Positions 1 through 56,040 of a stretch of DNA of 56,040 nt are shown here, in pieces. Position 1 is the stretch's first letter. The number at the start of each line of letters is the position of its first letter. The notes under the pieces were generated by a model. It was not told the origin of the DNA and made no database searches. It was given only the letters and a program-made list of their open reading frames with translations. The stretch is from the IMG/VR virus record IMGVR_UViG_3300042294_002897, positions 1-56,040 of that record; one strand, 5' to 3'. The stretch comes from a virus. Both the position numbers and the translations under genes were made by a program.

Positions 1-710
1 AAAATTTATCACTTCAAGATATTCGTTTTGCTAGAACGATCAATCGTATTCAAAAATGTATGATTGCTGAACTAAATAAAATCGCAATAATTCATTTATT
101 TCTTTTAGGGTTTGAGGATGAACTAGGTTCATTTCAATTGTCTTTGACCAATCCATCAAAACAAGCTGATTTACTTACTGTGGAAGTTTGGAAAGAAAAA
201 ATGTTATTGTATCGAGATGCTGTTACAAAAATTGAGGGAATTGCACCTGTATCTAATGCTTGGGCTAAAAAACACATACTTGGTTTCTCTGACGATGAAA
301 TCAAATTGGATCTTAACCAACAAAGAATGGAGATCGCAGTTGCCGCTGAGTTGGCAAATACTCCTAACGTTATTAATAGAACGGGTATATTTGATAATAT
401 TGATAAACTGTACAGTAAATCAGTTTTAAGTGGTGAAACCGCCACGAGTGGATCTGTTCCACCTGGTGGTGCAGAACCTTTACCACCTATGGGTGGTGAA
501 TTAGGCGGTATGGCACCTGGCCCTGGTGGTGAAACACTTCCTCCTCCTGAAGAACCGACATTGGCTCCTGAAAATACAAAGATGTCCACAAATATTATTC
601 TAGAAAGATTGGAAATCGAAGAAAAAAGTGAGATTGATTTTGATAAAGGAGAAAAAATATTACAATCAATAAGTCAAGTATTGGATAAATTGTCGGACGA
701 TAATATTTAA
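1..710 (+). CDS. 20: Portal vertex protein, T4 gp20-like (5' end outside window)
   Basis: The reading frame is already open at base 3, so the gene begins before the window; this is only the C-terminal ~235 residues. The segment DIRFARTINRIQKC followed by ELNKIAIIHLFLLGF matches the conserved C-terminal part of T4-type portal proteins, which form the dodecameric ring through which DNA enters the head. The last ~90 residues change to a Pro/Gly-rich linker (GGAEPLPPMGGELGG, PGPGGETLPPPEEP) followed by a charged tail, typical of marine T4-like portals. It is the first gene of a head module whose order (20, 21, 22, 23) matches T4. The family call is from remembered motifs and gene order. Confidence 0.88.
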   Translation, partial: NLSLQDIRFARTINRIQKCMIAELNKIAIIHLFLLGFEDELGSFQLSLTNPSKQADLLTVEVWKEKMLLYRDAVTKIEGIAPVSNAWAKKHILGFSDDEIKLDLNQQRMEIAVAAELANTPNVINRTGIFDNIDKLYSKSVLSGETATSGSVPPGGAEPLPPMGGELGGMAPGPGGETLPPPEEPTLAPENTKMSTNIILERLEIEEKSEIDFDKGEKILQSISQVLDKLSDDNI

Positions 711-722
711 TAAATAAACATT

Positions 723-1424
723 ATGAAATTCGGAGAACTTTTTTCATCAATAGAAGATCATCTAATCTCGTCATACCAAAATGGTATTTTCGAACAGGAA
801 ATTAAAAAATTCAAGAAATTGGTTCTTGAAAATAAAGGTTTAACTTCTGTATTTTATCACTATCAATCATTAAAAAACACAAGGTCTTTAGATAAGGACA
901 CTGCTGAAATTTTTATTCAAGAATCTGTAAAACAGATTGAAGAAAATAAAAAATCGGTGAAGAAAAAATTGGCCGAATTTTGGGTTAAAGAAATCAAAAC
1001 TGATAACATATACGAGGATATTGATAATTTAATTTATCCTGATTTCACAAATTTGGTGGAGTGTGCACACTCTAAAAAAAGGTTAATTAATCAACTTTCA
1101 GAAGATACAGAAAAGAAAGAAAATATCAATTTACCAATTAATTCTATTCTAAAGATAGCAAATAGTACCGCATCTAACTATATTTCAAATTTAGATGAAA
1201 ATACTCAAAAAGAGTTGATGAGTATTTTGACAGAGAGTGAAGAAACTCTACAAAAAAAATATGACGAATTCAAAACCAACACTATCAATAAATTACTAGA
1301 CATCTCAAAAGAAAATACTGAAGACATTTCTTCAAAAATTCAAGAAACCATCAGTACCATTGAGAAAGAAACTTTTGATAGGATTAACTTCGTAAGGTTA
1401 AAAAACCTATACGAGAGTTTGTAA
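723..1424 (+). CDS. Hypothetical helical protein between portal and protease
   Basis: A 233-residue, Lys/Glu-rich protein that I do not recognise. Much of it should be helical, and the second half (about residues 165-225) looks like coiled coil with regular Leu/Ile spacing. It starts with ATG 12 bases after the portal stop, in an A/T-rich context without a Shine-Dalgarno, so it is probably co-transcribed with the portal gene. In T4 the small prohead core genes 67 and 68 occupy the same place between 20 and 21, so a minor core or head-assembly role is a positional guess only. Confidence 0.7.
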   Translation: MKFGELFSSIEDHLISSYQNGIFEQEIKKFKKLVLENKGLTSVFYHYQSLKNTRSLDKDTAEIFIQESVKQIEENKKSVKKKLAEFWVKEIKTDNIYEDIDNLIYPDFTNLVECAHSKKRLINQLSEDTEKKENINLPINSILKIANSTASNYISNLDENTQKELMSILTESEETLQKKYDEFKTNTINKLLDISKENTEDISSKIQETISTIEKETFDRINFVRLKNLYESL

Positions 1425-1426
1425 AT

Positions 1427-1618
1427 TTACCCCTCAGAACTACGTTTTTTTTGTATAAACTGAGCTTTTAGAATTTCTTTTCTTCTTTTTTGAGATTTAC
1501 TTTCATGAGATAATCTTGATAAAAGAATTTCATTCTGTTTGGTTCTGATTATTTTTCCTTTCAATAATTTGAGGCTTTTGTCGAGATTCGACGCACCATT
1601 AATTTTTATTATTATCAT
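1427..1618 (-). CDS. rpsU: Ribosomal protein bS21, phage-encoded
   Basis: A 63-residue basic protein with the bS21 layout: a short N-terminal strand (MIIIKINGASNLDKSLKLLK), a basic middle, and the family signature RRKEILKAQFIQKK near the C-terminus. bS21 sits on the 30S platform near the anti-Shine-Dalgarno end of 16S rRNA. In flavobacteria, bS21 with bS6 and bS18 sequesters that tail. The gene lies alone on the minus strand, convergent with the upstream gene (2-base gap), inside the head module. Its own start has no visible Shine-Dalgarno. It could replace host bS21 on ribosomes during infection; that is inference. Confidence 0.85.
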   Translation of the reverse strand: MIIIKINGASNLDKSLKLLKGKIIRTKQNEILLSRLSHESKSQKRRKEILKAQFIQKKRSSEG

Positions 1619-1715
1619 ATCAACTAATTATATTAATAATGGAAAAAATTTGATTTATATCAATATTATAACTATTTTTTTGAAAAAAAATAAACCATTG
1701 TTATGAAGTTAATTA

Positions 1716-2165
1716 ATGAAAAAAGGCAAAACGTGTAAATTAAATGGATTTACAAAATTAAAAAGTACGTACGGTACGGTGGATTCAAGAACATTTAAAT
1801 CATTGTATTTGAATATCCAAAGTTGGGTAACACCCAAAAAAAATGTTGAAAATTGGTCGAGAGTCATAAACATATTAAATAGAGAAATCAAAGAAACCAT
1901 AGGTGATTTTTTAGATCTTAATTTATTTCAATCTACATTCATTTGTGATTTAGATCTTAGAACTAGTGGTCTTGTTATGGGTAAAAAAAGTTTTATGAAT
2001 TTAGAAATAACTTTTTTCGTAAATAAAAATGTTGAGTTCAAATCTCTGATCTTAAAAAAACATTTGCAAGATATAACTTCTTTTATAAATTCCCATAATT
2101 TTTCTCAAAATATTTATTTCGATTTTGAAAAAACAAAAAAAACAAAAACAATCGAAACTACCTAA
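1716..2165 (+). CDS. Hypothetical protein upstream of the prohead protease
   Basis: A 149-residue mixed alpha/beta protein that I do not recognise. The N-terminal ~60 residues are basic (MKKGKTCKLNGFTKLKS) and aromatic (LYLNIQSWVTP), and the C-terminus is a Lys/Thr-rich tail. The ATG is preceded by an A-rich, Shine-Dalgarno-free stretch. A TTG at 1650 lies 20 bases before a TATTTTTT at 1673, a near match to the Bacteroidota promoter pattern, so this gene may have its own early-type promoter. It lies between divergent bS21 and the protease gene; function unknown. Confidence 0.65.
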   Translation: MKKGKTCKLNGFTKLKSTYGTVDSRTFKSLYLNIQSWVTPKKNVENWSRVINILNREIKETIGDFLDLNLFQSTFICDLDLRTSGLVMGKKSFMNLEITFFVNKNVEFKSLILKKHLQDITSFINSHNFSQNIYFDFEKTKKTKTIETT

Positions 2166-2176
2166 TATTTATTTAT
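2166..2176 (+). promoter_or_regulatory. Candidate late promoter, TATTTAT motif
   Basis: TATTTATTTAT begins 20 bases upstream of the protease ATG. The same core occurs at a similar distance before eight other genes in this window and is proposed to be the site read by the gp55-like sigma factor. Confidence 0.5.
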
Positions 2177-2185
2177 AAATTTTTT

Positions 2186-2917
2186 ATGAAAATATTAGGA
2201 CCAAATGAAGTGGGAAAAGGTATCTTGATTGAGATGGATGCAGGATTTGTGTCTGCCACAGATCACAGAAACATAAAAGTTTTAGAAGAACAAAAAACTC
2301 AATTAGATTATTCAAAACCTTTTGAATTCTATGCTGTATTACAAAAATATAATACACCAAATAGAAATGGTAGAATTTATCCAGAACAAATTCTTAAAAG
2401 AGAAGCTGAGAACTACAAAAAATTAATTAAGAAAGGAGTTGCACTATCTGAATTAAACCATCCAGAGTCTTCATTGATTGATTTAGACCGAGTGTCTCAC
2501 ATAATTAGTGACTTATGGTGGGAAGGTCAAATGTTACTTGGAAAACTAAAACTTTTAACGTCACCTGGATTTCATGAGAGGGGGATTGTATCAACCAAGG
2601 GAGATCAGGCTGCAAATTTACTAAGACAAGGAGTAACTTTAGGGATATCATCTAGGGGTGTTGGGTCTCTGAAAAAAGTTGGAGAACAAAACGAAGTTCA
2701 AAAGGATTTTGAATTAATATGTTTCGACTTAGTTTCTTCACCTTCCACACCAGGAGCTTATTTGTTCTCAAACATTGACGATCGACATTCATTCGATGAA
2801 AATATCGAAGAAGAAAAAAAATTAAGACAGATATCGTCAGAATCCACTGATAACACAAATCCTATGAATCGGTCTATTGACTTGATGAATAAATTGAATA
2901 ACTTTTTAAGAAAATAA
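2186..2917 (+). CDS. 21: Prohead core protease, T4 gp21-like
   Basis: A 243-residue protein with the conserved blocks of T4-type prohead proteases: YNTPNRNGRIYP (residues 55-66), ALSELNHPESS (86-96, candidate catalytic His92), VSHIISDLWW (103-112), GISSRGVGS (153-161, candidate catalytic Ser155 or Ser156) and ICFDLVSSPSTPGAYLF (178-194). The enzyme degrades the scaffold core and trims the capsid protein during head maturation. It lies just before the scaffold and capsid genes, as in T4. The C-terminal ~50 residues are a charged tail that may be removed by self-processing. It is preceded by a candidate late promoter. Confidence 0.93.
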   Translation: MKILGPNEVGKGILIEMDAGFVSATDHRNIKVLEEQKTQLDYSKPFEFYAVLQKYNTPNRNGRIYPEQILKREAENYKKLIKKGVALSELNHPESSLIDLDRVSHIISDLWWEGQMLLGKLKLLTSPGFHERGIVSTKGDQAANLLRQGVTLGISSRGVGSLKKVGEQNEVQKDFELICFDLVSSPSTPGAYLFSNIDDRHSFDENIEEEKKLRQISSESTDNTNPMNRSIDLMNKLNNFLRK

Positions 2918-2920
2918 TTT

Positions 2921-3133
2921 ATGGAAGATTCTAAATATTTTGTATGTAAAGTACAATACGATCTACCTGATGAAAATTCAGGTAAGATCAAAAAAATCAC
3001 TGAAATGAAATTGGTACGAGCAATTTCAGTTACTGATGTCGAGGCAAAAGTGACTGGAAAGTATCAAGGCTTTCAACATGATTGGCGAATAACGTCAGTG
3101 ATTGAGAGTAAAATCGATGAAGTGATCGAGTAA
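2921..3133 (+). CDS. DUF4494-like small protein
   Basis: A 70-residue protein of the form YFVCKVQYD...GKIKKITEMKLVRAISVTDVEAKVT...WRITSVIESKIDEVIE. This resembles DUF4494, a family I know from Bacteroidota genomes and their phages (WFECKVRYE...KKVTEPYLVDALSFTEAEAR); function is unknown. This copy is shorter than the usual cellular ~150 residues. It starts 3 bases after the protease stop, so it is translationally linked to that gene, and it is the last gene before a terminator. The family assignment is from memory of the sequence pattern. Confidence 0.7.
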   Translation: MEDSKYFVCKVQYDLPDENSGKIKKITEMKLVRAISVTDVEAKVTGKYQGFQHDWRITSVIESKIDEVIE

Positions 3134-3138
3134 AAATG

Positions 3139-3168
3139 AACCCCACCAAAGAGTGGGGTTTTTTTTTG
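3139..3168 (+). terminator. Rho-independent terminator after the protease unit
   Basis: An 8-bp perfect stem AACCCCAC / GTGGGGTT with a 6-base loop (CAAAGA) is followed directly by a run of seven further T. It ends the 20-21 transcription unit and separates it from the scaffold gene, which has its own candidate promoter. Confidence 0.9.
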
Positions 3169-3223
3169 TTTAATTTTTTTACAATAAAAATTGTAAAAAT
3201 CAATATTTTTTGCGCTATGGATA

Positions 3224-3234
3224 TATTTATATGG
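3224..3234 (+). promoter_or_regulatory. Candidate late promoter before scaffold gene
   Basis: TATTTATATGG lies 27 bases upstream of the gp22-like ATG and just downstream of a strong terminator, so the scaffold and capsid genes need a start here. It carries the core TATTTAT; the trailing bases differ from the NNTA form seen at other sites. Confidence 0.5.
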
Positions 3235-3250
3235 AAAAATTTAATATTTT

Positions 3251-4795
3251 ATGGCAGACAAAAAGTCATTAGTAGAAGAAGCTCTTCTTCAGATGAAAAA
3301 TCTAGAAGATGTTGTAACTGAAAACGCAAAAGGAATACTTGCTTCAACAATGAAGGAAGAAATCTCTGAGCTAGTAAAAGAGTCGTTAAAGACTAAAAAT
3401 AAACTAAAAGAACAAGCTGAACCTGAAATAGATTCTGACGATGAAATGGATATGGATTCTGAAGAAGAAATTGATATTGATTCTGAAGATGAAATGGATA
3501 TGGACTCTGAAGATGAAATGGATATGGACTCTGAAGATGAAATGGATATGGACTCTGAAGATGAAATGGATATGGATTCCGACGAATTAGATATCGACAT
3601 TGAAGATGAAGATGTTGTAGAAATCCCTGATGACGCATCGATGGAAGACGTATTAAGTGTTTTCAAAAAAATGGGTCCATCTGATAGAATTATCGTGAAA
3701 AAAGAAGGTGATAAAATTCACCTTGATGACGAAGAAGAAGATGTAGAATATATCATCTCAACAAACGAATCTATTACCGAAAAAATGTCCGATTCCCAAA
3801 TGGACCAAATCATGAATGATATTTTCTCAGAAGAAATGGATGAGGAAATGGATGAGGAAATGGATGAAGAAATGGATGAGGAAATGGATGAAGAAATGGA
3901 TGAGGTTGTGTATGAAATTTCTATGGATGAGGAAGACACAGATGACGAAATCGATGAAGAAGATATGGAGGAATCTATGTATGAATCAAAAAGTGGTATG
4001 AAACCAATAATGTTTTCAAATTGGAAATCCGAAACCAAAGAATCTACAACTACAAAACCAAAAGAAAAAGAAAAAGTTGAAACTGGTAAAGATAAAAAAC
4101 GCAGTCCTTTCCATAGACCAGGTGAAAAAACAGCCCCTAAAGCTAAAAAAACTGAAACAAAAGAGGGTATAGGAAAAATACAACCTACAGGAAAAGCTAA
4201 AGGTACTGGAATGAATCTTTCTCCCAAGAAATTTGAATATAAGGAAGGTAAGAAACATGACATTTCTGCTGTGGAAAAAAGAATCGCCGGAGCTTTCTCA
4301 AAAGGTGAAACTAAAGAAGCCGCTAGAACACTAAGTAACGGAACTAGAAATTACGGACTGAGAAAAGGTTTACCAAAAGCTAAAGTAATTCCAAATTCGG
4401 CAGTTAGTGAAGAAGTTCAATCTCTAAGACAGAAGAATGTTGAGTATCAAAAAGCTTTGAATGTCTTCAGAGAAAAACTTAATGAGGTTGCTGTTTTCAA
4501 TTCCAATTTGGCTTATGCAACTAGATTGTTCACAGAACATCCTACTTCAAAACAAGAAAAAATTAACATTCTTAGAAGGTTTGATGATGTTGAATCAATC
4601 AAAGAATCCAAAAATCTTTACAATTCAATTAAAAACGAATTAACAAATTCCTCGAAAAATGTTGTGACTGAATCTATGGAAAAAATCGAAAAAACACATA
4701 GTTCAGGTTCTTCACAAAATTTAATCGAATCAAAAACTTATGAAAATCCTCAGTTCTTGAGAATGAAGGATATCATGCAAAAAATAAACAAATAA
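3251..4795 (+). CDS. 22: Prohead core scaffolding protein, T4 gp22-like
   Basis: A 514-residue, strongly acidic, low-complexity protein placed between protease and capsid genes, the position of T4 gene 22. Residues ~60-120 are Asp/Ser/Met repeats and ~193-220 are DEEM repeats; the middle (~250-360) is Lys/Thr/Pro-rich. The folded C-terminal part (~385-465) contains LRQKNVEYQKALNVFREKLNE and NSNLAYATRLFTEHPTS, a pattern I associate with scaffold proteins of marine T4-like phages. The core would shape the prohead and then be digested by gp21. It is nearly twice the length of T4 gp22 (269 residues), mainly because of the repeats. Confidence 0.85.
   Translation: MADKKSLVEEALLQMKNLEDVVTENAKGILASTMKEEISELVKESLKTKNKLKEQAEPEIDSDDEMDMDSEEEIDIDSEDEMDMDSEDEMDMDSEDEMDMDSEDEMDMDSDELDIDIEDEDVVEIPDDASMEDVLSVFKKMGPSDRIIVKKEGDKIHLDDEEEDVEYIISTNESITEKMSDSQMDQIMNDIFSEEMDEEMDEEMDEEMDEEMDEEMDEVVYEISMDEEDTDDEIDEEDMEESMYESKSGMKPIMFSNWKSETKESTTTKPKEKEKVETGKDKKRSPFHRPGEKTAPKAKKTETKEGIGKIQPTGKAKGTGMNLSPKKFEYKEGKKHDISAVEKRIAGAFSKGETKEAARTLSNGTRNYGLRKGLPKAKVIPNSAVSEEVQSLRQKNVEYQKALNVFREKLNEVAVFNSNLAYATRLFTEHPTSKQEKINILRRFDDVESIKESKNLYNSIKNELTNSSKNVVTESMEKIEKTHSSGSSQNLIESKTYENPQFLRMKDIMQKINK
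3431..3574 (+). repeat. 24-base tandem repeat, six units, in scaffold gene
   Basis: Six consecutive 24-base units encode DSxxExDx octapeptides; four units (3479-3574) encode DSEDEMDM and differ only at a C/T position. Near-identity at DNA level suggests recent expansion by slippage or unequal recombination, so the acidic tract length is likely variable between relatives. Confidence 0.9.
3830..3903 (+). repeat. 12-base tandem repeat (DEEM), about six units
   Basis: Units of GATGAGGAAATG or GATGAAGAAATG repeat in frame and encode (DEEM)n in the scaffold protein. This is a second, independent acidic expansion in the same gene, with only A/G differences between units. Confidence 0.88.
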
Positions 4796-4815
4796 ACAAA
4801 ACTAAATAAAAAAAA

Positions 4816-6678
4816 ATGGGTGCATTATTAGAAAGCGGTCTTGTTGGTAACATTGGGTTAAAACACCTCAAAGTTATCAAAGAAGATACAATCAACAAGT
4901 GGGACAAACTTGGGTTCTTAGAAGGACTAAAAGGTCATATGAAAGAAAACGTTGCTCAGTTATATGAGAACCAAGCGTCATTCTTGATAAACGAAGCGTC
5001 ATCGACTTCTGACAGTGGTTCTTTTGAAACCGTTGTATTTCCTATCGTAAGAAGGGTTTTCTCAAAACTTTTGGCAAACGATATCGTATCGGTACAAGCA
5101 ATGAACTTACCTATCGGTAAATTGTTCTACTTTGTTCCTAAAATTCAAGGTTATTCGGGTGGTACAGGTAATAATGATCTAGGTTGGGGTGGACAAAGTG
5201 GTGACCACTACGCTCCAATTGGTTCACCTGGTAACTATCCAGGAAATCAAAATGCAGGTTATACTGCTGCGGATGGTACAGGAACTTATAATCCTTACTA
5301 CAAAAAAGATCTTTACGATTTATTTTATGAGGGCGACGAAGCAACTTTAAATCCTCCAGGTCTTTTTGACTACTCCAAAGGACAATGGACTGCTGTTACA
5401 GCAAGTACAGTAACATACGCATGGGATGCTAGTGGATCTTTGATACCTTCAGGTTACACATCATCTGATTACCGTAAAGTCATTATTGTAATGAGTGGTT
5501 TTTCAAATGCTGGTGCTGGTCAATTAATTGGTCCTAATGGTAATACCATGGATACCGAAGAATTTTTATCTGGATTAAACATTTTTGGTGTTTCAACAAA
5601 TGCTACAACATCAGGTAATACTCTTGGTGTTGGAAATCCATACCTTTTTAGGGTTGTAACTCAAAAATATGGTAAAGGTATCGTTCAATACGGATCACAA
5701 ACCAATACCACATGGCCTATTGGTAACAACTCAGGTGGGGCTTATAATAACATTTGTGATGCTAATGGGTTTATCTATTTAGAAATTGATTTACAAGTTC
5801 CTGTGTGTATTTCTTGTGGACAAACAACGCCTGATGGTTATACAGGATCTACATTTTCTTCATCAGCAACAACTAATCAAGCTTTTATAGCAATTTATAG
5901 AGTTTATAAAGAGCTTGAATTTGAAGATAAAATTGGTGAAGTTTCTTTCGATTTAGAATCAGTTACAGTTTCTGTAACAGAACGTAAATTAAGAGCACAA
6001 TGGTCTCCTGAACTTGCTCAAGACGTTTCAGCGTTCCACAACATTGATGCGGAGGCTGAGCTTACAGCTCTTCTTTCTGAACAAGTTGCCGCAGAAATCG
6101 ACAGAGAAATTTTGAGAGATTTGAGAAAAGGTGCTGCTTGGAACTTGAGATGGGATTACAACGGTTGGAAGAGATTAGCTTCTACAGGAACGACTCCTTA
6201 TACTCAGAAAGATTGGAACCAAACACTTATTACCGCTATCAACCAATTGTCGGCACAAATCCATAAGTCGACATTGAGAGGTGGTGCTAACTGGATCGTT
6301 TGTTCTTCTGAGATTTCAGCGATATTTGATGATTTGGAATATTTCCACGTATCAAACGCTGCTCCTGAGCAAGATCAATACAACATGGGTATTGAGAGAA
6401 TTGGTACACTATCCGGTAGATATCAGGTTTACAGAGATCCATATTTCCCACCAAACCAACTTATCATCGGTCACAAAGGTACTTCGTTGTTAGACACAGG
6501 TTACATTTACGCTCCGTATGTGCCTCTACAATTGACGCCTACTATGTACAATCCGTTCAACTTTACACCTATCAAAGGTATAATGACAAGATACGCTAAG
6601 AAAATGGTTAACAACCGTTTCTATGGTCGTGTGACTTGTGACGGTATCCGTACTTTCGATTTGAGAGAATTACGTTAA
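4816..6678 (+). CDS. 23: Major capsid protein, T4 gp23-like
   Basis: A 620-residue protein with T4-type capsid signatures: FETVVFPIVRRVFSKLLAND (about residues 70-89), LARFVxV-type blocks such as MNLPIGKLFYFVPK, and a C-terminal half with ERKLRAQWSPELAQDV, AEIDREILRDL, and NRFYGRVTCDGIRTFDL. The sequence FLINE|ASS gives a likely gp21 cleavage site after Glu60, close to the site in T4 gp23 (after Glu65). It is longer than T4 gp23 (521 residues) because of a Gly/Asn/Thr-rich insertion around residues 105-350, probably a surface domain. It follows the scaffold gene by 20 bases without a promoter motif and ends at a strong terminator. Confidence 0.95.
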   Translation: MGALLESGLVGNIGLKHLKVIKEDTINKWDKLGFLEGLKGHMKENVAQLYENQASFLINEASSTSDSGSFETVVFPIVRRVFSKLLANDIVSVQAMNLPIGKLFYFVPKIQGYSGGTGNNDLGWGGQSGDHYAPIGSPGNYPGNQNAGYTAADGTGTYNPYYKKDLYDLFYEGDEATLNPPGLFDYSKGQWTAVTASTVTYAWDASGSLIPSGYTSSDYRKVIIVMSGFSNAGAGQLIGPNGNTMDTEEFLSGLNIFGVSTNATTSGNTLGVGNPYLFRVVTQKYGKGIVQYGSQTNTTWPIGNNSGGAYNNICDANGFIYLEIDLQVPVCISCGQTTPDGYTGSTFSSSATTNQAFIAIYRVYKELEFEDKIGEVSFDLESVTVSVTERKLRAQWSPELAQDVSAFHNIDAEAELTALLSEQVAAEIDREILRDLRKGAAWNLRWDYNGWKRLASTGTTPYTQKDWNQTLITAINQLSAQIHKSTLRGGANWIVCSSEISAIFDDLEYFHVSNAAPEQDQYNMGIERIGTLSGRYQVYRDPYFPPNQLIIGHKGTSLLDTGYIYAPYVPLQLTPTMYNPFNFTPIKGIMTRYAKKMVNNRFYGRVTCDGIRTFDLRELR

Positions 6679-6696
6679 TCTTCTCAATGGTAATTG

Positions 6697-6730
6697 AAAA
6701 GGGGACAAGAAATTGTCCCCTTTTTTTTTT
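6697..6730. terminator. Strong bidirectional terminator after capsid gene
   Basis: A perfect 12-bp stem AAAAGGGGACAA / TTGTCCCCTTTT with a GAAA loop continues into a run of T on the plus strand. The A-run at the other side gives a U-tract for the minus-strand gene that ends at 6729, so it can serve both convergent units. Confidence 0.93.
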
Positions 6731-6968
6731 AGGTTTCAGACTTTGAAATTGGGGAAAATAGAATTCTCAAAGATTTAGATATAACTTCACTTTCTTTTAG
6801 TGAAAATATTCCATTTATGTGAGCATAATTTAGAGCTTGTTGAATACAATAAGTGGCTTGAGCAGAATTAATTTCATCAATAAATTTTGACAGATTTTCT
6901 TCAGAGTCATAATTTATAGAACCAAATAAAGTTCCTAAAATTTTTGAATTTTGTTGTTCATTTTCCAT
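6729..6968 (-). CDS. Small hypothetical protein convergent with capsid gene
   Basis: A 79-residue acidic helical protein (MENEQQNSKILGTLFG...) that I do not recognise. The ATG at 6968 is chosen because an upstream alternative at 6995 would run through the divergent promoter region of the next plus-strand gene. Its stop overlaps the U-tract side of the capsid terminator. No domain visible. Confidence 0.6.
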   Translation of the reverse strand: MENEQQNSKILGTLFGSINYDSEENLSKFIDEINSAQATYCIQQALNYAHINGIFSLKESEVISKSLRILFSPISKSET

Positions 6969-6976
6969 ACGTAAGG

Positions 6977-6987
6977 TATTTATGGTA
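6977..6987 (+). promoter_or_regulatory. Candidate late promoter, TATTTATGGTA
   Basis: A full match to TATTTATNNTA, 26 bases upstream of the ATG at 7003, placed exactly at a strand switch. This position also argues against the in-frame ATG at 6982, which lies inside the motif. Confidence 0.55.
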
Positions 6988-7002
6988 ATATACATAAAAA
7001 AA

Positions 7003-7581
7003 ATGAATAATCAACTCAGGGAGGATTTAGCTGTTTGGTTTGGAACCAAAAAGAAAAAAAAGGGGACCAAACAACCACAAGGACCTTGGGTTAATATTTG
7101 TAGAAAAAAAGAGGGTGGTGGACATCCACCATGTGGGAGAGGAGATACTGACAAAGGTGCGTATCCGAAATGTAGAGCTAAAGGAGTTGCATCAAGAATG
7201 ACTGACGCTCAAAAGAAATCCGCATGTCAGCAAAAAAGAACTGCAGAAAAAAAAGACACACAATCAGGTAAAGGTCAAAAACCTGTATACACATCATATA
7301 AACCCAAAAAAACTAAAAAAAATGAGGCTATGAGAGCCATGATTAAAAATCTTCTGCAGGAAACAATAAATAGAAAACAAATGCTTGAATTAGGTACTTT
7401 AGTAGAATTAGAACATACTAAAAATCCTACCAAGGCCAAAAAAATAGCCAAAGATCACTTGGATCAAAATTCTAAATATTATTGTCTTATGTTTAGAATA
7501 GGACTAATTGATGAAAAAGACGCCAAAAAAATGGCAAAAGAAATATGTCCTACGATTCAAGAAAATGAAGAATACCTCTGA
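7003..7581 (+). CDS. Two-domain basic protein, DUF5872-like and DUF5661-like
   Basis: A 192-residue protein with two parts. Residues ~25-90 (GPWVNICRKK, GGHPPCGRGDTDKGAYPKC, SRMTDAQKKSACQQKRTAEKK) resemble a Cys-containing basic module I recall as DUF5872, frequent in aquatic phages. Residues ~125-190 (ELGTLVELEHTKNPTKAKKIAKDHLDQNSKYY) resemble DUF5661, usually written as GxxVExEHTxDPxxAxxIAxDHLxExPxYY. Neither has a defined function that I know. The start at 7003 is set by the promoter motif just upstream. Its last 32 bases overlap the convergent gene at 7550. Confidence 0.75.
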   Translation: MNNQLREDLAVWFGTKKKKKGTKQPQGPWVNICRKKEGGGHPPCGRGDTDKGAYPKCRAKGVASRMTDAQKKSACQQKRTAEKKDTQSGKGQKPVYTSYKPKKTKKNEAMRAMIKNLLQETINRKQMLELGTLVELEHTKNPTKAKKIAKDHLDQNSKYYCLMFRIGLIDEKDAKKMAKEICPTIQENEEYL

Positions 7582-7954
7582 GTGAATATTTGATATTTTG
7601 GGTTATTTTTTTTTCCATCATAGATCTTTTCAATTCAATTTTTTCATTGAATCTGTCGACTAGTTTGCCGTGTAGAAATTCGTTCATAAATACTGTATAA
7701 GCACAATGGTCATTTACAATATTCACATTAACTGAATCAATAGTGACAAACAAATTTTTGGACTCGTTTTTGATGTACCTTTTATTTGTGATAGGTGTCA
7801 TTAAAAGTTCACTCGATTCATCGTCAATCAAATTCATACAAATTTTGAGAGCAATTATTTCGTAACGAGACTCCATTTTGGGTCTATAATACCTCAGACC
7901 TTGGATATAAATTTTTTTGAAGTACCTTTTGATTTTCAAGTATAATTTTTTCAT
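7550..7954 (-). CDS. Hypothetical basic protein with its own host-type promoter
   Basis: A 134-residue, Lys/Arg-rich protein with an N-terminal amphipathic basic stretch (MKKLYLKIKRYFKKIY) and a mixed alpha/beta body; not recognised. The open frame extends further upstream, but there it overlaps the conserved C-terminal coding part of the neighbouring gene, and a host-type promoter lies at 7972-8003, so ATG 7954 is preferred. The 3' end overlaps the convergent plus-strand gene by 32 bases. Probably an early or host-directed gene; inference. Confidence 0.55.
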   Translation of the reverse strand: MKKLYLKIKRYFKKIYIQGLRYYRPKMESRYEIIALKICMNLIDDESSELLMTPITNKRYIKNESKNLFVTIDSVNVNIVNDHCAYTVFMNEFLHGKLVDRFNEKIELKRSMMEKKITQNIKYSLRGILHFLES

Positions 7955-7971
7955 GGTTTGGTTTAGTCCCA

Positions 7972-8003
7972 CAAATATAATAGACTTGACTGAATAATCC
8001 AAA
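7972..8003 (-). promoter_or_regulatory. Bacteroidota-type sigma-A promoter
   Basis: On the minus strand TTTGG is followed, 20 bases after its TTG, by TATATTTG, an exact fit to the Bacteroidota consensus TTG-N19-21-TAnnTTTG. Transcription would start near 7966, about 12 bases upstream of the ATG at 7954. Confidence 0.6.
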
Positions 8004-8636
8004 TCAACAATAGGGTGGTGAACATCTTTTTTTTCCATCCAAACCTTTAACTTTTCCTTTACATACTTGCACCGCATAGCCGTTAGCGTAGGCACTTGGA
8101 TATACATCAAATTTTGCTTTTGCCGCCGATTTACCTCTTGCACATAATTTTGTTCCTGTTTTTTTTCGACCTTCTTGAACCTGTAGTTGTTTACTATCTG
8201 ATCTCTCCTCTAAATATTTTATGTACATTTCTAAATCATTCATACCGAAATAATCAATATTATTTTCATTGAACCATTGTAATACTTCTTGCCAACTTAC
8301 GTCTTTCTTGATACTTTTAAGACACTCTATTGAACTTTTCATATTGTTAGTCAACATTGGTTGTTCCTGTATCATATTAGTTTCGTTGTTGAAATTATTC
8401 TTCATAAAATCATACACTTGGTCAATCGATTCTGTTGATGACGCAACATGATCCTGAGCCCAGTCGTGACCATCATCCAATAGTTGTTCTACCTTATTTC
8501 TATCGTATTTTAACAATTCATTTGCTTGATCTCTAATTTGTTCTAAATTAGAAAAAAACATATATCTGTCTTCTTGTTCTGATACTAATTTTTCTAATAT
8601 TTTATATTGATCTTTGTTTAAAATAATTTTTTTCAT
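8004..8636 (-). CDS. Hypothetical protein with conserved basic Cys C-terminal module
   Basis: A 210-residue protein. Residues 1-155 are acidic and helical. The C-terminal ~50 residues form a compact basic module, TKLCARGKSAAKAKFDVYPS, then AYANGYAVQVCKGKVKGL and CSPPYC, with four Cys. I have seen this module in many aquatic phage proteins but cannot name the family. ATG 8636 overlaps the TGA of the upstream virion gene (ATGA), so the two are translationally coupled. Role unknown; possibly virion-associated or DNA-binding. Confidence 0.75.
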   Translation of the reverse strand: MKKIILNKDQYKILEKLVSEQEDRYMFFSNLEQIRDQANELLKYDRNKVEQLLDDGHDWAQDHVASSTESIDQVYDFMKNNFNNETNMIQEQPMLTNNMKSSIECLKSIKKDVSWQEVLQWFNENNIDYFGMNDLEMYIKYLEERSDSKQLQVQEGRKKTGTKLCARGKSAAKAKFDVYPSAYANGYAVQVCKGKVKGLDGKKRCSPPYC

Positions 8637-10114
8637 TTTTGGTTTACTATTTGAAAAGTTAATTGTCTTTTATAAGTATCTTTTTGTCCAGAAGTATTCA
8701 CTTTGATATCAACGTAATATTCATTGGGTATTTTATCTCTTGTGTCGAAAATAAAATAATACTCGTTAGGTGTTCGGTTTATAGGTGTCCACCCTTGAAC
8801 TTCTACTTCTGTTTGTCCTTCTCTTACATATACTCGATACTGAGCTTCTATGTTTTGTAAAACATATGCACTTGAATATGCTTGTTTTATTACCACCATC
8901 ACTTTTCGTATGTCGGTATTCACAATTTTTTCATTTTGTTTGATACCACTAAAATCAAACCCATACAATAGTGGGTCTTTAGACACACTACCAATCTGAT
9001 AAAATGCCGAGGAGGATTGTAAAACGAATTGGTTTTCAACATCATCAAGATTATTACCTTGTGCGATAATATTTGTCCATTTATCTGTAAATTGACAAGG
9101 AGTATTGTAACCTGATAAAGGTGGAATTACAACCTCATAAACACCCTTGGTTACCAAACAAGTAGTCAAACCTGTATAACCTGCTATGGGTTCATCATCA
9201 GGATCCAAAATGTCTACAATTGGATTTTGATCTAAATTTAAATAATCACCATTCGCAAAAATATACAAGTACAATTTGTTTGTTCTACCTTGTACAAAGG
9301 TGACTCGATTGTCTTCAATCAAATCATCAAATGTGGTTTGTAAGAATGGTTGATAGAATGTTTGTGTATGTCTTGTAAAAAATCCCACAGAATACGTTAC
9401 GGTGAGTCCTGTGATATTTTCTATTTGAGGGACGTATGCAATCCCCCAACCCGTAGAACCTGTCGTAGAACCCGTTATAATCGAATTTATTTCGTGGGTC
9501 ATATCAAAATTGATATCTTCGTTTCCAAATTCAAAGTGTTGTGTATCAACAATAGTCAAAGCAGAATAATTTAATCCTGTATTACCCGTACTAGTATTGT
9601 CGTTACTGTAAATGCCAGGCAAAGACCAATTTGTAATTGTAGTTGTTTGATACCAATTTGATGGTCTTGTAGAAAAATTCTTATTGTAACCCCAACTATC
9701 TAATGCGGGTGTATCCACATAATCGTATCCAACACCTTCATCCCAAGTTTGTGAGTTTCCTGTTGACCCAGAAGATTTTGGTATTCTGAAAAGAATTAAG
9801 TCAAATGAAGTTGCTCTTATCGATTGATCGGAGGCTTCTGTATTAAGAAGATCGATATCAAAACTTGAAGTGTTGGTCATCTTCAAGGTGTGAGTCATAG
9901 CGGATGTACAACCTGTGGATATAACACCTGAAGCTATGTTCTCCAATAATGGATCAAGATCTAAATCAAAGATAAACCTTGTAAAACCATTTGGGGCTGT
10001 TGTTTGAAGACTCGTACCATAAAATAATTGCATTACGGGGTTTCTACCCGTATTTACAAAACTACTCTTTTGTATGGTATTATTTTTTGAAAAATAAGAG
10101 CGGAAAATTGACAT
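8633..10114 (-). CDS. Putative virion structural protein (beta-rich)
   Basis: A 493-residue protein rich in Thr, Ser, Asn and Tyr with alternating beta patterns. It starts FRSYFSKNNTIQKSSFVNTG, contains many TGSTG/TGNTG turns, a likely Ig-like segment (~290-350, NKLYLYIFANGDYLNLDQNP) and ends with strand-like repeats. No enzyme motif is visible. It lies next to the gp5-like baseplate gene and is preceded by its own candidate late promoter, so a tail or baseplate role is likely. It is not recognisable as a specific T4 protein. Confidence 0.7.
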   Translation of the reverse strand: MSIFRSYFSKNNTIQKSSFVNTGRNPVMQLFYGTSLQTTAPNGFTRFIFDLDLDPLLENIASGVISTGCTSAMTHTLKMTNTSSFDIDLLNTEASDQSIRATSFDLILFRIPKSSGSTGNSQTWDEGVGYDYVDTPALDSWGYNKNFSTRPSNWYQTTTITNWSLPGIYSNDNTSTGNTGLNYSALTIVDTQHFEFGNEDINFDMTHEINSIITGSTTGSTGWGIAYVPQIENITGLTVTYSVGFFTRHTQTFYQPFLQTTFDDLIEDNRVTFVQGRTNKLYLYIFANGDYLNLDQNPIVDILDPDDEPIAGYTGLTTCLVTKGVYEVVIPPLSGYNTPCQFTDKWTNIIAQGNNLDDVENQFVLQSSSAFYQIGSVSKDPLLYGFDFSGIKQNEKIVNTDIRKVMVVIKQAYSSAYVLQNIEAQYRVYVREGQTEVEVQGWTPINRTPNEYYFIFDTRDKIPNEYYVDIKVNTSGQKDTYKRQLTFQIVNQK

Positions 10115-10124
10115 TCATGTATTT

Positions 10125-10135
10125 TACTATAAATA
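10125..10135 (-). promoter_or_regulatory. Candidate late promoter, TATTTATAGTA
   Basis: Read on the minus strand this is TATTTATAGTA, beginning 21 bases upstream of the ATG at 10114, in the short gap after the gp5-like gene. Same core, orientation and distance as the plus-strand sites. Confidence 0.55.
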
Positions 10136-11653
10136 TCAATTTATTCGGATATTTTCATTCAAAACTTTATACTTTATGATACCTAAATCTTCAGCTCTAC
10201 TACCATTAAGTGCAACATCGTCTGGAGGATATCCGTGGTATGGATGAACATGAGACAATACAAATTTTTCTAATCTATTCAAATAATCAACCAGTCTTTC
10301 TCCTCTAACAGTACTGAATGTACTTGGTAACACATTTTGAGTAAATTGTTCTTGTGTAATACCCATCATGGTATTCGGATATGGAGATAATGAAGGAGAA
10401 TAAGTTATCGGATTATTAGATTTTGGAGATGATAAAACTATATTGTTTGCACTAGCCATTATAAATGTGCCGAAAATTTCTTCATTATTTACAGGTTTTA
10501 GTTTATCTAATCCTATTGATTTCGGTTGGCCTATAAAATCTTTTGAACTTACCAAACCAAAATAATAACTATCAGTACCTGAACCTGGATTTAATGTTAT
10601 TTTAGAAATTATGGATGAAATATTAGAGAATGTAGTTGGATTAATATTACTATCTCCAGCAGAAATTTGAATTCTTATATTAGCATTTGGTCTATAGATA
10701 AATGGGAATTGGTCTTTTACTTGGAATCCTTCTATTGAATTGCTATCGTTAACATCTTTTATAAATTTATTTATAGTGGTTATAGTATCGTTTAAATTCA
10801 AAGAAAAAAACTTTTTAGTTACAAGTAAAAATTTAGAAGTTTCCAAATCACTATCATAATTTATAACATTAGTTGTTATTAAATTTGACGATCGTAAACT
10901 ATAAAGTGTGATATCACCGTTAAAAATTTTTTGTGGATTATCTGGATTATAGATATTCCACTCTACCATCATTTTTGTATCTAAAATTTTTGTTTCTAAT
11001 TTTATAATTGTTTGGATTGGTCCAGCAACTGGAATTGAATTGAAACTTGAGACTTGGACGTAGGCCCTATCAAGATTTGCAACTGGTTTATCTCTTTTAT
11101 CTAAAAATTTAGTTTTTCCAGATCTTATTAAAACCGTGTCTAATCCTTGAGTTCCTTCTCTTATGATTATATCAGATTTTCCTCTACCTAAAAGAGCAAC
11201 ATCACCTAAATCTGGAAAAACACCGAAACTAGAGGTGGGATCTATCCATTCACCTGTGGTTTTGTCTTTTAAAGGTATTGTGGATTTTATTCTATAACCT
11301 AAAGTTGTGTAAGTTCCTGCAGCAATTTCATTTTCAAAAGGTAAAGACATCATACTTGTAAACATTCCTTGAATGTAATATCTGTCTTGAAATCTTTCTT
11401 GTGGATTTTGAAAAATTAATGAAACTCTTTCATTTTCTAATGGTACTTGGTTAAAAAATAATGGGATGAGTGGCAAAAAAACGTAAGGATCTCTTTCGGT
11501 CCATTCGTCACCTGGTTTAAATTTCCAACCTTCTAATGCGTTTATCTGATTTTGATCAGAAGGTTGTACACGTACTCTACCTAATCCCATCGGATCTTTG
11601 TTATTTATTACACTACCTACGAAGAGTACCTGACCTAAGGATTTATCTGCCAT
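10136..11653 (-). CDS. 5: Baseplate hub protein with gp5-like OB fold
   Basis: A 505-residue protein. The N-terminal ~100 residues have the OB-fold layout of phage gp5/gpV spike-base proteins: GQVLFVGSVINNKDPMGLGR, VRVQPSD, then DPYVFLPLIPLFFNQVP and an oligomer-type strand pair (ERVSLIFQNP, RYYIQGM). The rest is beta-rich without a lysozyme domain; the C-terminal VRGERLVDYLNRLEKFVLSHVHPYHG resembles the coiled start of a trimeric end. It probably forms the centre of the baseplate. It overlaps the preceding small gene by 11 bases. Homology to T4 gp5 covers only the OB part, so the symbol is tentative. Confidence 0.68.
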   Translation of the reverse strand: MADKSLGQVLFVGSVINNKDPMGLGRVRVQPSDQNQINALEGWKFKPGDEWTERDPYVFLPLIPLFFNQVPLENERVSLIFQNPQERFQDRYYIQGMFTSMMSLPFENEIAAGTYTTLGYRIKSTIPLKDKTTGEWIDPTSSFGVFPDLGDVALLGRGKSDIIIREGTQGLDTVLIRSGKTKFLDKRDKPVANLDRAYVQVSSFNSIPVAGPIQTIIKLETKILDTKMMVEWNIYNPDNPQKIFNGDITLYSLRSSNLITTNVINYDSDLETSKFLLVTKKFFSLNLNDTITTINKFIKDVNDSNSIEGFQVKDQFPFIYRPNANIRIQISAGDSNINPTTFSNISSIISKITLNPGSGTDSYYFGLVSSKDFIGQPKSIGLDKLKPVNNEEIFGTFIMASANNIVLSSPKSNNPITYSPSLSPYPNTMMGITQEQFTQNVLPSTFSTVRGERLVDYLNRLEKFVLSHVHPYHGYPPDDVALNGSRAEDLGIIKYKVLNENIRIN

Positions 11654-11843
11654 TTCTTATTGTGTATTCAGAGTAAATTTTATTGTACAAATTTTCTATG
11701 TTGTCTAAATGCAAAGATAAATTTATAATCATTTGTTTAGTTTGTTCAAAATCGTCAGATAAAAAATTCATTGAATCTATTAAATCTTTGTTAGAACTTG
11801 ATTTAATATCTAGAATAATTTTATTTAAATTTTCAACTTCCAT
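11643..11843 (-). CDS. Small coiled-coil protein
   Basis: A 66-residue acidic helical protein (MEVENLNKIILDIKSSSNKD...) with heptad-like Leu/Ile spacing. ATG 11843 is chosen because it follows the stop of the upstream gene by one base; a longer form would start inside that gene. It sits between two baseplate-type genes and overlaps the next by 11 bases, so it is translated as part of the same operon. Possibly a small structural or assembly factor. Confidence 0.65.
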   Translation of the reverse strand: MEVENLNKIILDIKSSSNKDLIDSMNFLSDDFEQTKQMIINLSLHLDNIENLYNKIYSEYTIRNGR

Positions 11844-11844
11844 A

Positions 11845-13791
11845 CTAAAATGATTGACCAAATCCTTGCATCGGAAGTACAAAAGGTCCTTGTACTGTTC
11901 CTAAATTGGTAGTTATTTGTGTTTTACCATTTGCAATTCTTTCATTTTCTATACCAATAATAGAATTTTTTAATACTAACATTCCAATATTAGGTTTCCC
12001 ACTTGGCATAGGTCCTGTTGGTACTCCTAATTTTTGTAATTGTTTAGTCACATTAAGAAATGCTCTTATATCTGAAAATCCTGATTTAAATCTAGCTAAT
12101 GGCATTAATTGACTTGGTATATCAATTCTAACTGAGGTAAGAGCCAATCTAATTAAATCTAACATTTCATCTATTACACTTTCACATCTCCTATAATCTT
12201 GTATCAATTTATTAATAATAAGACCAGCCTCAATAAGGGAAATAATCATAGCATATTTTTTATTAGCCGCATTTTTTCTAAGTTCGATCACAATTCTTCT
12301 CAATATTATTTTTAATTCTTGTACAATTATATTTCTTAAAATTTGAACATATCTAGCAACTATTTTAGACATAATTTGTATCGCAAATTTTCTAAATTTT
12401 TTTATAAACTCAAATGAGTCGGTTATTTCTGAAATTTCAGATAACATATTATTCCTAGTACTTATGATCATAATATAAAATGGTAGTAAAACTTTAGGAG
12501 TAAGTATAGACATAAAAATACCTTTAGGTATTGCAGAAAGAATATCTAAATTTAGATTGGCTTGAATATTAATAGAAGGTAGTAAAAGTTTTAAACGTTT
12601 CTGAATAACATCTTGTGTATTGTTAAAAACTTGAGAAATTTGTTGAGAGTTATTTTCATCAATTTGAAGAACTTCAAGGATCGATTGTAAAATTTCTTCA
12701 CTATTAACTGGTGCTTTTACGTTATCACAATCTTCAAATTCCATGACACCACTAATAATATTATTAGTTATAGTATTAATTTCTCTCAAATCTATTTCTG
12801 TGAATTCAAAAAAACTGTTATCTATGGCGTTTGTTGGTGACACTTTTGCATTTCCACTTACATCAATTTCACTTCTATCATCAAAACAGAGTCCCATAAT
12901 TCTTTGTAAAATAATTTGAAATTTTGTTTGTGTCTCGACTTGTTTACTAGTTAAACCAATTTCTATACTCATAAAACCACTGAGTAGTTCGAAAATTATA
13001 CCAATTATTCCTTGAATATCAGTAACTTGAATTGTTTTAAAATAATCGACTAAAAACTCTGAAACTAAATTTTCTGGTTGTCTATTTAAAAGAGTTACTT
13101 TGAAATAATGTCCAGGTTGATTTAAATTATTTATTGTTGTATACTCTATATCAAATAAATTTTGTGTAGAAAATCCATTGTAGTTGGTATTAAATTCTTG
13201 ACTAAATGGTTTATTTATATTTTGTATCAAAGTATAAAGTTGTTTATTAAATGGATTACGACCTCTAAAATTAACGGGTGCTACTGGAAGTTTTTCATAA
13301 GAAATCTTTCCAATTGGCGAGTTAGGGTCTATTTTAAGCATCCCAAATATATCAACAGATTTTACGGGTATGTAAATTCCTAAAGAAGTAGATCCTAAAT
13401 AGGTTTGTTCTTGTGAACAACCAATTTCAGAAATCATTTCATCAGTTATTATTTGAGGAATTTCAGAAACAATTTGAGTGAGTGATCTTACAAAGATACT
13501 TTTGATGTAATTTAAATTATCATTATTTGATTTACCTGAAAACCCTAAACCAGGTAAACTTCTTCCTATATCTGTAAGTTTTTCTAATTGATTTTTAATC
13601 TTTCGTTGAAATTCTTTGTTTTTTTTTTCTAAATTTTGTATGTCCGAAATTATTTTATTAGCGGATTGTTCTATATTAGAATCTTCTTTGCTTGTTATTT
13701 CAGATTCAGCTACTTTGGAATCATTAAAACTCTTGAACGAGTTAATTTCGGATTCGAAAAGTGTGTACTTATCATCAAATGGACCTGCCAT
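11845..13791 (-). CDS. Large virion or baseplate-associated protein, unassigned
   Basis: A 648-residue protein. Residues 30-75 form a predicted coiled coil; ~100-260 are mixed, with GCSQEQTYLGSTSLGIYIPV; the C-terminal half (~420-600) is a long run of hydrophobic and basic helices (LPFYIMIISTRNNMLSEIS, RYVQILRNIIVQELKIILRR) without clear transmembrane spacing; the last 40 residues are Gly/Pro-rich. It precedes the gp5-like gene in the same operon. This position in T4-like phages usually carries hub or wedge proteins, but I see no motif that decides which. Confidence 0.65.
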   Translation of the reverse strand: MAGPFDDKYTLFESEINSFKSFNDSKVAESEITSKEDSNIEQSANKIISDIQNLEKKNKEFQRKIKNQLEKLTDIGRSLPGLGFSGKSNNDNLNYIKSIFVRSLTQIVSEIPQIITDEMISEIGCSQEQTYLGSTSLGIYIPVKSVDIFGMLKIDPNSPIGKISYEKLPVAPVNFRGRNPFNKQLYTLIQNINKPFSQEFNTNYNGFSTQNLFDIEYTTINNLNQPGHYFKVTLLNRQPENLVSEFLVDYFKTIQVTDIQGIIGIIFELLSGFMSIEIGLTSKQVETQTKFQIILQRIMGLCFDDRSEIDVSGNAKVSPTNAIDNSFFEFTEIDLREINTITNNIISGVMEFEDCDNVKAPVNSEEILQSILEVLQIDENNSQQISQVFNNTQDVIQKRLKLLLPSINIQANLNLDILSAIPKGIFMSILTPKVLLPFYIMIISTRNNMLSEISEITDSFEFIKKFRKFAIQIMSKIVARYVQILRNIIVQELKIILRRIVIELRKNAANKKYAMIISLIEAGLIINKLIQDYRRCESVIDEMLDLIRLALTSVRIDIPSQLMPLARFKSGFSDIRAFLNVTKQLQKLGVPTGPMPSGKPNIGMLVLKNSIIGIENERIANGKTQITTNLGTVQGPFVLPMQGFGQSF

Positions 13792-13794
13792 TAG

Positions 13795-14157
13795 TTATAG
13801 TTTATACTTCGGATTATCTATAGATTCAGCGTCTTTTGTAATTAATGCTTGTAACATTTCTTCGTCAATATCTGTCAAGTTCATATCATCTTTATTGGTG
13901 TTTTTTTCCCATATAGTTGATTGAAGTTTTGCTAACGTAAGTTTTTTTTCAACAACATCATTAATTATCTTTTGTTGTTTTTCCAAAACGGGACCTATAT
14001 TTTGCATATCATCAGGATCTTTTAAAAATGCTAACATTTTATTTTGAATTCTAATGGCGGTGGATCTTTGTTCTACAAGTTCATTATAAATTTCTTGCAT
14101 AAGTGTTAAAATACTATCTTTAGATAGATTTATTTCTTTTTTTCTAATTTTACTCAT
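13795..14157 (-). CDS. Hypothetical helical protein beside late sigma gene
   Basis: A 120-residue Lys/Glu-rich helical protein (LTLMQEIYNELVEQRSTAIR...) with coiled-coil character. It lies between the gp55-like sigma gene (29-base gap) and the large virion gene (3-base gap). It could be a structural accessory or a transcription cofactor such as a gp33 analogue by position, but no motif supports either. Confidence 0.6.
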   Translation of the reverse strand: MSKIRKKEINLSKDSILTLMQEIYNELVEQRSTAIRIQNKMLAFLKDPDDMQNIGPVLEKQQKIINDVVEKKLTLAKLQSTIWEKNTNKDDMNLTDIDEEMLQALITKDAESIDNPKYKL

Positions 14158-14186
14158 AATATTAAATATAGTCAGTTTAAGTAATT

Positions 14187-14900
14187 TTAAAGTAAATCAT
14201 TGAGGACTGATAAATATAGTTTTTTAAATTTTTTCATGGCAGTCCTAATTTCTTTTGTGTTTAAATTCGACATTTCTCTAATTGACATCAAAATTATGTT
14301 TTTATTAAATTTGTTATTTCCAGATTCTTGAAAAATATTATCATAGTTTGAAAGTATTTCTAAAAGAGACAACCCCAATTTTTTTTCATTATCATTGATG
14401 TTATTAGTTTCTAAAAATTCACTTAATTTAACAATGAAGTGACTAATTATTTTTTCAGTTTCATGGGGTTCAGCATCAATGTAATAAATCATATCATGCC
14501 TATCTTCTAAAGAACTTGATATATCTTCATAAGATACATTACGATTTGTGTCTTTTTGATCTTTTATTATTTGACCCATCAAATAATTTTTACAAATAGT
14601 ACCAAAGTATGAATAAGCTTTTTTATTTTTTGATGGATTAAATTTATCTACTTTCGTCATAAGAAAAGAGTGAGTATCGTTGTGAATTTCTTCAAACGTC
14701 ATATCTTTTCTGTATAGTTTGTATCTTCTTATTATCGAAGATATCATCTTATCTAAAGGTTTTCTTAAGAAAGTATTATAGATTTCATTTCGTTTTTCAG
14801 ATGTTTGAGCCTCTAAAAATTTTTTTACAGCCTCTTCTTCTGGAATATCAAAATAGTTATCTTTAATTCCTCTTTTTTTTTGATTAATATTATCCGACAT
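14187..14900 (-). CDS. 55: Late-transcription sigma factor, T4 gp55-like
   Basis: A 237-residue protein whose residues ~55-120 match the sigma region 2 core of T4 gp55: IIRRYKLYRKDMTFEEIHND, DKFNPSKNKKAYSYFGTICKN, then a basic stretch. It lacks a region 4, as expected for gp55, which works with a sliding-clamp coactivator. It would direct host RNA polymerase to late promoters; the TATTTAT motifs in this window are the natural candidates. Its ATG overlaps the TAA of the upstream glycosyltransferase gene by one base. It is slightly longer than T4 gp55 (185 residues), with an extended C-terminus. Confidence 0.85.
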   Translation of the reverse strand: MSDNINQKKRGIKDNYFDIPEEEAVKKFLEAQTSEKRNEIYNTFLRKPLDKMISSIIRRYKLYRKDMTFEEIHNDTHSFLMTKVDKFNPSKNKKAYSYFGTICKNYLMGQIIKDQKDTNRNVSYEDISSSLEDRHDMIYYIDAEPHETEKIISHFIVKLSEFLETNNINDNEKKLGLSLLEILSNYDNIFQESGNNKFNKNIILMSIREMSNLNTKEIRTAMKKFKKLYLSVLNDLL

Positions 14901-15703
14901 TAATTTGTTTCTGAAACAAATTTTATATTTCTGTCAATTGTAAAAAAATGTTCTTTTTTAGCGGTAGATATCCAAAATTTTACTTCGTCTTCTGTCATTA
15001 TATTTTTTCCATTTTTGTAATTCCAAAAAATAGAACCTTCTCTTAATGTAGTATGTTTGTATCCAATTTTTGGGATTGTCATAATAACTAAATTATTGTA
15101 TGTCATTCTCAAAAAGAATTCATAAACAAAAGTTAGTTTCATAGTGGCTTTAAAACCACCAAAATTTAAAAATTTTTGTTTATTAATCACCATACCAGAT
15201 GATTGAAAATTCTGATATTGTAATAAAGTTTCATTTGACAAAATTCCAATTTCCTGAGAAAAATTAGCGGCAAAAGTCGCTTCATTTGTAAACCCTAAAA
15301 ACATTCCCTTTTCGTCAACATCAACCACCATTGGTAAAAAACCATCAACATTTGGATACACGGTTATGTATTTTTTTATATTTCTGAACCAAACATTAGA
15401 ATATTCATCGTCAAATTCCAAAAAACTCACATACTCACAATTAGAATTTTCAACACCAAAATTAATCTGAGATTGAAAATTTGGTTTTTTTACCCACTCA
15501 ATCAATTTAGTATTTAATTTATCAAAGTCATATTCTTTAAGAAACTTGACTAAGTTTTCTTCTTGGGTATGTACAATTAATAATTCTTCTGGTAATATTT
15601 CTTGATTTTGAATTGATTTAATGCATTTATCAAAATAGACCTCAAAATCTTTTGTTAAAGCAGATTTTATTGGTAATATTACACTTAAATTAATTTTTTC
15701 CAT
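14900..15703 (-). CDS. GT2-like glycosyltransferase
   Basis: A 267-residue protein with a GT-A family 2 layout: start strand LSVILPIKSALT, then SIQNQEILPEELLIVHTQ, NFGVENSNCEYVSFLEFDDE (acidic DxD-type site, about residues 85-105), and an acceptor part with KQKFLNFGGFKATMKLTFVYEFFLRM. It would transfer a sugar from a nucleotide donor. It is the member of the first glycosyltransferase cluster that touches the sigma gene (1-base overlap). Substrate unknown. Confidence 0.82.
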   Translation of the reverse strand: MEKINLSVILPIKSALTKDFEVYFDKCIKSIQNQEILPEELLIVHTQEENLVKFLKEYDFDKLNTKLIEWVKKPNFQSQINFGVENSNCEYVSFLEFDDEYSNVWFRNIKKYITVYPNVDGFLPMVVDVDEKGMFLGFTNEATFAANFSQEIGILSNETLLQYQNFQSSGMVINKQKFLNFGGFKATMKLTFVYEFFLRMTYNNLVIMTIPKIGYKHTTLREGSIFWNYKNGKNIMTEDEVKFWISTAKKEHFFTIDRNIKFVSETN

Positions 15704-15707
15704 AATT

Positions 15708-16763
15708 TTAATTATTTTGTATTTGGTTTAGTTGGTCTTCGAAGAACATCTTCCTTTTATTTTGAAAATCTTCAAATATTTTTAAAACTTCGGATTCGAA
15801 ATCGTCTATTTTTGTGTATTTATTTACAGTTTCAAAACCTGATTCATATAATTTTGGAGTTACTGAATCTTCTAACCAAGTTTGAGTAAAGTCTGCAATT
15901 ACATCGATAATTTGTAATGGATCTTCAACCCAAATACCATTGTTGTCATTCATCCATTCTGGTTTGATATACGGAATTTTACCAATTACTGGAACACCTG
16001 TTGCCATACATTCTATTGGAAATGTTCCAAATGAAGATGTGGGATCAATCCATACACCAAGAAAAGCGTCTTGCATTGTTTTAGCAAATTCTTCTTCGGA
16101 GATCCCACGTAAGTCTCTGAATGTAACAAACCTAAATTGCGGGTATTTTAAATAAAATGATTTTATAAGATTTAATCCATCACGTTGTTCTCTTGAATGA
16201 ACCACTACTATTGGTTTTGGTGGCTTTACTTGGGGTACAAAACAACTTGAAATCAAAGGGGTTAGAACTTCAACCGACATATTTTTCATAATCTTAGAAA
16301 TCCAATCTTTTTGTGTCTCACTAGTTGTGATACATTTGAAAAACCCAAATTGGCTCCAATTAGCACCAGGTTGTAAAGTTTCTAAAATGTGATCATATGC
16401 TTGACATAGTACTATTTTTCCACAAGGTAAATTTTTAACTTGATCCATCACAAAACCAAAAATTTCAGGTATAACTAACAAATCATCAGGTGCGATCTGT
16501 AAATTAGTCCCTTCTAAAATTGAAAAATTAAGGTTTTTATATTTTTTATATGTCCAAGAATTAACGTCAACATAATCTTTTTTTTCATATAACATTATGA
16601 CATTGTGACCGTTATCTTTTAACACCTGGGCAATGTCATAAATAATGCGTATCGAAGCTTTAGCATTACCCTTAGTATCTTGTAAAAAAAAATATATTTT
16701 ATTAGTTTTATTAATTATGTTGGAAATAGATTTTTCCAAATTTAGTTTTAAATCTTCACTCAT
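15708..16763 (-). CDS. GT-B glycosyltransferase (GT4-like)
   Basis: A 351-residue protein. The N-terminal Rossmann half starts with KIYFFLQDTKGNAKASIRI; the C-terminal donor-binding half has PIVVVHSREQRDG, FLGVWIDPTSSFGTFPIECM and ATGVPVIG, the E-x-loop typical of GT4-like enzymes. It acts on a nucleotide-sugar donor with unknown acceptor. It is followed within 4 bases by the GT2 gene, part of one minus-strand operon. Confidence 0.82.
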   Translation of the reverse strand: MSEDLKLNLEKSISNIINKTNKIYFFLQDTKGNAKASIRIIYDIAQVLKDNGHNVIMLYEKKDYVDVNSWTYKKYKNLNFSILEGTNLQIAPDDLLVIPEIFGFVMDQVKNLPCGKIVLCQAYDHILETLQPGANWSQFGFFKCITTSETQKDWISKIMKNMSVEVLTPLISSCFVPQVKPPKPIVVVHSREQRDGLNLIKSFYLKYPQFRFVTFRDLRGISEEEFAKTMQDAFLGVWIDPTSSFGTFPIECMATGVPVIGKIPYIKPEWMNDNNGIWVEDPLQIIDVIADFTQTWLEDSVTPKLYESGFETVNKYTKIDDFESEVLKIFEDFQNKRKMFFEDQLNQIQNN

Positions 16764-16767
16764 TTTA

Positions 16768-17040
16768 TTATAATTTTTGAATAAATTTATTGAATAACAT
16801 AGTGTTCCACGCTAATCTGAAAGAAACACTTAAATCGTGAGAATTTTTACTTGCGACCATTTTTTCATCAATGGGTTGCATTTCCGAAAAAATCACATCT
16901 GTTAAAGTTTTTACTATTTCAAATTTAATTACGGAAATATGTTGATTTTCACCTGTTCCCGAAAAGTCCGGTCTATCTATAAAATTATCAATTGCGTTGA
17001 TATTAAGATAGTATTGTTCTCCTAAAACGTCTAGCATCAT
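16768..17040 (-). CDS. Small hypothetical protein in glycosylation operon
   Basis: A 90-residue protein (MMLDVLGEQYYLNINAIDNF...) with no recognised domain. ATG 17040 overlaps the TGA of the HAD-like gene (ATGA), so it is translationally coupled. Position between a HAD-like gene and a GT-B gene suggests a role tied to the glycan pathway, but nothing in the sequence specifies it. Confidence 0.6.
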   Translation of the reverse strand: MMLDVLGEQYYLNINAIDNFIDRPDFSGTGENQHISVIKFEIVKTLTDVIFSEMQPIDEKMVASKNSHDLSVSFRLAWNTMLFNKFIQKL

Positions 17041-17627
17041 ATTAATTTTTTTACAAGTTCTGAAAGTTCTGAGATTGAACTTATAGAGTATTTTATTTTT
17101 ATATCAGTATTATAAGGTTTTTCAAATTTAATTAAAGTTTTATTTTTATTAATTTGTAATAATTCTGGATCTGTTGTTAATAAAATATCAAATTCTTTCC
17201 ATATTTTACGTTTGTTCTTGTTATTGTAAAAAACAATTTTTTCAATCTCACACCCAAATTTAGATACGAAAAACAAGGTTGCTGGTTTACTTTTTCCTAT
17301 TTGTTTCGAGATTAATAAAAACTCTACTTTACCAAAATACTCTTTATAAATTTCATTTAAAATATGAAATGTACTCATCTCAGTTGATGGTGCATGTCCA
17401 AAAATCTGCATAGTAAATTCGTTGAACATAAAGTTATAATATTCGTCATCATTTTTAAAATTGAAGTGATTTCGGTAATCATTGGTGTTATAAGGTTTAT
17501 AGATTTCAAATTTGAAATCGTCATCGACCAACTCTAATTCATCAATAAAGAACTTTTGATAAATTTGTTCTATTTTTTCGAATGTGTCTCTCAAAACACC
17601 TTCAACATCAATTGCAATCCTAAGCAT
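17037..17627 (-). CDS. HAD-superfamily-like protein, altered catalytic site
   Basis: A 196-residue protein beginning MLRIAIDVEGVLRDTFEKI, the position and shape of HAD motif I (DxD). Here the second Asp is Glu9 (D7-V-E9), unusual for an active phosphatase. A later LLISKQIGKSKPATLFFVSK fits motif II/III spacing and DILLTTDPELL fits the last acidic block. It may be a 5'-nucleotidase-like or sugar-phosphate phosphatase, or an inactive relative. It overlaps the genes on both sides by 4 and 8 bases. Confidence 0.62.
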   Translation of the reverse strand: MLRIAIDVEGVLRDTFEKIEQIYQKFFIDELELVDDDFKFEIYKPYNTNDYRNHFNFKNDDEYYNFMFNEFTMQIFGHAPSTEMSTFHILNEIYKEYFGKVEFLLISKQIGKSKPATLFFVSKFGCEIEKIVFYNNKNKRKIWKEFDILLTTDPELLQINKNKTLIKFEKPYNTDIKIKYSISSISELSELVKKLI

Positions 17628-18291
17628 TTTTTACAAAAATTAAATGGTCATCTCCGATTGGATTATCGTACTCATCAATTCTACACCCTACAAATTCTCC
17701 TGATTTTCTCTCACTAGGAAATGGTTTTTTTTCAAAAAGGTCATCATGAGTACATTTATCATTTATAAATTTATCATGAATAATTTTTAAAAATGATTGA
17801 TCATTACCATAAGTTTTATCGAAACTTAAATTAAAATTTTTTATTTCATTTAACATATTTATTTTGTTCCCTTTTATACCCCACATTCCACCTAAAATAC
17901 TCAACGGTACACTACCAGCAGGACAATAATGATATGGGTGATCTCTCATCACATGAATAGTTTTACCACTATCAATCCATTCAATTACTGCATATTTTTC
18001 CCTCTCCGATATTCTAGAATCAGTATCTCTAAAAATTACATATTCTGAGTCTAAAATATCCGTCGCAAGAAATCTCCAAAACATTCCATATAAATTACTA
18101 TATGACATATCAAAAGTTGTTACATTTAATTTTTTCAATTGTATAAGTGTTTCTTTTGGGACACTTTCATCATAGTATAAAACCATTTTCCAATTAGGAT
18201 AAATTTGTGAACACAACTGAGCATTTCGTATGGCACCTATATTATAAATTGGGTTGTCACCCCATAAACTGAAACTTATGTAGTTAGTCAT
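17620..18291 (-). CDS. Glycosyltransferase with DTDSR motif
   Basis: A 223-residue protein: NYISFSLWGDNPIYNIGAIR, QLCSQIYPNWKMVLYYD, then MFWRFLATDILDSEYVIFRD and TDSRIS (acidic metal-binding site), then LGGMWGIKG. It is clearly paralogous to the plus-strand gene at 33496, which shares ISFxLxGDxPxY, IYPNW, WRFLAxD, DSRxSxREK and GGxWGxK. Both probably use a nucleotide-sugar donor in a GT-A fold; acceptor unknown. Confidence 0.78.
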   Translation of the reverse strand: MTNYISFSLWGDNPIYNIGAIRNAQLCSQIYPNWKMVLYYDESVPKETLIQLKKLNVTTFDMSYSNLYGMFWRFLATDILDSEYVIFRDTDSRISEREKYAVIEWIDSGKTIHVMRDHPYHYCPAGSVPLSILGGMWGIKGNKINMLNEIKNFNLSFDKTYGNDQSFLKIIHDKFINDKCTHDDLFEKKPFPSERKSGEFVGCRIDEYDNPIGDDHLIFVKNA

Positions 18292-18293
18292 CT

Positions 18294-19034
18294 TTATAAT
18301 TTAGGATAAATTAAGTCAAATCTACCAGATGGAAGCCCACTAGTTTCATGTGAATTACACTGATAATGAGTTAGACAATTATTAATAAACTCTGGTGATA
18401 TTTTTTTGAGTAAAAGATAAAAACTAATAGATCTTTCGTGCATATGTCCACAATATTGACTAACAACAATATCATCTATAAATTGGGAAAACCAATTGAC
18501 ATAATCAATAAGAATTTGGGTTTTCCAAGTAGAATTACTTGAACTACTCCATAAAGAAAAAGGAGGTTGTGTATTGATTAAATCAATTATATCGATTTGG
18601 GTTTTGTTTTTTATTGATTTTACCAATTCGTCAACCAAATATTCTAGTTTAACAAAAACAGGGTCTTCAATTATCATTGGTACATAACCAATAAAATCTG
18701 ATTTTTGATAAATTTTTTCACTCAGTTTTTCTGTGAATTGATTTGTTAAATTGATGTCATACTCAAATAAATTTACATATTCGGTTTCAATTAATCCATA
18801 TTTTGTTAAAATATACCAACCAGTAAATGATGTTAATTTTGGATATTTTTCTAGATTTCCTAAAAAATTCTTACAAATTATAACATTATCTATGTGCTCT
18901 ATTTTTGAACAATCATTTAAACTTAAAAATACATACTTAATATTCTCAATATTAGAAAATCTTTTTTTTTCTATACAATCTAGAATTATGTCCTGTGTAT
19001 GTGCGAAAATAAATGTAGTTATTTTATCTTTCAT
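18294..19034 (-). CDS. Probable glycosyltransferase
   Basis: A 246-residue protein: ITTFIFAHTQDIILDCIEKK at the N-terminus, a middle YGLIETEYVNLFEYDINL with a DxD-like acidic site, and a C-terminal part with His/Trp-rich WSSSSNSTWKTQILIDYVNW. ATG 19034 forms an ATGA overlap with the upstream gene and is preferred over a Met seven codons earlier. Length and context support a GT-A enzyme; the family is not identified. Confidence 0.62.
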   Translation of the reverse strand: MKDKITTFIFAHTQDIILDCIEKKRFSNIENIKYVFLSLNDCSKIEHIDNVIICKNFLGNLEKYPKLTSFTGWYILTKYGLIETEYVNLFEYDINLTNQFTEKLSEKIYQKSDFIGYVPMIIEDPVFVKLEYLVDELVKSIKNKTQIDIIDLINTQPPFSLWSSSSNSTWKTQILIDYVNWFSQFIDDIVVSQYCGHMHERSISFYLLLKKISPEFINNCLTHYQCNSHETSGLPSGRFDLIYPKL

Positions 19035-20908
19035 AGATCTAATAAATTTTTCCATTTTTCTATTATTTGTAAATTACTAAGATCTGAAACTTCATTATTT
19101 GTTTCAGAATTACCAAAAAAATCAGTTCCAGTAATAAAACACTCATCTTTTACTAAACAAGCGACCTCACCTTTTGAACTATGATAAACTCTACCTATAG
19201 AGTCGTACATTTCTTGTTTGTCTTCTGTATACCCAATGTATTCAACCAACCCGTTATTTAAATATTTTGAAATTTGATTATCAAAATAATTTTTATCACC
19301 TATAGCTCCAAAAATTAATATTTTTTCACAATTATCAGAAATTGCTCTTTCTATCGAGATATGAGTTTGTTTTCTTTCTTCGATAGAACCTATTATTCCT
19401 GCGATCATTTTTTTATTTGTTTTTTCTTTAAAAAATAAATTTGGTTTTAGGTTTGGAATTATACTGTAATCTCCATTATATTCTTGATGAAATTCTTTAT
19501 GTTGATCATGTAAAAATACACAAGTGTCAAAAAAATTATTAATATTTTTAAACGACCACCACCATTTTTCGTGACAAGAAAATACGACCTTATGTACATT
19601 TGGTCTTTCAGGTAAGTTTATAAAATGACAAATTAATCTATCGGATTGTTCTAATTTTAAATTTAGAAGTAAATCTGATTTACATTTATCAAGGTGATAA
19701 CTATGTGGACCATAAAATGTACAATCGTATCCATAACGATTAAGTTCATTTGTTAAATTTACAAAAGCGACCGTAGACCCACCATAAGAAGAATAATTAG
19801 ATAATATTTTTATTTTTTTATTATCTGTTGATGTATAATCTAAAATACTAAGTATATCACTAGTATTAATAACTTTTAAATCATTATTTATTTTCAATTT
19901 AGGTAAATTTGAAAATGCTACTTTGATAAAATTATATTCTTTATTATTATCATGTATAATCAAGTCATAGTTAGAGTTATTTGTACTATACAAAACTTTA
20001 TCAACACTTCGAACGGTATTTCCATTAATTGTTAAACTCCAATTACCGTCACCAATTTTTGTATCAGGTATTTGATTTTTTTCAATTAATTTTATGTTTT
20101 TATTTTTTACCTTAATTTTCTTGAAATTACTGATTACATGTATTTCCCAATTTTTAGGAAGTTCGGCTAATTCAAGTATCAAATCAGAAATTAAATTAAA
20201 ATTATTTTCAATTGAAACCAAAATTTTTAACAAATCATTTGAACTTTTTTTTATTTTGGTAGGTAAATACTCACTAAATTTTTTTGAAAATAAAATTCTA
20301 TTCTCTTCCCATTTATCATTAGTCATTCCAATAGACTTGTGAGTTATTCTAACATCAAAAATTACACCTATCTTTACTCCTTTTATAAAATTTTCAAAGG
20401 AAAAATTTATATCGTAAAAATGAAATCCAGAAACATTTTCATCAAAATTGGATATTATTCTTTTTTTATGAATACAAATAAAAAGACCATCTACAACTAT
20501 AACGTTTTTTATTTTATCTTCTAAATTTTTACTATATTTTGATTCCCATTTTTTACCTTCATTTTCGTGATTTACTATCCCACACATCGTAGTTCTATCT
20601 TCCCACCACATTCCACTCTTGGGCATATAAGTTGTTCCAGCAACACCTAAAATACCATAATGTGATTTATTAAAATGTTTTAATATTTTGTTTGCCCAAT
20701 TTTTTGTGTCAAAATAAATGTCATCATGACATATAATAACAATATCATTAGTTGCTTCGTTTAATATTTCGTTATAGACTTCAGTTAATGAACGACCAGT
20801 ATCGTTTATTTTTTCTATAATTTCTAACTTAGGTAATCCTGAAGTTTGACGTAGCAAATTTTGGAATACCTGAGAAGATTTTCTTGTACTATATCCTACT
20901 GTTATCAT
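19031..20908 (-). CDS. Two-domain glycosyltransferase (GT-A plus GT-B fusion)
   Basis: A 625-residue fusion. Residues 1-230 form a GT2-like domain: MITVGYSTRKSSQVFQNLLR, EILNEATNDIVIICHDDIYF (metal site), GILGVAGTTYMPKSGMWW. Residues ~355-590 form a GT-B-like domain: KIKILSNYSSYGGSTVAFVN, CHFINLPERPNVHKVVFSCH, AGIIGSIEERKQTHISIERA and KGEVACLVKDECF. Such fusions are typical of glycan assembly, adding two sugars in sequence. It is the longest gene of this cluster and is followed by an ATGA-coupled transferase. Confidence 0.8.
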   Translation of the reverse strand: MITVGYSTRKSSQVFQNLLRQTSGLPKLEIIEKINDTGRSLTEVYNEILNEATNDIVIICHDDIYFDTKNWANKILKHFNKSHYGILGVAGTTYMPKSGMWWEDRTTMCGIVNHENEGKKWESKYSKNLEDKIKNVIVVDGLFICIHKKRIISNFDENVSGFHFYDINFSFENFIKGVKIGVIFDVRITHKSIGMTNDKWEENRILFSKKFSEYLPTKIKKSSNDLLKILVSIENNFNLISDLILELAELPKNWEIHVISNFKKIKVKNKNIKLIEKNQIPDTKIGDGNWSLTINGNTVRSVDKVLYSTNNSNYDLIIHDNNKEYNFIKVAFSNLPKLKINNDLKVINTSDILSILDYTSTDNKKIKILSNYSSYGGSTVAFVNLTNELNRYGYDCTFYGPHSYHLDKCKSDLLLNLKLEQSDRLICHFINLPERPNVHKVVFSCHEKWWWSFKNINNFFDTCVFLHDQHKEFHQEYNGDYSIIPNLKPNLFFKEKTNKKMIAGIIGSIEERKQTHISIERAISDNCEKILIFGAIGDKNYFDNQISKYLNNGLVEYIGYTEDKQEMYDSIGRVYHSSKGEVACLVKDECFITGTDFFGNSETNNEVSDLSNLQIIEKWKNLLDL

Positions 20909-20910
20909 AA

Positions 20911-21513
20911 TTAAATTCCTGTTGAGCCAAAACCATTTTCACCTCGTTCTTTACTAGTTATATTTTGTTTTTCTATCAAATTAACAAAACTACCTGAACT
21001 TATCAATGACAAACAACATTGACAAATTTTTTGTTTGTGATTAACCATTATAGGATTCGGTGTTGTATTATGCAATATTACTTTTATTTCCCCATCATAT
21101 CCATAATCTACAGTACCAGGACTGTTAAGTACAATTAGACCATAATTTATAGCTAAACCACTTTTACTTCTTACTTGTAATTCCATACCCTTTGGTATAT
21201 CAAATTTTAATCCTGTGGGTACAAGGATACGGCCAAATCCTTCAATTATGTGATCTCCTATTCCACATAAATCAAAACAAGAATCTGTTTCGTAAGCATA
21301 AACAGGATCTGAGGCATCACTATGAATTTTTACATAACTTAGTTCTATTTTGTAAGTTTGTTCCTCCAATTTTTTATTGAGTAAATCAAAATCTAATCCT
21401 AAACTTTTTGAAATTTTATCTATGTCCAAACCATTTGAGTCATTTAAACTACGTAAAATTTCTTCAAATTCATTAGATAAATTGTCAAACTCTTTATCAT
21501 TTTCTTCTATCAT
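20911..21513 (-). CDS. dut: dUTPase (deoxyuridine triphosphatase)
   Basis: Hydrolyses dUTP to dUMP and pyrophosphate, keeping uracil out of phage DNA. The five dUTPase motifs are present in order: YETDSCFDL, LQVRSKSGLA (PRSGLA-type), SPGTVDYGYDGEIKVIL (catalytic Asp and Tyr), KQKICQCCL and RGENGFGSTGI. The N-terminal ~55 residues are an extra acidic helical extension. TAA/ATG overlap by one base with the exonuclease gene upstream indicates a shared transcript. It is embedded in a glycosyltransferase cluster. Confidence 0.93.
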   Translation of the reverse strand: MIEENDKEFDNLSNEFEEILRSLNDSNGLDIDKISKSLGLDFDLLNKKLEEQTYKIELSYVKIHSDASDPVYAYETDSCFDLCGIGDHIIEGFGRILVPTGLKFDIPKGMELQVRSKSGLAINYGLIVLNSPGTVDYGYDGEIKVILHNTTPNPIMVNHKQKICQCCLSLISSGSFVNLIEKQNITSKERGENGFGSTGI

Positions 21514-22214
21514 TATTTTAAGTCTTTAAGTTTTTTTATTAGGTCTACCAAAACCAATACATCACGTTCACAATACTCAACAATTAAATTTAATTGATTG
21601 TATTCCCAATATGCTTCATGTACTCGATTACCTGTGATCTCACCTTCCTTGGATGAGGGTACTCCCATAGCGGCACACATCAATTCCAATGAGGATAAAC
21701 CAAAGGGATTACCAAATTTCCAAACATCCATTGTGTCAATTGCTCTGATTTCCCAAGGTTTTGTTTCATAACTAGGTAAGAGTGTTGATGGTTTTATTCC
21801 GTTAATTACCATTCTTTTAAGAAGGTGTGGTATATCAAAATTTTTTACATTATGCCCACACAACCAAAAATCAGATTTTTGAACTTTATTAAACAATTGA
21901 TTTATTTCTAACAATACTTGTTTTTCATCATCACCTGAAATGGTCTGTTTGTGGACTTTACCATCAGGTGTGACAAATGCAAAACTCGCACAAACGATTT
22001 TCGAAAATTCGGGTACAAGTGCCGCTCTGTTAATAAAAACTTGTTCTTTAGGTAATTCTTTATCTTCAGGAAATCTTTTTAAAAACCAGTCGAAATAGTT
22101 ATGAAATTGTTTTAATAACATCTCATTATTCTTCTCTAGTTCTTCGTAGTTCTTGAATAAACCTACTGTTTCGATATCGAAAAAAAGGATTTTAGTTATT
22201 GGTTGTGTTATCAT
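21513..22214 (-). CDS. DnaQ-like 3'-5' exonuclease (PolB-exo2 type)
   Basis: A 233-residue protein with DEDDy exonuclease motifs: KILFFDIETVGLF (Exo I, D-I-E), LCGHNVKNFDIPHL (Exo II) and YCERDVLVLVDLI (Exo III, Tyr-x3-Asp), plus PWEIRAIDTMDVWKFG. It resembles the Pfam family of predicted PolB 3'-5' exonucleases. It may edit DNA or process ends; the DNA polymerase in this window has its own exonuclease domain, so this is an extra enzyme. ATGA overlap links it to the neighbouring glycosyltransferase gene. Confidence 0.85.
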   Translation of the reverse strand: MITQPITKILFFDIETVGLFKNYEELEKNNEMLLKQFHNYFDWFLKRFPEDKELPKEQVFINRAALVPEFSKIVCASFAFVTPDGKVHKQTISGDDEKQVLLEINQLFNKVQKSDFWLCGHNVKNFDIPHLLKRMVINGIKPSTLLPSYETKPWEIRAIDTMDVWKFGNPFGLSSLELMCAAMGVPSSKEGEITGNRVHEAYWEYNQLNLIVEYCERDVLVLVDLIKKLKDLK

Positions 22215-23466
22215 AATATGGATTTGTAAAATTCTGCTCTATCTTTTGTCACTTTTTCTAAATTATATTTTTCATGAACTGTTTCATATAATCTTTCACC
22301 TAAATCTTGTACAAAATTAGGGTTTTGTATTAATTTCTTTGCATAATAAAACCAATCACTGTGATTTCTATTTTCATCAACTAATAACGCATTTCCATCT
22401 GTAAAATTTCCTTTGTTCATTGCATGTTTTGTGTCAATAGTATATGGTCCTAGATTGGAGGCTATTATAGCCTTTTTGAAAAACCCAGCTTCGATTATCT
22501 TCAATTGTGATTTCATTCTATTAAAAATATGGTTTTTGATTGGAGCTAATGAAATATCAAATTTTGAATAATTTACGGCGTATGAATTAATTGGTTTAGT
22601 CCAAACTCTATTATAAAATTCATTATCAAATTCTAAATTTTCTTCATTTTTGTATTTATGTAAAAAATTTCTATAAGATTCAGAAATTAATTTGTAATTG
22701 TTTGTAAATATAGACTCGTATTGTGACCAAACTGTTTCGTGCGGTTTGATATCTCTCCTAGTTTCCTTACCTGATGCTTTATCTATTTCAGTTACAGTTC
22801 CTCTTATATCAAATCCACATAGAAATGCTTGAGTTTGATTTTTAAATTCATCCATCCTAGAAAATAAAGATTCTAGAATTAAAATATCGTGTAAATGTGA
22901 AGAACCTCCTAACCATCCGAATCTTAGTCTATCTGAAGGTGTAGAATTTTGTTTGAATTGATTTTCGTTTGGATCAATTGCATTTGGAAATATGAAAGTA
23001 TTTTTGTTAAATTTACTTATTTCATTTGCAAATAATGATGTTGTTGTAGTTACATAGTTAGACGCTTTAAGATTTGCAATTATTTTTTCGTGAATTTTAT
23101 TTTGAAAAACTAAGGCATGGATTGGATGATCTGGTGTTGGTAACCAATAATCGTCTAAATCCATAATTGTTTTTACTCCAACTTGATTCAACATTTTAAT
23201 CAAATCAGCAGATGTATCATAGTTTTGTCCTAAAGTTCTATGGAAATGAACTATTTGATAATTTTTCCAAAAATTTATATTGTTAATTTGTGGTTCGTAT
23301 TCGATTTCCACATGAAATTCGTCCGAAAACTTATTTTGTAAAAAAATGTGTGGGTCTAAAGACCTAAATTTACCTTTAGTTAACCAACCCCCGTACGGTC
23401 AGATGGGACTACAAGAATCCTAATCTTTTCACGACCATTTGGGGGTTGAATTGAATTTTGTTGCAT
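22211..23466 (-). CDS. GT-B glycosyltransferase, interrupted by a frameshift near its N-terminus
   Basis: The main frame (from about 23400 down to 22211) encodes HFHRTLGQNYD, IMDLDDYWLPTPDHPIH, RFGWLGGSSHLHDI and LKIIEAGFFKKAIIASNLGP, a GT-B enzyme. No ATG opens this frame: the first possible start is a GTG at 23311, inside conserved sequence. Upstream, another frame from ATG 23466 encodes MQQNSIQPPNGREKIRILVV, then PSDRTGVG, the expected N-terminus, and stops at 23380-23382. Moving to the -1 frame near 23385-23395 continues into KFRSLDPHIFLQNKFSDEFH. So the gene is intact except for a one-frame break: a mutation, a base-calling error or programmed frameshifting. Confidence 0.75.
23380..23400 (-). 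other. Frameshift site in glycosyltransferase gene
   Basis: Minus strand reads GACCGTACGGGGGTTGGTTA then A. The upstream frame ends here at TAA; the downstream frame is closed upstream by a TGA only about 20 bases earlier. A run of five G lies in the overlap and would allow GGG to re-pair one base back. Loss of one GGTT unit from an ancestral GGTTGGTT would also explain the break. Confidence 0.65.
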
Positions 23467-23494
23467 TTTATAGATTATTCTTAAAATAGTTTAA

Positions 23495-23517
23495 TGTTAT
23501 TTGTTTTACAAATAACA
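23495..23517. other. 9-bp perfect hairpin in intergenic gap
   Basis: TGTTATTTG / CAAATAACA with a 5-base loop lies in the 104-base gap between the gene at 23571 and the frameshifted glycosyltransferase. No U-tract follows on either strand, so it is a weak terminator candidate; it may be an mRNA-stabilising or processing element. Nothing else is visible in the gap. Confidence 0.45.
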
Positions 23518-23570
23518 ATCAAAGTATAATCTAAACAGATGCGATTTTCAAGATAGAAATTTAAAAAAAT

Positions 23571-24125
23571 TCATCTAACTTTTTTAATTTTTGTCACTAC
23601 ACCTTCAAAAACGTGACTCCCAACCCTAAACGTTAACCCTTGTTTGGTTGAAGAACTTTCTTCATATAAAAGTCCTTTTTCACTAAGAACCTCTTCAATT
23701 GTTTCTTTCAACATAGATTTTAATGTACTATAATCAAAGTTAGATTGATTTTTTTTTGGTTCACCTTTTATGTTACCAGCAGCATCGGTTTTCATTAACC
23801 TAGTCGCGGCTTCCACTACTTCATTCGATAATACAGGTTGTGTTTGTGGTTGTTCGATTGGGTGTTCCAACATCAGTCTTTTGATCTCATCTGGTAATTT
23901 AGAATTTTGAATTTTTTGTGACATAGGAACGTTCGAGTTTTGTTGTGGTACTTGTTTTTGTTCCTGTAAAAATTCTTGTGGAATGTTATAACTTGCGTTA
24001 ATAGGTTCAAAACTTTGAACACTAGGTGACGAAATACTCATAGGTGAATTACCTCGTGGCATTTCATTTTGTTTATCCATAATTTTTTTAGCGACTGCTA
24101 ACTTCTGAAATAGGTCTTGATTCAT
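23571..24125 (-). CDS. Hypothetical protein with Gln/Pro-rich linker
   Basis: A 184-residue protein: a short N-terminal helix (MNQDLFQKLAVAKKIMDKQN), a long Gln/Pro/Ser-rich disordered middle, a C-terminal helix SMLKETIEEVLSEKG, and an end KQGLTFRVGSHVFEGVVTKI that looks like a small beta unit. ATG 24125 follows the upstream stop by one base. I have seen the helix-plus-short-sheet ending in other Bacteroidota T4-like phage proteins, but I cannot assign a function. Confidence 0.65.
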   Translation of the reverse strand: MNQDLFQKLAVAKKIMDKQNEMPRGNSPMSISSPSVQSFEPINASYNIPQEFLQEQKQVPQQNSNVPMSQKIQNSKLPDEIKRLMLEHPIEQPQTQPVLSNEVVEAATRLMKTDAAGNIKGEPKKNQSNFDYSTLKSMLKETIEEVLSEKGLLYEESSSTKQGLTFRVGSHVFEGVVTKIKKVR

Positions 24126-24126
24126 A

Positions 24127-24522
24127 TTATACTGTTTGTGTGTTAAACTTTGCATTAATAATAATTCTACTCATACTTTTGTCACCATTAAAATTGTAAT
24201 TTGGTCTAGGTTGACTAAAATTTGTTCGCAAAGGTTTATACATCGTGATTTTATCGACTCTAAATAATCTCCATCCTGGTAAAGGTTGAGAACCTAAATA
24301 TCCTGTGTGTGAAGCACCTGTTAGATCCCACGCTCGTAAAACTAAATTGTTTGCCTTAGAATAACCCAAACATACAGGTTCAATTTCTCTTAAACCTCTA
24401 CCACCAGGTTCATCTCCTGTGTAATAGATTGTACACACTTGTTTTTTTTCTATAGACTGTCGTATATCGTTAATAGACGCCGCCTCTAAAATTAGATGAT
24501 ATAGAGATTCAATAAGTTTCAT
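24127..24522 (-). CDS. Single-domain WYL-like protein
   Basis: A 131-residue protein with the WYL-domain pattern: INDIRQSIEKKQVCTIYYTG, then REIEPVCLGYSKANNLVLRA, and a final GWRLFRVDKITMYKPL. WYL domains are Sm-like beta folds that bind ligands or nucleic acids and usually occur in regulators, often with a helix-turn-helix, which is absent here. Stand-alone WYL proteins occur in phages. It overlaps both neighbours by single-base or one-base-gap junctions, so it is co-translated with small operon genes of unknown role. Confidence 0.65.
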   Translation of the reverse strand: MKLIESLYHLILEAASINDIRQSIEKKQVCTIYYTGDEPGGRGLREIEPVCLGYSKANNLVLRAWDLTGASHTGYLGSQPLPGWRLFRVDKITMYKPLRTNFSQPRPNYNFNGDKSMSRIIINAKFNTQTV

Positions 24523-24812
24523 TACTGTTCAACTCTGTATGGTTTGTTTGGTTGATATAAATTGAATTTAATGTTTAATTTACGTTCCAAAACGTCAACA
24601 GAAGTACCTGCTTGTTCGTTGTACACGTCCAAGTAAGATCCCGTACCTCTACCGATTTCATCACCATCCCCAACTGCCGCAGGGTTGGTTGATGAATATT
24701 CGTTTCCTTGTTGTTTAAAATCATTTTTTACAATGTTCTTTTTTCTCTCAACATCGGCAATTGCTGTAAGTCTGTTTTCTGGTTGAGAAAAATCAAGTGG
24801 TTCTAGTGCCAT
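24522..24812 (-). CDS. Small hypothetical protein
   Basis: A 96-residue protein (MALEPLDFSQPENRLTAIAD..., ending KFNLYQPNKPYRVEQ) with a Gly/Asp-rich middle (AAVGDGDEIGRGTGSYLDVY). Not recognised. TAATG overlap with the WYL-like gene downstream. Probably a small virion or assembly protein by context, without direct support. Confidence 0.6.
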   Translation of the reverse strand: MALEPLDFSQPENRLTAIADVERKKNIVKNDFKQQGNEYSSTNPAAVGDGDEIGRGTGSYLDVYNEQAGTSVDVLERKLNIKFNLYQPNKPYRVEQ

Positions 24813-24817
24813 AGTTT

Positions 24818-25285
24818 TTAAATTTTACTAAAAATTTCGTTTATTCTTTTAAGATTTTCTGTCACTTTCAAATCGTATTGTTGTATGTTTGTTTTTTTTG
24901 GTGTTGTTTTAGCGATGTTAAGGTTGATGTCTGCGGTTGGTACTTGAATGTACTCATTATCCATTCCTGTATCCCTTTTAATTTTTTCCGACCCCTGTAT
25001 ACTTTGTCTAGCATTTGATAAACAAGTGTTAACAAACTCTTTCATTTTATTTTCACCATTCAATATAAAAGGAGCGTCTACATTACGACCTTGAAAGGTA
25101 TCAAAAAAATTTTTAATTCTTTTCAACTCAGGATATGATACTTGTTGAGTGTTTTGTAATCGTAAGTTTCGATTATACCCTTCCGTATTTTGATCTGCAT
25201 TTTTTACTTTAGCAAAACAAATTTTCATATGATTTCTCATATCTTCGGGAAAATTCCATTTTCTATCGTACAATTGACTATTCAT
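24818..25285 (-). CDS. Hypothetical helical protein
   Basis: A 155-residue, Asn/Lys/Gln-rich protein that I do not recognise. It contains RNHMKICFAKVKNADQN and KRIKNFFDTFQGRNVDAPFI and ends in a helix (LKVTENLKRINEIFSKI). It overlaps the upstream gene by 8 bases and lies 5 bases from the next, so it belongs to the 26.1-23.6 kb minus-strand operon. Confidence 0.6.
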   Translation of the reverse strand: MNSQLYDRKWNFPEDMRNHMKICFAKVKNADQNTEGYNRNLRLQNTQQVSYPELKRIKNFFDTFQGRNVDAPFILNGENKMKEFVNTCLSNARQSIQGSEKIKRDTGMDNEYIQVPTADINLNIAKTTPKKTNIQQYDLKVTENLKRINEIFSKI

Positions 25286-26090
25286 TATCTGAATTTTTTA
25301 CCATTTTTATAATGTCAGACATTTCTAATCCTTCTTTTTTTGCCATACTAATTAATGATTTTAGGTTCTTTTTCAAGACTGCGGATACTTCAACTTCTTT
25401 ATTTTTGATATCTCCACTAGAATGTCTTTTAGCCAGAATATCTTCTACAACATCTTTCATTTTATTTTTTCTTTCCTTAACAATCATACGAATATCAGAA
25501 CCTGGTAATTTCTTTTTGTTCACTCGGGGGGATTTACCAAACTCTAAAGCCCTTTCTTCAGGATTCTCAACTCCCATATCTTCTAAAGTATCTACCGTTT
25601 CTTTTGGAGACAAGTCTTTTGTTTCTTCCCATCCAAACGCTTTGGACATATCTTCTTCTCTTTGAACACTTTCACCCCAATAAACTCGGTATCCTCTCAT
25701 AACGGGATTTCCTGGTTGAGCCACCGCGAATACCGTTTGGTCCATAGTTTTTCTTGGAGACATTTTAGGATCATGTATTGGAATTTTTGAGTTACTCAAA
25801 CTACCATCAAAGTCCACCAATTCATCTAATTCACCATTTTTACTAGGTTTAATCTTTGATAAAATCTTTTGAATTTGTTTCTTAGAAAATCTTTTTTTGG
25901 ATTTTTGAATTTTTTCGAAAATCAACTTTAAATTTTTTTCTGAAGAATGTGGGAAAGACATAATTTCCTCGTCACGTCTAGATTCGGATAAATTTTTCCC
26001 ATTCGAATAATAAACATCAATAGAGTCGATGTTTTTCTTCAAAAAGAAGTACATATTGTTAAAAAAATATTCCTCTCCGTATTGAATCAT
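25278..26090 (-). CDS. Hypothetical Lys-rich protein, first gene of operon
   Basis: A 270-residue, charged protein: N-terminal YGEEYFFNNMYFFLKKNIDS, a region KTMDQTVFAVAQPGNPVMRG followed by YRVYWGESVQREEDMSKAFG, and a helical C-terminus LKSLISMAKKEGLEMSDIIK. Not recognised. It opens the minus-strand operon and has a good TATTTATATTA motif 20 bases upstream, so it is likely expressed late, which favours a structural or packaging-related role. Confidence 0.62.
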   Translation of the reverse strand: MIQYGEEYFFNNMYFFLKKNIDSIDVYYSNGKNLSESRRDEEIMSFPHSSEKNLKLIFEKIQKSKKRFSKKQIQKILSKIKPSKNGELDELVDFDGSLSNSKIPIHDPKMSPRKTMDQTVFAVAQPGNPVMRGYRVYWGESVQREEDMSKAFGWEETKDLSPKETVDTLEDMGVENPEERALEFGKSPRVNKKKLPGSDIRMIVKERKNKMKDVVEDILAKRHSSGDIKNKEVEVSAVLKKNLKSLISMAKKEGLEMSDIIKMVKNSDNE

Positions 26091-26099
26091 AATTTTTTT

Positions 26100-26110
26100 T
26101 AATATAAATA
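26100..26110 (-). promoter_or_regulatory. Candidate late promoter, TATTTATATTA (minus)
   Basis: Full match to TATTTATNNTA on the minus strand, beginning 20 bases upstream of ATG 26090. With the plus-strand site at 26122 it makes a divergent promoter pair in a 42-base gap. Confidence 0.55.
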
Positions 26111-26121
26111 CTTTCTAATTG

Positions 26122-26132
26122 TATTTATTCAT
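26122..26132 (+). promoter_or_regulatory. Candidate late promoter, TATTTATTCAT (plus)
   Basis: The TATTTAT core begins only 11 bases before ATG 26133. If transcription starts about 5 bases past the core, the message would be leaderless or nearly so. Core match only; the NNTA end is absent. Confidence 0.42.
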
Positions 26133-28316
26133 ATGGCTTATCAAAACATTAACCAATATGTCAAATCAAAGTTGTATTTACAACCTGTATTACAAATTTC
26201 GGATATTTCTTTAGCCAATGATGAACGACAATACAATGAAGAAGTTGTTTTTTCACCATTAATTATCGGAGCTAATGATGGTGATGTATTACCGGTAAAA
26301 ATTGATTTAAATTTTTCAGGATCATCTCAGAAAATAGATTTACCATTTGGTGAGTATAAAAGGGAAAACGTAATAGTTTCTGAAAATTATTATAATCCTT
26401 ACGATTATATTTTGGATTGTTTTTCAGGAAAAAGTATTTGTGATATAGGTTTAACAGGTACTGACAATGGATTGGTTACAGGAATGACAGGTCAAAGTAT
26501 CTCTTATACCGAAGGATTATTGGATGACAGCGAAAAGTTCGATCGATTAAAATTTGATAGAAGATTAAAATTATTTCAAGTAACCGGGTATACGAACCAT
26601 CCAAATCATAGATTTTCGGGAATTACCGCAGAAACTGCCTATGAAATGGTATCTTATACCGCTAATACAGTTGGAGTTTACAATGAACTTTACGGAGGAT
26701 TTTATCAAGGTTTTTATGAACTTTTCGGGTATAATTATAAAATACTACCTGAAAGATATACCAAAGGTTGGACAGTTGAAATGACACTGAAACCAAGGAT
26801 ATACAATCAGTATTCAACACCATCAGGTAAAACAACTCTGAACCAATATTATCCAAACAATTCGGGTATTTTTTTCTACTTAGGAACTCGTGCGGAAAAC
26901 AAATATTGGCACTTCGCACAAGGAAAAAATCCTACAGATCCTGATTATGATCGGGTAACTAAAAGATTAAAAGATTTAACAACTTGTGATTGTACAACAC
27001 TAAATCCAGGATACTCAACTAACTCCACATCTCATTTTGATTTGAGCGTTTCAGGTGCGACAATTCAAGTTGGTCAGGATTTGTTATGGACTTCAGGTGA
27101 TACTTGTGTTGTATATCATAACGAACTTGCTTTTTTAACAGGTAATGTTATTGGGTATTCGGCCGAAACAAGTTCTTTGCAATTTGTTACAACCTATCGT
27201 GTTGGAAAAGGAGATTTTCAATATTGGATTGTTGATAAATTAAATTTTTTAGAATACAATAATTCCGATTGTTATTTTGTGTATCCACCTACAGGGATTA
27301 CTGATTATCACTACACGGAAAGTCCTTGTTGTCCTGATGAACCACAAGTCCCTGTAGCAGAACAAGATGCTGCCTATAACGGGATGTCTAACGCACTTGC
27401 CATAAGATTTAGTGGTGATCCAACCAATCCAAAAATATGCATTAGGACCTTGACTATGACAGGTGATTGTATAACGAGTGGTAGTTGTGAAACCACAGGT
27501 TTTGAATCTCAAACAGGATACTCAATTAACAATTATTGTACTACAAAAAGAATATACGATGAATGTAGTGGAACCACATATTCATTAGATGAACATTGGG
27601 TTTTAATCGACGTGGTTTTTGAAAGAAATACGGCTTTGGATGAATGTGATTTAGTTTACCTTGGTGGTTTAGGTGTGATTTCTAATTTAGTATTCACCGC
27701 ATCTACAGATAGTAATTCAGTTTCATTAATTTCACCACCAATAACACATTACCAATTAAATCCTGAAAAAGAAGAGTTGGTACAACTCAACAATGAGTGG
27801 TTATTGGAAAAAGGTTTCCGTAAAGGAAAATTTAAAATTTTTGTAAATGGTAAATTATTCGAAACCTTCGATAATGTCGAAGAAATTATTCCGAGAGGAC
27901 TTTATGGTCACAAAGAAACTCAAGTAGGTGTACCATTTAATATTTCATGGGGTGGAGGTACACAAGGACTCCACGAGAATTTAATTTTTAGTGCTATTCC
28001 TACCAATGATTTGAATTATTATATTCAGGATCCTGAATTATTCCCACCAAAAATCTTAAGTGGAACAAGTTTAAGTGCGTTAACTACAAATATTTTAATT
28101 GAACAGAATTTTGCTGGGACATTCGATGGAGGAATATCTTCTTTTTCGATGTATGCTAAACCTTTGACTATACCTGAAATACAACATAATGCAAGAATAT
28201 TGAGACCAAAATACGATTTTTTGAATACATATTGTTTTACATGTCTTGATTCAACTCCGACGGCAACTCCAATTAATACCCCAATACCAACTCAAACACA
28301 ACCACTTCCTACCTAA
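26133..28316 (+). CDS. Virion protein with ConA/LamG-like fold, fibre-associated
   Basis: A 727-residue beta-rich protein. Residues ~210-270 (TKGWTVEMTLKPRIYN, SGIFFYLGTRAENKYWHFA) and ~490-690 (HWVLIDVVFERN, KGKFKIFVNGKLFETFDNVE, GGISSFSMYAKPLTIPEIQH) fit a split concanavalin/laminin-G jelly roll, with a Cys-rich insertion (~280-490). The C-terminus ends in a short TPTATPINTPIPTQTQ tail, the same Thr/Pro style as the next gene. It probably belongs to a tail fibre or decoration complex and may bind a carbohydrate. It starts a plus-strand unit with the mucin-like gene and glycosyltransferases. Confidence 0.72.
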   Translation: MAYQNINQYVKSKLYLQPVLQISDISLANDERQYNEEVVFSPLIIGANDGDVLPVKIDLNFSGSSQKIDLPFGEYKRENVIVSENYYNPYDYILDCFSGKSICDIGLTGTDNGLVTGMTGQSISYTEGLLDDSEKFDRLKFDRRLKLFQVTGYTNHPNHRFSGITAETAYEMVSYTANTVGVYNELYGGFYQGFYELFGYNYKILPERYTKGWTVEMTLKPRIYNQYSTPSGKTTLNQYYPNNSGIFFYLGTRAENKYWHFAQGKNPTDPDYDRVTKRLKDLTTCDCTTLNPGYSTNSTSHFDLSVSGATIQVGQDLLWTSGDTCVVYHNELAFLTGNVIGYSAETSSLQFVTTYRVGKGDFQYWIVDKLNFLEYNNSDCYFVYPPTGITDYHYTESPCCPDEPQVPVAEQDAAYNGMSNALAIRFSGDPTNPKICIRTLTMTGDCITSGSCETTGFESQTGYSINNYCTTKRIYDECSGTTYSLDEHWVLIDVVFERNTALDECDLVYLGGLGVISNLVFTASTDSNSVSLISPPITHYQLNPEKEELVQLNNEWLLEKGFRKGKFKIFVNGKLFETFDNVEEIIPRGLYGHKETQVGVPFNISWGGGTQGLHENLIFSAIPTNDLNYYIQDPELFPPKILSGTSLSALTTNILIEQNFAGTFDGGISSFSMYAKPLTIPEIQHNARILRPKYDFLNTYCFTCLDSTPTATPINTPIPTQTQPLPT

Positions 28317-28366
28317 AATCATGAATCTAATTAAAAATTATAAATTTACATTAAACTATAAACATT

Positions 28367-29458
28367 ATGTGCAAATGTTGGAACGCTAAACTATTAAATA
28401 TATCTCAAAATATAATCACAGTTACATACATGAGATGTGGTGATACATTGATAGTTGATGAGATGTGGCTTTATCCTGGCATAGTTAAAAATGTTTGGTA
28501 TGTTAACATATTATCTACCCCAAGTGAAAATCTTCAAATCTTGGACCCCATATGTTTTCCACAAGAATCATTAACACCAACACCTAGTATACCACCTACA
28601 TTAACTCCCACTCCTTCTATAACCGCAACTATAACTAAAACACCAACATTAACACCAACAATCACACGAACACCTATACCAACTCCAAGTATAACCCCCA
28701 CATACACTCAAACACCTACAATAACACCTACAATAACGCAAACTTTAACACCAACCAAAACGCCAAGGGCTACCAACTCACCGACACCATCTATAACAAT
28801 TACTATAACAATGACTAAAACACAAACACTTACACCATCCATATCTCCCACAAACACACAAACATCAACAGTTACTCAAACACCTCCAGCAAGTGTAACA
28901 CCAACGAAAACACAAACACCAACAATTACGCAGACTCCTACTAGAACGTCATTCCCAACTAACACTCCTACTCAAACTCTAACAAATACACCAACAAAAA
29001 CACAAACACCAACAATTACGCAGACTCTTACAAGAACATCATTCCCAACTAACACTCCTACTCAAACTCTAACAAATACACCAACAAAAACACAAACACC
29101 AACAATTACGCAGACTCTTACAAGAACATCATTCCCAACTAACACTCCTACTAGAACTCAAACTCCAACAAATACACAAACAAATACGCAAACACCAACT
29201 CAGACACAAGTGTCTTGTTATTGTTACACTTATAACACACCAGATGCTGGTAGTGAAGATGTCCTTAATTATACTGGATGTACAGTTGAAGAAAATAGTA
29301 TTGCTATAGCAGGCGACCCATCAGGTACATTCTGTGCAATAAAAGATAATATAGTTTTAATTTATTCAGGTCAAACTTATGGTCCACCTACTTGGGATGG
29401 ATTTATTATTGAAGGATCAAATTGTATACCAAGTGGTGGGACTTGGAATTGTCCTTAA
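28367..29458 (+). CDS. Thr/Pro-rich mucin-like protein with N-anchor and Cys domain
   Basis: A 363-residue protein in three parts. Residues 1-60 form a small domain (NIITVTYMRCGDTLIVDEMW, then VKNVWYVN) shared with the start of the giant protein at 49867. Residues ~68-285 are almost only Thr, Pro, Ser, Gln, Asn, Lys and Ile in TPT-type repeats, including a 30-residue exact repeat. Residues ~285-363 form a Cys module (VSCYCYTYN, GTFCAIKDN, CIPSGGTWNCP) that also occurs in the giant protein. No signal peptide. It is likely a virion surface protein, and the dense Thr tract is an obvious O-glycan acceptor for the GT60-like enzyme encoded next. Confidence 0.75.
   Translation: MCKCWNAKLLNISQNIITVTYMRCGDTLIVDEMWLYPGIVKNVWYVNILSTPSENLQILDPICFPQESLTPTPSIPPTLTPTPSITATITKTPTLTPTITRTPIPTPSITPTYTQTPTITPTITQTLTPTKTPRATNSPTPSITITITMTKTQTLTPSISPTNTQTSTVTQTPPASVTPTKTQTPTITQTPTRTSFPTNTPTQTLTNTPTKTQTPTITQTLTRTSFPTNTPTQTLTNTPTKTQTPTITQTLTRTSFPTNTPTRTQTPTNTQTNTQTPTQTQVSCYCYTYNTPDAGSEDVLNYTGCTVEENSIAIAGDPSGTFCAIKDNIVLIYSGQTYGPPTWDGFIIEGSNCIPSGGTWNCP
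28901..29170 (+). repeat. 90-base tandem repeat, nearly three units
   Basis: Units starting at 28901, 28991 and 29081 encode [12 protein letters not shown], then an LTRTSFPTNTPT stretch and QTLTN. Units two and three are almost identical at DNA level; the third diverges after about 70 bases. This indicates recent duplication within the Thr/Pro tract. Confidence 0.92.
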
Positions 29459-29476
29459 TTTTAGTAATTTGTATTT

Positions 29477-29501
29477 TTTTGATTTTAAAAACAAATCAAA
29501 A
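29477..29501. other. A/T hairpin after mucin-like gene
   Basis: TTTTGATTT / AAATCAAAA (9 bp) with a 7-base loop lies in the 90-base gap between the mucin-like gene and the GT60-like gene. No clear U-tract follows, so termination is doubtful; the rest of the gap shows nothing else. Confidence 0.35.
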
Positions 29502-29548
29502 CCATTTACAAATAAAAACATGTAAGTATTTTTTTTTAAAAAATTAAT

Positions 29549-30814
29549 ATGAAAATATTTGTACAAATAGCGTCTTATAGAGATCCTGAATTAATTAAAA
29601 CAATAAAAAGTTGTATAGACAATGCAGATAAGCCAAATAATTTAGTTTTTGGTGTTGCACGTCAATTTCACCCAGAAGATAAATTTGACGATTTATCTGA
29701 ATATATGTTGGATGATAGATTTAGAATATTAAATATTCCTTATACCGAATCTAAAGGAGTTTGTTGGGCTAGAAATCAAGTACAACAATTGTATAAAAAA
29801 GAAGAATATACACTTCAAATAGATTCACATATGAGGTTTGCCAAAGGTTGGGACACTGAAATGATTTCTATGATTAAACAACTTCAAAAAAAGGGATACA
29901 AAAAACCATTATTAACCGGTTACGTCTCATCATTTGATCCTGATAGAGATCCTGCTGCTCGTGTTCAAGAACCTTGGAGAATGGTTTTCGATAGATTTAT
30001 TCCTGAAGGTGCCGTGTTTTTTTTACCTGAAACAATACCAAATTGGCAAGAATTAACTGAACCAATTCCTTCAAGATTTTATTCAGCACACTATGCCTTT
30101 ACACTAGGTAAATTTAGTAAAGAAGTTCAACACAATCCTGAATATTATTTTCATGGTGAAGAAATATCTATAGCTGCAAGAGCTTATACTTGGGGATATG
30201 ATTTATTTCATCCACACAAAGTTTTAATTTGGCATGAATATACTAGAAAAGGAAGAACCAAACAATGGGATGATGATGGAAATTGGGTACAAAAAAATAA
30301 CGTATCTCATGATATAAATAGAAAATTATTTGGAATGGATAATATTAAACAGGAAGGGCATGACGGTCCATATGGTTTTGGTAAAATAAGATCTCTAAAA
30401 GATTATGAAAAATATTCAGGATTACTCTTTGAAAAAAGAGCAATACAACAATACACTTTAGATAAAAATTATCCTCCAAATCCGTATAATTACGAAACTG
30501 AAGAAGATTGGAAAAATGACTTTGCTTTAGTGTTCAAACATTGTATAGATATTGGGTATCAACAAGTACCAGAAAAGGATTACAATTTTTGGGTAGTGGC
30601 GTTTCATGATGAAAATGATGAGACAATTTACAGAAAAGATGCTGATACACATGAAATTGCACGTATGATGAACGACCCAGATGGGTATTGTAAAGTTTGG
30701 AGAGAATTCCAAACATCTCATAAACCAAAATACTGGGTTGTATGGCCTCACTCAGAATCTAAAGGGTGGTGTGATAGAATAACTGGACAGTTAGATTATT
30801 CAACCGTAAGTTAA
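29549..30814 (+). CDS. GT60-like polypeptide alpha-GlcNAc transferase
   Basis: A 421-residue protein matching the GlcNAc (GT60) family, related to GT27 mucin-type transferases. Visible signatures: MKIFVQIASYRDPELIKTIK and CIDNADKPNNLVFGVARQ at the start, ESKGVCWARNQ (67-77), LQIDSHMRFAKGWD with the DxH metal motif D92-S93-H94, YYFHGEEISIAARAYTWGYD and HPHKVLIWHEY. Known members add alpha-GlcNAc to hydroxyproline of Skp1 (Dictyostelium) or to Thr of mucins (Trypanosoma cruzi). The last ~90 residues (NFWVVAFHDENDETIYRKDA...) are an extra domain. It follows a Thr/Pro-rich protein gene, so it probably starts O-glycan chains on it. Confidence 0.82.
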   Translation: MKIFVQIASYRDPELIKTIKSCIDNADKPNNLVFGVARQFHPEDKFDDLSEYMLDDRFRILNIPYTESKGVCWARNQVQQLYKKEEYTLQIDSHMRFAKGWDTEMISMIKQLQKKGYKKPLLTGYVSSFDPDRDPAARVQEPWRMVFDRFIPEGAVFFLPETIPNWQELTEPIPSRFYSAHYAFTLGKFSKEVQHNPEYYFHGEEISIAARAYTWGYDLFHPHKVLIWHEYTRKGRTKQWDDDGNWVQKNNVSHDINRKLFGMDNIKQEGHDGPYGFGKIRSLKDYEKYSGLLFEKRAIQQYTLDKNYPPNPYNYETEEDWKNDFALVFKHCIDIGYQQVPEKDYNFWVVAFHDENDETIYRKDADTHEIARMMNDPDGYCKVWREFQTSHKPKYWVVWPHSESKGWCDRITGQLDYSTVS

Positions 30815-30829
30815 TTATTTTAATAATTA

Positions 30830-32185
30830 GTGATAAAATTAATAAGTTTCGATTTAGACGGAGTTCTTGTAGAAACAAAACATATTCATTATTTAGCCCT
30901 TAATAATGCTCTAGGGTCTTATGCAATTTCATGGGAAGAACATTTATCAATTTATGATGGTTTAAAAACCAAACAAAAGTTAGAATTACTACATAAGAAT
31001 AAAGGACTTCCTGAAAGTCTTTTTAATGAAATTTGGGTTAATAAACAAAAATTAACTTTAGAATATCTTTCTGATATCAAACCAAATTATAATATTTGTG
31101 AATGTTTTAAATTACTACAAGAAAAAGGTTACAAAATTGCAGTATGTTCTAACAGTATACGTAAAACCGTATATTCGATTTTATGTAAATTAGATGTTAT
31201 TGATTATGTAGATGTTATTAAATCAAATGAAGATGTAAAAAATAGTAAACCTCATCCTGAAATGTATTGGAATGTAATGTCTGAACTTGGTATAAAACCA
31301 CACGAAAATTTAATTTTAGAAGACTCACCATATGGACTTATTGCCGCAAATTCAAGTGGTTCTCATGTTTTAAGAATTAAATCACCATCAGACATTAATA
31401 TAAATTATATTTTAAATGAGATTAATAAGATTAATAATGTAAATTTTAAAATAATGAAATGGAAAAACCAAAATATGAATGTGTTGATTCCTATGGCTGG
31501 TGCGGGATCTAGATTTGAAAAAGCTGGGTATACTTTTCCAAAACCACTAATTGATGTAAAAGGCAAACCTATGATTGAACTAGTAGTTAGAAATTTGAAT
31601 ATAGAAGCAAATTTCATTTACATAGTTCAAAAAAGTCATAGAGAAAAATATAATTTAGACGTATTACTCAATTTAATTACACCAAACTGTACAATTATAG
31701 AAGTTAACGGAATTACAGAAGGAGCTGCTTGTACAGCCCTCCTTGCTAAAGAATATATTAATAATGACTCACCTTTATTTTTTGCAAACTCAGACCAATT
31801 TGTAGAATGGGACTCTAGTGAATTTATGTATAAGATGCAAGAAACAGACTGTGATGGAGGAATAGTAACTTTTGAGTCCACTCACCCAAAGTGGTCTTTT
31901 GCTAAAGTAAATGAATTGGGATTAGTAACTGAAGTTGCGGAAAAAAATCCAATATCAAATATTGCTACTGTTGGTTACTATTATTGGAAATATGGATCTG
32001 ATTTTGTAAAATATGCTGAAAAAATGATAGATAAAAATATCAGGGTAAACAATGAATTTTATGTCTGTCCTGTTTTTAATCAAGCAATAGAGGATAATAA
32101 ACAAATCAGAATATTTAACGTACAAGGTATGTGGGGGTTAGGTACCCCAGAAGATTTAAATTATTATTTAGAAAATTTCAAATGA
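30830..32185 (+). CDS. HAD phosphatase fused to sugar nucleotidyltransferase
   Basis: A 451-residue fusion. Residues 1-195: HAD phosphatase of the phosphoglucomutase-like type (LISFDLDGVLVETKHIHYLA, motif I DLD; KIAVCSNSIRKTVY; NSKPHPEMYW; LILEDSPYGLIAA). Residues ~215-451: nucleotidyltransferase (NVLIPMAGAGSRFEKAGYTF, PKPLIDVKGKPMIE), which makes an activated NDP-sugar from a sugar phosphate. The pair could make a nucleotide-sugar donor for the neighbouring transferases. The start codon is GTG, needed to include the HAD motif. It overlaps the next gene by ATGA. Confidence 0.85.
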   Translation: MIKLISFDLDGVLVETKHIHYLALNNALGSYAISWEEHLSIYDGLKTKQKLELLHKNKGLPESLFNEIWVNKQKLTLEYLSDIKPNYNICECFKLLQEKGYKIAVCSNSIRKTVYSILCKLDVIDYVDVIKSNEDVKNSKPHPEMYWNVMSELGIKPHENLILEDSPYGLIAANSSGSHVLRIKSPSDININYILNEINKINNVNFKIMKWKNQNMNVLIPMAGAGSRFEKAGYTFPKPLIDVKGKPMIELVVRNLNIEANFIYIVQKSHREKYNLDVLLNLITPNCTIIEVNGITEGAACTALLAKEYINNDSPLFFANSDQFVEWDSSEFMYKMQETDCDGGIVTFESTHPKWSFAKVNELGLVTEVAEKNPISNIATVGYYYWKYGSDFVKYAEKMIDKNIRVNNEFYVCPVFNQAIEDNKQIRIFNVQGMWGLGTPEDLNYYLENFK

Positions 32186-32625
32186 TTTTAATTTCACATC
32201 GAGGTAATATCAATGGTCCAAATAAAATAAGAGAAAACTCTCCACACTATATCACAGAAACATTTACTTTGGGATATGAAGTTGAAGTTGATGTTTGGTT
32301 TGTTGACGGTAATTTTTATTTGGGACATGACGCACCTCAGTATCAAATTGAGATAAATTGGCTAAGTGATAGAACGCATAAGTTATGGGTTCATTGTAAA
32401 AATATAGAGGCTATATCGTTTTTTAATAAAAATAGTCATGACTTGAATTATTTTTGGCACGAAAAGGATACAGTTACATTAACATCTAAAGGATACCTTT
32501 GGGTATATCCTGGAAAACAACCAATTAAAAATAGTATTGCGGTATTACCAGAAATATACAATGATCCCATAGAATTATGTTATGGAATATGCAGTGATTA
32601 TCCTCATAAATTTTTAAAAAAATAA
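32182..32625 (+). CDS. GDPD-like (glycerophosphodiesterase family) protein
   Basis: A 147-residue short member of the PLC-like phosphodiesterase fold: MILISHRGNINGPNKIRENS, then GYEVEVDVWFVDGNFYLGHD, with the HR...E.D and GHD residues of the GDPD catalytic site. Versions with HRGNxxGPN occur in surface-polysaccharide loci and phages. It may act on a phosphodiester-linked glycan component. ATG 32182 forms an ATGA overlap with the upstream fusion gene; a longer in-frame start would lie inside that gene. Confidence 0.78.
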   Translation: MILISHRGNINGPNKIRENSPHYITETFTLGYEVEVDVWFVDGNFYLGHDAPQYQIEINWLSDRTHKLWVHCKNIEAISFFNKNSHDLNYFWHEKDTVTLTSKGYLWVYPGKQPIKNSIAVLPEIYNDPIELCYGICSDYPHKFLKK

Positions 32626-32626
32626 A

Positions 32627-33499
32627 ATGGAACTAAATAACTTTTTGACTTTTATAATGTATACAAATCAAAATTACATCCCAATTGCTAAAATTGCATT
32701 GGATGGTTTTTTTGAAAACTGCGGAGATCAACAAATTAAAAAATACTTGGTCAGTAATGCTTTTAATATAGAAACTAAACATTTAGTAGAAAATTTTGAT
32801 ATAGAATTGTTTGATTCAAATGTTCCATTTTCAGATGGTGGATACCATTATGGTAAAACAATTTTGAATTTATTAGATAATATTGAGACTGACTATGTTA
32901 TGATTTTGTTAGACGATTATGTTGTTACTAAACCAATAAAATGGGATAATATTAGAAATTTAATAAAAGTTATGTCTGATCAAAAAATTGATTATTTTTC
33001 GTTTATGAGTTATAGTTATGATTGGTCAGAACTAGATATAAATTACACAGACTATGGTTTAGAAAATCAAAAATTGATGATTTTTGATAATAGTTATTTT
33101 TATATGTATTCAGTCCAACCATGTATTTGGAAAAGAGAATCTTTAAAAGAGTTTTTACAAAAAAATCAAAATTTGGCATTACATAATATGGACACATCAA
33201 ATATTTTAAATAAAAAAGGAATGTCACGAGGTTCTAATAACGGTGAATATTATCAAGATAAAGAATTTTATGACTATAATTTTAAAAATGTTTGTTTCAA
33301 AAAACATAGTTTGAATACCAATTACGCTTTTGATGAACACAATGGAGAAGATGATTATTTATTTTTTTTATATTCAGAAATAATTAGATGGGGTAAGTTT
33401 AATCTAAACACACATCAAAATAACAAAACTTTTATTAATAAATTATTTAAAAAATATAACATATCTAAAGAAAGTTCATACTATAACAGATTTTTATGA
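32627..33499 (+). CDS. Probable glycosyltransferase
   Basis: A 290-residue protein: LTFIMYTNQNYIPIAKIALD at the N-terminus, then HYGKTILNLLDNIETDYVMI and LLDDYVVTKPI, a DxD-like acidic site at about residues 105-106. The later YSVQPCIWKRESLKEFL fits acceptor-side residues of GT-A enzymes. It overlaps the next gene by ATGA. Family not named; context is a glycosyltransferase cluster. Confidence 0.7.
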   Translation: MELNNFLTFIMYTNQNYIPIAKIALDGFFENCGDQQIKKYLVSNAFNIETKHLVENFDIELFDSNVPFSDGGYHYGKTILNLLDNIETDYVMILLDDYVVTKPIKWDNIRNLIKVMSDQKIDYFSFMSYSYDWSELDINYTDYGLENQKLMIFDNSYFYMYSVQPCIWKRESLKEFLQKNQNLALHNMDTSNILNKKGMSRGSNNGEYYQDKEFYDYNFKNVCFKKHSLNTNYAFDEHNGEDDYLFFLYSEIIRWGKFNLNTHQNNKTFINKLFKKYNISKESSYYNRFL

Positions 33500-34134
33500 A
33501 AAAAATAATATCATTTTGTTTGTATGGGGATGATCCGAAATATCTGAACGGAATGATTTGCAACTTAGAGTTAGCAAAAATAATATACCCTAATTGGATA
33601 TGTAGAATTTATTGTTCAACGTTATTGAGTTCAAATTTTATATCATATTACAAAAACTATGAAAATTGTGAATTAGTTTTCAAAGAAGAAATAGAGGATT
33701 ACCCGTCTATGACTTGGAGATTTTTAGCAATAGATGACCCCGATGTTGATGTAATGTTAAGTAGGGATAGTGATTCAAGATTATCTTATCGTGAAAAAAA
33801 ATGTGTTGATATTTTTATGGAATCTGATTACCTATTTCATGACATAAGAGACAATGTAAATCATTCTGATGTAATGGGTGGATTATGGGGTATGAAGAAA
33901 AATGAAAGATTAATCATGTCAGACGAATTACAAAAATGGAATCATGGTAACTATTATGGATCTGATCAATTTTTTATAAGAAAAATTTCTCAAGATTTTT
34001 TTGAAAATTCACATTTAACACATTGTTCTCACTTTATTAAAAATTTTCCTCTTACTGACCCTTCTAATTACTGTGTCGGTGAAGTTTTTCCTGGAGATAA
34101 CTATAATAAACCTATAAATCATATTTGGTACTAG
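33496..34134 (+). CDS. Glycosyltransferase, paralogue of the 17620 gene
   Basis: A 212-residue protein: KKIISFCLYGDDPKYLNGMI, LAKIIYPNWICRIYCS, TWRFLAIDDPDVDVMLSRDS, DSRLSYREKKC and GGLWGMKKNER. It shares all main blocks with the minus-strand gene at 17620, showing that the two clusters exchanged or duplicated a transferase. The DSDSR acidic motif is the likely metal and donor site. Confidence 0.78.
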   Translation: MKKIISFCLYGDDPKYLNGMICNLELAKIIYPNWICRIYCSTLLSSNFISYYKNYENCELVFKEEIEDYPSMTWRFLAIDDPDVDVMLSRDSDSRLSYREKKCVDIFMESDYLFHDIRDNVNHSDVMGGLWGMKKNERLIMSDELQKWNHGNYYGSDQFFIRKISQDFFENSHLTHCSHFIKNFPLTDPSNYCVGEVFPGDNYNKPINHIWY

Positions 34135-35055
34135 ATGAAAATTTTAATACAACATAATTGGGGAACTGGATTGGGGGATTTTTATTGTGCTGCTACTGAA
34201 TATACAAATTTTGTTAATTTTTTTAAAGAAAAAGGATTTAAAACAGAATTAATTTTAAGTTTTAATCCCCCAATCGAAAATAAATTTATAGGATTTACTG
34301 AATTTGAAAAAATTTTTGATATTAATTCTTTCAAAGTTTTTGATGATATATCAGTAAGAAGATATACTATAAAAGATCAAACTATTGGAGATTTAAAGTA
34401 TATTGCAACACAATACGGGCCTGGACCAGGACAACATTGGTGGGATATCTATTTAGATGAAAAACCAATGGACTACCCAATGACTCCAAATTATAATACC
34501 GATAGAGTTATAGAGATTGCAGGGCAAGGTCAAATAAATACGTCAAAACCAAATATTCTCCCTAAATTTAATCACGAAGTTTACACCAAATGTGATAAAT
34601 TTTTTACAAAAATTCCTGAAGATTGTCAATTTTTACATATTAGATATGTAGATTGGCACAGACGAGAAACTCAAGAATTAAAAAATATTGTTAGAGATCT
34701 CAAAACTTTTATAATAAATAAAGGTGGTAATTTCCATGTTGGTACAAATAATCAGTATATTTTAGAAAGTTTAGCAAAAATCGATAATGCCCATACGTAT
34801 GAATATTCAAATATAAACATATTACCTAACGATCATACATATTATTGGTTTAATAAACACATCTCGGATGAGATATTATTAGATAGATTATATGATAATT
34901 TGGCAGAAATGGTAAGTTTGACAAGACCTAAAAAATTTTATCAATTATCAATTTTAGGATGGCACTCTAATTTTTTATACTACGGACTCATTAATAGATC
35001 GACTGAATTTGAATTCGAAAGAATACATTTAAATTATCCAATTGACAAAGAATGA
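34135..35055 (+). CDS. Putative GT-B glycosyltransferase, fucosyltransferase-like
   Basis: A 306-residue protein. MKILIQHNWGTGLGDFYCAA at the start is a typical GT-B N-terminal loop. CQFLHIRYVDWHRRETQELK in the middle resembles the HxRxxD-type motif of fucosyltransferase-related enzymes, and NFHVGTNNQYI follows as in that fold. The family is uncertain. The ATG starts immediately after the upstream stop (TAGATG). Confidence 0.6.
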   Translation: MKILIQHNWGTGLGDFYCAATEYTNFVNFFKEKGFKTELILSFNPPIENKFIGFTEFEKIFDINSFKVFDDISVRRYTIKDQTIGDLKYIATQYGPGPGQHWWDIYLDEKPMDYPMTPNYNTDRVIEIAGQGQINTSKPNILPKFNHEVYTKCDKFFTKIPEDCQFLHIRYVDWHRRETQELKNIVRDLKTFIINKGGNFHVGTNNQYILESLAKIDNAHTYEYSNINILPNDHTYYWFNKHISDEILLDRLYDNLAEMVSLTRPKKFYQLSILGWHSNFLYYGLINRSTEFEFERIHLNYPIDKE

Positions 35056-35915
35056 AAGTACAAATTACGTTTGAAAACCCGCACACCGATTGGGCGACTT
35101 TACATGTGTATAACAGATATTACAACTGGTTTGTAACTAATCATACTACAATTGAAACTATTTATCAAAATAGTGGTAGAATGGTAAATAGGAATGTGTG
35201 TGGGCCTTATTCACCACATATTATGACTGTCAGAAATTTAGAAAATTCAAAATATTTTTTAATTTCATATTGGGACAATGCCGCTTCTCTCATGACTTCT
35301 TATCATGATTGGGATACGGAAAATTGTCTTGGTTTAATAACATCTTCTGGAGTATATGGTAATTTAGAACACATACCTTTCTCATATACTTGTTATGGTG
35401 TTAATTTTGAGAACTTATCTTCACAAAAAACGTTAAAAAAAATAGAAGAAAAACCAAACAATGAATTAAAATTCAGAGGAACTTTATATGGTGAAAGACT
35501 TTCTATGTCAAAAGCACACCCCGAAATTTTTTTGGAACATAGGGGATTTGATCCAGACTTTTATATTCAAGAACTATACGATTCAAAAATATGTTTAAGT
35601 CTTAATGGCGCTGGTGAAATTTGTAATCGTGATATGGAAATTTTATCAGTCGGATCTGTATTACTTAGACCTGAATTATCTCAAACTTTTCATGACCCTC
35701 TTATACCAAATTTTCATTATTTATCAGTTCCAAAAGTAACTAATCCCGAGGAACAAATTAATCTTTTGATTGAAAAGTATGAAGAAAATATACATAATTT
35801 AGAATTTTTAAATTATATTAGTACTAATGGTTACAATTGGTTCAAAAAAAATGGTACAATAGATTCTAATGTAGATATTTTAAAAAAACTAATAGATTTA
35901 AACAAATTATCTTAA
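35052..35915 (+). CDS. Glycosyltransferase, GT90/exostosin-like C-terminal half
   Basis: A 287-residue protein. N-terminal strands (MKVQITFENPHTDWATLHVY...), then KFRGTLYGERLSMSKAHPE and FYIQELYDSKICLSLNGAGE, then ICNRDMEILSVGSVLLRPEL and PNFHYLSV. This order (short plan of a cell-surface transferase, the Gly-Arg, Asp-Met-Glu and final HY) resembles GT90/exostosin-type donors. It overlaps the upstream gene by 4 bases (ATGA). Confidence 0.62.
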   Translation: MKVQITFENPHTDWATLHVYNRYYNWFVTNHTTIETIYQNSGRMVNRNVCGPYSPHIMTVRNLENSKYFLISYWDNAASLMTSYHDWDTENCLGLITSSGVYGNLEHIPFSYTCYGVNFENLSSQKTLKKIEEKPNNELKFRGTLYGERLSMSKAHPEIFLEHRGFDPDFYIQELYDSKICLSLNGAGEICNRDMEILSVGSVLLRPELSQTFHDPLIPNFHYLSVPKVTNPEEQINLLIEKYEENIHNLEFLNYISTNGYNWFKKNGTIDSNVDILKKLIDLNKLS

Positions 35916-35917
35916 TT

Positions 35918-37423
35918 ATGCTTTCTAAAAAAATTCAAAAAATTTTATCAGATTTTAAAGTAGATAAAAAATATTGGAAATATTCTAATTTAACAAACGA
36001 AGAACAAGAGCTCCGTAGGTCAAAACCTACTCCATATTTAAAATGTACTATCGAAATAGCTAAAGAACTAAATTTAAAAAATGTAGTGGAATTGGGTTCG
36101 TCAACTTATGCTGTGACTCAAGGATGCTTAGATTATTTCTATAACTTTAATAACTCATTTTTATCACCACAATGTTGTATTGATGGTCACAGTACCTTTT
36201 TTTTTACAAAGGAAGATTTTAATGTTTATAGCGTTGATATTGATGAAAACAGAGTAAATAGTGTTTTATGGGGTTATAATAATTTAAACATTAGTGTTCC
36301 TGATAATTTGAAGTTGTACATTCCTATGGATGCTTTTGAGTTTGTCGAAAATTTTAATCAAACTATTGATCTGTTATATCTAGATGCTTGGGAAATTGGA
36401 AGTCCAAATTGTGCTGAAAATTATTTAAATTTTTTTATAAAAATACAAAATAAGTTAGCACCAACTCATTTAATTTTAATAAATGATACAGATTTTGTTC
36501 ATACAATTCGAGGTAAAGATCATTTACTAACTCCATACTTGATTGATAATGGTTATAAATTACTATTCAATGGTAGACAGACTTTGTTTTTAAAAGAACA
36601 AGAAAATAATTTCCAAGAAAGTTCAATTATAAAAATTGATACTGAAGAGTCTCCTAAAATATTAATTAATGATAGGTTAGTCATTTTGACAATGTCTACT
36701 ATTCCAAATAGATTAAATTCTATTCATACAAATGGTGGGTTAAAACCAGTTTTAGATGTTTTATTAAATTTATCATATAGTAACTATGAATTACATTTAA
36801 ACATACCCTATTATAATGTTAAATCTGGTCAGGAATACATAATACCGAGTTGGTTAGAAAATTATGATAATAATAAATTGAAAATTTTTAGAACCGATGA
36901 TTATGGTTCTATAACTAAACTTATACCAACAATTGATAGAATTTCAGATCCCGAAACAATTATAATAACCGTCGATGATGATTTAAATTATATGGATGGA
37001 TTTATAGAGTATCATTTAATTAAAAGAAATGAATATTCTGATTGTGCAATAGGTTTTGCTGGCATGGGTGCTATAGATGGTACATGTCATTTTTGTACTA
37101 CTATGAATAAAGATGTGAGAGTTAAAATTTTAGAAGGATATAAAACTATTTCGTATAAAAGATCTTTCTTTGATACTGATTTTAAAGATTTTGCAATTGG
37201 AAATTGGAATGATGATATGATTATTTCTGCATATTTGGGAAAAAATAATATAAAAAAATATGTTATATCATATAGTGGTGATACTGATTTTAACCCTAGA
37301 GTAGAATCTTTTCCAATACTAGGTCATATTGCAAATGAATCTGGCGGATGTTCTTGGTTTCGTACGGAATCTGTCCCTGACAACCATAACATTTATTATA
37401 AACTTGGGTATTTGGAGCGTTAA
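35918..37423 (+). CDS. Methyltransferase-like plus glycosyltransferase fusion
   Basis: A 501-residue fusion. Residues ~1-215 are a class I SAM-methyltransferase-like domain: NLKNVVELGSSTYAVTQGC, a Cys/His segment FLSPQCCIDGHSTFFF, NVYSVDIDENRVN and DLLYLDAWEIGSPN. Residues ~235-501 are a GT-A-type domain: RLVILTMSTIPNRLNSIHTN and TIIITVDDDLNYMDGFIEY (acidic site). The first domain is a clear duplicate of that in the next gene. Methylation and sugar addition in one chain suggests capping or decoration of a glycan. Confidence 0.75.
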   Translation: MLSKKIQKILSDFKVDKKYWKYSNLTNEEQELRRSKPTPYLKCTIEIAKELNLKNVVELGSSTYAVTQGCLDYFYNFNNSFLSPQCCIDGHSTFFFTKEDFNVYSVDIDENRVNSVLWGYNNLNISVPDNLKLYIPMDAFEFVENFNQTIDLLYLDAWEIGSPNCAENYLNFFIKIQNKLAPTHLILINDTDFVHTIRGKDHLLTPYLIDNGYKLLFNGRQTLFLKEQENNFQESSIIKIDTEESPKILINDRLVILTMSTIPNRLNSIHTNGGLKPVLDVLLNLSYSNYELHLNIPYYNVKSGQEYIIPSWLENYDNNKLKIFRTDDYGSITKLIPTIDRISDPETIIITVDDDLNYMDGFIEYHLIKRNEYSDCAIGFAGMGAIDGTCHFCTTMNKDVRVKILEGYKTISYKRSFFDTDFKDFAIGNWNDDMIISAYLGKNNIKKYVISYSGDTDFNPRVESFPILGHIANESGGCSWFRTESVPDNHNIYYKLGYLER

Positions 37424-37433
37424 AACAATTTTT

Positions 37434-39842
37434 ATGAATGAAATTTACAAAATTTTAAATGATTTTAAAATAGACAAAAAATTTTGGAATCACGATGATT
37501 TATCATCAAATGACTACGATTTTTTAAGATCGAAACCTGCTCCATATTTAAAAAAAACAATTGAGATTGCTAAATTATTAAAATTAAAAACCCTAGTTGA
37601 AATTGGTTCAACAAGAATATCAGCTACTCAGAAATGTATAGATTATTTTTACAATCAAAATGATCCATTTTTATCACCACCATGTTGTGGGGATGGTCAT
37701 AGTACTTTTTTTTGGACTGATGCGGGGTTTGATGTTCACACGGTAGATATCGATGAAAAGTGTATTGATGGTGTTAATTGGTGTTATAATAACTTGAATT
37801 TAGAAAAACCAACAAATCTTCATTTACATATTCCAAAAGATGGGTTAGAATTTTTACGTGAATTTTCTGAAACTATTGACATTTTATTTCTAGATGGATG
37901 GGATAAAGGAGTACCAAATTATGCTGAAAAACATCTAGAATGTTATGAAATTGCTCGTGATAAACTTTCTAGTGTGCATTTAATTCTTATTGATGACACA
38001 GACTATAACACACTAGATGGTGGTAAAGACAAGTTACTTACACCTAGATTAATTGAGGATGGTTATATCCCACTTTTTAATGGAAGACAATCTTTATTCT
38101 ATAAAGACTCATCAAATAAGATGTCTTTAAATCAAGAAATTTTAAATAAAAACAAAGAATTACAAATTATGCAAAGCAATAATAAAACAACTTTAGTAAC
38201 AGGTCTCTGGAATATTGGTAGATCTGATTTGTCGGTTGGGTGGTCTCGAGGGTACGAACATTATTTAAATAAATTTGAACAACTCTTAAAATCTAATTAT
38301 AATTTTATTATATTTGGGGATCGTGAGTTAGAAGAATTTGTAATGGCGAGAAGAAGTCCTGAAAACACTCAATTTATTGTTAGAGAACTTTCTTGGTTTA
38401 AAAACGAATTTTATGATATCATACAAAAAATAAGAACCAATCCAAATTGGTATAATCAAGTTGGGTGGTTAACAGATTCGACTCAGGCTAAATTAGATAT
38501 GTACAATCCTTTAGTGATGAGTAAAGTTTTTTTGTTACACGATGCAAAAATACTAGATAAATTTAATTCAAATTATTTATTTTGGATAGATGCTGGGTTG
38601 ACAAATACCGTACATAGTGGGTATTTTACACATGACAATGTTATCGAAAATTTGGGTGAACATAACTTTATAAGTTTTGTTTCTTTTCCTTACAAAGCTG
38701 AATCTGAAATTCATGGGTTTAATTATGAACATATGTGTTCTATGGTTGGTGAAAAAATAGATAAAGTTTGTAGAGGAGGTTTTTTTGGTGGACCTAAAGA
38801 GTTAATAAGTGAGTTTAATTCTCAGTATTATAGTCTAATGAAAGAAACTTTGAATTCTGGGTTTATGGGAACTGAAGAATCTTTGTTTACAATACTTTTA
38901 TACAAATACTGTGAGACATATAGATATTTCGAAATTGAATCTAACGGATTATTGTCAAAGTTTTTTGAAGATGTAAAAAATAATAATCAAAAATTATTAT
39001 CGATGTGCCCCAAAGTATCAAAATCATCGAAAGAATTGAACGTTGGGTTGTACGTAATTGGATTTAATAGTCCGAAACAATTTGAGACTCTCATTGAATC
39101 GATGATACAGTATGATTGTCAGTTTATAGATGGTCCAAAAAAGTTTTTATTAGACAATTCGAGCGATGAAAGTACTTTTCAGAGGTACAGTGAATTGTGT
39201 GAGGAGTTTGATTTTGTTCATATTAAAAAAGATAATCTTGGTATTTGTGGTGGAAGACAATTTATTGCGGAACACGCCGATTTAAATAATTTTGACTATT
39301 ATTTCTTTTTTGAAGACGATATGTTTTTTTATACCAAAAAAGGTGAAGTTTGTAGAAATGGTTTTAACAGATATGTCAACAACTTTTATAATAACGTTTT
39401 GCAAATTATTCAAAAACACGACTTTGATTTTCTTAAATTTAATTATTCAGAATTTTTCGGAGATAATGGCGTACAATGGTCCTGGTACAATGTACCTCAA
39501 ACCATAAGAGAAAAATTCTTTCCGAATAATACTCAATTACCAAAACACGGAATAGACCAAAACGCACCAAGAACAAATTATGAAAACATTAGATCTCACA
39601 ATGGAATACCATATGTGACAGGTGAAGTTTATTATTCTAATTGGCCACAAGTAGTTTCCAAAGAAGGAAATAAAAAAATGTTTTTAGATACAAAATGGGC
39701 ACATCCCTACGAACAAACTTGGATGAGTCATATTTTTCAAGAAACTAAAGTTGGAAAGATAAAACCCGCATTATTATTAATGACACCTACGGAACACAAT
39801 CGTTTTGAACACTATTCTGGAAATTTAAGAAAAGAATCTTAA
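37434..39842 (+). CDS. Three-domain protein: methyltransferase-like, HtrL/YibB-like, GT2-like
   Basis: An 802-residue protein. Residues 1-210 duplicate the upstream MTase-like domain (LKTLVEIGSTRISATQKC, FLSPPCCGDGHSTFFW, DVHTVDIDEKC). Residues ~250-520 match HtrL/YibB-type proteins (TTLVTGLWNIGRSDLSVGWS, FWIDAGLTNTVHSGYF, GGFFGGPKELI). Residues ~535-802 form a GT2-like domain (LNVGLYVIGFNSPKQFETLI, GRQFIAEHADLNN, YYFFFEDDMFFYT). ATG 37434 is chosen because it matches the start of the paralogue; a longer in-frame start would overlap the upstream gene. Likely assembles a branch of the virion glycan. Confidence 0.75.
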   Translation: MNEIYKILNDFKIDKKFWNHDDLSSNDYDFLRSKPAPYLKKTIEIAKLLKLKTLVEIGSTRISATQKCIDYFYNQNDPFLSPPCCGDGHSTFFWTDAGFDVHTVDIDEKCIDGVNWCYNNLNLEKPTNLHLHIPKDGLEFLREFSETIDILFLDGWDKGVPNYAEKHLECYEIARDKLSSVHLILIDDTDYNTLDGGKDKLLTPRLIEDGYIPLFNGRQSLFYKDSSNKMSLNQEILNKNKELQIMQSNNKTTLVTGLWNIGRSDLSVGWSRGYEHYLNKFEQLLKSNYNFIIFGDRELEEFVMARRSPENTQFIVRELSWFKNEFYDIIQKIRTNPNWYNQVGWLTDSTQAKLDMYNPLVMSKVFLLHDAKILDKFNSNYLFWIDAGLTNTVHSGYFTHDNVIENLGEHNFISFVSFPYKAESEIHGFNYEHMCSMVGEKIDKVCRGGFFGGPKELISEFNSQYYSLMKETLNSGFMGTEESLFTILLYKYCETYRYFEIESNGLLSKFFEDVKNNNQKLLSMCPKVSKSSKELNVGLYVIGFNSPKQFETLIESMIQYDCQFIDGPKKFLLDNSSDESTFQRYSELCEEFDFVHIKKDNLGICGGRQFIAEHADLNNFDYYFFFEDDMFFYTKKGEVCRNGFNRYVNNFYNNVLQIIQKHDFDFLKFNYSEFFGDNGVQWSWYNVPQTIREKFFPNNTQLPKHGIDQNAPRTNYENIRSHNGIPYVTGEVYYSNWPQVVSKEGNKKMFLDTKWAHPYEQTWMSHIFQETKVGKIKPALLLMTPTEHNRFEHYSGNLRKES

Positions 39843-39846
39843 CGTG

Positions 39847-39857
39847 TATTTATTGTA
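39847..39857 (+). promoter_or_regulatory. Candidate late promoter, TATTTATTGTA
   Basis: Full match to TATTTATNNTA beginning 21 bases upstream of ATG 39868, in the 25-base gap after the glycosylation cluster. It restarts transcription for virion genes. Confidence 0.55.
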
Positions 39858-39867
39858 AAAATATTTA

Positions 39868-40248
39868 ATGAATTTTTACATAAATAAAAATGCAAACCTT
39901 CCACTTCTGAAAATGCAAGTGGTCAAAGATGGTCGTAGTGAATATCAACAATTTATGCAATTATTAGAAACATCATCTATTTTTTTCACGATGATTAATA
40001 GTGAAACGGGTATACCCAAAATTGTGTCTAAACCTGCTTATATTGTTGAACTGACTAGTGTAGACGAAAATGCTCAGACAGAATATTATGTATATTTTAG
40101 ATTCACGAAAAAAGATACCAATAAAGTTGGTACATACAAAGGTCAATTTTTAATCAAATCGGAAGATGGTGATCTTATTTTACCACTAAGGGAAGAACTC
40201 AACATCTTTATTCAAGAAAGTTTTATCATAGATAGTCCTTGTTGTTGA
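39868..40248 (+). CDS. Small virion-associated protein, BppU-like N-domain
   Basis: A 126-residue beta-rich protein: MNFYINKNANLPLLKMQVVK, FFTMINSETGIPKIVSKPAY, VYFRFTKKDTNKVGTYKGQF. The pattern (Ig-like strands around a Gly-Thr-Tyr turn) resembles the N-terminal domain of baseplate upper proteins, but the match is weak. A late promoter motif precedes it. It ends in a Cys-Cys tail. Confidence 0.62.
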   Translation: MNFYINKNANLPLLKMQVVKDGRSEYQQFMQLLETSSIFFTMINSETGIPKIVSKPAYIVELTSVDENAQTEYYVYFRFTKKDTNKVGTYKGQFLIKSEDGDLILPLREELNIFIQESFIIDSPCC

Positions 40249-40260
40249 CGGGTTTTTTAT

Positions 40261-40282
40261 TACCTTTATAGTTGAAAAGGTA
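40261..40282 (+). promoter_or_regulatory. Hairpin 9 bases before DNA polymerase start
   Basis: TACCTTT / AAAGGTA with an 8-base loop ends 8 bases before the polymerase ATG. In T4, gp43 represses its own translation by binding a hairpin just upstream of its start, so this may be an analogous operator. An alternative reading of the same bases is a promoter: a TTG 19 bases upstream of TACCTTTA. Confidence 0.4.
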
Positions 40283-40290
40283 TAAGTAAA

Positions 40291-43047
40291 ATGATTACAA
40301 CGGAGGAAATCAAAAATTTTTTGGAGGGAAACGATCCTGAGCAGTATATTGTTGCTTTGGAATTCGATTATGCTACAGAAGAAATCTGTAAGATTAAAGA
40401 AATCCCTGGTAAGGGAAAACAAATCGTAAGAGATACTTTTATACCTTTCTGTTGGGTTGGTGATCTACGTAGTTTAAATTTCTACAAAGGATCTAAAGCC
40501 AACCAAAAAGAAGCGATGTCCAAACATAAAATTCTGATTGAAAAATTAGAAACTTATGACAATGACAGACTGAATCAGGGTCTTACTTTTATTGTAAAAT
40601 CACTCAAAGGATACAGAAACTTAATTCAATTTTTTCGTGAGGGCGGTATAGATCCTTGGGGTGAGGCGGCTAAAGATCAGTTTCTACTCTTACCACCAGT
40701 TGAGCAATATCTTATTCAAAAAGAAAAAAGGTTGTTTAAAGGTTATGAAGAATATAATGATATTACTCGATTTGGATTTGACTTAGAGACCACCACACTT
40801 GATCCAAAAGATGGTCGTATATTTATGATCGGTATGAAAACAAACAAAGGTTTTCATCAAGTGATTGAATGTCTTACAGAAGAACAAGAGAAACAAGGAT
40901 TGATTGAATTTTTTAGAACAATTCATAAACTAAATCCGAGTATTATCGCTGGATATAATAGTTTTAACTTTGACTGGCATTGGATCATTGAGAGGTCGAA
41001 GGCTTTGGGGTTAGATATGAAAAAAATTTGTATAACCTTAAACCCTGAAAGACATTTCTCACAAAAAGAACAATTACTAAAATTAGCCAATGAGGTAGAG
41101 AAATATAATCAAATTGGTATGTGGGGTTATAATGTGATAGATATACTTCACGCAGTAAGACGAGCTCAAGCAATAAATTCGAATATTAAAAGTGCGGGTC
41201 TTAAATACATTACTCAATACTTAGAATTAGAAAGTCCAAATCGTATTTACATAGACCATCAGAACATTGGTAAGATGTATGAAAAGAAAGAGGAATATTG
41301 GTTGAATATTAACAATGGGAAATATAAGAGAGCCGACATTCCTGAATTCGAAAATTTGGATAAAAGATTTCCTTCTGTTTATGAAAAAGTAACAGGTGAC
41401 AAAATCGTTGAGATGTATCTTGACGATGATCTAGATGAAACACTTCGAGTTGATGAAGAGTTCAATCAAGGTTCTTTTTTACTTGCATCATTGGTCCCAA
41501 CTACATATGAAAGAGTATTAACTATGGGCACTGCAACCTTGTGGAAAATGATCATGCTTGCTTGGTCTTATAAACACAAACTTGCTATTCCTAAAAAACA
41601 AGAGAAAAAAGATTTTGTAGGTGGTTTGTCACGGTTAATCAAGGTTGGGTATTCTACAAATGTTCTTAAACTTGACTTTAGTTCGCTTTATCCGTCTATC
41701 CAATTAGTACACGAAGTTTTTCCCGATTGTGATGTAACAGGTGCTCTTAGAGGATTTCTAAAGTATTTTCGTGATACTCGTATTTTATACAAACAACTTG
41801 CTGAAGAATTTTCAGATTCAGACTCAAAGAAATCTAAATCTTACGATAGAAAACAATTACCTATCAAAATATTCATCAACAGTATGTTTGGAGCTCTGTC
41901 AGCACCTCAAGTTTTCGCTTGGGGTGACATGTATATGGGAGAACAAATAACTTGTACAGGACGACAATACCTACGACAAATGACAAAATTTTTTATGGCT
42001 CGTGGTTATGAGCCTTTAGTGATGGACACCGATGGTATCAACTTTTCAGCACCTAAAGGTGTTGAAGATAGAGTTTACATTGGTAGAGGTAATAATTGGA
42101 AAGTTAAACAAGGTAAGGAGTATAAAGGAGCCGCGGCAGACATTGCCGAATACAACGACATATTTATGCGTGGTGAAATGGCCTTAGATAATGATGGTGT
42201 GTGGCCGAGTTGTATTAATATTGCAAGAAAAAATTATGCACTTTTGACTGAAAAAGGTAAGATTAAATTAGTAGGAAATACAATTAAATCCAAAAAACTA
42301 CCTGGTTACATAGAGGATTTTCTAGACAAAGGAATTAAATTACTCCTTCAAGGTAAAGGTAAGGATTTTGTTGAATTTTATTATGAATATCTTACCAAGA
42401 TTTACAACAAGGAAATACCTCTCGTTAAAATCGCACAAAGAGGAAAAATAAAACAAAGTGTCAAAGATTACGAAGAAAGGTGTAAACAAAAAACCAAAGC
42501 GGGTAATCCTATGTCTCGACAAGCACACATGGAACTTGTTATTCAAAATAATATGAATGTCAATCTTGGAGATGTTATTTATTATGTTAATAATGGAACT
42601 AAGATTTCACAGGGTGACGTTGCTAAAAAAGGAGATACTATTACATTGAATTGTTATTTAGTCAGTCAAAATGACATTGATAATAATCCGAATCTTACTG
42701 GTGAATACAATGTACCTCGTGCCATTTCTGTATTTAACAAACGTATTGAACCACTTTTGGTTGTTTTTAAACCTGAGGTACGAGATGTTTTGTTAATCAC
42801 CGATCCTGAAAAACGAGAATATTTCACGACACTTCAATGTGAACTAATAAATGGTCAACCTTTTAATGAAACCGATCAAGATAATTTAGAAAAAGATGTA
42901 TTAGAAATAACTGAACAAGAAATTGACTATTGGAAAAGAAGAGGATTGAACCCAAACTACATCTATGAGTTAGCTGAAAGTGGGTGGGAGAATCATATCA
43001 ATCACCAAAGTTTAACTCCATCAGAGGAAAGTATGTACCAATTTTGA
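40291..43047 (+). CDS. 43: Family B DNA polymerase, T4 gp43-like
   Basis: A 918-residue replicative polymerase. Exonuclease: FGFDLETTTL (D164, E166), AGYNSFNFDWHW (D228). Polymerase: LKLDFSSLYPSIQL (motif A, D462), KIFINSMFGALSAPQ (motif B, residues 526-540), PLVMDTDGINFS (motif C, D579 and D581). It copies phage DNA with proofreading. The length agrees with T4 gp43 (898). It stands alone between virion genes, not in a replication cluster, and its 3' end overlaps the convergent gene at 43002 by 46 bases. Possible regulation by a hairpin directly upstream of the start. Confidence 0.96.
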   Translation: MITTEEIKNFLEGNDPEQYIVALEFDYATEEICKIKEIPGKGKQIVRDTFIPFCWVGDLRSLNFYKGSKANQKEAMSKHKILIEKLETYDNDRLNQGLTFIVKSLKGYRNLIQFFREGGIDPWGEAAKDQFLLLPPVEQYLIQKEKRLFKGYEEYNDITRFGFDLETTTLDPKDGRIFMIGMKTNKGFHQVIECLTEEQEKQGLIEFFRTIHKLNPSIIAGYNSFNFDWHWIIERSKALGLDMKKICITLNPERHFSQKEQLLKLANEVEKYNQIGMWGYNVIDILHAVRRAQAINSNIKSAGLKYITQYLELESPNRIYIDHQNIGKMYEKKEEYWLNINNGKYKRADIPEFENLDKRFPSVYEKVTGDKIVEMYLDDDLDETLRVDEEFNQGSFLLASLVPTTYERVLTMGTATLWKMIMLAWSYKHKLAIPKKQEKKDFVGGLSRLIKVGYSTNVLKLDFSSLYPSIQLVHEVFPDCDVTGALRGFLKYFRDTRILYKQLAEEFSDSDSKKSKSYDRKQLPIKIFINSMFGALSAPQVFAWGDMYMGEQITCTGRQYLRQMTKFFMARGYEPLVMDTDGINFSAPKGVEDRVYIGRGNNWKVKQGKEYKGAAADIAEYNDIFMRGEMALDNDGVWPSCINIARKNYALLTEKGKIKLVGNTIKSKKLPGYIEDFLDKGIKLLLQGKGKDFVEFYYEYLTKIYNKEIPLVKIAQRGKIKQSVKDYEERCKQKTKAGNPMSRQAHMELVIQNNMNVNLGDVIYYVNNGTKISQGDVAKKGDTITLNCYLVSQNDIDNNPNLTGEYNVPRAISVFNKRIEPLLVVFKPEVRDVLLITDPEKREYFTTLQCELINGQPFNETDQDNLEKDVLEITEQEIDYWKRRGLNPNYIYELAESGWENHINHQSLTPSEESMYQF

Positions 43048-43337
43048 TATACAAAAACTAGTTCTATACAGGCACCTGTCTCTATTTGGATTTCATCCCA
43101 ATGTTCATCAATTCTGTTAATATCAGGAACAATTAAAACACTCGTCAAAGCTTTAATTTTAATTCTATCAGTAGAGACACTGTTGAGGGTAATTTTACAA
43201 TTCCCAACGCCTTTTACAACAATAGCATATTCACCATTGGTGGTGTATGTTTCCTCTGAAACAACCGCTAATTCTGAAGTTTTAACTTGTATACCATTGA
43301 TTATTTTTTCACTAGGTATCGATCTTATAATAGCCAT
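43002..43337 (-). CDS. Small beta-rich virion-type protein
   Basis: A 111-residue protein: MAIIRSIPSEKIINGIQVKT, NGEYAIVVKGVGNCKITLNS, WDEIQIETGACIELVFVYQN and a Trp-containing end. Beta strands dominate, as in small tail or fibre-attachment proteins. It starts 3 bases after the stop of the neck-like gene, so it is co-translated, and its end overlaps the polymerase gene on the other strand. Confidence 0.6.
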   Translation of the reverse strand: MAIIRSIPSEKIINGIQVKTSELAVVSEETYTTNGEYAIVVKGVGNCKITLNSVSTDRIKIKALTSVLIVPDINRIDEHWDEIQIETGACIELVFVYQNWYILSSDGVKLW

Positions 43338-43340
43338 ATG

Positions 43341-44456
43341 TTAAACTGTTGTTATTGGTATTGGAAATGCCCTAAACTTTAGTTGTGTATTTAGATCTGT
43401 GGCAATTTCAGCCTCTCTTTTCATTATAAACTCAGGCCTTAATCTTTCCAATCTTTTTTGGAGTTCTTCTAAAAGTATTTGTTTTTCATCTTTTGCTTCG
43501 GTAGAGAGTGAGGTGTAGTCCATTTGTAATTCACTATCGGGTGTTTTTAAGTTTCCACTAAATTTACCCCTCACTCTAGCTAAAGTTTCTTTTGCATAAG
43601 CCGTCAACCATCTTCTGACCCATTGTTGTGCGGGATCATTCAAATCCTGCCATGAAAGGGCATCTAACGGAATATCTGATGGTAATTTAACAATGTCTGG
43701 ATTATCTTTCAGACACTGATCTCTATCAGCATCGTTTGTATCATAATACCAGTACCACACTTTACCTCTCATCAGTTCCGAATTCCCGAAGTCAAATTTT
43801 CCACCAGGTGTATTGTATAACATTACGGCTTTTTTACCACCAGGTAATGCTGTGACTCTGTATTGTACGTCAGGTTGTATCAACCTACGTTTAATATTGA
43901 TGTCTTGAAGTCTAGATAAAACATCGTAAGATGAGAAAAAGAAATATCCCCCTCCTCCCCATCCAGGTTGAGCAAATCCACCGGGTCCACCTATACCAGG
44001 CCCTCCTAGAGCTCCAAACGACCATGGGTCAAAGAATACACTATTTTGTTCAGAGGGTGAAAACCAAAGTAATTCATTGAGTTCTCTTCCTGCTGGTATT
44101 TCATAGATCTGTTGATTTTGTTGTAACTGAAAATAATCCTTTTTAAGTACCCAAGGACCTGAGTTTTGAAGTCCAACAATTTTTGAGTAGGCATAGGTAT
44201 ATTGAGTTTCCCAATCCAATGATCTTCTCACTAGTGCATTTGCGACGGATTGAGTGTCTAAATTCAGACCATATAATGAAGTCCATTGTGACTCTATTAA
44301 CCAATCTTGAACATATTGGGTATAATCTCCAATGGAAAGTTCCATTAGTGAATCCATCATTTCATCTGTCAATTCTACGGAACGTAACGGGGCGCCCAAG
44401 AGATTATAAATTCTCTTGTACATTTTACTTCTTTCTGGTTCTGCAATAATATTCAT
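43341..44456 (-). CDS. Putative neck/connector protein (T4 gp13/gp14-like)
   Basis: A 371-residue protein. Internal features: NQQIYEIPAGRELNELLWFS, a Gly/Pro-rich loop (GGPGIGGPGGFAQPG) and a C-terminal QQWVRRWLTAYAKETLARVR and GKFSG followed by LQMDYTSLSTEAKDEK. The latter order (WVxxYAxALAKETLGxxRxKF, then a Thr/Asp-rich start of a helix) is what I recall from neck proteins of marine T4-like phages. ATG 44456 is preferred over 44483 because a TATTTAT promoter motif lies 12 bases upstream of it. Exact T4 counterpart uncertain. Confidence 0.6.
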   Translation of the reverse strand: MNIIAEPERSKMYKRIYNLLGAPLRSVELTDEMMDSLMELSIGDYTQYVQDWLIESQWTSLYGLNLDTQSVANALVRRSLDWETQYTYAYSKIVGLQNSGPWVLKKDYFQLQQNQQIYEIPAGRELNELLWFSPSEQNSVFFDPWSFGALGGPGIGGPGGFAQPGWGGGGYFFFSSYDVLSRLQDINIKRRLIQPDVQYRVTALPGGKKAVMLYNTPGGKFDFGNSELMRGKVWYWYYDTNDADRDQCLKDNPDIVKLPSDIPLDALSWQDLNDPAQQWVRRWLTAYAKETLARVRGKFSGNLKTPDSELQMDYTSLSTEAKDEKQILLEELQKRLERLRPEFIMKREAEIATDLNTQLKFRAFPIPITTV

Positions 44457-44457
44457 A

Positions 44458-44468
44458 ACCAATAAATA
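44458..44468 (-). promoter_or_regulatory. Candidate late promoter, TATTTATTGGT (minus)
   Basis: The TATTTAT core begins 12 bases before ATG 44456, within the 14-base gap after the superoxide dismutase gene. It implies a very short leader and separates the neck-like gene from the dismutase gene. Confidence 0.45.
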
Positions 44469-44469
44469 T

Positions 44470-45159
44470 TCACAATCTATCATTTACGTAATCCCAATCA
44501 ACAACCCTCCAAAAGTTTTTGATATATTCGTCTCTTCTATTTTGATATTTGAGATAGTATGCATGTTCCCATACGTCCAAACCAAGAAGTGGTTTTCCTC
44601 CATCTTTAATAAAACTCATCATTGGATTATCTTGATTTTGTGTTGTTACAATTTTTAATTTACCATTTTCTTTTAGTATCAACCATACCCAACCAGATCC
44701 AAAAACACTTTTAGCGGTCTCATCGAATTTTTTTTTGAATTCTTTTAAACTTCCAAAATTCGAGTTTATTCTCGAATCAAGTTTCATAGGAATTCTTGGT
44801 GGGTTAGGTGTCATCATATTCCAAAACAACGAATGATTATAGGCCCCACCAGCGTTGTCTCGTATAGGTTTTTCAGTTTCTTTGACCGAACTTACAATTT
44901 CTTCCAAAGACATATTTTCATATCTCTTTCCTTTGGTCGCTAAGTTCAATTTATCAACATAACCTTTATAGTGTTTTGTATAATGAACATTCATTGTTGT
45001 TGGATCGATGAAAGCTTTGAGAGATGTAAAAGAATAAGGTAATGGTTCAAACACTACATTACCATGTTTTATCTTGGATTTTTTTTGTTCTTCTATTAAT
45101 CTTCTTCTTTCCTCAATTTTCTGTTCTATTAACTCAATTTTATTTTCCAAATACTTCAT
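44470..45159 (-). CDS. sod: Fe/Mn superoxide dismutase, phage-encoded
   Basis: A 229-residue Fe/Mn-type superoxide dismutase that converts superoxide to O2 and H2O2. All four metal ligands are present: MNVHYTKHY (His59), AYNHSLFW (His109) and GLDVWEHAYY (Asp195, His199), together with SGWVWL. The N-terminal ~35 residues are an extra charged helix (YLENKIELIEQKIEERRRLI), not typical of cellular enzymes, possibly for virion or host-partner binding. ATG 45159 is used; an upstream TTG adds three residues. It lies between helicase and neck-like genes. The ligands cannot by themselves decide Fe versus Mn. Confidence 0.92.
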   Translation of the reverse strand: MKYLENKIELIEQKIEERRRLIEEQKKSKIKHGNVVFEPLPYSFTSLKAFIDPTTMNVHYTKHYKGYVDKLNLATKGKRYENMSLEEIVSSVKETEKPIRDNAGGAYNHSLFWNMMTPNPPRIPMKLDSRINSNFGSLKEFKKKFDETAKSVFGSGWVWLILKENGKLKIVTTQNQDNPMMSFIKDGGKPLLGLDVWEHAYYLKYQNRRDEYIKNFWRVVDWDYVNDRL

Positions 45160-45194
45160 ACTCACCAAGACTTTAGTGTCTCCTATAAGTATTT

Positions 45195-48053
45195 TTAATT
45201 TCTGTTTTGGTTAATAGATTGAAGTATATTTTCGAGAGCATCACCTTCAAATAACATTGTATCGCCCATTACTGTGTTAATAATTCTTTTTTTCTTATCC
45301 AAAATATCATATATGATACCCTCGATTGTGTTTTCAAAAATTGGATAATAGACAACTACATTATTTTTTTGACCATAACGATATGCTCTATCTTCTGCTT
45401 GGGAATGGTCTGATGGAAGAAAGGATAGATCATTCATAATTACAGTTTCTGCTGCGGTGAGTGTAAGACCCACCCCTGCGGCTTTAATGTTACCCACGAA
45501 TACTTTAACCTTTTCATCGGTTTGGAATTTATCAACAGCATCTTGCCTTTCGCCTTTAGGAGTTGATCCGTCAAGTTTTACTGCTATCTTCTTGAAGTGT
45601 GAGTAGATAGTGTTAAGTGATTCTGTAAAATTGCAAAAAATGATCACTTTTTTATCTTGGTCTAAAATATTTTCACAAAGTTCTATGGTTTGAGAAACCT
45701 TTTCGTTGGCGATAATTTGTCTAACCTTTGCGATTTTGGAAAATTGCATAGTTAAAGAATTTGACTCACCACCCTTATCATACCATTCGTAGTATTCCCC
45801 CATAACTTCTTCGTATTCCCGAGATTTCAATCGCATATAAATTGGAGAAATTATTTTTTCAGGTAAGTCTAGTACGTCGTTTTTTAATCTTCGTAACACA
45901 AAGGGTTTTGTTCTTTCGTAAAGTTCTTCCAAATTTGACGCACCACTTACATTCCATATTTTTCTGTTACCAGCACGGAACTGATACCCATTACAATAAC
46001 GCTTGACATAAGCCATCCAATTCTGAGCAACATTGCAGTCAACTAAATTGAGTAGATTGAAATAATTTATTGGTCGAGATGTCACGGGAGTCCCTGTTAA
46101 CAACCAAGTTCTTTGTGATATTTTACTGATGTTATTTACAAGTTTGGTTCTCTGTGCTTGAACATTACAAATCGCGTGGGCTTCATCAACTATTACCAAA
46201 TCAAATTTTGCGTCACGTATTATTGATTCCGAATCTTTTTCTAATGCGTGGAAATTTTTCAAAATATCGTAGTTGATAATAACGTAATCGGCATCCTCCC
46301 ATTTTTTACCTTCCACTATGGATATGGATCTATCAGTGTAGTTTTCGAGTTCTCGTTTCCAATTTATTTTCAATGATGCGGGACAAATAACAAGAACTTT
46401 GTTTGCATTGGATTCTATTGATGCGACTACGGCTGTTGTTGTATTGTGAGTCACAATACAATGTTCTGCAACATACAGGTTGTCTACAGAATCTACTGAA
46501 ATACAAGTACATTCGTATTCACCTTGTTTTTCAATCTTACTAATATATCTACCTGTTTGATATTTTTGTGGTTCATTATATCTATCAGATTTTCTTTTTA
46601 ATCTGAATGGATTCATACCTTTAGGTAGTTTTATATTCAATCGGTAGGATGGTCTACATTCAATTCTTTCCCCGTTTTTTTTATAAAAACTTTTTCTCTT
46701 TCTTTTACGTACAATTCCACCCAAAGTATGAACAATTTCACACAAATCATCACAAAGTTTCTCAGATACTGTTGAAAATTCTGTACCACAAAAATTTCCA
46801 TTTTTAGATAACATACAATAGCCATCGGTGTCCATCAATCCTTGGAGTATTGCAAGACGATTATTTACAGACGTATATTTGTATATGTCAGGTATAAATT
46901 TATTATGTGAACGAGTATGAGATAGTGATAGATTTTTTAATGGTTCACCGATAGAAATGGAACAGGTTCGTTTATTATCGTATTGTTTATTTTCTTTAAT
47001 CTTAAAATCACCAAATAATTCATCGAAATCATCTCGATGAGTTTCGAACCTACATGAAATACTTTGGATATGACCGTCCCCTAAAATTAGACCTAATAGA
47101 TATGGGTCTATTGGTAGTTCCTCGTTATTTTCAAACTCAATTGGTTCTACTATGGGTATTTGCCATTTGTTAGCCCCGTTAGACCCTCGATAGTGAGTGT
47201 TTATTGAGTATGTTCTAAAATTATTGTATCCACGACCTTGATCTTGTATAATATGATTTTCATACATTTGTTTTGTGGATAATGTAAGAGTTTTCTTCAA
47301 CCTATTATTATTAGAGTTTTTACCATGGTTAGAAGAAGATACTGACCAAAGATGTGACTCATCGGTAAAGATAAAAAATCCATCGTTGAACGTAACTTTA
47401 TATGTCTCTCGTATACCCTGAGGAAACACACCAATCACATTAATTGGTTTTCCGTTTGAGCCAATTACTTTATCACCAATCATAATATCACCCATTTTTT
47501 TAGTCCCATTTGGAGTGTATATCAAAGTTTGGTTTGACAACGCTTTACCGAGTCCCAAATCATCCGCTAAAATATACTTTTTGTTTTCACACAAAGTTTT
47601 TACACCTTCTTTTTGATGTTCAAGTAATGGTCGATGTGAGTATTTCTCAAAATCAATTTCTACGTTTTTGATTTTATTATCTTTAATTACCGCGGCTTTT
47701 GGTATCCAAATATCATGTAAACCCTGATTTTCAAAATAATATCCCCACACGTGATAAGCGGTGTCTTTTTCAACTAAAAGTTTTTCTATCCAAATTTGTG
47801 TCGGTACTTCTATAAACATTTTTTCATTTGCAATTTTACTCGCAAAATATGTGTCCAATTGTACCCATTTTTTTGCAACCTTTGGTTCTCTTTTGTGATA
47901 TTTAATCACATATTCGGTTTGAGTTGCGTTAGGAAAAAATTTAGGATTTGAATCCCTTTTGTGTTTTAATTTAAGAATAAAGTTGTTCGCACCTTCATAA
48001 CGATCTATAATATCTAAGGCTTGATTTTCTCTTGCGTTTAATTGACTATCCAA
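45195..48053 (-). CDS. SNF2-family helicase with intein in the P-loop
   Basis: A 952-codon gene for an SNF2/DEAD-like ATPase split by an intein; spliced length about 585 residues. Before the intein: HRPLLEHQKEGVKTLCENKK and ADDLGLGK (Walker A, residues 163-170). After it: TTTAVVAS, VLVICPASLKINWKREL, IVDEAHAICN (DEAH 623-626), WLLTGTPVTSRPI, FNLLNLVD, and helicase C-terminal AAGVGLTLTAAETVIM and QAEDRAYRYGQ. It resembles small annealing-helicase types and could act in replication restart or recombination. The only available start in the short gap is TTG 48053; the next Met is at residue 79. A host-type promoter lies upstream. Confidence 0.9.
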   Translation of the reverse strand: MDSQLNARENQALDIIDRYEGANNFILKLKHKRDSNPKFFPNATQTEYVIKYHKREPKVAKKWVQLDTYFASKIANEKMFIEVPTQIWIEKLLVEKDTAYHVWGYYFENQGLHDIWIPKAAVIKDNKIKNVEIDFEKYSHRPLLEHQKEGVKTLCENKKYILADDLGLGKALSNQTLIYTPNGTKKMGDIMIGDKVIGSNGKPINVIGVFPQGIRETYKVTFNDGFFIFTDESHLWSVSSSNHGKNSNNNRLKKTLTLSTKQMYENHIIQDQGRGYNNFRTYSINTHYRGSNGANKWQIPIVEPIEFENNEELPIDPYLLGLILGDGHIQSISCRFETHRDDFDELFGDFKIKENKQYDNKRTCSISIGEPLKNLSLSHTRSHNKFIPDIYKYTSVNNRLAILQGLMDTDGYCMLSKNGNFCGTEFSTVSEKLCDDLCEIVHTLGGIVRKRKRKSFYKKNGERIECRPSYRLNIKLPKGMNPFRLKRKSDRYNEPQKYQTGRYISKIEKQGEYECTCISVDSVDNLYVAEHCIVTHNTTTAVVASIESNANKVLVICPASLKINWKRELENYTDRSISIVEGKKWEDADYVIINYDILKNFHALEKDSESIIRDAKFDLVIVDEAHAICNVQAQRTKLVNNISKISQRTWLLTGTPVTSRPINYFNLLNLVDCNVAQNWMAYVKRYCNGYQFRAGNRKIWNVSGASNLEELYERTKPFVLRRLKNDVLDLPEKIISPIYMRLKSREYEEVMGEYYEWYDKGGESNSLTMQFSKIAKVRQIIANEKVSQTIELCENILDQDKKVIIFCNFTESLNTIYSHFKKIAVKLDGSTPKGERQDAVDKFQTDEKVKVFVGNIKAAGVGLTLTAAETVIMNDLSFLPSDHSQAEDRAYRYGQKNNVVVYYPIFENTIEGIIYDILDKKKRIINTVMGDTMLFEGDALENILQSINQNRN
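46443..47543 (-). mobile_element. Intein with LAGLIDADG homing endonuclease, class 3 signature
   Basis: Residues A171-N537 (367 aa) of the helicase. Junctions are DDLGLGK|ALSNQTLIYT and CIVTHN|TTTAV, so excision rebuilds the Walker A motif GLGKT. The first residue is Ala, not Cys or Ser. The class 3 triad is present: Trp236 in block B (ESHLW), Cys517 in block F (TCISVDS) and Thr535 before the final His-Asn. Two LAGLIDADG motifs are intact: LLGLILGDGHI (319-329) and ILQGLMDTDG (402-411). It should be able to splice and home; activity is inferred. Confidence 0.9.
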
Positions 48054-48066
48054 AACAAAAATAAAT

Positions 48067-48097
48067 TAAATATAATAATATTATGAATATTTATCAA
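48067..48097 (-). promoter_or_regulatory. Bacteroidota-type promoter for helicase gene
   Basis: Minus strand TTG, 20 bases, then TATATTTA, one mismatch from TAnnTTTG. The predicted start point falls about 10 bases before the TTG start at 48053. It overlaps the divergent late motif at 48088, so the two promoters may compete. Confidence 0.5.
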
Positions 48098-48098
48098 G
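48088..48098 (+). promoter_or_regulatory. Candidate late promoter, TATTTATCAAG
   Basis: The TATTTAT core begins 15 bases before ATG 48103 at a strand switch. Only the core matches; the NNTA end is absent. Confidence 0.45.
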
Positions 48099-48102
48099 AA
48101 GT

Positions 48103-48618
48103 ATGGCACAAAATCAAGTTCCAATCACAAGATTAGGTAAATTTTTCGGTCAGGAAGATTTCGATTTGGATGTTAGTATGGGTCGTGAATGGCTCGATGG
48201 TGATATGAATTTCACCATTGTTGTCTATCGTGTAAACAAACAAAAAACAAATCAAGACGATGTTTATGGCGAGGCGGTACCTCAATCCATAGAGTTTTTA
48301 CCACCAATATCAGTAAACGCTTATTTGCAAATTATGCAACCGGATATGGCTTTCTTGGGTAATTCCAAAGTTATACAAAATGAACCGGGTAATATCAGAT
48401 TCGCTATCTACCAAAAAGATTTGGACGACCTACAAGTTTCCATTAGTTTGGGTGATTACATCGGTTATTGGATTACCGAAAATCAAGTAAGATATTATTC
48501 AGTTGTTGATAAGGGGGTACCCAATTATGACAACAAACATACCTATGCTGGATATAAACCTTTTTATGTCAGTTACATTGCAACACCAGTAACTGCTAAC
48601 GAATTTATGGGGATTTAA
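48103..48618 (+). CDS. Virion connector-type protein, unassigned
   Basis: A 171-residue beta-rich protein: PITRLGKFFGQEDFDLDVSM, EWLDGDMNFTIVVYRVNKQ, IGYWITENQVRYYSVVDKG and FYVSYIATPVTANEF. It has no enzyme motif. It is separated by 2 bases from the next structural gene and has its own late motif, so a head-tail connector or tail-completion role is plausible, but I cannot match a particular T4 protein. Confidence 0.65.
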   Translation: MAQNQVPITRLGKFFGQEDFDLDVSMGREWLDGDMNFTIVVYRVNKQKTNQDDVYGEAVPQSIEFLPPISVNAYLQIMQPDMAFLGNSKVIQNEPGNIRFAIYQKDLDDLQVSISLGDYIGYWITENQVRYYSVVDKGVPNYDNKHTYAGYKPFYVSYIATPVTANEFMGI

Positions 48619-48620
48619 TT

Positions 48621-49679
48621 ATGGCTTTACCCAAAAAAGTAATACCAAATATTAATTTAGTTCCTCCAAAGATATTATTGGAGCGAAGAGAACAATTGTT
48701 GGAGGATATCACAAACGATGGTACTTACCTTCCAAAGAATTTAGATTATGCTGATTTAGATAGGGGGTTTTTGGATTTTGTAAAAAACGAGTTAAAAACA
48801 ATTGTTGATGGTAAGATTATACCTACTGTTGACATTCTTATCACCACGCAAAATTGGGCTCAATTTACACAGACGTGGTCTTTTCAAGATTTGAATGGTA
48901 ACACAGAACCACCCTTTATTACTGTTGTTAGAGTTCCTGAAGTTAAATATGGTACAAATCCAGCAACACTTTATAATATCCCAAATCAAAAAGAATTTTT
49001 TTATGCTGCGGTACCAACTTGGAATGGTAACATAAAGGGATTAGACATTTATAAAATCCCCCAACCTGTACCCGTTGATATTTCTTTCAACGTTAAAATA
49101 ATTTGTAATCGTATGAGAGAACTCAACGAGTTCAATAAAAATGTAATTCAAACTTTTGCGTCTCGTCAAGCTTACACAAAAGTTAACGGTCATTTTATTC
49201 CGATTATAAACTCAAACATTTCTGATGAATCTGTAACTCAAATTGACAAACGTAGGTTTTACATTCAGAATTACGATTTCACTATGTTAGGGTTTCTATT
49301 AGATCAAGACAAATTCGAGGTGGCCCCTGCGGTATCTAGAGTATTGAATGTTTTTGAAACAAATTTTAAAACTTCAAATAAAAAAAATAAAATTTACCCT
49401 GAAAATGAAAATAATTTTGAGGGTATTATAATATTTGACATATCTATAGAAGAAAGAATAATTTTTTCTGATTTTTTAGGAATTATGAATATAATTTCAA
49501 CTGATAATATTGAAAATTATGAAATTTATGTAAAAATAAAGAATGAAAATTCATTCGATTATTACGGTTATGATTCCGATAAATTATTTATTAACAATGG
49601 AGATGAAATCAAATTTGTAATAAAAAAAACTAATTTGCAAAAAATTTCTAAAATAATTTACACAATTTCTTTACAATGA
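48621..49679 (+). CDS. Putative tail terminator or completion protein
   Basis: A 352-residue protein. Residues 1-250 are well ordered: PPKILLERREQLLEDITND, YADLDRGFLDFVKNEL, QPVPVDISFNVKIICNRMRE, FASRQAYTKVNGHFIPII and RRFYIQNYDFTMLGFLLD. The layout (P-V-x-V strand, then N-x-x-helix with FASRQ) is reminiscent of T4-type gp3/gp15 tail-completion proteins, though not decisive. Residues ~255-352 are much more A/T-rich and Asn/Ile/Lys-rich, apparently an added domain. No promoter separates it from the upstream gene. Confidence 0.6.
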   Translation: MALPKKVIPNINLVPPKILLERREQLLEDITNDGTYLPKNLDYADLDRGFLDFVKNELKTIVDGKIIPTVDILITTQNWAQFTQTWSFQDLNGNTEPPFITVVRVPEVKYGTNPATLYNIPNQKEFFYAAVPTWNGNIKGLDIYKIPQPVPVDISFNVKIICNRMRELNEFNKNVIQTFASRQAYTKVNGHFIPIINSNISDESVTQIDKRRFYIQNYDFTMLGFLLDQDKFEVAPAVSRVLNVFETNFKTSNKKNKIYPENENNFEGIIIFDISIEERIIFSDFLGIMNIISTDNIENYEIYVKIKNENSFDYYGYDSDKLFINNGDEIKFVIKKTNLQKISKIIYTISLQ

Positions 49680-49718
49680 TTTTTTTTCATACTTAAGTGT
49701 TTTTTTTATTCGAAAATG

Positions 49719-49729
49719 TATTTATGATA
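49719..49729 (+). promoter_or_regulatory. Candidate late promoter, TATTTATGATA
   Basis: Full match to TATTTATNNTA, 40 bases after the structural gene. It lies 148 bases before the ATG of the giant gene, much farther than at other sites, leaving room for a structured leader. Confidence 0.45.
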
Positions 49730-49750
49730 AAAAAATAAAGTGACACATTT

Positions 49751-49822
49751 GTTCGGATATAGTAAACATTTTATCTACAATTTTGGGATTAATAAAATTT
49801 TGTGGTTTAGACTATTCCGAAC
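49751..49822 (+). ncRNA. Long imperfect hairpin in leader of giant gene
   Basis: Arms 49751-49757 / 49816-49822 (GTTCGGA / TCCGAAC) continue with ATAGT / ACTAT after a one-base bulge, then AAAC / GTTT, then an inner ACAATTTT / AAAA-TT-TTGT stem around the loop GGGATTAAT. The paired order is consistent over about 70 bases. It lies between the promoter motif and the start of the giant gene, so it is probably a leader-RNA structure; family unknown. Confidence 0.5.
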
Positions 49823-49866
49823 ACTAATGAACTTGTAAAAATAAAAAAAAATATAAAAATAATTAT

Positions 49867-52800
49867 ATGTCTTGTAAAAAATCCTCAGTAAGAAATACAC
49901 TTAGTGTAAATAGTACCATAACCTATAGAAGGTGTTCAGATGGAATGTTAATTGATCAACTTAGAATCAAACCTAATGAAGTAATAGATATTTGGTATTT
50001 AGATGGGTCTTTGTATACCGCCGACCAAGGTCAACAAATTTTTAATACTGAAAATTTCCCACCAAGTCCGACAGCAAGTGTTATAAGTAATACAGTAGAT
50101 TTTGGGGTGTACATAAACACTGGTTCAGTTACTTTTTTTTATTTAATACAAAATCAACCACTTCAACCAAGTTTTGTAACATATAATTTTACACATACTG
50201 TTGGTGTATTTTCAGGGAATTCAATTGTAATTAACGGATTTGTAGTTGTAAGACCAAACTCATCATCTGGTACAACTCAATTTACTTGTGCAACTTGTGA
50301 TATCAATAACTTAAACGGTCAAAATACAATTTCAGTAACTCCTCAAGGTCAGGTGGAACTAAATTTAGTTGTTAGACCAACAGTAAACATACGCCAAAGA
50401 CCTCCAATACCTCAAGCGGATCAAGAACGTACTCCTGATTTTCCTGTAGAACCTGAAGTTCCAGGAGATTCCCCATTACCAACACCCACCCCAACAGTAA
50501 CTCCAACTCTTACTCCAGGACTTCCATCTGTAACGCCATCACCGACACCTACAATTCCAGTAAATAATATCCCATTAGGGTTTTCATGTTATTCATATCA
50601 ATTATTATATGATGGTTCTGCAACAAACGGTTGTAATTTAGTTGCTTCTGGCGCTGGATTTACTGCTTACTATCGATCTAATTGTTCAAACCAACAATTA
50701 ACCGCTTTCACCGAAATGATTGGATGTAAATTTTACGAAAGAGACGGAAGAACTTTACTTGGTGATGGAATTATAACTGACGGTTGTCAAGTTTGGTATT
50801 TATCAGCAGGTTCGGTAGAAGGTTGGGGCGTGTGTGATAATCCGAAAAGTTGTTGTGTATTCGACCAAGTAATTCCTTATACTGAATTTTACCTTGCTAG
50901 TCAAACTACATATGTAAACCCTCAGGATGGATGTGTTAACTTTGATTGTAATGGTTCATCTCCTTTTGGTTACTCTCAAATATCGTTATCTAATCTCCAA
51001 CCAGGTGATTTTTTATATGAAAACCCTGCAGGTTCTGTATTAATCCCAAATTCTGCAGAATGGTACTCTATCTATGATCCTACGTGTAAACAATTTGTAA
51101 TCAGATTTAACACTAACGATGGTACTATAGAGGACATACAACCTTGTAATAATAGTTTGTCAACACAACCATGTACCGGATGTAGTGCTTTTACTCTTAG
51201 TACAATAAATCTTTCGGCACCTAATTGTTTAACGCCATACACACCCAACAATCCATATCATTGTGGTGCTGCTGCTAGTTATAATATTATTAATTGTAAT
51301 TTACCAGGGTTTCCGTCTAATATAGTTACAGCTAGAGATTGTGAATGTGATTATGTTCCTCCTGGTTCTAACCACGGTTGTAATTGTTGTCCATGTACTG
51401 GTGCTAATTTAACTCAAGCATCGCCTAGAAGGGTTTGTTCTGCTAAAGTTCCTACCATTACTTTTTTTAGTAGATGGGTAGGGACTGTCACACAGGTCTT
51501 TAGTGCCTCATGTGAAAGTTTACAGTTTTGTCCAACACCAACACCAACCAATACCCCAACACCGACTAATACTCCAACAATAACTCAGACCAACACACCT
51601 ACAAATACTCAAACAGTTACCAAAACTTTAACACCTACAAATACTCAAACACCAACAAATACCAAAACACCAACAAATACCAAAACACCTACAATCACAC
51701 CAACAATTACATTAACAACAACTCCTAGACAATGTTATTGTTATCGTTGGGATGTACGAAATTCCACAGATTTGTGGCAAATTGACTGGTTAGATTGTGA
51801 TTTGAATCCTCAAATGGTGAATTCGCCTTTTCCACCAACGGGTTCATTTTGTGCTGCTGGAAGTGCAGTAACATTAACTAATCTAACTCTAAGTTATACT
51901 TGTCAAGTTCCATTCAGTCCTTTTCCAAATTGTATTATTACGGGAGGTCCATCGATTGAAAATTTATGTATTCCTTCTGGATCAACATTTGTATGCCCCA
52001 ATCCAACACCCACACCAACACCAACACAGACACAAACACCAACACCAACAATCACACGAACATTAACCCCAACAATCACACCAACTGTTGGTCTTGAATG
52101 TACAAAATATACCGTAGTAAATACTATGACCGCCGTTGAATGGTGTTATTTTACTTGGTTGGATTGTGATGACAATGAGTGGAAATTTGGTTCTGCTGAT
52201 GAAAACTACACGACAGAAGTTTGTAGTGCTTGTGAACCAATTAATGTTTATGGTTGGAATACAGCCCAAAATCAAGGAGACAATGGTATCTTTGCAAGAT
52301 TTATCTGGGTGCCTAGTTCTTCGGGTGTTTGTACAAATTTAAATCGTGTATGTCACACTAATCCTACATATCCTGGTAACACTCAAGAATCAGATTGCTT
52401 CCGTTGTGTTACTTTATATTATGATGTCACACAAATCCCTAATGGTGTTACAGAACCTTGGCACATTCCTGTTTGTGATAATGATTTTTATAGTACCGCT
52501 GTAATAAATTGTACTTATAGGTATAGTATTCATCAATTAACCAATCAAAGTGCAAACACACCACAAGGTGTTTACTATAGTGCATGTACATATAATCCTT
52601 ATCAGTGGTTGGCTACACAATTACAAGGTCAAGCTTCAGGTGCAATTTGTGAAGATCCCTCCGAATTGACACCAACAATCATTCCAGCGTTTAGTGGAGT
52701 TGGAACACCTTCGACTAATTGGATTTCTTCTAGTACCAACCCAATAATCTACCCATCAGGAACTACATTATTTAATCAATTTGGAGTAGATACTTGTGGC

Positions 52801-55800
52801 TGTGGGTGTCCACCACCAATTATCATGTGTGTAACATTAAAAGATTGTTGTACTGATGAAATTAAATATACCGCTTTAACTTCGGACTATAACGCGATGT
52901 GGTTACCACTAGGGGCGACAGTACCAAGTCCACCAAATGTCGATTGTTGTTTGTACATTTCAGACATTGAGCCTATTATCATACCAAACGAAACTAATGG
53001 TGTAATCCCTATTAACTATTCATACCCACTAAATGATGGTTATGTAGATCAAATAGTATCTACAACGTTTGATTGCTATGAGTGGGAACTTAGTCAAGTT
53101 GGTGCTGGTGGCGGTGCTACGTATACGTATTTTCCATGCATATCTAGTGGATTAACATATTTAGTTGAGCAAGTTGAGGTCTTAAGTAATACAACTAAAA
53201 CGGTTTGTTCACCATTTCAACCTGAACGAATTTTAGGGTTTATAGGTAACGTTCCAACACAACTAAGAACTTGTGGTCAAACTGAATTTCCCGTATTTTG
53301 TGATGGGTGTAATACTCCAAATATAAGGGTTTCGGCTTTCGTACAAACTGGTTCTCCATTATCTATTGTATATTCTTTTAACGCTGATAAATCTTATCAA
53401 ACATTTACCGAATTAAGATTTACCCACACACTTACCGTCTTTACTGGTAATTCTATAATTGTTGACGTTGAATTAGTAGTTCCAAGTGGTACTACCTCTG
53501 GTTCGACAAAATATACTTTAGTTGATGGTAATAAAAATAATCTTGCATCAGGTTCAACGTTTTCAAACACCTCTTTTATCGGATCTTCTGGTTCTATCTC
53601 TATAAACTTAGTTGGTGATACGTATTTTGATTTTCCAACACCACAGTGGATAAATGAAGAACGAATTCCTGATATGACAATTCCTGATCCGAACGCGGAT
53701 CCTTCACCTACACCATCAAATACACCGACATTTACCCCAACACGTACAACTACAATAACACCAACTAAAACTCAAACTCCAACACTGACCCGGTCGAGTG
53801 GCGCCACACCTGAACCCACTCCGTCATTTACTCCGACTAGAACAATTCAACCTACAAGAACGGCAACCGCCACATTAACACCATCCAAAACAACAACATT
53901 AACACCAACAAAAACGTTAACTCCAACAAGAACTACAACGCCTACTAAAACACCAGCGGTAACTTCAACGCCTTTTGGACTGACAAGTTTGGGTTTATTC
54001 TACGGACTTTCTTCTAGCTTCAACATAGGCTGTGATCTTTTCTTAAGTGGAGCATCGGCAACTACTCAATATTTTGCTACAGTACAAAGTGCAAGTAATT
54101 TCTATATCTATCCGTTAGGGTATACAATTTTTACAGCATCCGGAACACCGATAGGAAGTGGTTTTATTGTTAATAGTCAAGGTTGTTCTTACGAAGTAAA
54201 TAATGGGGTAGTTGTTTCTGCATTAGCGTGTGGTGGTGGTTCTTGTTTCAGTGTACCAGTAACAACACCTACCATATCCCCAACAAAAACTACCACATTA
54301 ACCCCCACAAATACTCCTTTACCTTTCATAACGGGGTCCTGTCTTACATTAACAGCTACGACCTCACAGAACATTTCAGGAAGTAATGGAATAACTACAA
54401 ATGTTACACAATCATCGGGTAGTTCTGTGGTATTTAACACAGGAGTCTCAGTTATTTCTATTGGTATCGGAGTAACAGGCCAAAATCTGAATTTTGTAAA
54501 TTCAATAACAAATGGATCTATGATTGAGATCAGTGGACCTGGATTTTTTGAACCTTTTCCTCGTTACATTGTAAATACAAAACAATTTGCATCTAATGGA
54601 CTCGCGGTTTACTTGAATGTAATTGGTGCGGGTGGACTTTCAACTATTGTGAGTACAGGAGCGACTTTGAATTTGTGTATTGCGGGACCTGTTGTGTCAC
54701 CTTCGAATACTCCAACCGTAACCTCAACCCCATTGTCTGGATTTTCAGCATTAACAGGTTCTAGTATATTTAATGGAAGAATTTCAAATACTGGATTTAG
54801 AGAAGAGTCGGCAAGTTTAGTACAAGACGGAGGTGGTTTTCAGAATTTTTATAAGTCAAACTGTACCGATCAACAGCTTCAATCACTAGTTTTTGGTTCA
54901 TGTCAATTTTTTGATACTTTTGGTAATTTAATTAAAAATGGTTTTGTATCAGATGGAATAAACATATACGGAATTGAAGACGGTTACTATCAAGAGTATC
55001 AAAGGTCGGATTCCGCCCCATCAAATGTACCGTTTATCAACGGTTTAGTGTGGATTTCACTTTATGGTCCAGGAAATCCGTTCGGTTCTAAAGAAGAGGC
55101 TTGTTCTGATTTTTATTGTGGAGAGTACGAAGTTCAAGCTTATACACAAACAACGTTTGATTCGTTAGAAGCTGGTGATAAATTGTATTTAAACCAACAA
55201 GGAAAAGATTTGACTACCGAAGTTGGGCCTTATTACGTGTTCCACAATCCAAGTTGTCAAGTCAAAGTAATTCAATTTAGTGATACTATTGGTACTATAT
55301 CAACAATTGAAGATTGTGAATCTGAAAGTTTAGCTATTCCACCATGTTCGGCATGTACACGTATAGTAATTACCACTGCAAACCCTGCAGGACCGTGTGG
55401 TGGTTCAAGTTTAACACCATATCCAGGTGGTAATACCTTCTGTAGAGCTTCTGTATCGTATAGATTAAGAAATTGTGAAAATTCTTCCGAATTCGGTATC
55501 ATAACCGCACGTGATTGTAGTTGTAGTGGAAGTACGGCTCCTCAACAATGTTGTTCTTTGACAACTAGTGGAGCAAATTGCGGTTGTAATAACACTGAAC
55601 TCCAAACAAGTTCACCAAGGAGTGTTTGTGCCGCTACAACTCAAATTAACGGGGGGGCTAATCTAGCTCTTTCCATTGTTGCCTCATCAAGATGGGTTGG
55701 TATCGCTACGGAAATTTATGATCCTGTATGTAATGCTCTAGAAAAATGTCCATCACCGACACCAACACCGACACCAACCACAACACCAACTATAACCCAA

Positions 55801-56040
55801 ACACCTACCATAACGAATACATCCACAAACACACCAACCCCAACACTAACACGAACTCAAACACCTACAAACACACTTACAAATACACTAACAGTAACAA
55901 ATACTCAAACTAGAACAGTAACTCCTACTGAAGCGGCAACAAGTACACCAACAAATACTAGTACTTCTACTCCTACTCAAACACCTACAAATACACTAAC
56001 ACCTACTAATACACAAACACCAACAAATACACAAACAAAC
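49867..56040 (+). CDS. Giant Cys-rich, Thr/Pro-linked fibre-like protein (3' end outside window)
   Basis: Open for 2058 codons without a stop, truncated by the window. The N-terminal ~55 residues ([20 protein letters not shown], then [11 protein letters not shown]) match the start of the 28367 protein. Cys-rich beta modules then alternate with Thr/Pro linkers (51532-51729, 52001-52088, 53701-53975, 54259-54320, 55751-end). A ~330-residue module occurs twice (50578-51531 and 54739-55750; both contain ITARDCxC and RWVG and end in CxSPTPT or CPTPT), and a second module occurs twice (about 50095-50466 and 53320-53697). A CYCYRWD module at 51733 matches the C-terminus of the 28367 protein. No catalytic motif; probably an extended adhesin or decoration fibre. 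Confidence 0.82.
50578..51531 (+). repeat. Duplicated Cys-rich super-module, copy 1
   Basis: Encodes [14 protein letters not shown] through [20 protein letters not shown]. Shared landmarks with copy 2 in order: FxxYYRSNCxxQQL / [14 protein letters not shown], GxxxxDG, a SDFYCG or NFDCNG Cys knot, ITARDCxC and RWVGxxT. The copies are clearly related as protein but diverged as DNA. Confidence 0.8.
51532..51729 (+). repeat. Thr/Pro linker, slippage-prone DNA
   Basis: About 66 codons almost entirely Thr, Pro, Asn, Gln and Lys, built of short ACA/CCA/AAT/CAA patterns, including a direct repeat of 15 bases (CCAACAAATACCAAA) at 51653 onward. Linker length is likely to vary. Confidence 0.85.
53701..53975 (+). 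repeat. Thr/Pro/Arg linker
   Basis: About 90 codons of Thr/Pro/Lys/Arg repeats ([39 protein letters not shown]). It separates the second copy of the N-terminal beta module from a following Cys module. More basic than the other linkers. Confidence 0.8.
54739..55750 (+). repeat. Duplicated Cys-rich super-module, copy 2
   Basis: Encodes [16 protein letters not shown] through [20 protein letters not shown]. It is the second copy of the module at 50578 and, like it, is followed immediately by a SPTPTPT or PTPTPT linker, showing that domain plus linker moved as a unit. Confidence 0.8.
55751..56040 (+). repeat. Thr/Pro/Asn linker running off the window
   Basis: Codes for [20 protein letters not shown], then further TNT/TQT repeats to the last base. 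The reading frame remains open, so at least one more module probably follows outside the window. Confidence 0.85.

Follow-up and report, generated by a model that had tools for sequence, protein, structure and literature searches.

The window, the whole 56-kb stretch of DNA analyzed here (56,040 nucleotides), is an IMG/VR virus fragment from a T4-like phage, with the major capsid protein Gp23 encoded at 4816-6678 (PF07068, E 6e-72) and a weak match to a T4-type portal at 60-710. The region of interest contains a run of genes on the plus strand in which Thr/Pro-rich (TP) proteins are followed by a glycan cassette, and both open reading frames on which an earlier sequence-only reading was built (28367-29458 and 29549-30814) are present. 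The features are as follows.

26133..28316, plus strand: 727-aa putative tail/fibre protein, family c1, with a short C-terminal TP tail (STPTATPINTPIPTQTQPLPT) (translation)
28367..29458, plus strand: TP-rich stalk protein, 363 aa, proposed acceptor (translation, composition)
28373..28567, plus strand: N-terminal domain of about 65 residues (residues 3-67), proposed anchor (domain search)
28571..29209, plus strand: Thr/Pro tract, residues 69-281 (composition)
29549..30814, plus strand: predicted GT60-type polypeptide O-HexNAc transferase, 421 aa, first cassette gene (PF11397, AlphaFold2, Foldseek)
29822..29830, plus strand: DSH (DxH) metal/donor motif, residues 92-94 (invariant in 48 relatives)
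30830..32185, plus strand: two-domain protein, HAD phosphatase and sugar-1-phosphate nucleotidyltransferase, putative donor supply (HAD_2 E 1.2e-29; NTP_transferase E 5.1e-9)
32131..32625, plus strand: cassette gene, family c37 (phrog_34507 E 8e-34)
32627..33499, plus strand: cassette gene, family c52, GT-A-like by inspection (acidic CDD motif), without a profile match
33496..34134, plus strand: cassette gene, family c20, recurring in other cassettes
34135..35055, plus strand: cassette gene found in the window phage only among the loci compared
35052..35915, plus strand: cassette gene, family c44
35918..37423, plus strand: cassette gene, 501 aa, with phrog_24975 in common with the N terminus of the following gene (c2)
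37434..39842, plus strand: c2, last cassette gene, an N-terminal domain followed by a tandem GT-A glycosyltransferase at 38169-39839 (HtrL_YibB E 2e-14; AlphaFold2 and Foldseek)
49867..56040, plus strand: second TP-rich protein with the same N-terminal anchor domain, at least 2058 aa, running off the contig

The product of 29549-30814 matches PF11397 ('GlcNAc') with an E-value of 2.5e-64 and 218 bits against a cut-off of 21, over residues 50-294 together with an N-terminal stretch, and matches phrog_24687 'glycosyltransferase' at E 3e-167. The D92-S93-H94 motif and the FHGEE...TWGYD block, from which the sequence-only reading had assigned the protein to family GT60, are both borne out by an alignment of 48 relatives with 42-87% identity to the window protein, as is the family itself by the PF11397 match. 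D92-S93-H94, G203, E205, R211, G216-Y217-D218 and H229-E-Y-T-R are invariant in this alignment, F201-H202-G203-E204-E205 is nearly so, and D-x-H is kept in 97 of 103 matching bacterial stretches. The AlphaFold2 model calculated from the same alignment has a pLDDT of 90.7 and a pTM of 0.82, and the predicted fold is GT27/GT60-like, as that reading had expected. Among 242 significant Foldseek matches in the PDB, places 1-19 are polypeptide GalNAc-transferases (GT27), which also make up most of the 50 matches listed, the best being human GalNAc-T4 (E 1.3e-10), with moderate TM-scores of about 0.5. Single-sequence and profile searches of the PDB found no sequence relatives, so no close relative of the window enzyme has been solved, and no GT60 structure was found there. 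Among GT-A families DxH is a variant specific to GT27 and GT60, which group in a single clade and transfer to polypeptide Ser/Thr in the same way, GT60 being confined to prokaryotes and protists (PMC7185993). The profile match, the DxH motif and the GT-A fold therefore place the protein in GT60 by sequence, with transferase activity predicted. No publication on PF11397 glycosyltransferases turned up in a search of the literature.

The tract of the 28367-29458 product spans 213 of 363 residues, or 59% of the protein, in agreement with the earlier estimate of about 60 percent, and with 43% Thr, 17% Pro, 6% Ser and 28 TP dipeptides it is the long Thr/Ser/Pro-rich tract expected of a mucin-like acceptor. 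Over the tracts as a whole Thr makes up 37.5% and Pro 17.9%, and Thr is favored over Ser before Pro (Pro follows Thr in 40% of cases and Ser in 8%). Across 81 phage loci (the window and L003-L082) the domain of about 65 residues gives 39 matches in 24 loci, all inside TP-rich ORFs, and 31 of the 39 begin within the first 50 residues of their ORF. The TP proteins are thus modular, with an N-terminal domain followed by the TP stalk and then variable domains, a Laminin_G_3 domain ending the TP protein of one relative. Two features of the window had not been remarked before, the second anchor-and-TP protein at 49867-56040 and the TP tail of the 727-aa gene at 26133. The 727-aa protein has no Pfam or PHROG match; of the homologues compared (L003 and L007), that of L003 has a full TP stalk fused at the position of the C-terminal TP tail. 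A tblastn search of cultured phages with the TP protein and the 727-aa protein returned nothing, which low-complexity filtering and divergence may explain.

The cassette in related phages opens with the GT60 gene, continues with a variable run of genes and in most loci closes with c2 (about 556 residues), followed by the gene preceding DNA polymerase B. For the window c2 the listed ORF starts with a TTG at 37329, and the ATG at 37434 is likelier. Its N-terminal domain resembles a class I methyltransferase by inspection, and the AlphaFold2 model contains two GT-A domains whose best Foldseek matches are LH3, LARGE1, COLGALT1 and chondroitin polymerase, all of which have tandem glycosyltransferase-type domains. 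Between these ends the interior genes of relatives match GT25, GT10, GT11, GT61, an FkbM methyltransferase, a PRK-type kinase and a class II aldolase, and the XacN1 cassette has a carbamoyltransferase. The claim that more than ten further glycan genes follow or lie nearby is only partly backed by profiles, several cassette ORFs having no Pfam match, and the associated claim of donor-supply enzymes comes down mainly to the HAD and nucleotidyltransferase protein at 30830. Loci L011 and L016 are 96.6% identical in GT60 and 98.5% in c10, and L010 and L014 are 97.6% identical in GT60, 95.9% in c2 and 97.0% in the polymerase, yet in both pairs the interior is wholly different. With genes grouped by family there are 26 arrangements. 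The ends of the cassette are therefore fixed, GT60 first and c2 last, and the interior is swapped between phages near-identical in GT60 and its flanks, a pattern analogous to that of bacterial serotype loci. A strongly hydrophobic, membrane-like segment is absent from 455 of 457 cassette proteins, a result that speaks against a pathway built on the membrane and lipid-linked sugars.

The search of IMG/VR found 342 relatives of the GT60 gene, of which the best 80 were kept. A TP-rich ORF ends at most 1500 nt upstream of GT60 in 60 of 81 loci (the window and these 80), and a TP gene is the direct upstream neighbor in most of 38 GT60 clusters. In 20 of 78 loci no TP gene lies directly upstream, and nearly all of these have one elsewhere in the locus; in relatives of XacN1 the TP genes lie several kb from GT60 and were seen in only 7 of 17 loci. 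Glycosyltransferase genes are thus linked to structural genes, with the GT60 cassette placed after fibre-like TP genes in most loci. At least one TP-rich ORF occurs in 75 of the best 80 phage loci compared with 2 of 58 random viral loci, and the density of such ORFs is 8.8 per 100 kb around phage GT60 genes compared with 0.39 (a difference of about 22-fold), most of the phage loci coming from one lineage and so not being independent. When the tracts are masked, the upstream TP proteins fall into eight families, indicating that the tract, not one gene, accompanies GT60.

In the reverse direction, virus contigs were drawn with a DNA pattern for TPTxTPTxTPT regardless of GT60. PF11397 is found in 11 of the first 50 TP-bearing contigs, whereas none of 50 contigs picked by an arbitrary pattern has it, a contrast somewhat inflated because the TP contigs are larger on average; four further strong matches occur in the remaining 29 TP contigs, and weak GT60-like matches in G136 and G140 are left out of these counts. 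About 80% of TP contigs, many of them fragments, have no GT60, and among the 17 of at least 90 kb a strong match is present in 10 and absent from 7, so TP tracts do not require a GT60 enzyme. c2 occurs in 12 TP contigs, and all 12 carry GT60. The co-occurrence expected from the sequence-only reading is accordingly found in relatives more often than by chance, and it extends to unrelated bacteria, as described below.

Only three of 50,697 phage records (INPHARED), XacN1, CM1 and RAS14, encode the GT60 enzyme, and all three have c2 with 38-40% identity. The scan of cultured phages for TP proteins took in XacN1 and CM1. XacN1 has the TP-rich ORF350 and a TP stretch in ORF325 beside baseplate genes, and in CM1 a TP-rich protein is encoded about 9 kb from GT60. 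XacN1 ORF334 is a relative of the window GT60 with 47% identity. The 2018 XacN1 paper describes at least two virion glycoproteins, and its authors suggest that these are made by the two phage glycosyltransferases ORF328 and ORF334 (PMC5852040).

Distant GT60 members with 31-69% identity occur in bacterial chromosomes. L301 and L325, two of the 80 bacterial loci, seem to come from phages, which means that the set is not wholly chromosomal. The 76 kb lying within 500 nt of GT60 contain 13 TP-rich ORFs, and the 1115 kb beyond contain 16 (binomial p 7e-9), the near set including L292, which has a run of N, and the far set L302 and L311. Some bacterial TP ORFs, L302 and L311 among them, are antisense or low-quality readings. 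Adjacency of GT60 and TP genes is seen in Bacteroidota, Gemmatimonadota, Verrucomicrobiota, Acidobacteriota, Alpha- and Gammaproteobacteria and Mycobacteriaceae. In a Saprospiraceae bacterium and Jiulongibacter sediminis the TP protein adjoins GT60, followed by c2; in Mycobacteriaceae and Vicinamibacterales MAGs a twin-arginine-like leader precedes the TP tract; and in one MAG the TP protein is flanked by two GT60 genes. A tail-sheath protein of Azospirillum lipoferum (Phage_sheath_1C, E 1.5e-10) has a TP insert and lies 1.9 kb from GT60, and Trinickia, Paraburkholderia and Cupriavidus encode, at a distance of about 3.7 kb from GT60, VgrG-like proteins whose tails are (TP)n or (EPSTP)n repeats, the VgrG family match having been made for the Paraburkholderia protein. 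Several bacterial candidate acceptors thus belong, by their sequences, to contractile machines. A survey of 395 Bacteroidota genomes gave a strong GT60 match in the query genome only, so GT60 is rare in this phylum and the survey did not enlarge the bacterial sample.

A mucin-starter-like enzyme placed after a TP fibre-like protein and accompanied by swappable sugar genes suggests that the particle probably receives a variable, mucin-like sugar coat of the phage's own making, and we regard it as quite probable that the locus encodes a phage system for the mucin-like O-glycosylation of virion stalk proteins. The acceptors would be structural proteins with long Thr/Pro stalks behind a common anchor domain, bearing globular domains that vary. 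The GT60-type enzyme would act in the host cytoplasm, using a UDP donor to attach an N-acetylhexosamine, either GlcNAc or GalNAc, in alpha linkage to many stalk Thr residues. The soluble cassette glycosyltransferases would then lengthen each core stepwise by one sugar each, and the tandem GT-A protein c2 would contribute a conserved unit of one or two sugars; in some phages the glycan may also carry methyl, carbamoyl or other groups. The outcome would be a stiff, protease-resistant, sugar-coated stalk with a purpose that may be adhesive, masking or stiffening. The constant cassette ends and swappable interior suggest that phages may change the glycan as bacteria change serotype, and such a change would probably alter adhesion, receptor choice or masking.

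The acceptor residue has to be considered in the light of the two chemistries ascribed to GT60. In Trypanosoma cruzi alpha-GlcNAc on Thr starts the mucin glycans (PMC3769586) and the starting enzyme is assigned to GT60, whereas the GT60 member Gnt1 modifies hydroxyproline (PMC6939170). Skp1-type chemistry on hydroxyproline made in the TP tract by a prolyl 4-hydroxylase would agree with the 2OG oxygenases found in a few GT60 contigs (G103 and G118-G120) and in both bacterial genomes tested. However, 23 of the 29 GT60 records tested gave no hit to the prolyl-hydroxylase-type profile PF13640, phage contigs as long as 315-317 kb among them (the window genome being itself a fragment), and Thr is twice as frequent as Pro in the tracts, which makes Thr the likely acceptor. 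The hydroxyproline route was set aside, its partner enzyme missing from most GT60 records, and we consider it very unlikely. The enzymes may instead modify other virion proteins such as the capsid or tail tube, the TP genes being mere neighbors in the fibre region. Mycobacteriophage enzymes reportedly modify capsid proteins (Freeman 2023, as cited in PMC11256854), and the identity of the XacN1 glycoproteins is unstated in the available text (PMC5852040). This reading would leave unexplained that TP tracts, which belong to no single gene family, adjoin GT60 in unrelated bacteria, where a contractile sheath protein carries a TP insert; it is also at odds with the action of the T. cruzi enzyme on Thr-rich mucins (PMC3769586) and with the polypeptide Ser/Thr transfer common to GT60 and GT27 (PMC7185993), and appears unlikely.

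Modification of phage DNA at hypermodified bases is hinted at by weak matches of the c2 ORF to the phage DNA glucosyltransferase family phrog_842 (E 1.6e-5) and of the L043 homologue to a TET-associated glycosyltransferase (E 0.04). The GT60 fold and motifs are nevertheless those of polypeptide transferases, a thymidylate-synthase-type enzyme is missing from 12 of 17 GT60 phage records, and the cassette lies behind fibre genes and is exchanged in the manner of serotype loci. The same 17 records have no Tet/JBP match, a weak argument as controls are also unmatched. On the fold and motifs, the missing enzyme and the serotype-like swapping, DNA modification was set aside after what was only a weak test, and we hold it to be most improbable. 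Glycosyltransferases of temperate phages often alter the host surface, and the cassette could in principle change O-antigen or capsule and so exclude other phages. Yet nearly all of its proteins lack membrane segments, and nothing among them looks like a flippase, a polymerase or a membrane protein of the GtrA type. The enzyme that would start the glycan resembles polypeptide transferases, and the cassette goes together with TP proteins, all of which makes this function scarcely probable. The sequence-only reading is supported in the sense of agreeing with every test applied to it: of the conditions that it named as refuting, the two open to computation, a different fold and missing co-occurrence in relatives, did not arise.

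Among characterized enzymes the GT60 pp-alpha-GlcNAcT of T. cruzi and the Skp1 Gnt1 of Dictyostelium/Toxoplasma have the PF11397 profile and DxH in common with the phage enzyme. The T. cruzi enzyme starts glycans on Thr-rich mucins, whereas the phage acceptor and donor are proposed ones, and unlike both the phage protein is virus-encoded, has no membrane segment, lies inside a variable glycan cassette and carries an extra C-terminal β-rich domain. The GT27 enzymes (animal mucins, TgGalNAc-T3) provide the best PDB fold matches (E 1e-10 to 1e-8) and share DxH, and a retaining polypeptide Ser/Thr transfer is expected by comparison; they are only 10-17% identical to the window enzyme, and the ricin-type lectin domain is a GT27 feature. 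Bacterial cellulases and cellulosomal scaffoldins are exported proteins with O-glycosylated Pro/Thr linkers between globular binding domains. These linkers resemble the phage stalks in being TP linkers but belong to cellular secreted enzymes, and we know of no linked GT60 cassette among their glycosylation genes. Tail proteins of mycobacteriophages are reportedly glycosylated by phage enzymes.

XacN1 (ORF334-ORF330) is a described counterpart of the window, with GT60 47% and c2 40% identical and TP-rich ORF350 and ORF325, but its TP genes are not adjacent to GT60, its interior differs (carbamoyltransferase) and the available text of its report does not tie the enzyme to TP acceptors (PMC5852040). 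In mycobacteriophages phage enzymes glycosylate virion proteins, the target being capsid and not TP stalks as far as the citing text relates (Freeman et al. 2023, as cited in PMC11256854). Phage-encoded virion glycosylation as such is therefore already known, and the earlier statement that no phage system of this form has been described needs narrowing to the pairing of GT60 with TP proteins, for which no description was found; a literature search on Thr/Pro-rich phage glycosylation returned nothing relevant. What appears new is this pairing, which recurs among unrelated bacteria and on contractile machines, together with the mucin-like stalks and a cassette that can be switched.

Taken more widely, we give about even chances to the proposal that GT60 and Thr/Pro-rich stalks form a general prokaryotic mucin-type O-glycosylation module that recurs on exported TP proteins and on parts of contractile injection machines, namely phage fibres, a tail-sheath protein and VgrG tips; in large phages this module would be serotype-like, a fixed initiating enzyme and a fixed tandem transferase flanking swappable sugar genes to give variable mucin coats. 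The analysis names a specific candidate enzyme-acceptor pair, and the cultured phages XacN1, CM1 and RAS14 allow it to be checked. If true, phages would possess a self-encoded, switchable glycan coat on their adhesion stalks, laid down by a prokaryotic cousin of the mucin-starting enzymes; this would offer an explanation for the TP-rich linkers in large-phage proteins and would link protein O-glycosylation to bacterial contractile injection systems.

Further glycosyltransferase genes of the window occupy 14187-20908 on the minus strand, opposite to that of the main GT60 cassette, and this second group includes two domain matches.
14900-15703, minus strand, GT2 match
19031-20908, minus strand, Glyco_tranf_2_5 match

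Two other genes on the minus strand encode a helicase and a superoxide dismutase.
45195-48053, minus strand, SNF2-type helicase, with the SNF2 match in two parts (residues 146-747)
44470-45168, minus strand, phage-encoded iron/manganese superoxide dismutase (PF02777, E 8e-42)
Hint-like and LAGLIDADG matches sit between the two SNF2 parts, and judged from these domains the insert is probably an intein with a homing endonuclease.

A GT60-like domain also occurs in a 311-kb virus contig (L372), where it is fused, in a single chain, to regions that resemble further glycosyltransferase domains.
L372:7593-9989, 799-residue protein with the GT60-like domain

In bacterial loci the proteins encoded directly before GT60 include a 1200-residue protein of Sphingomonas MAGs (L324:6387-10001 and L337:6388-9993) containing a Thr/Pro-rich stretch and an Rv2525c-like glycoside-hydrolase domain, with the GT60 gene immediately downstream, and a Gemmatimonas MAG protein (L298:9155-9871) combining a PqqD-like domain with a Thr/Ala/Ser/Pro-rich tail. 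VgrG-like proteins of Trinickia, Paraburkholderia and Cupriavidus (L321, L336 and L347) carry a long C-terminal tail of (TP)n or (EPSTP)n, with GT60 ∼3.7 kb away. In Azospirillum lipoferum the GT60 gene lies 1.9 kb from one (L328:13127-15175) whose product, a contractile tail-sheath protein, has an insert rich in Thr and Pro and is possibly a glycosylated injection-system sheath.
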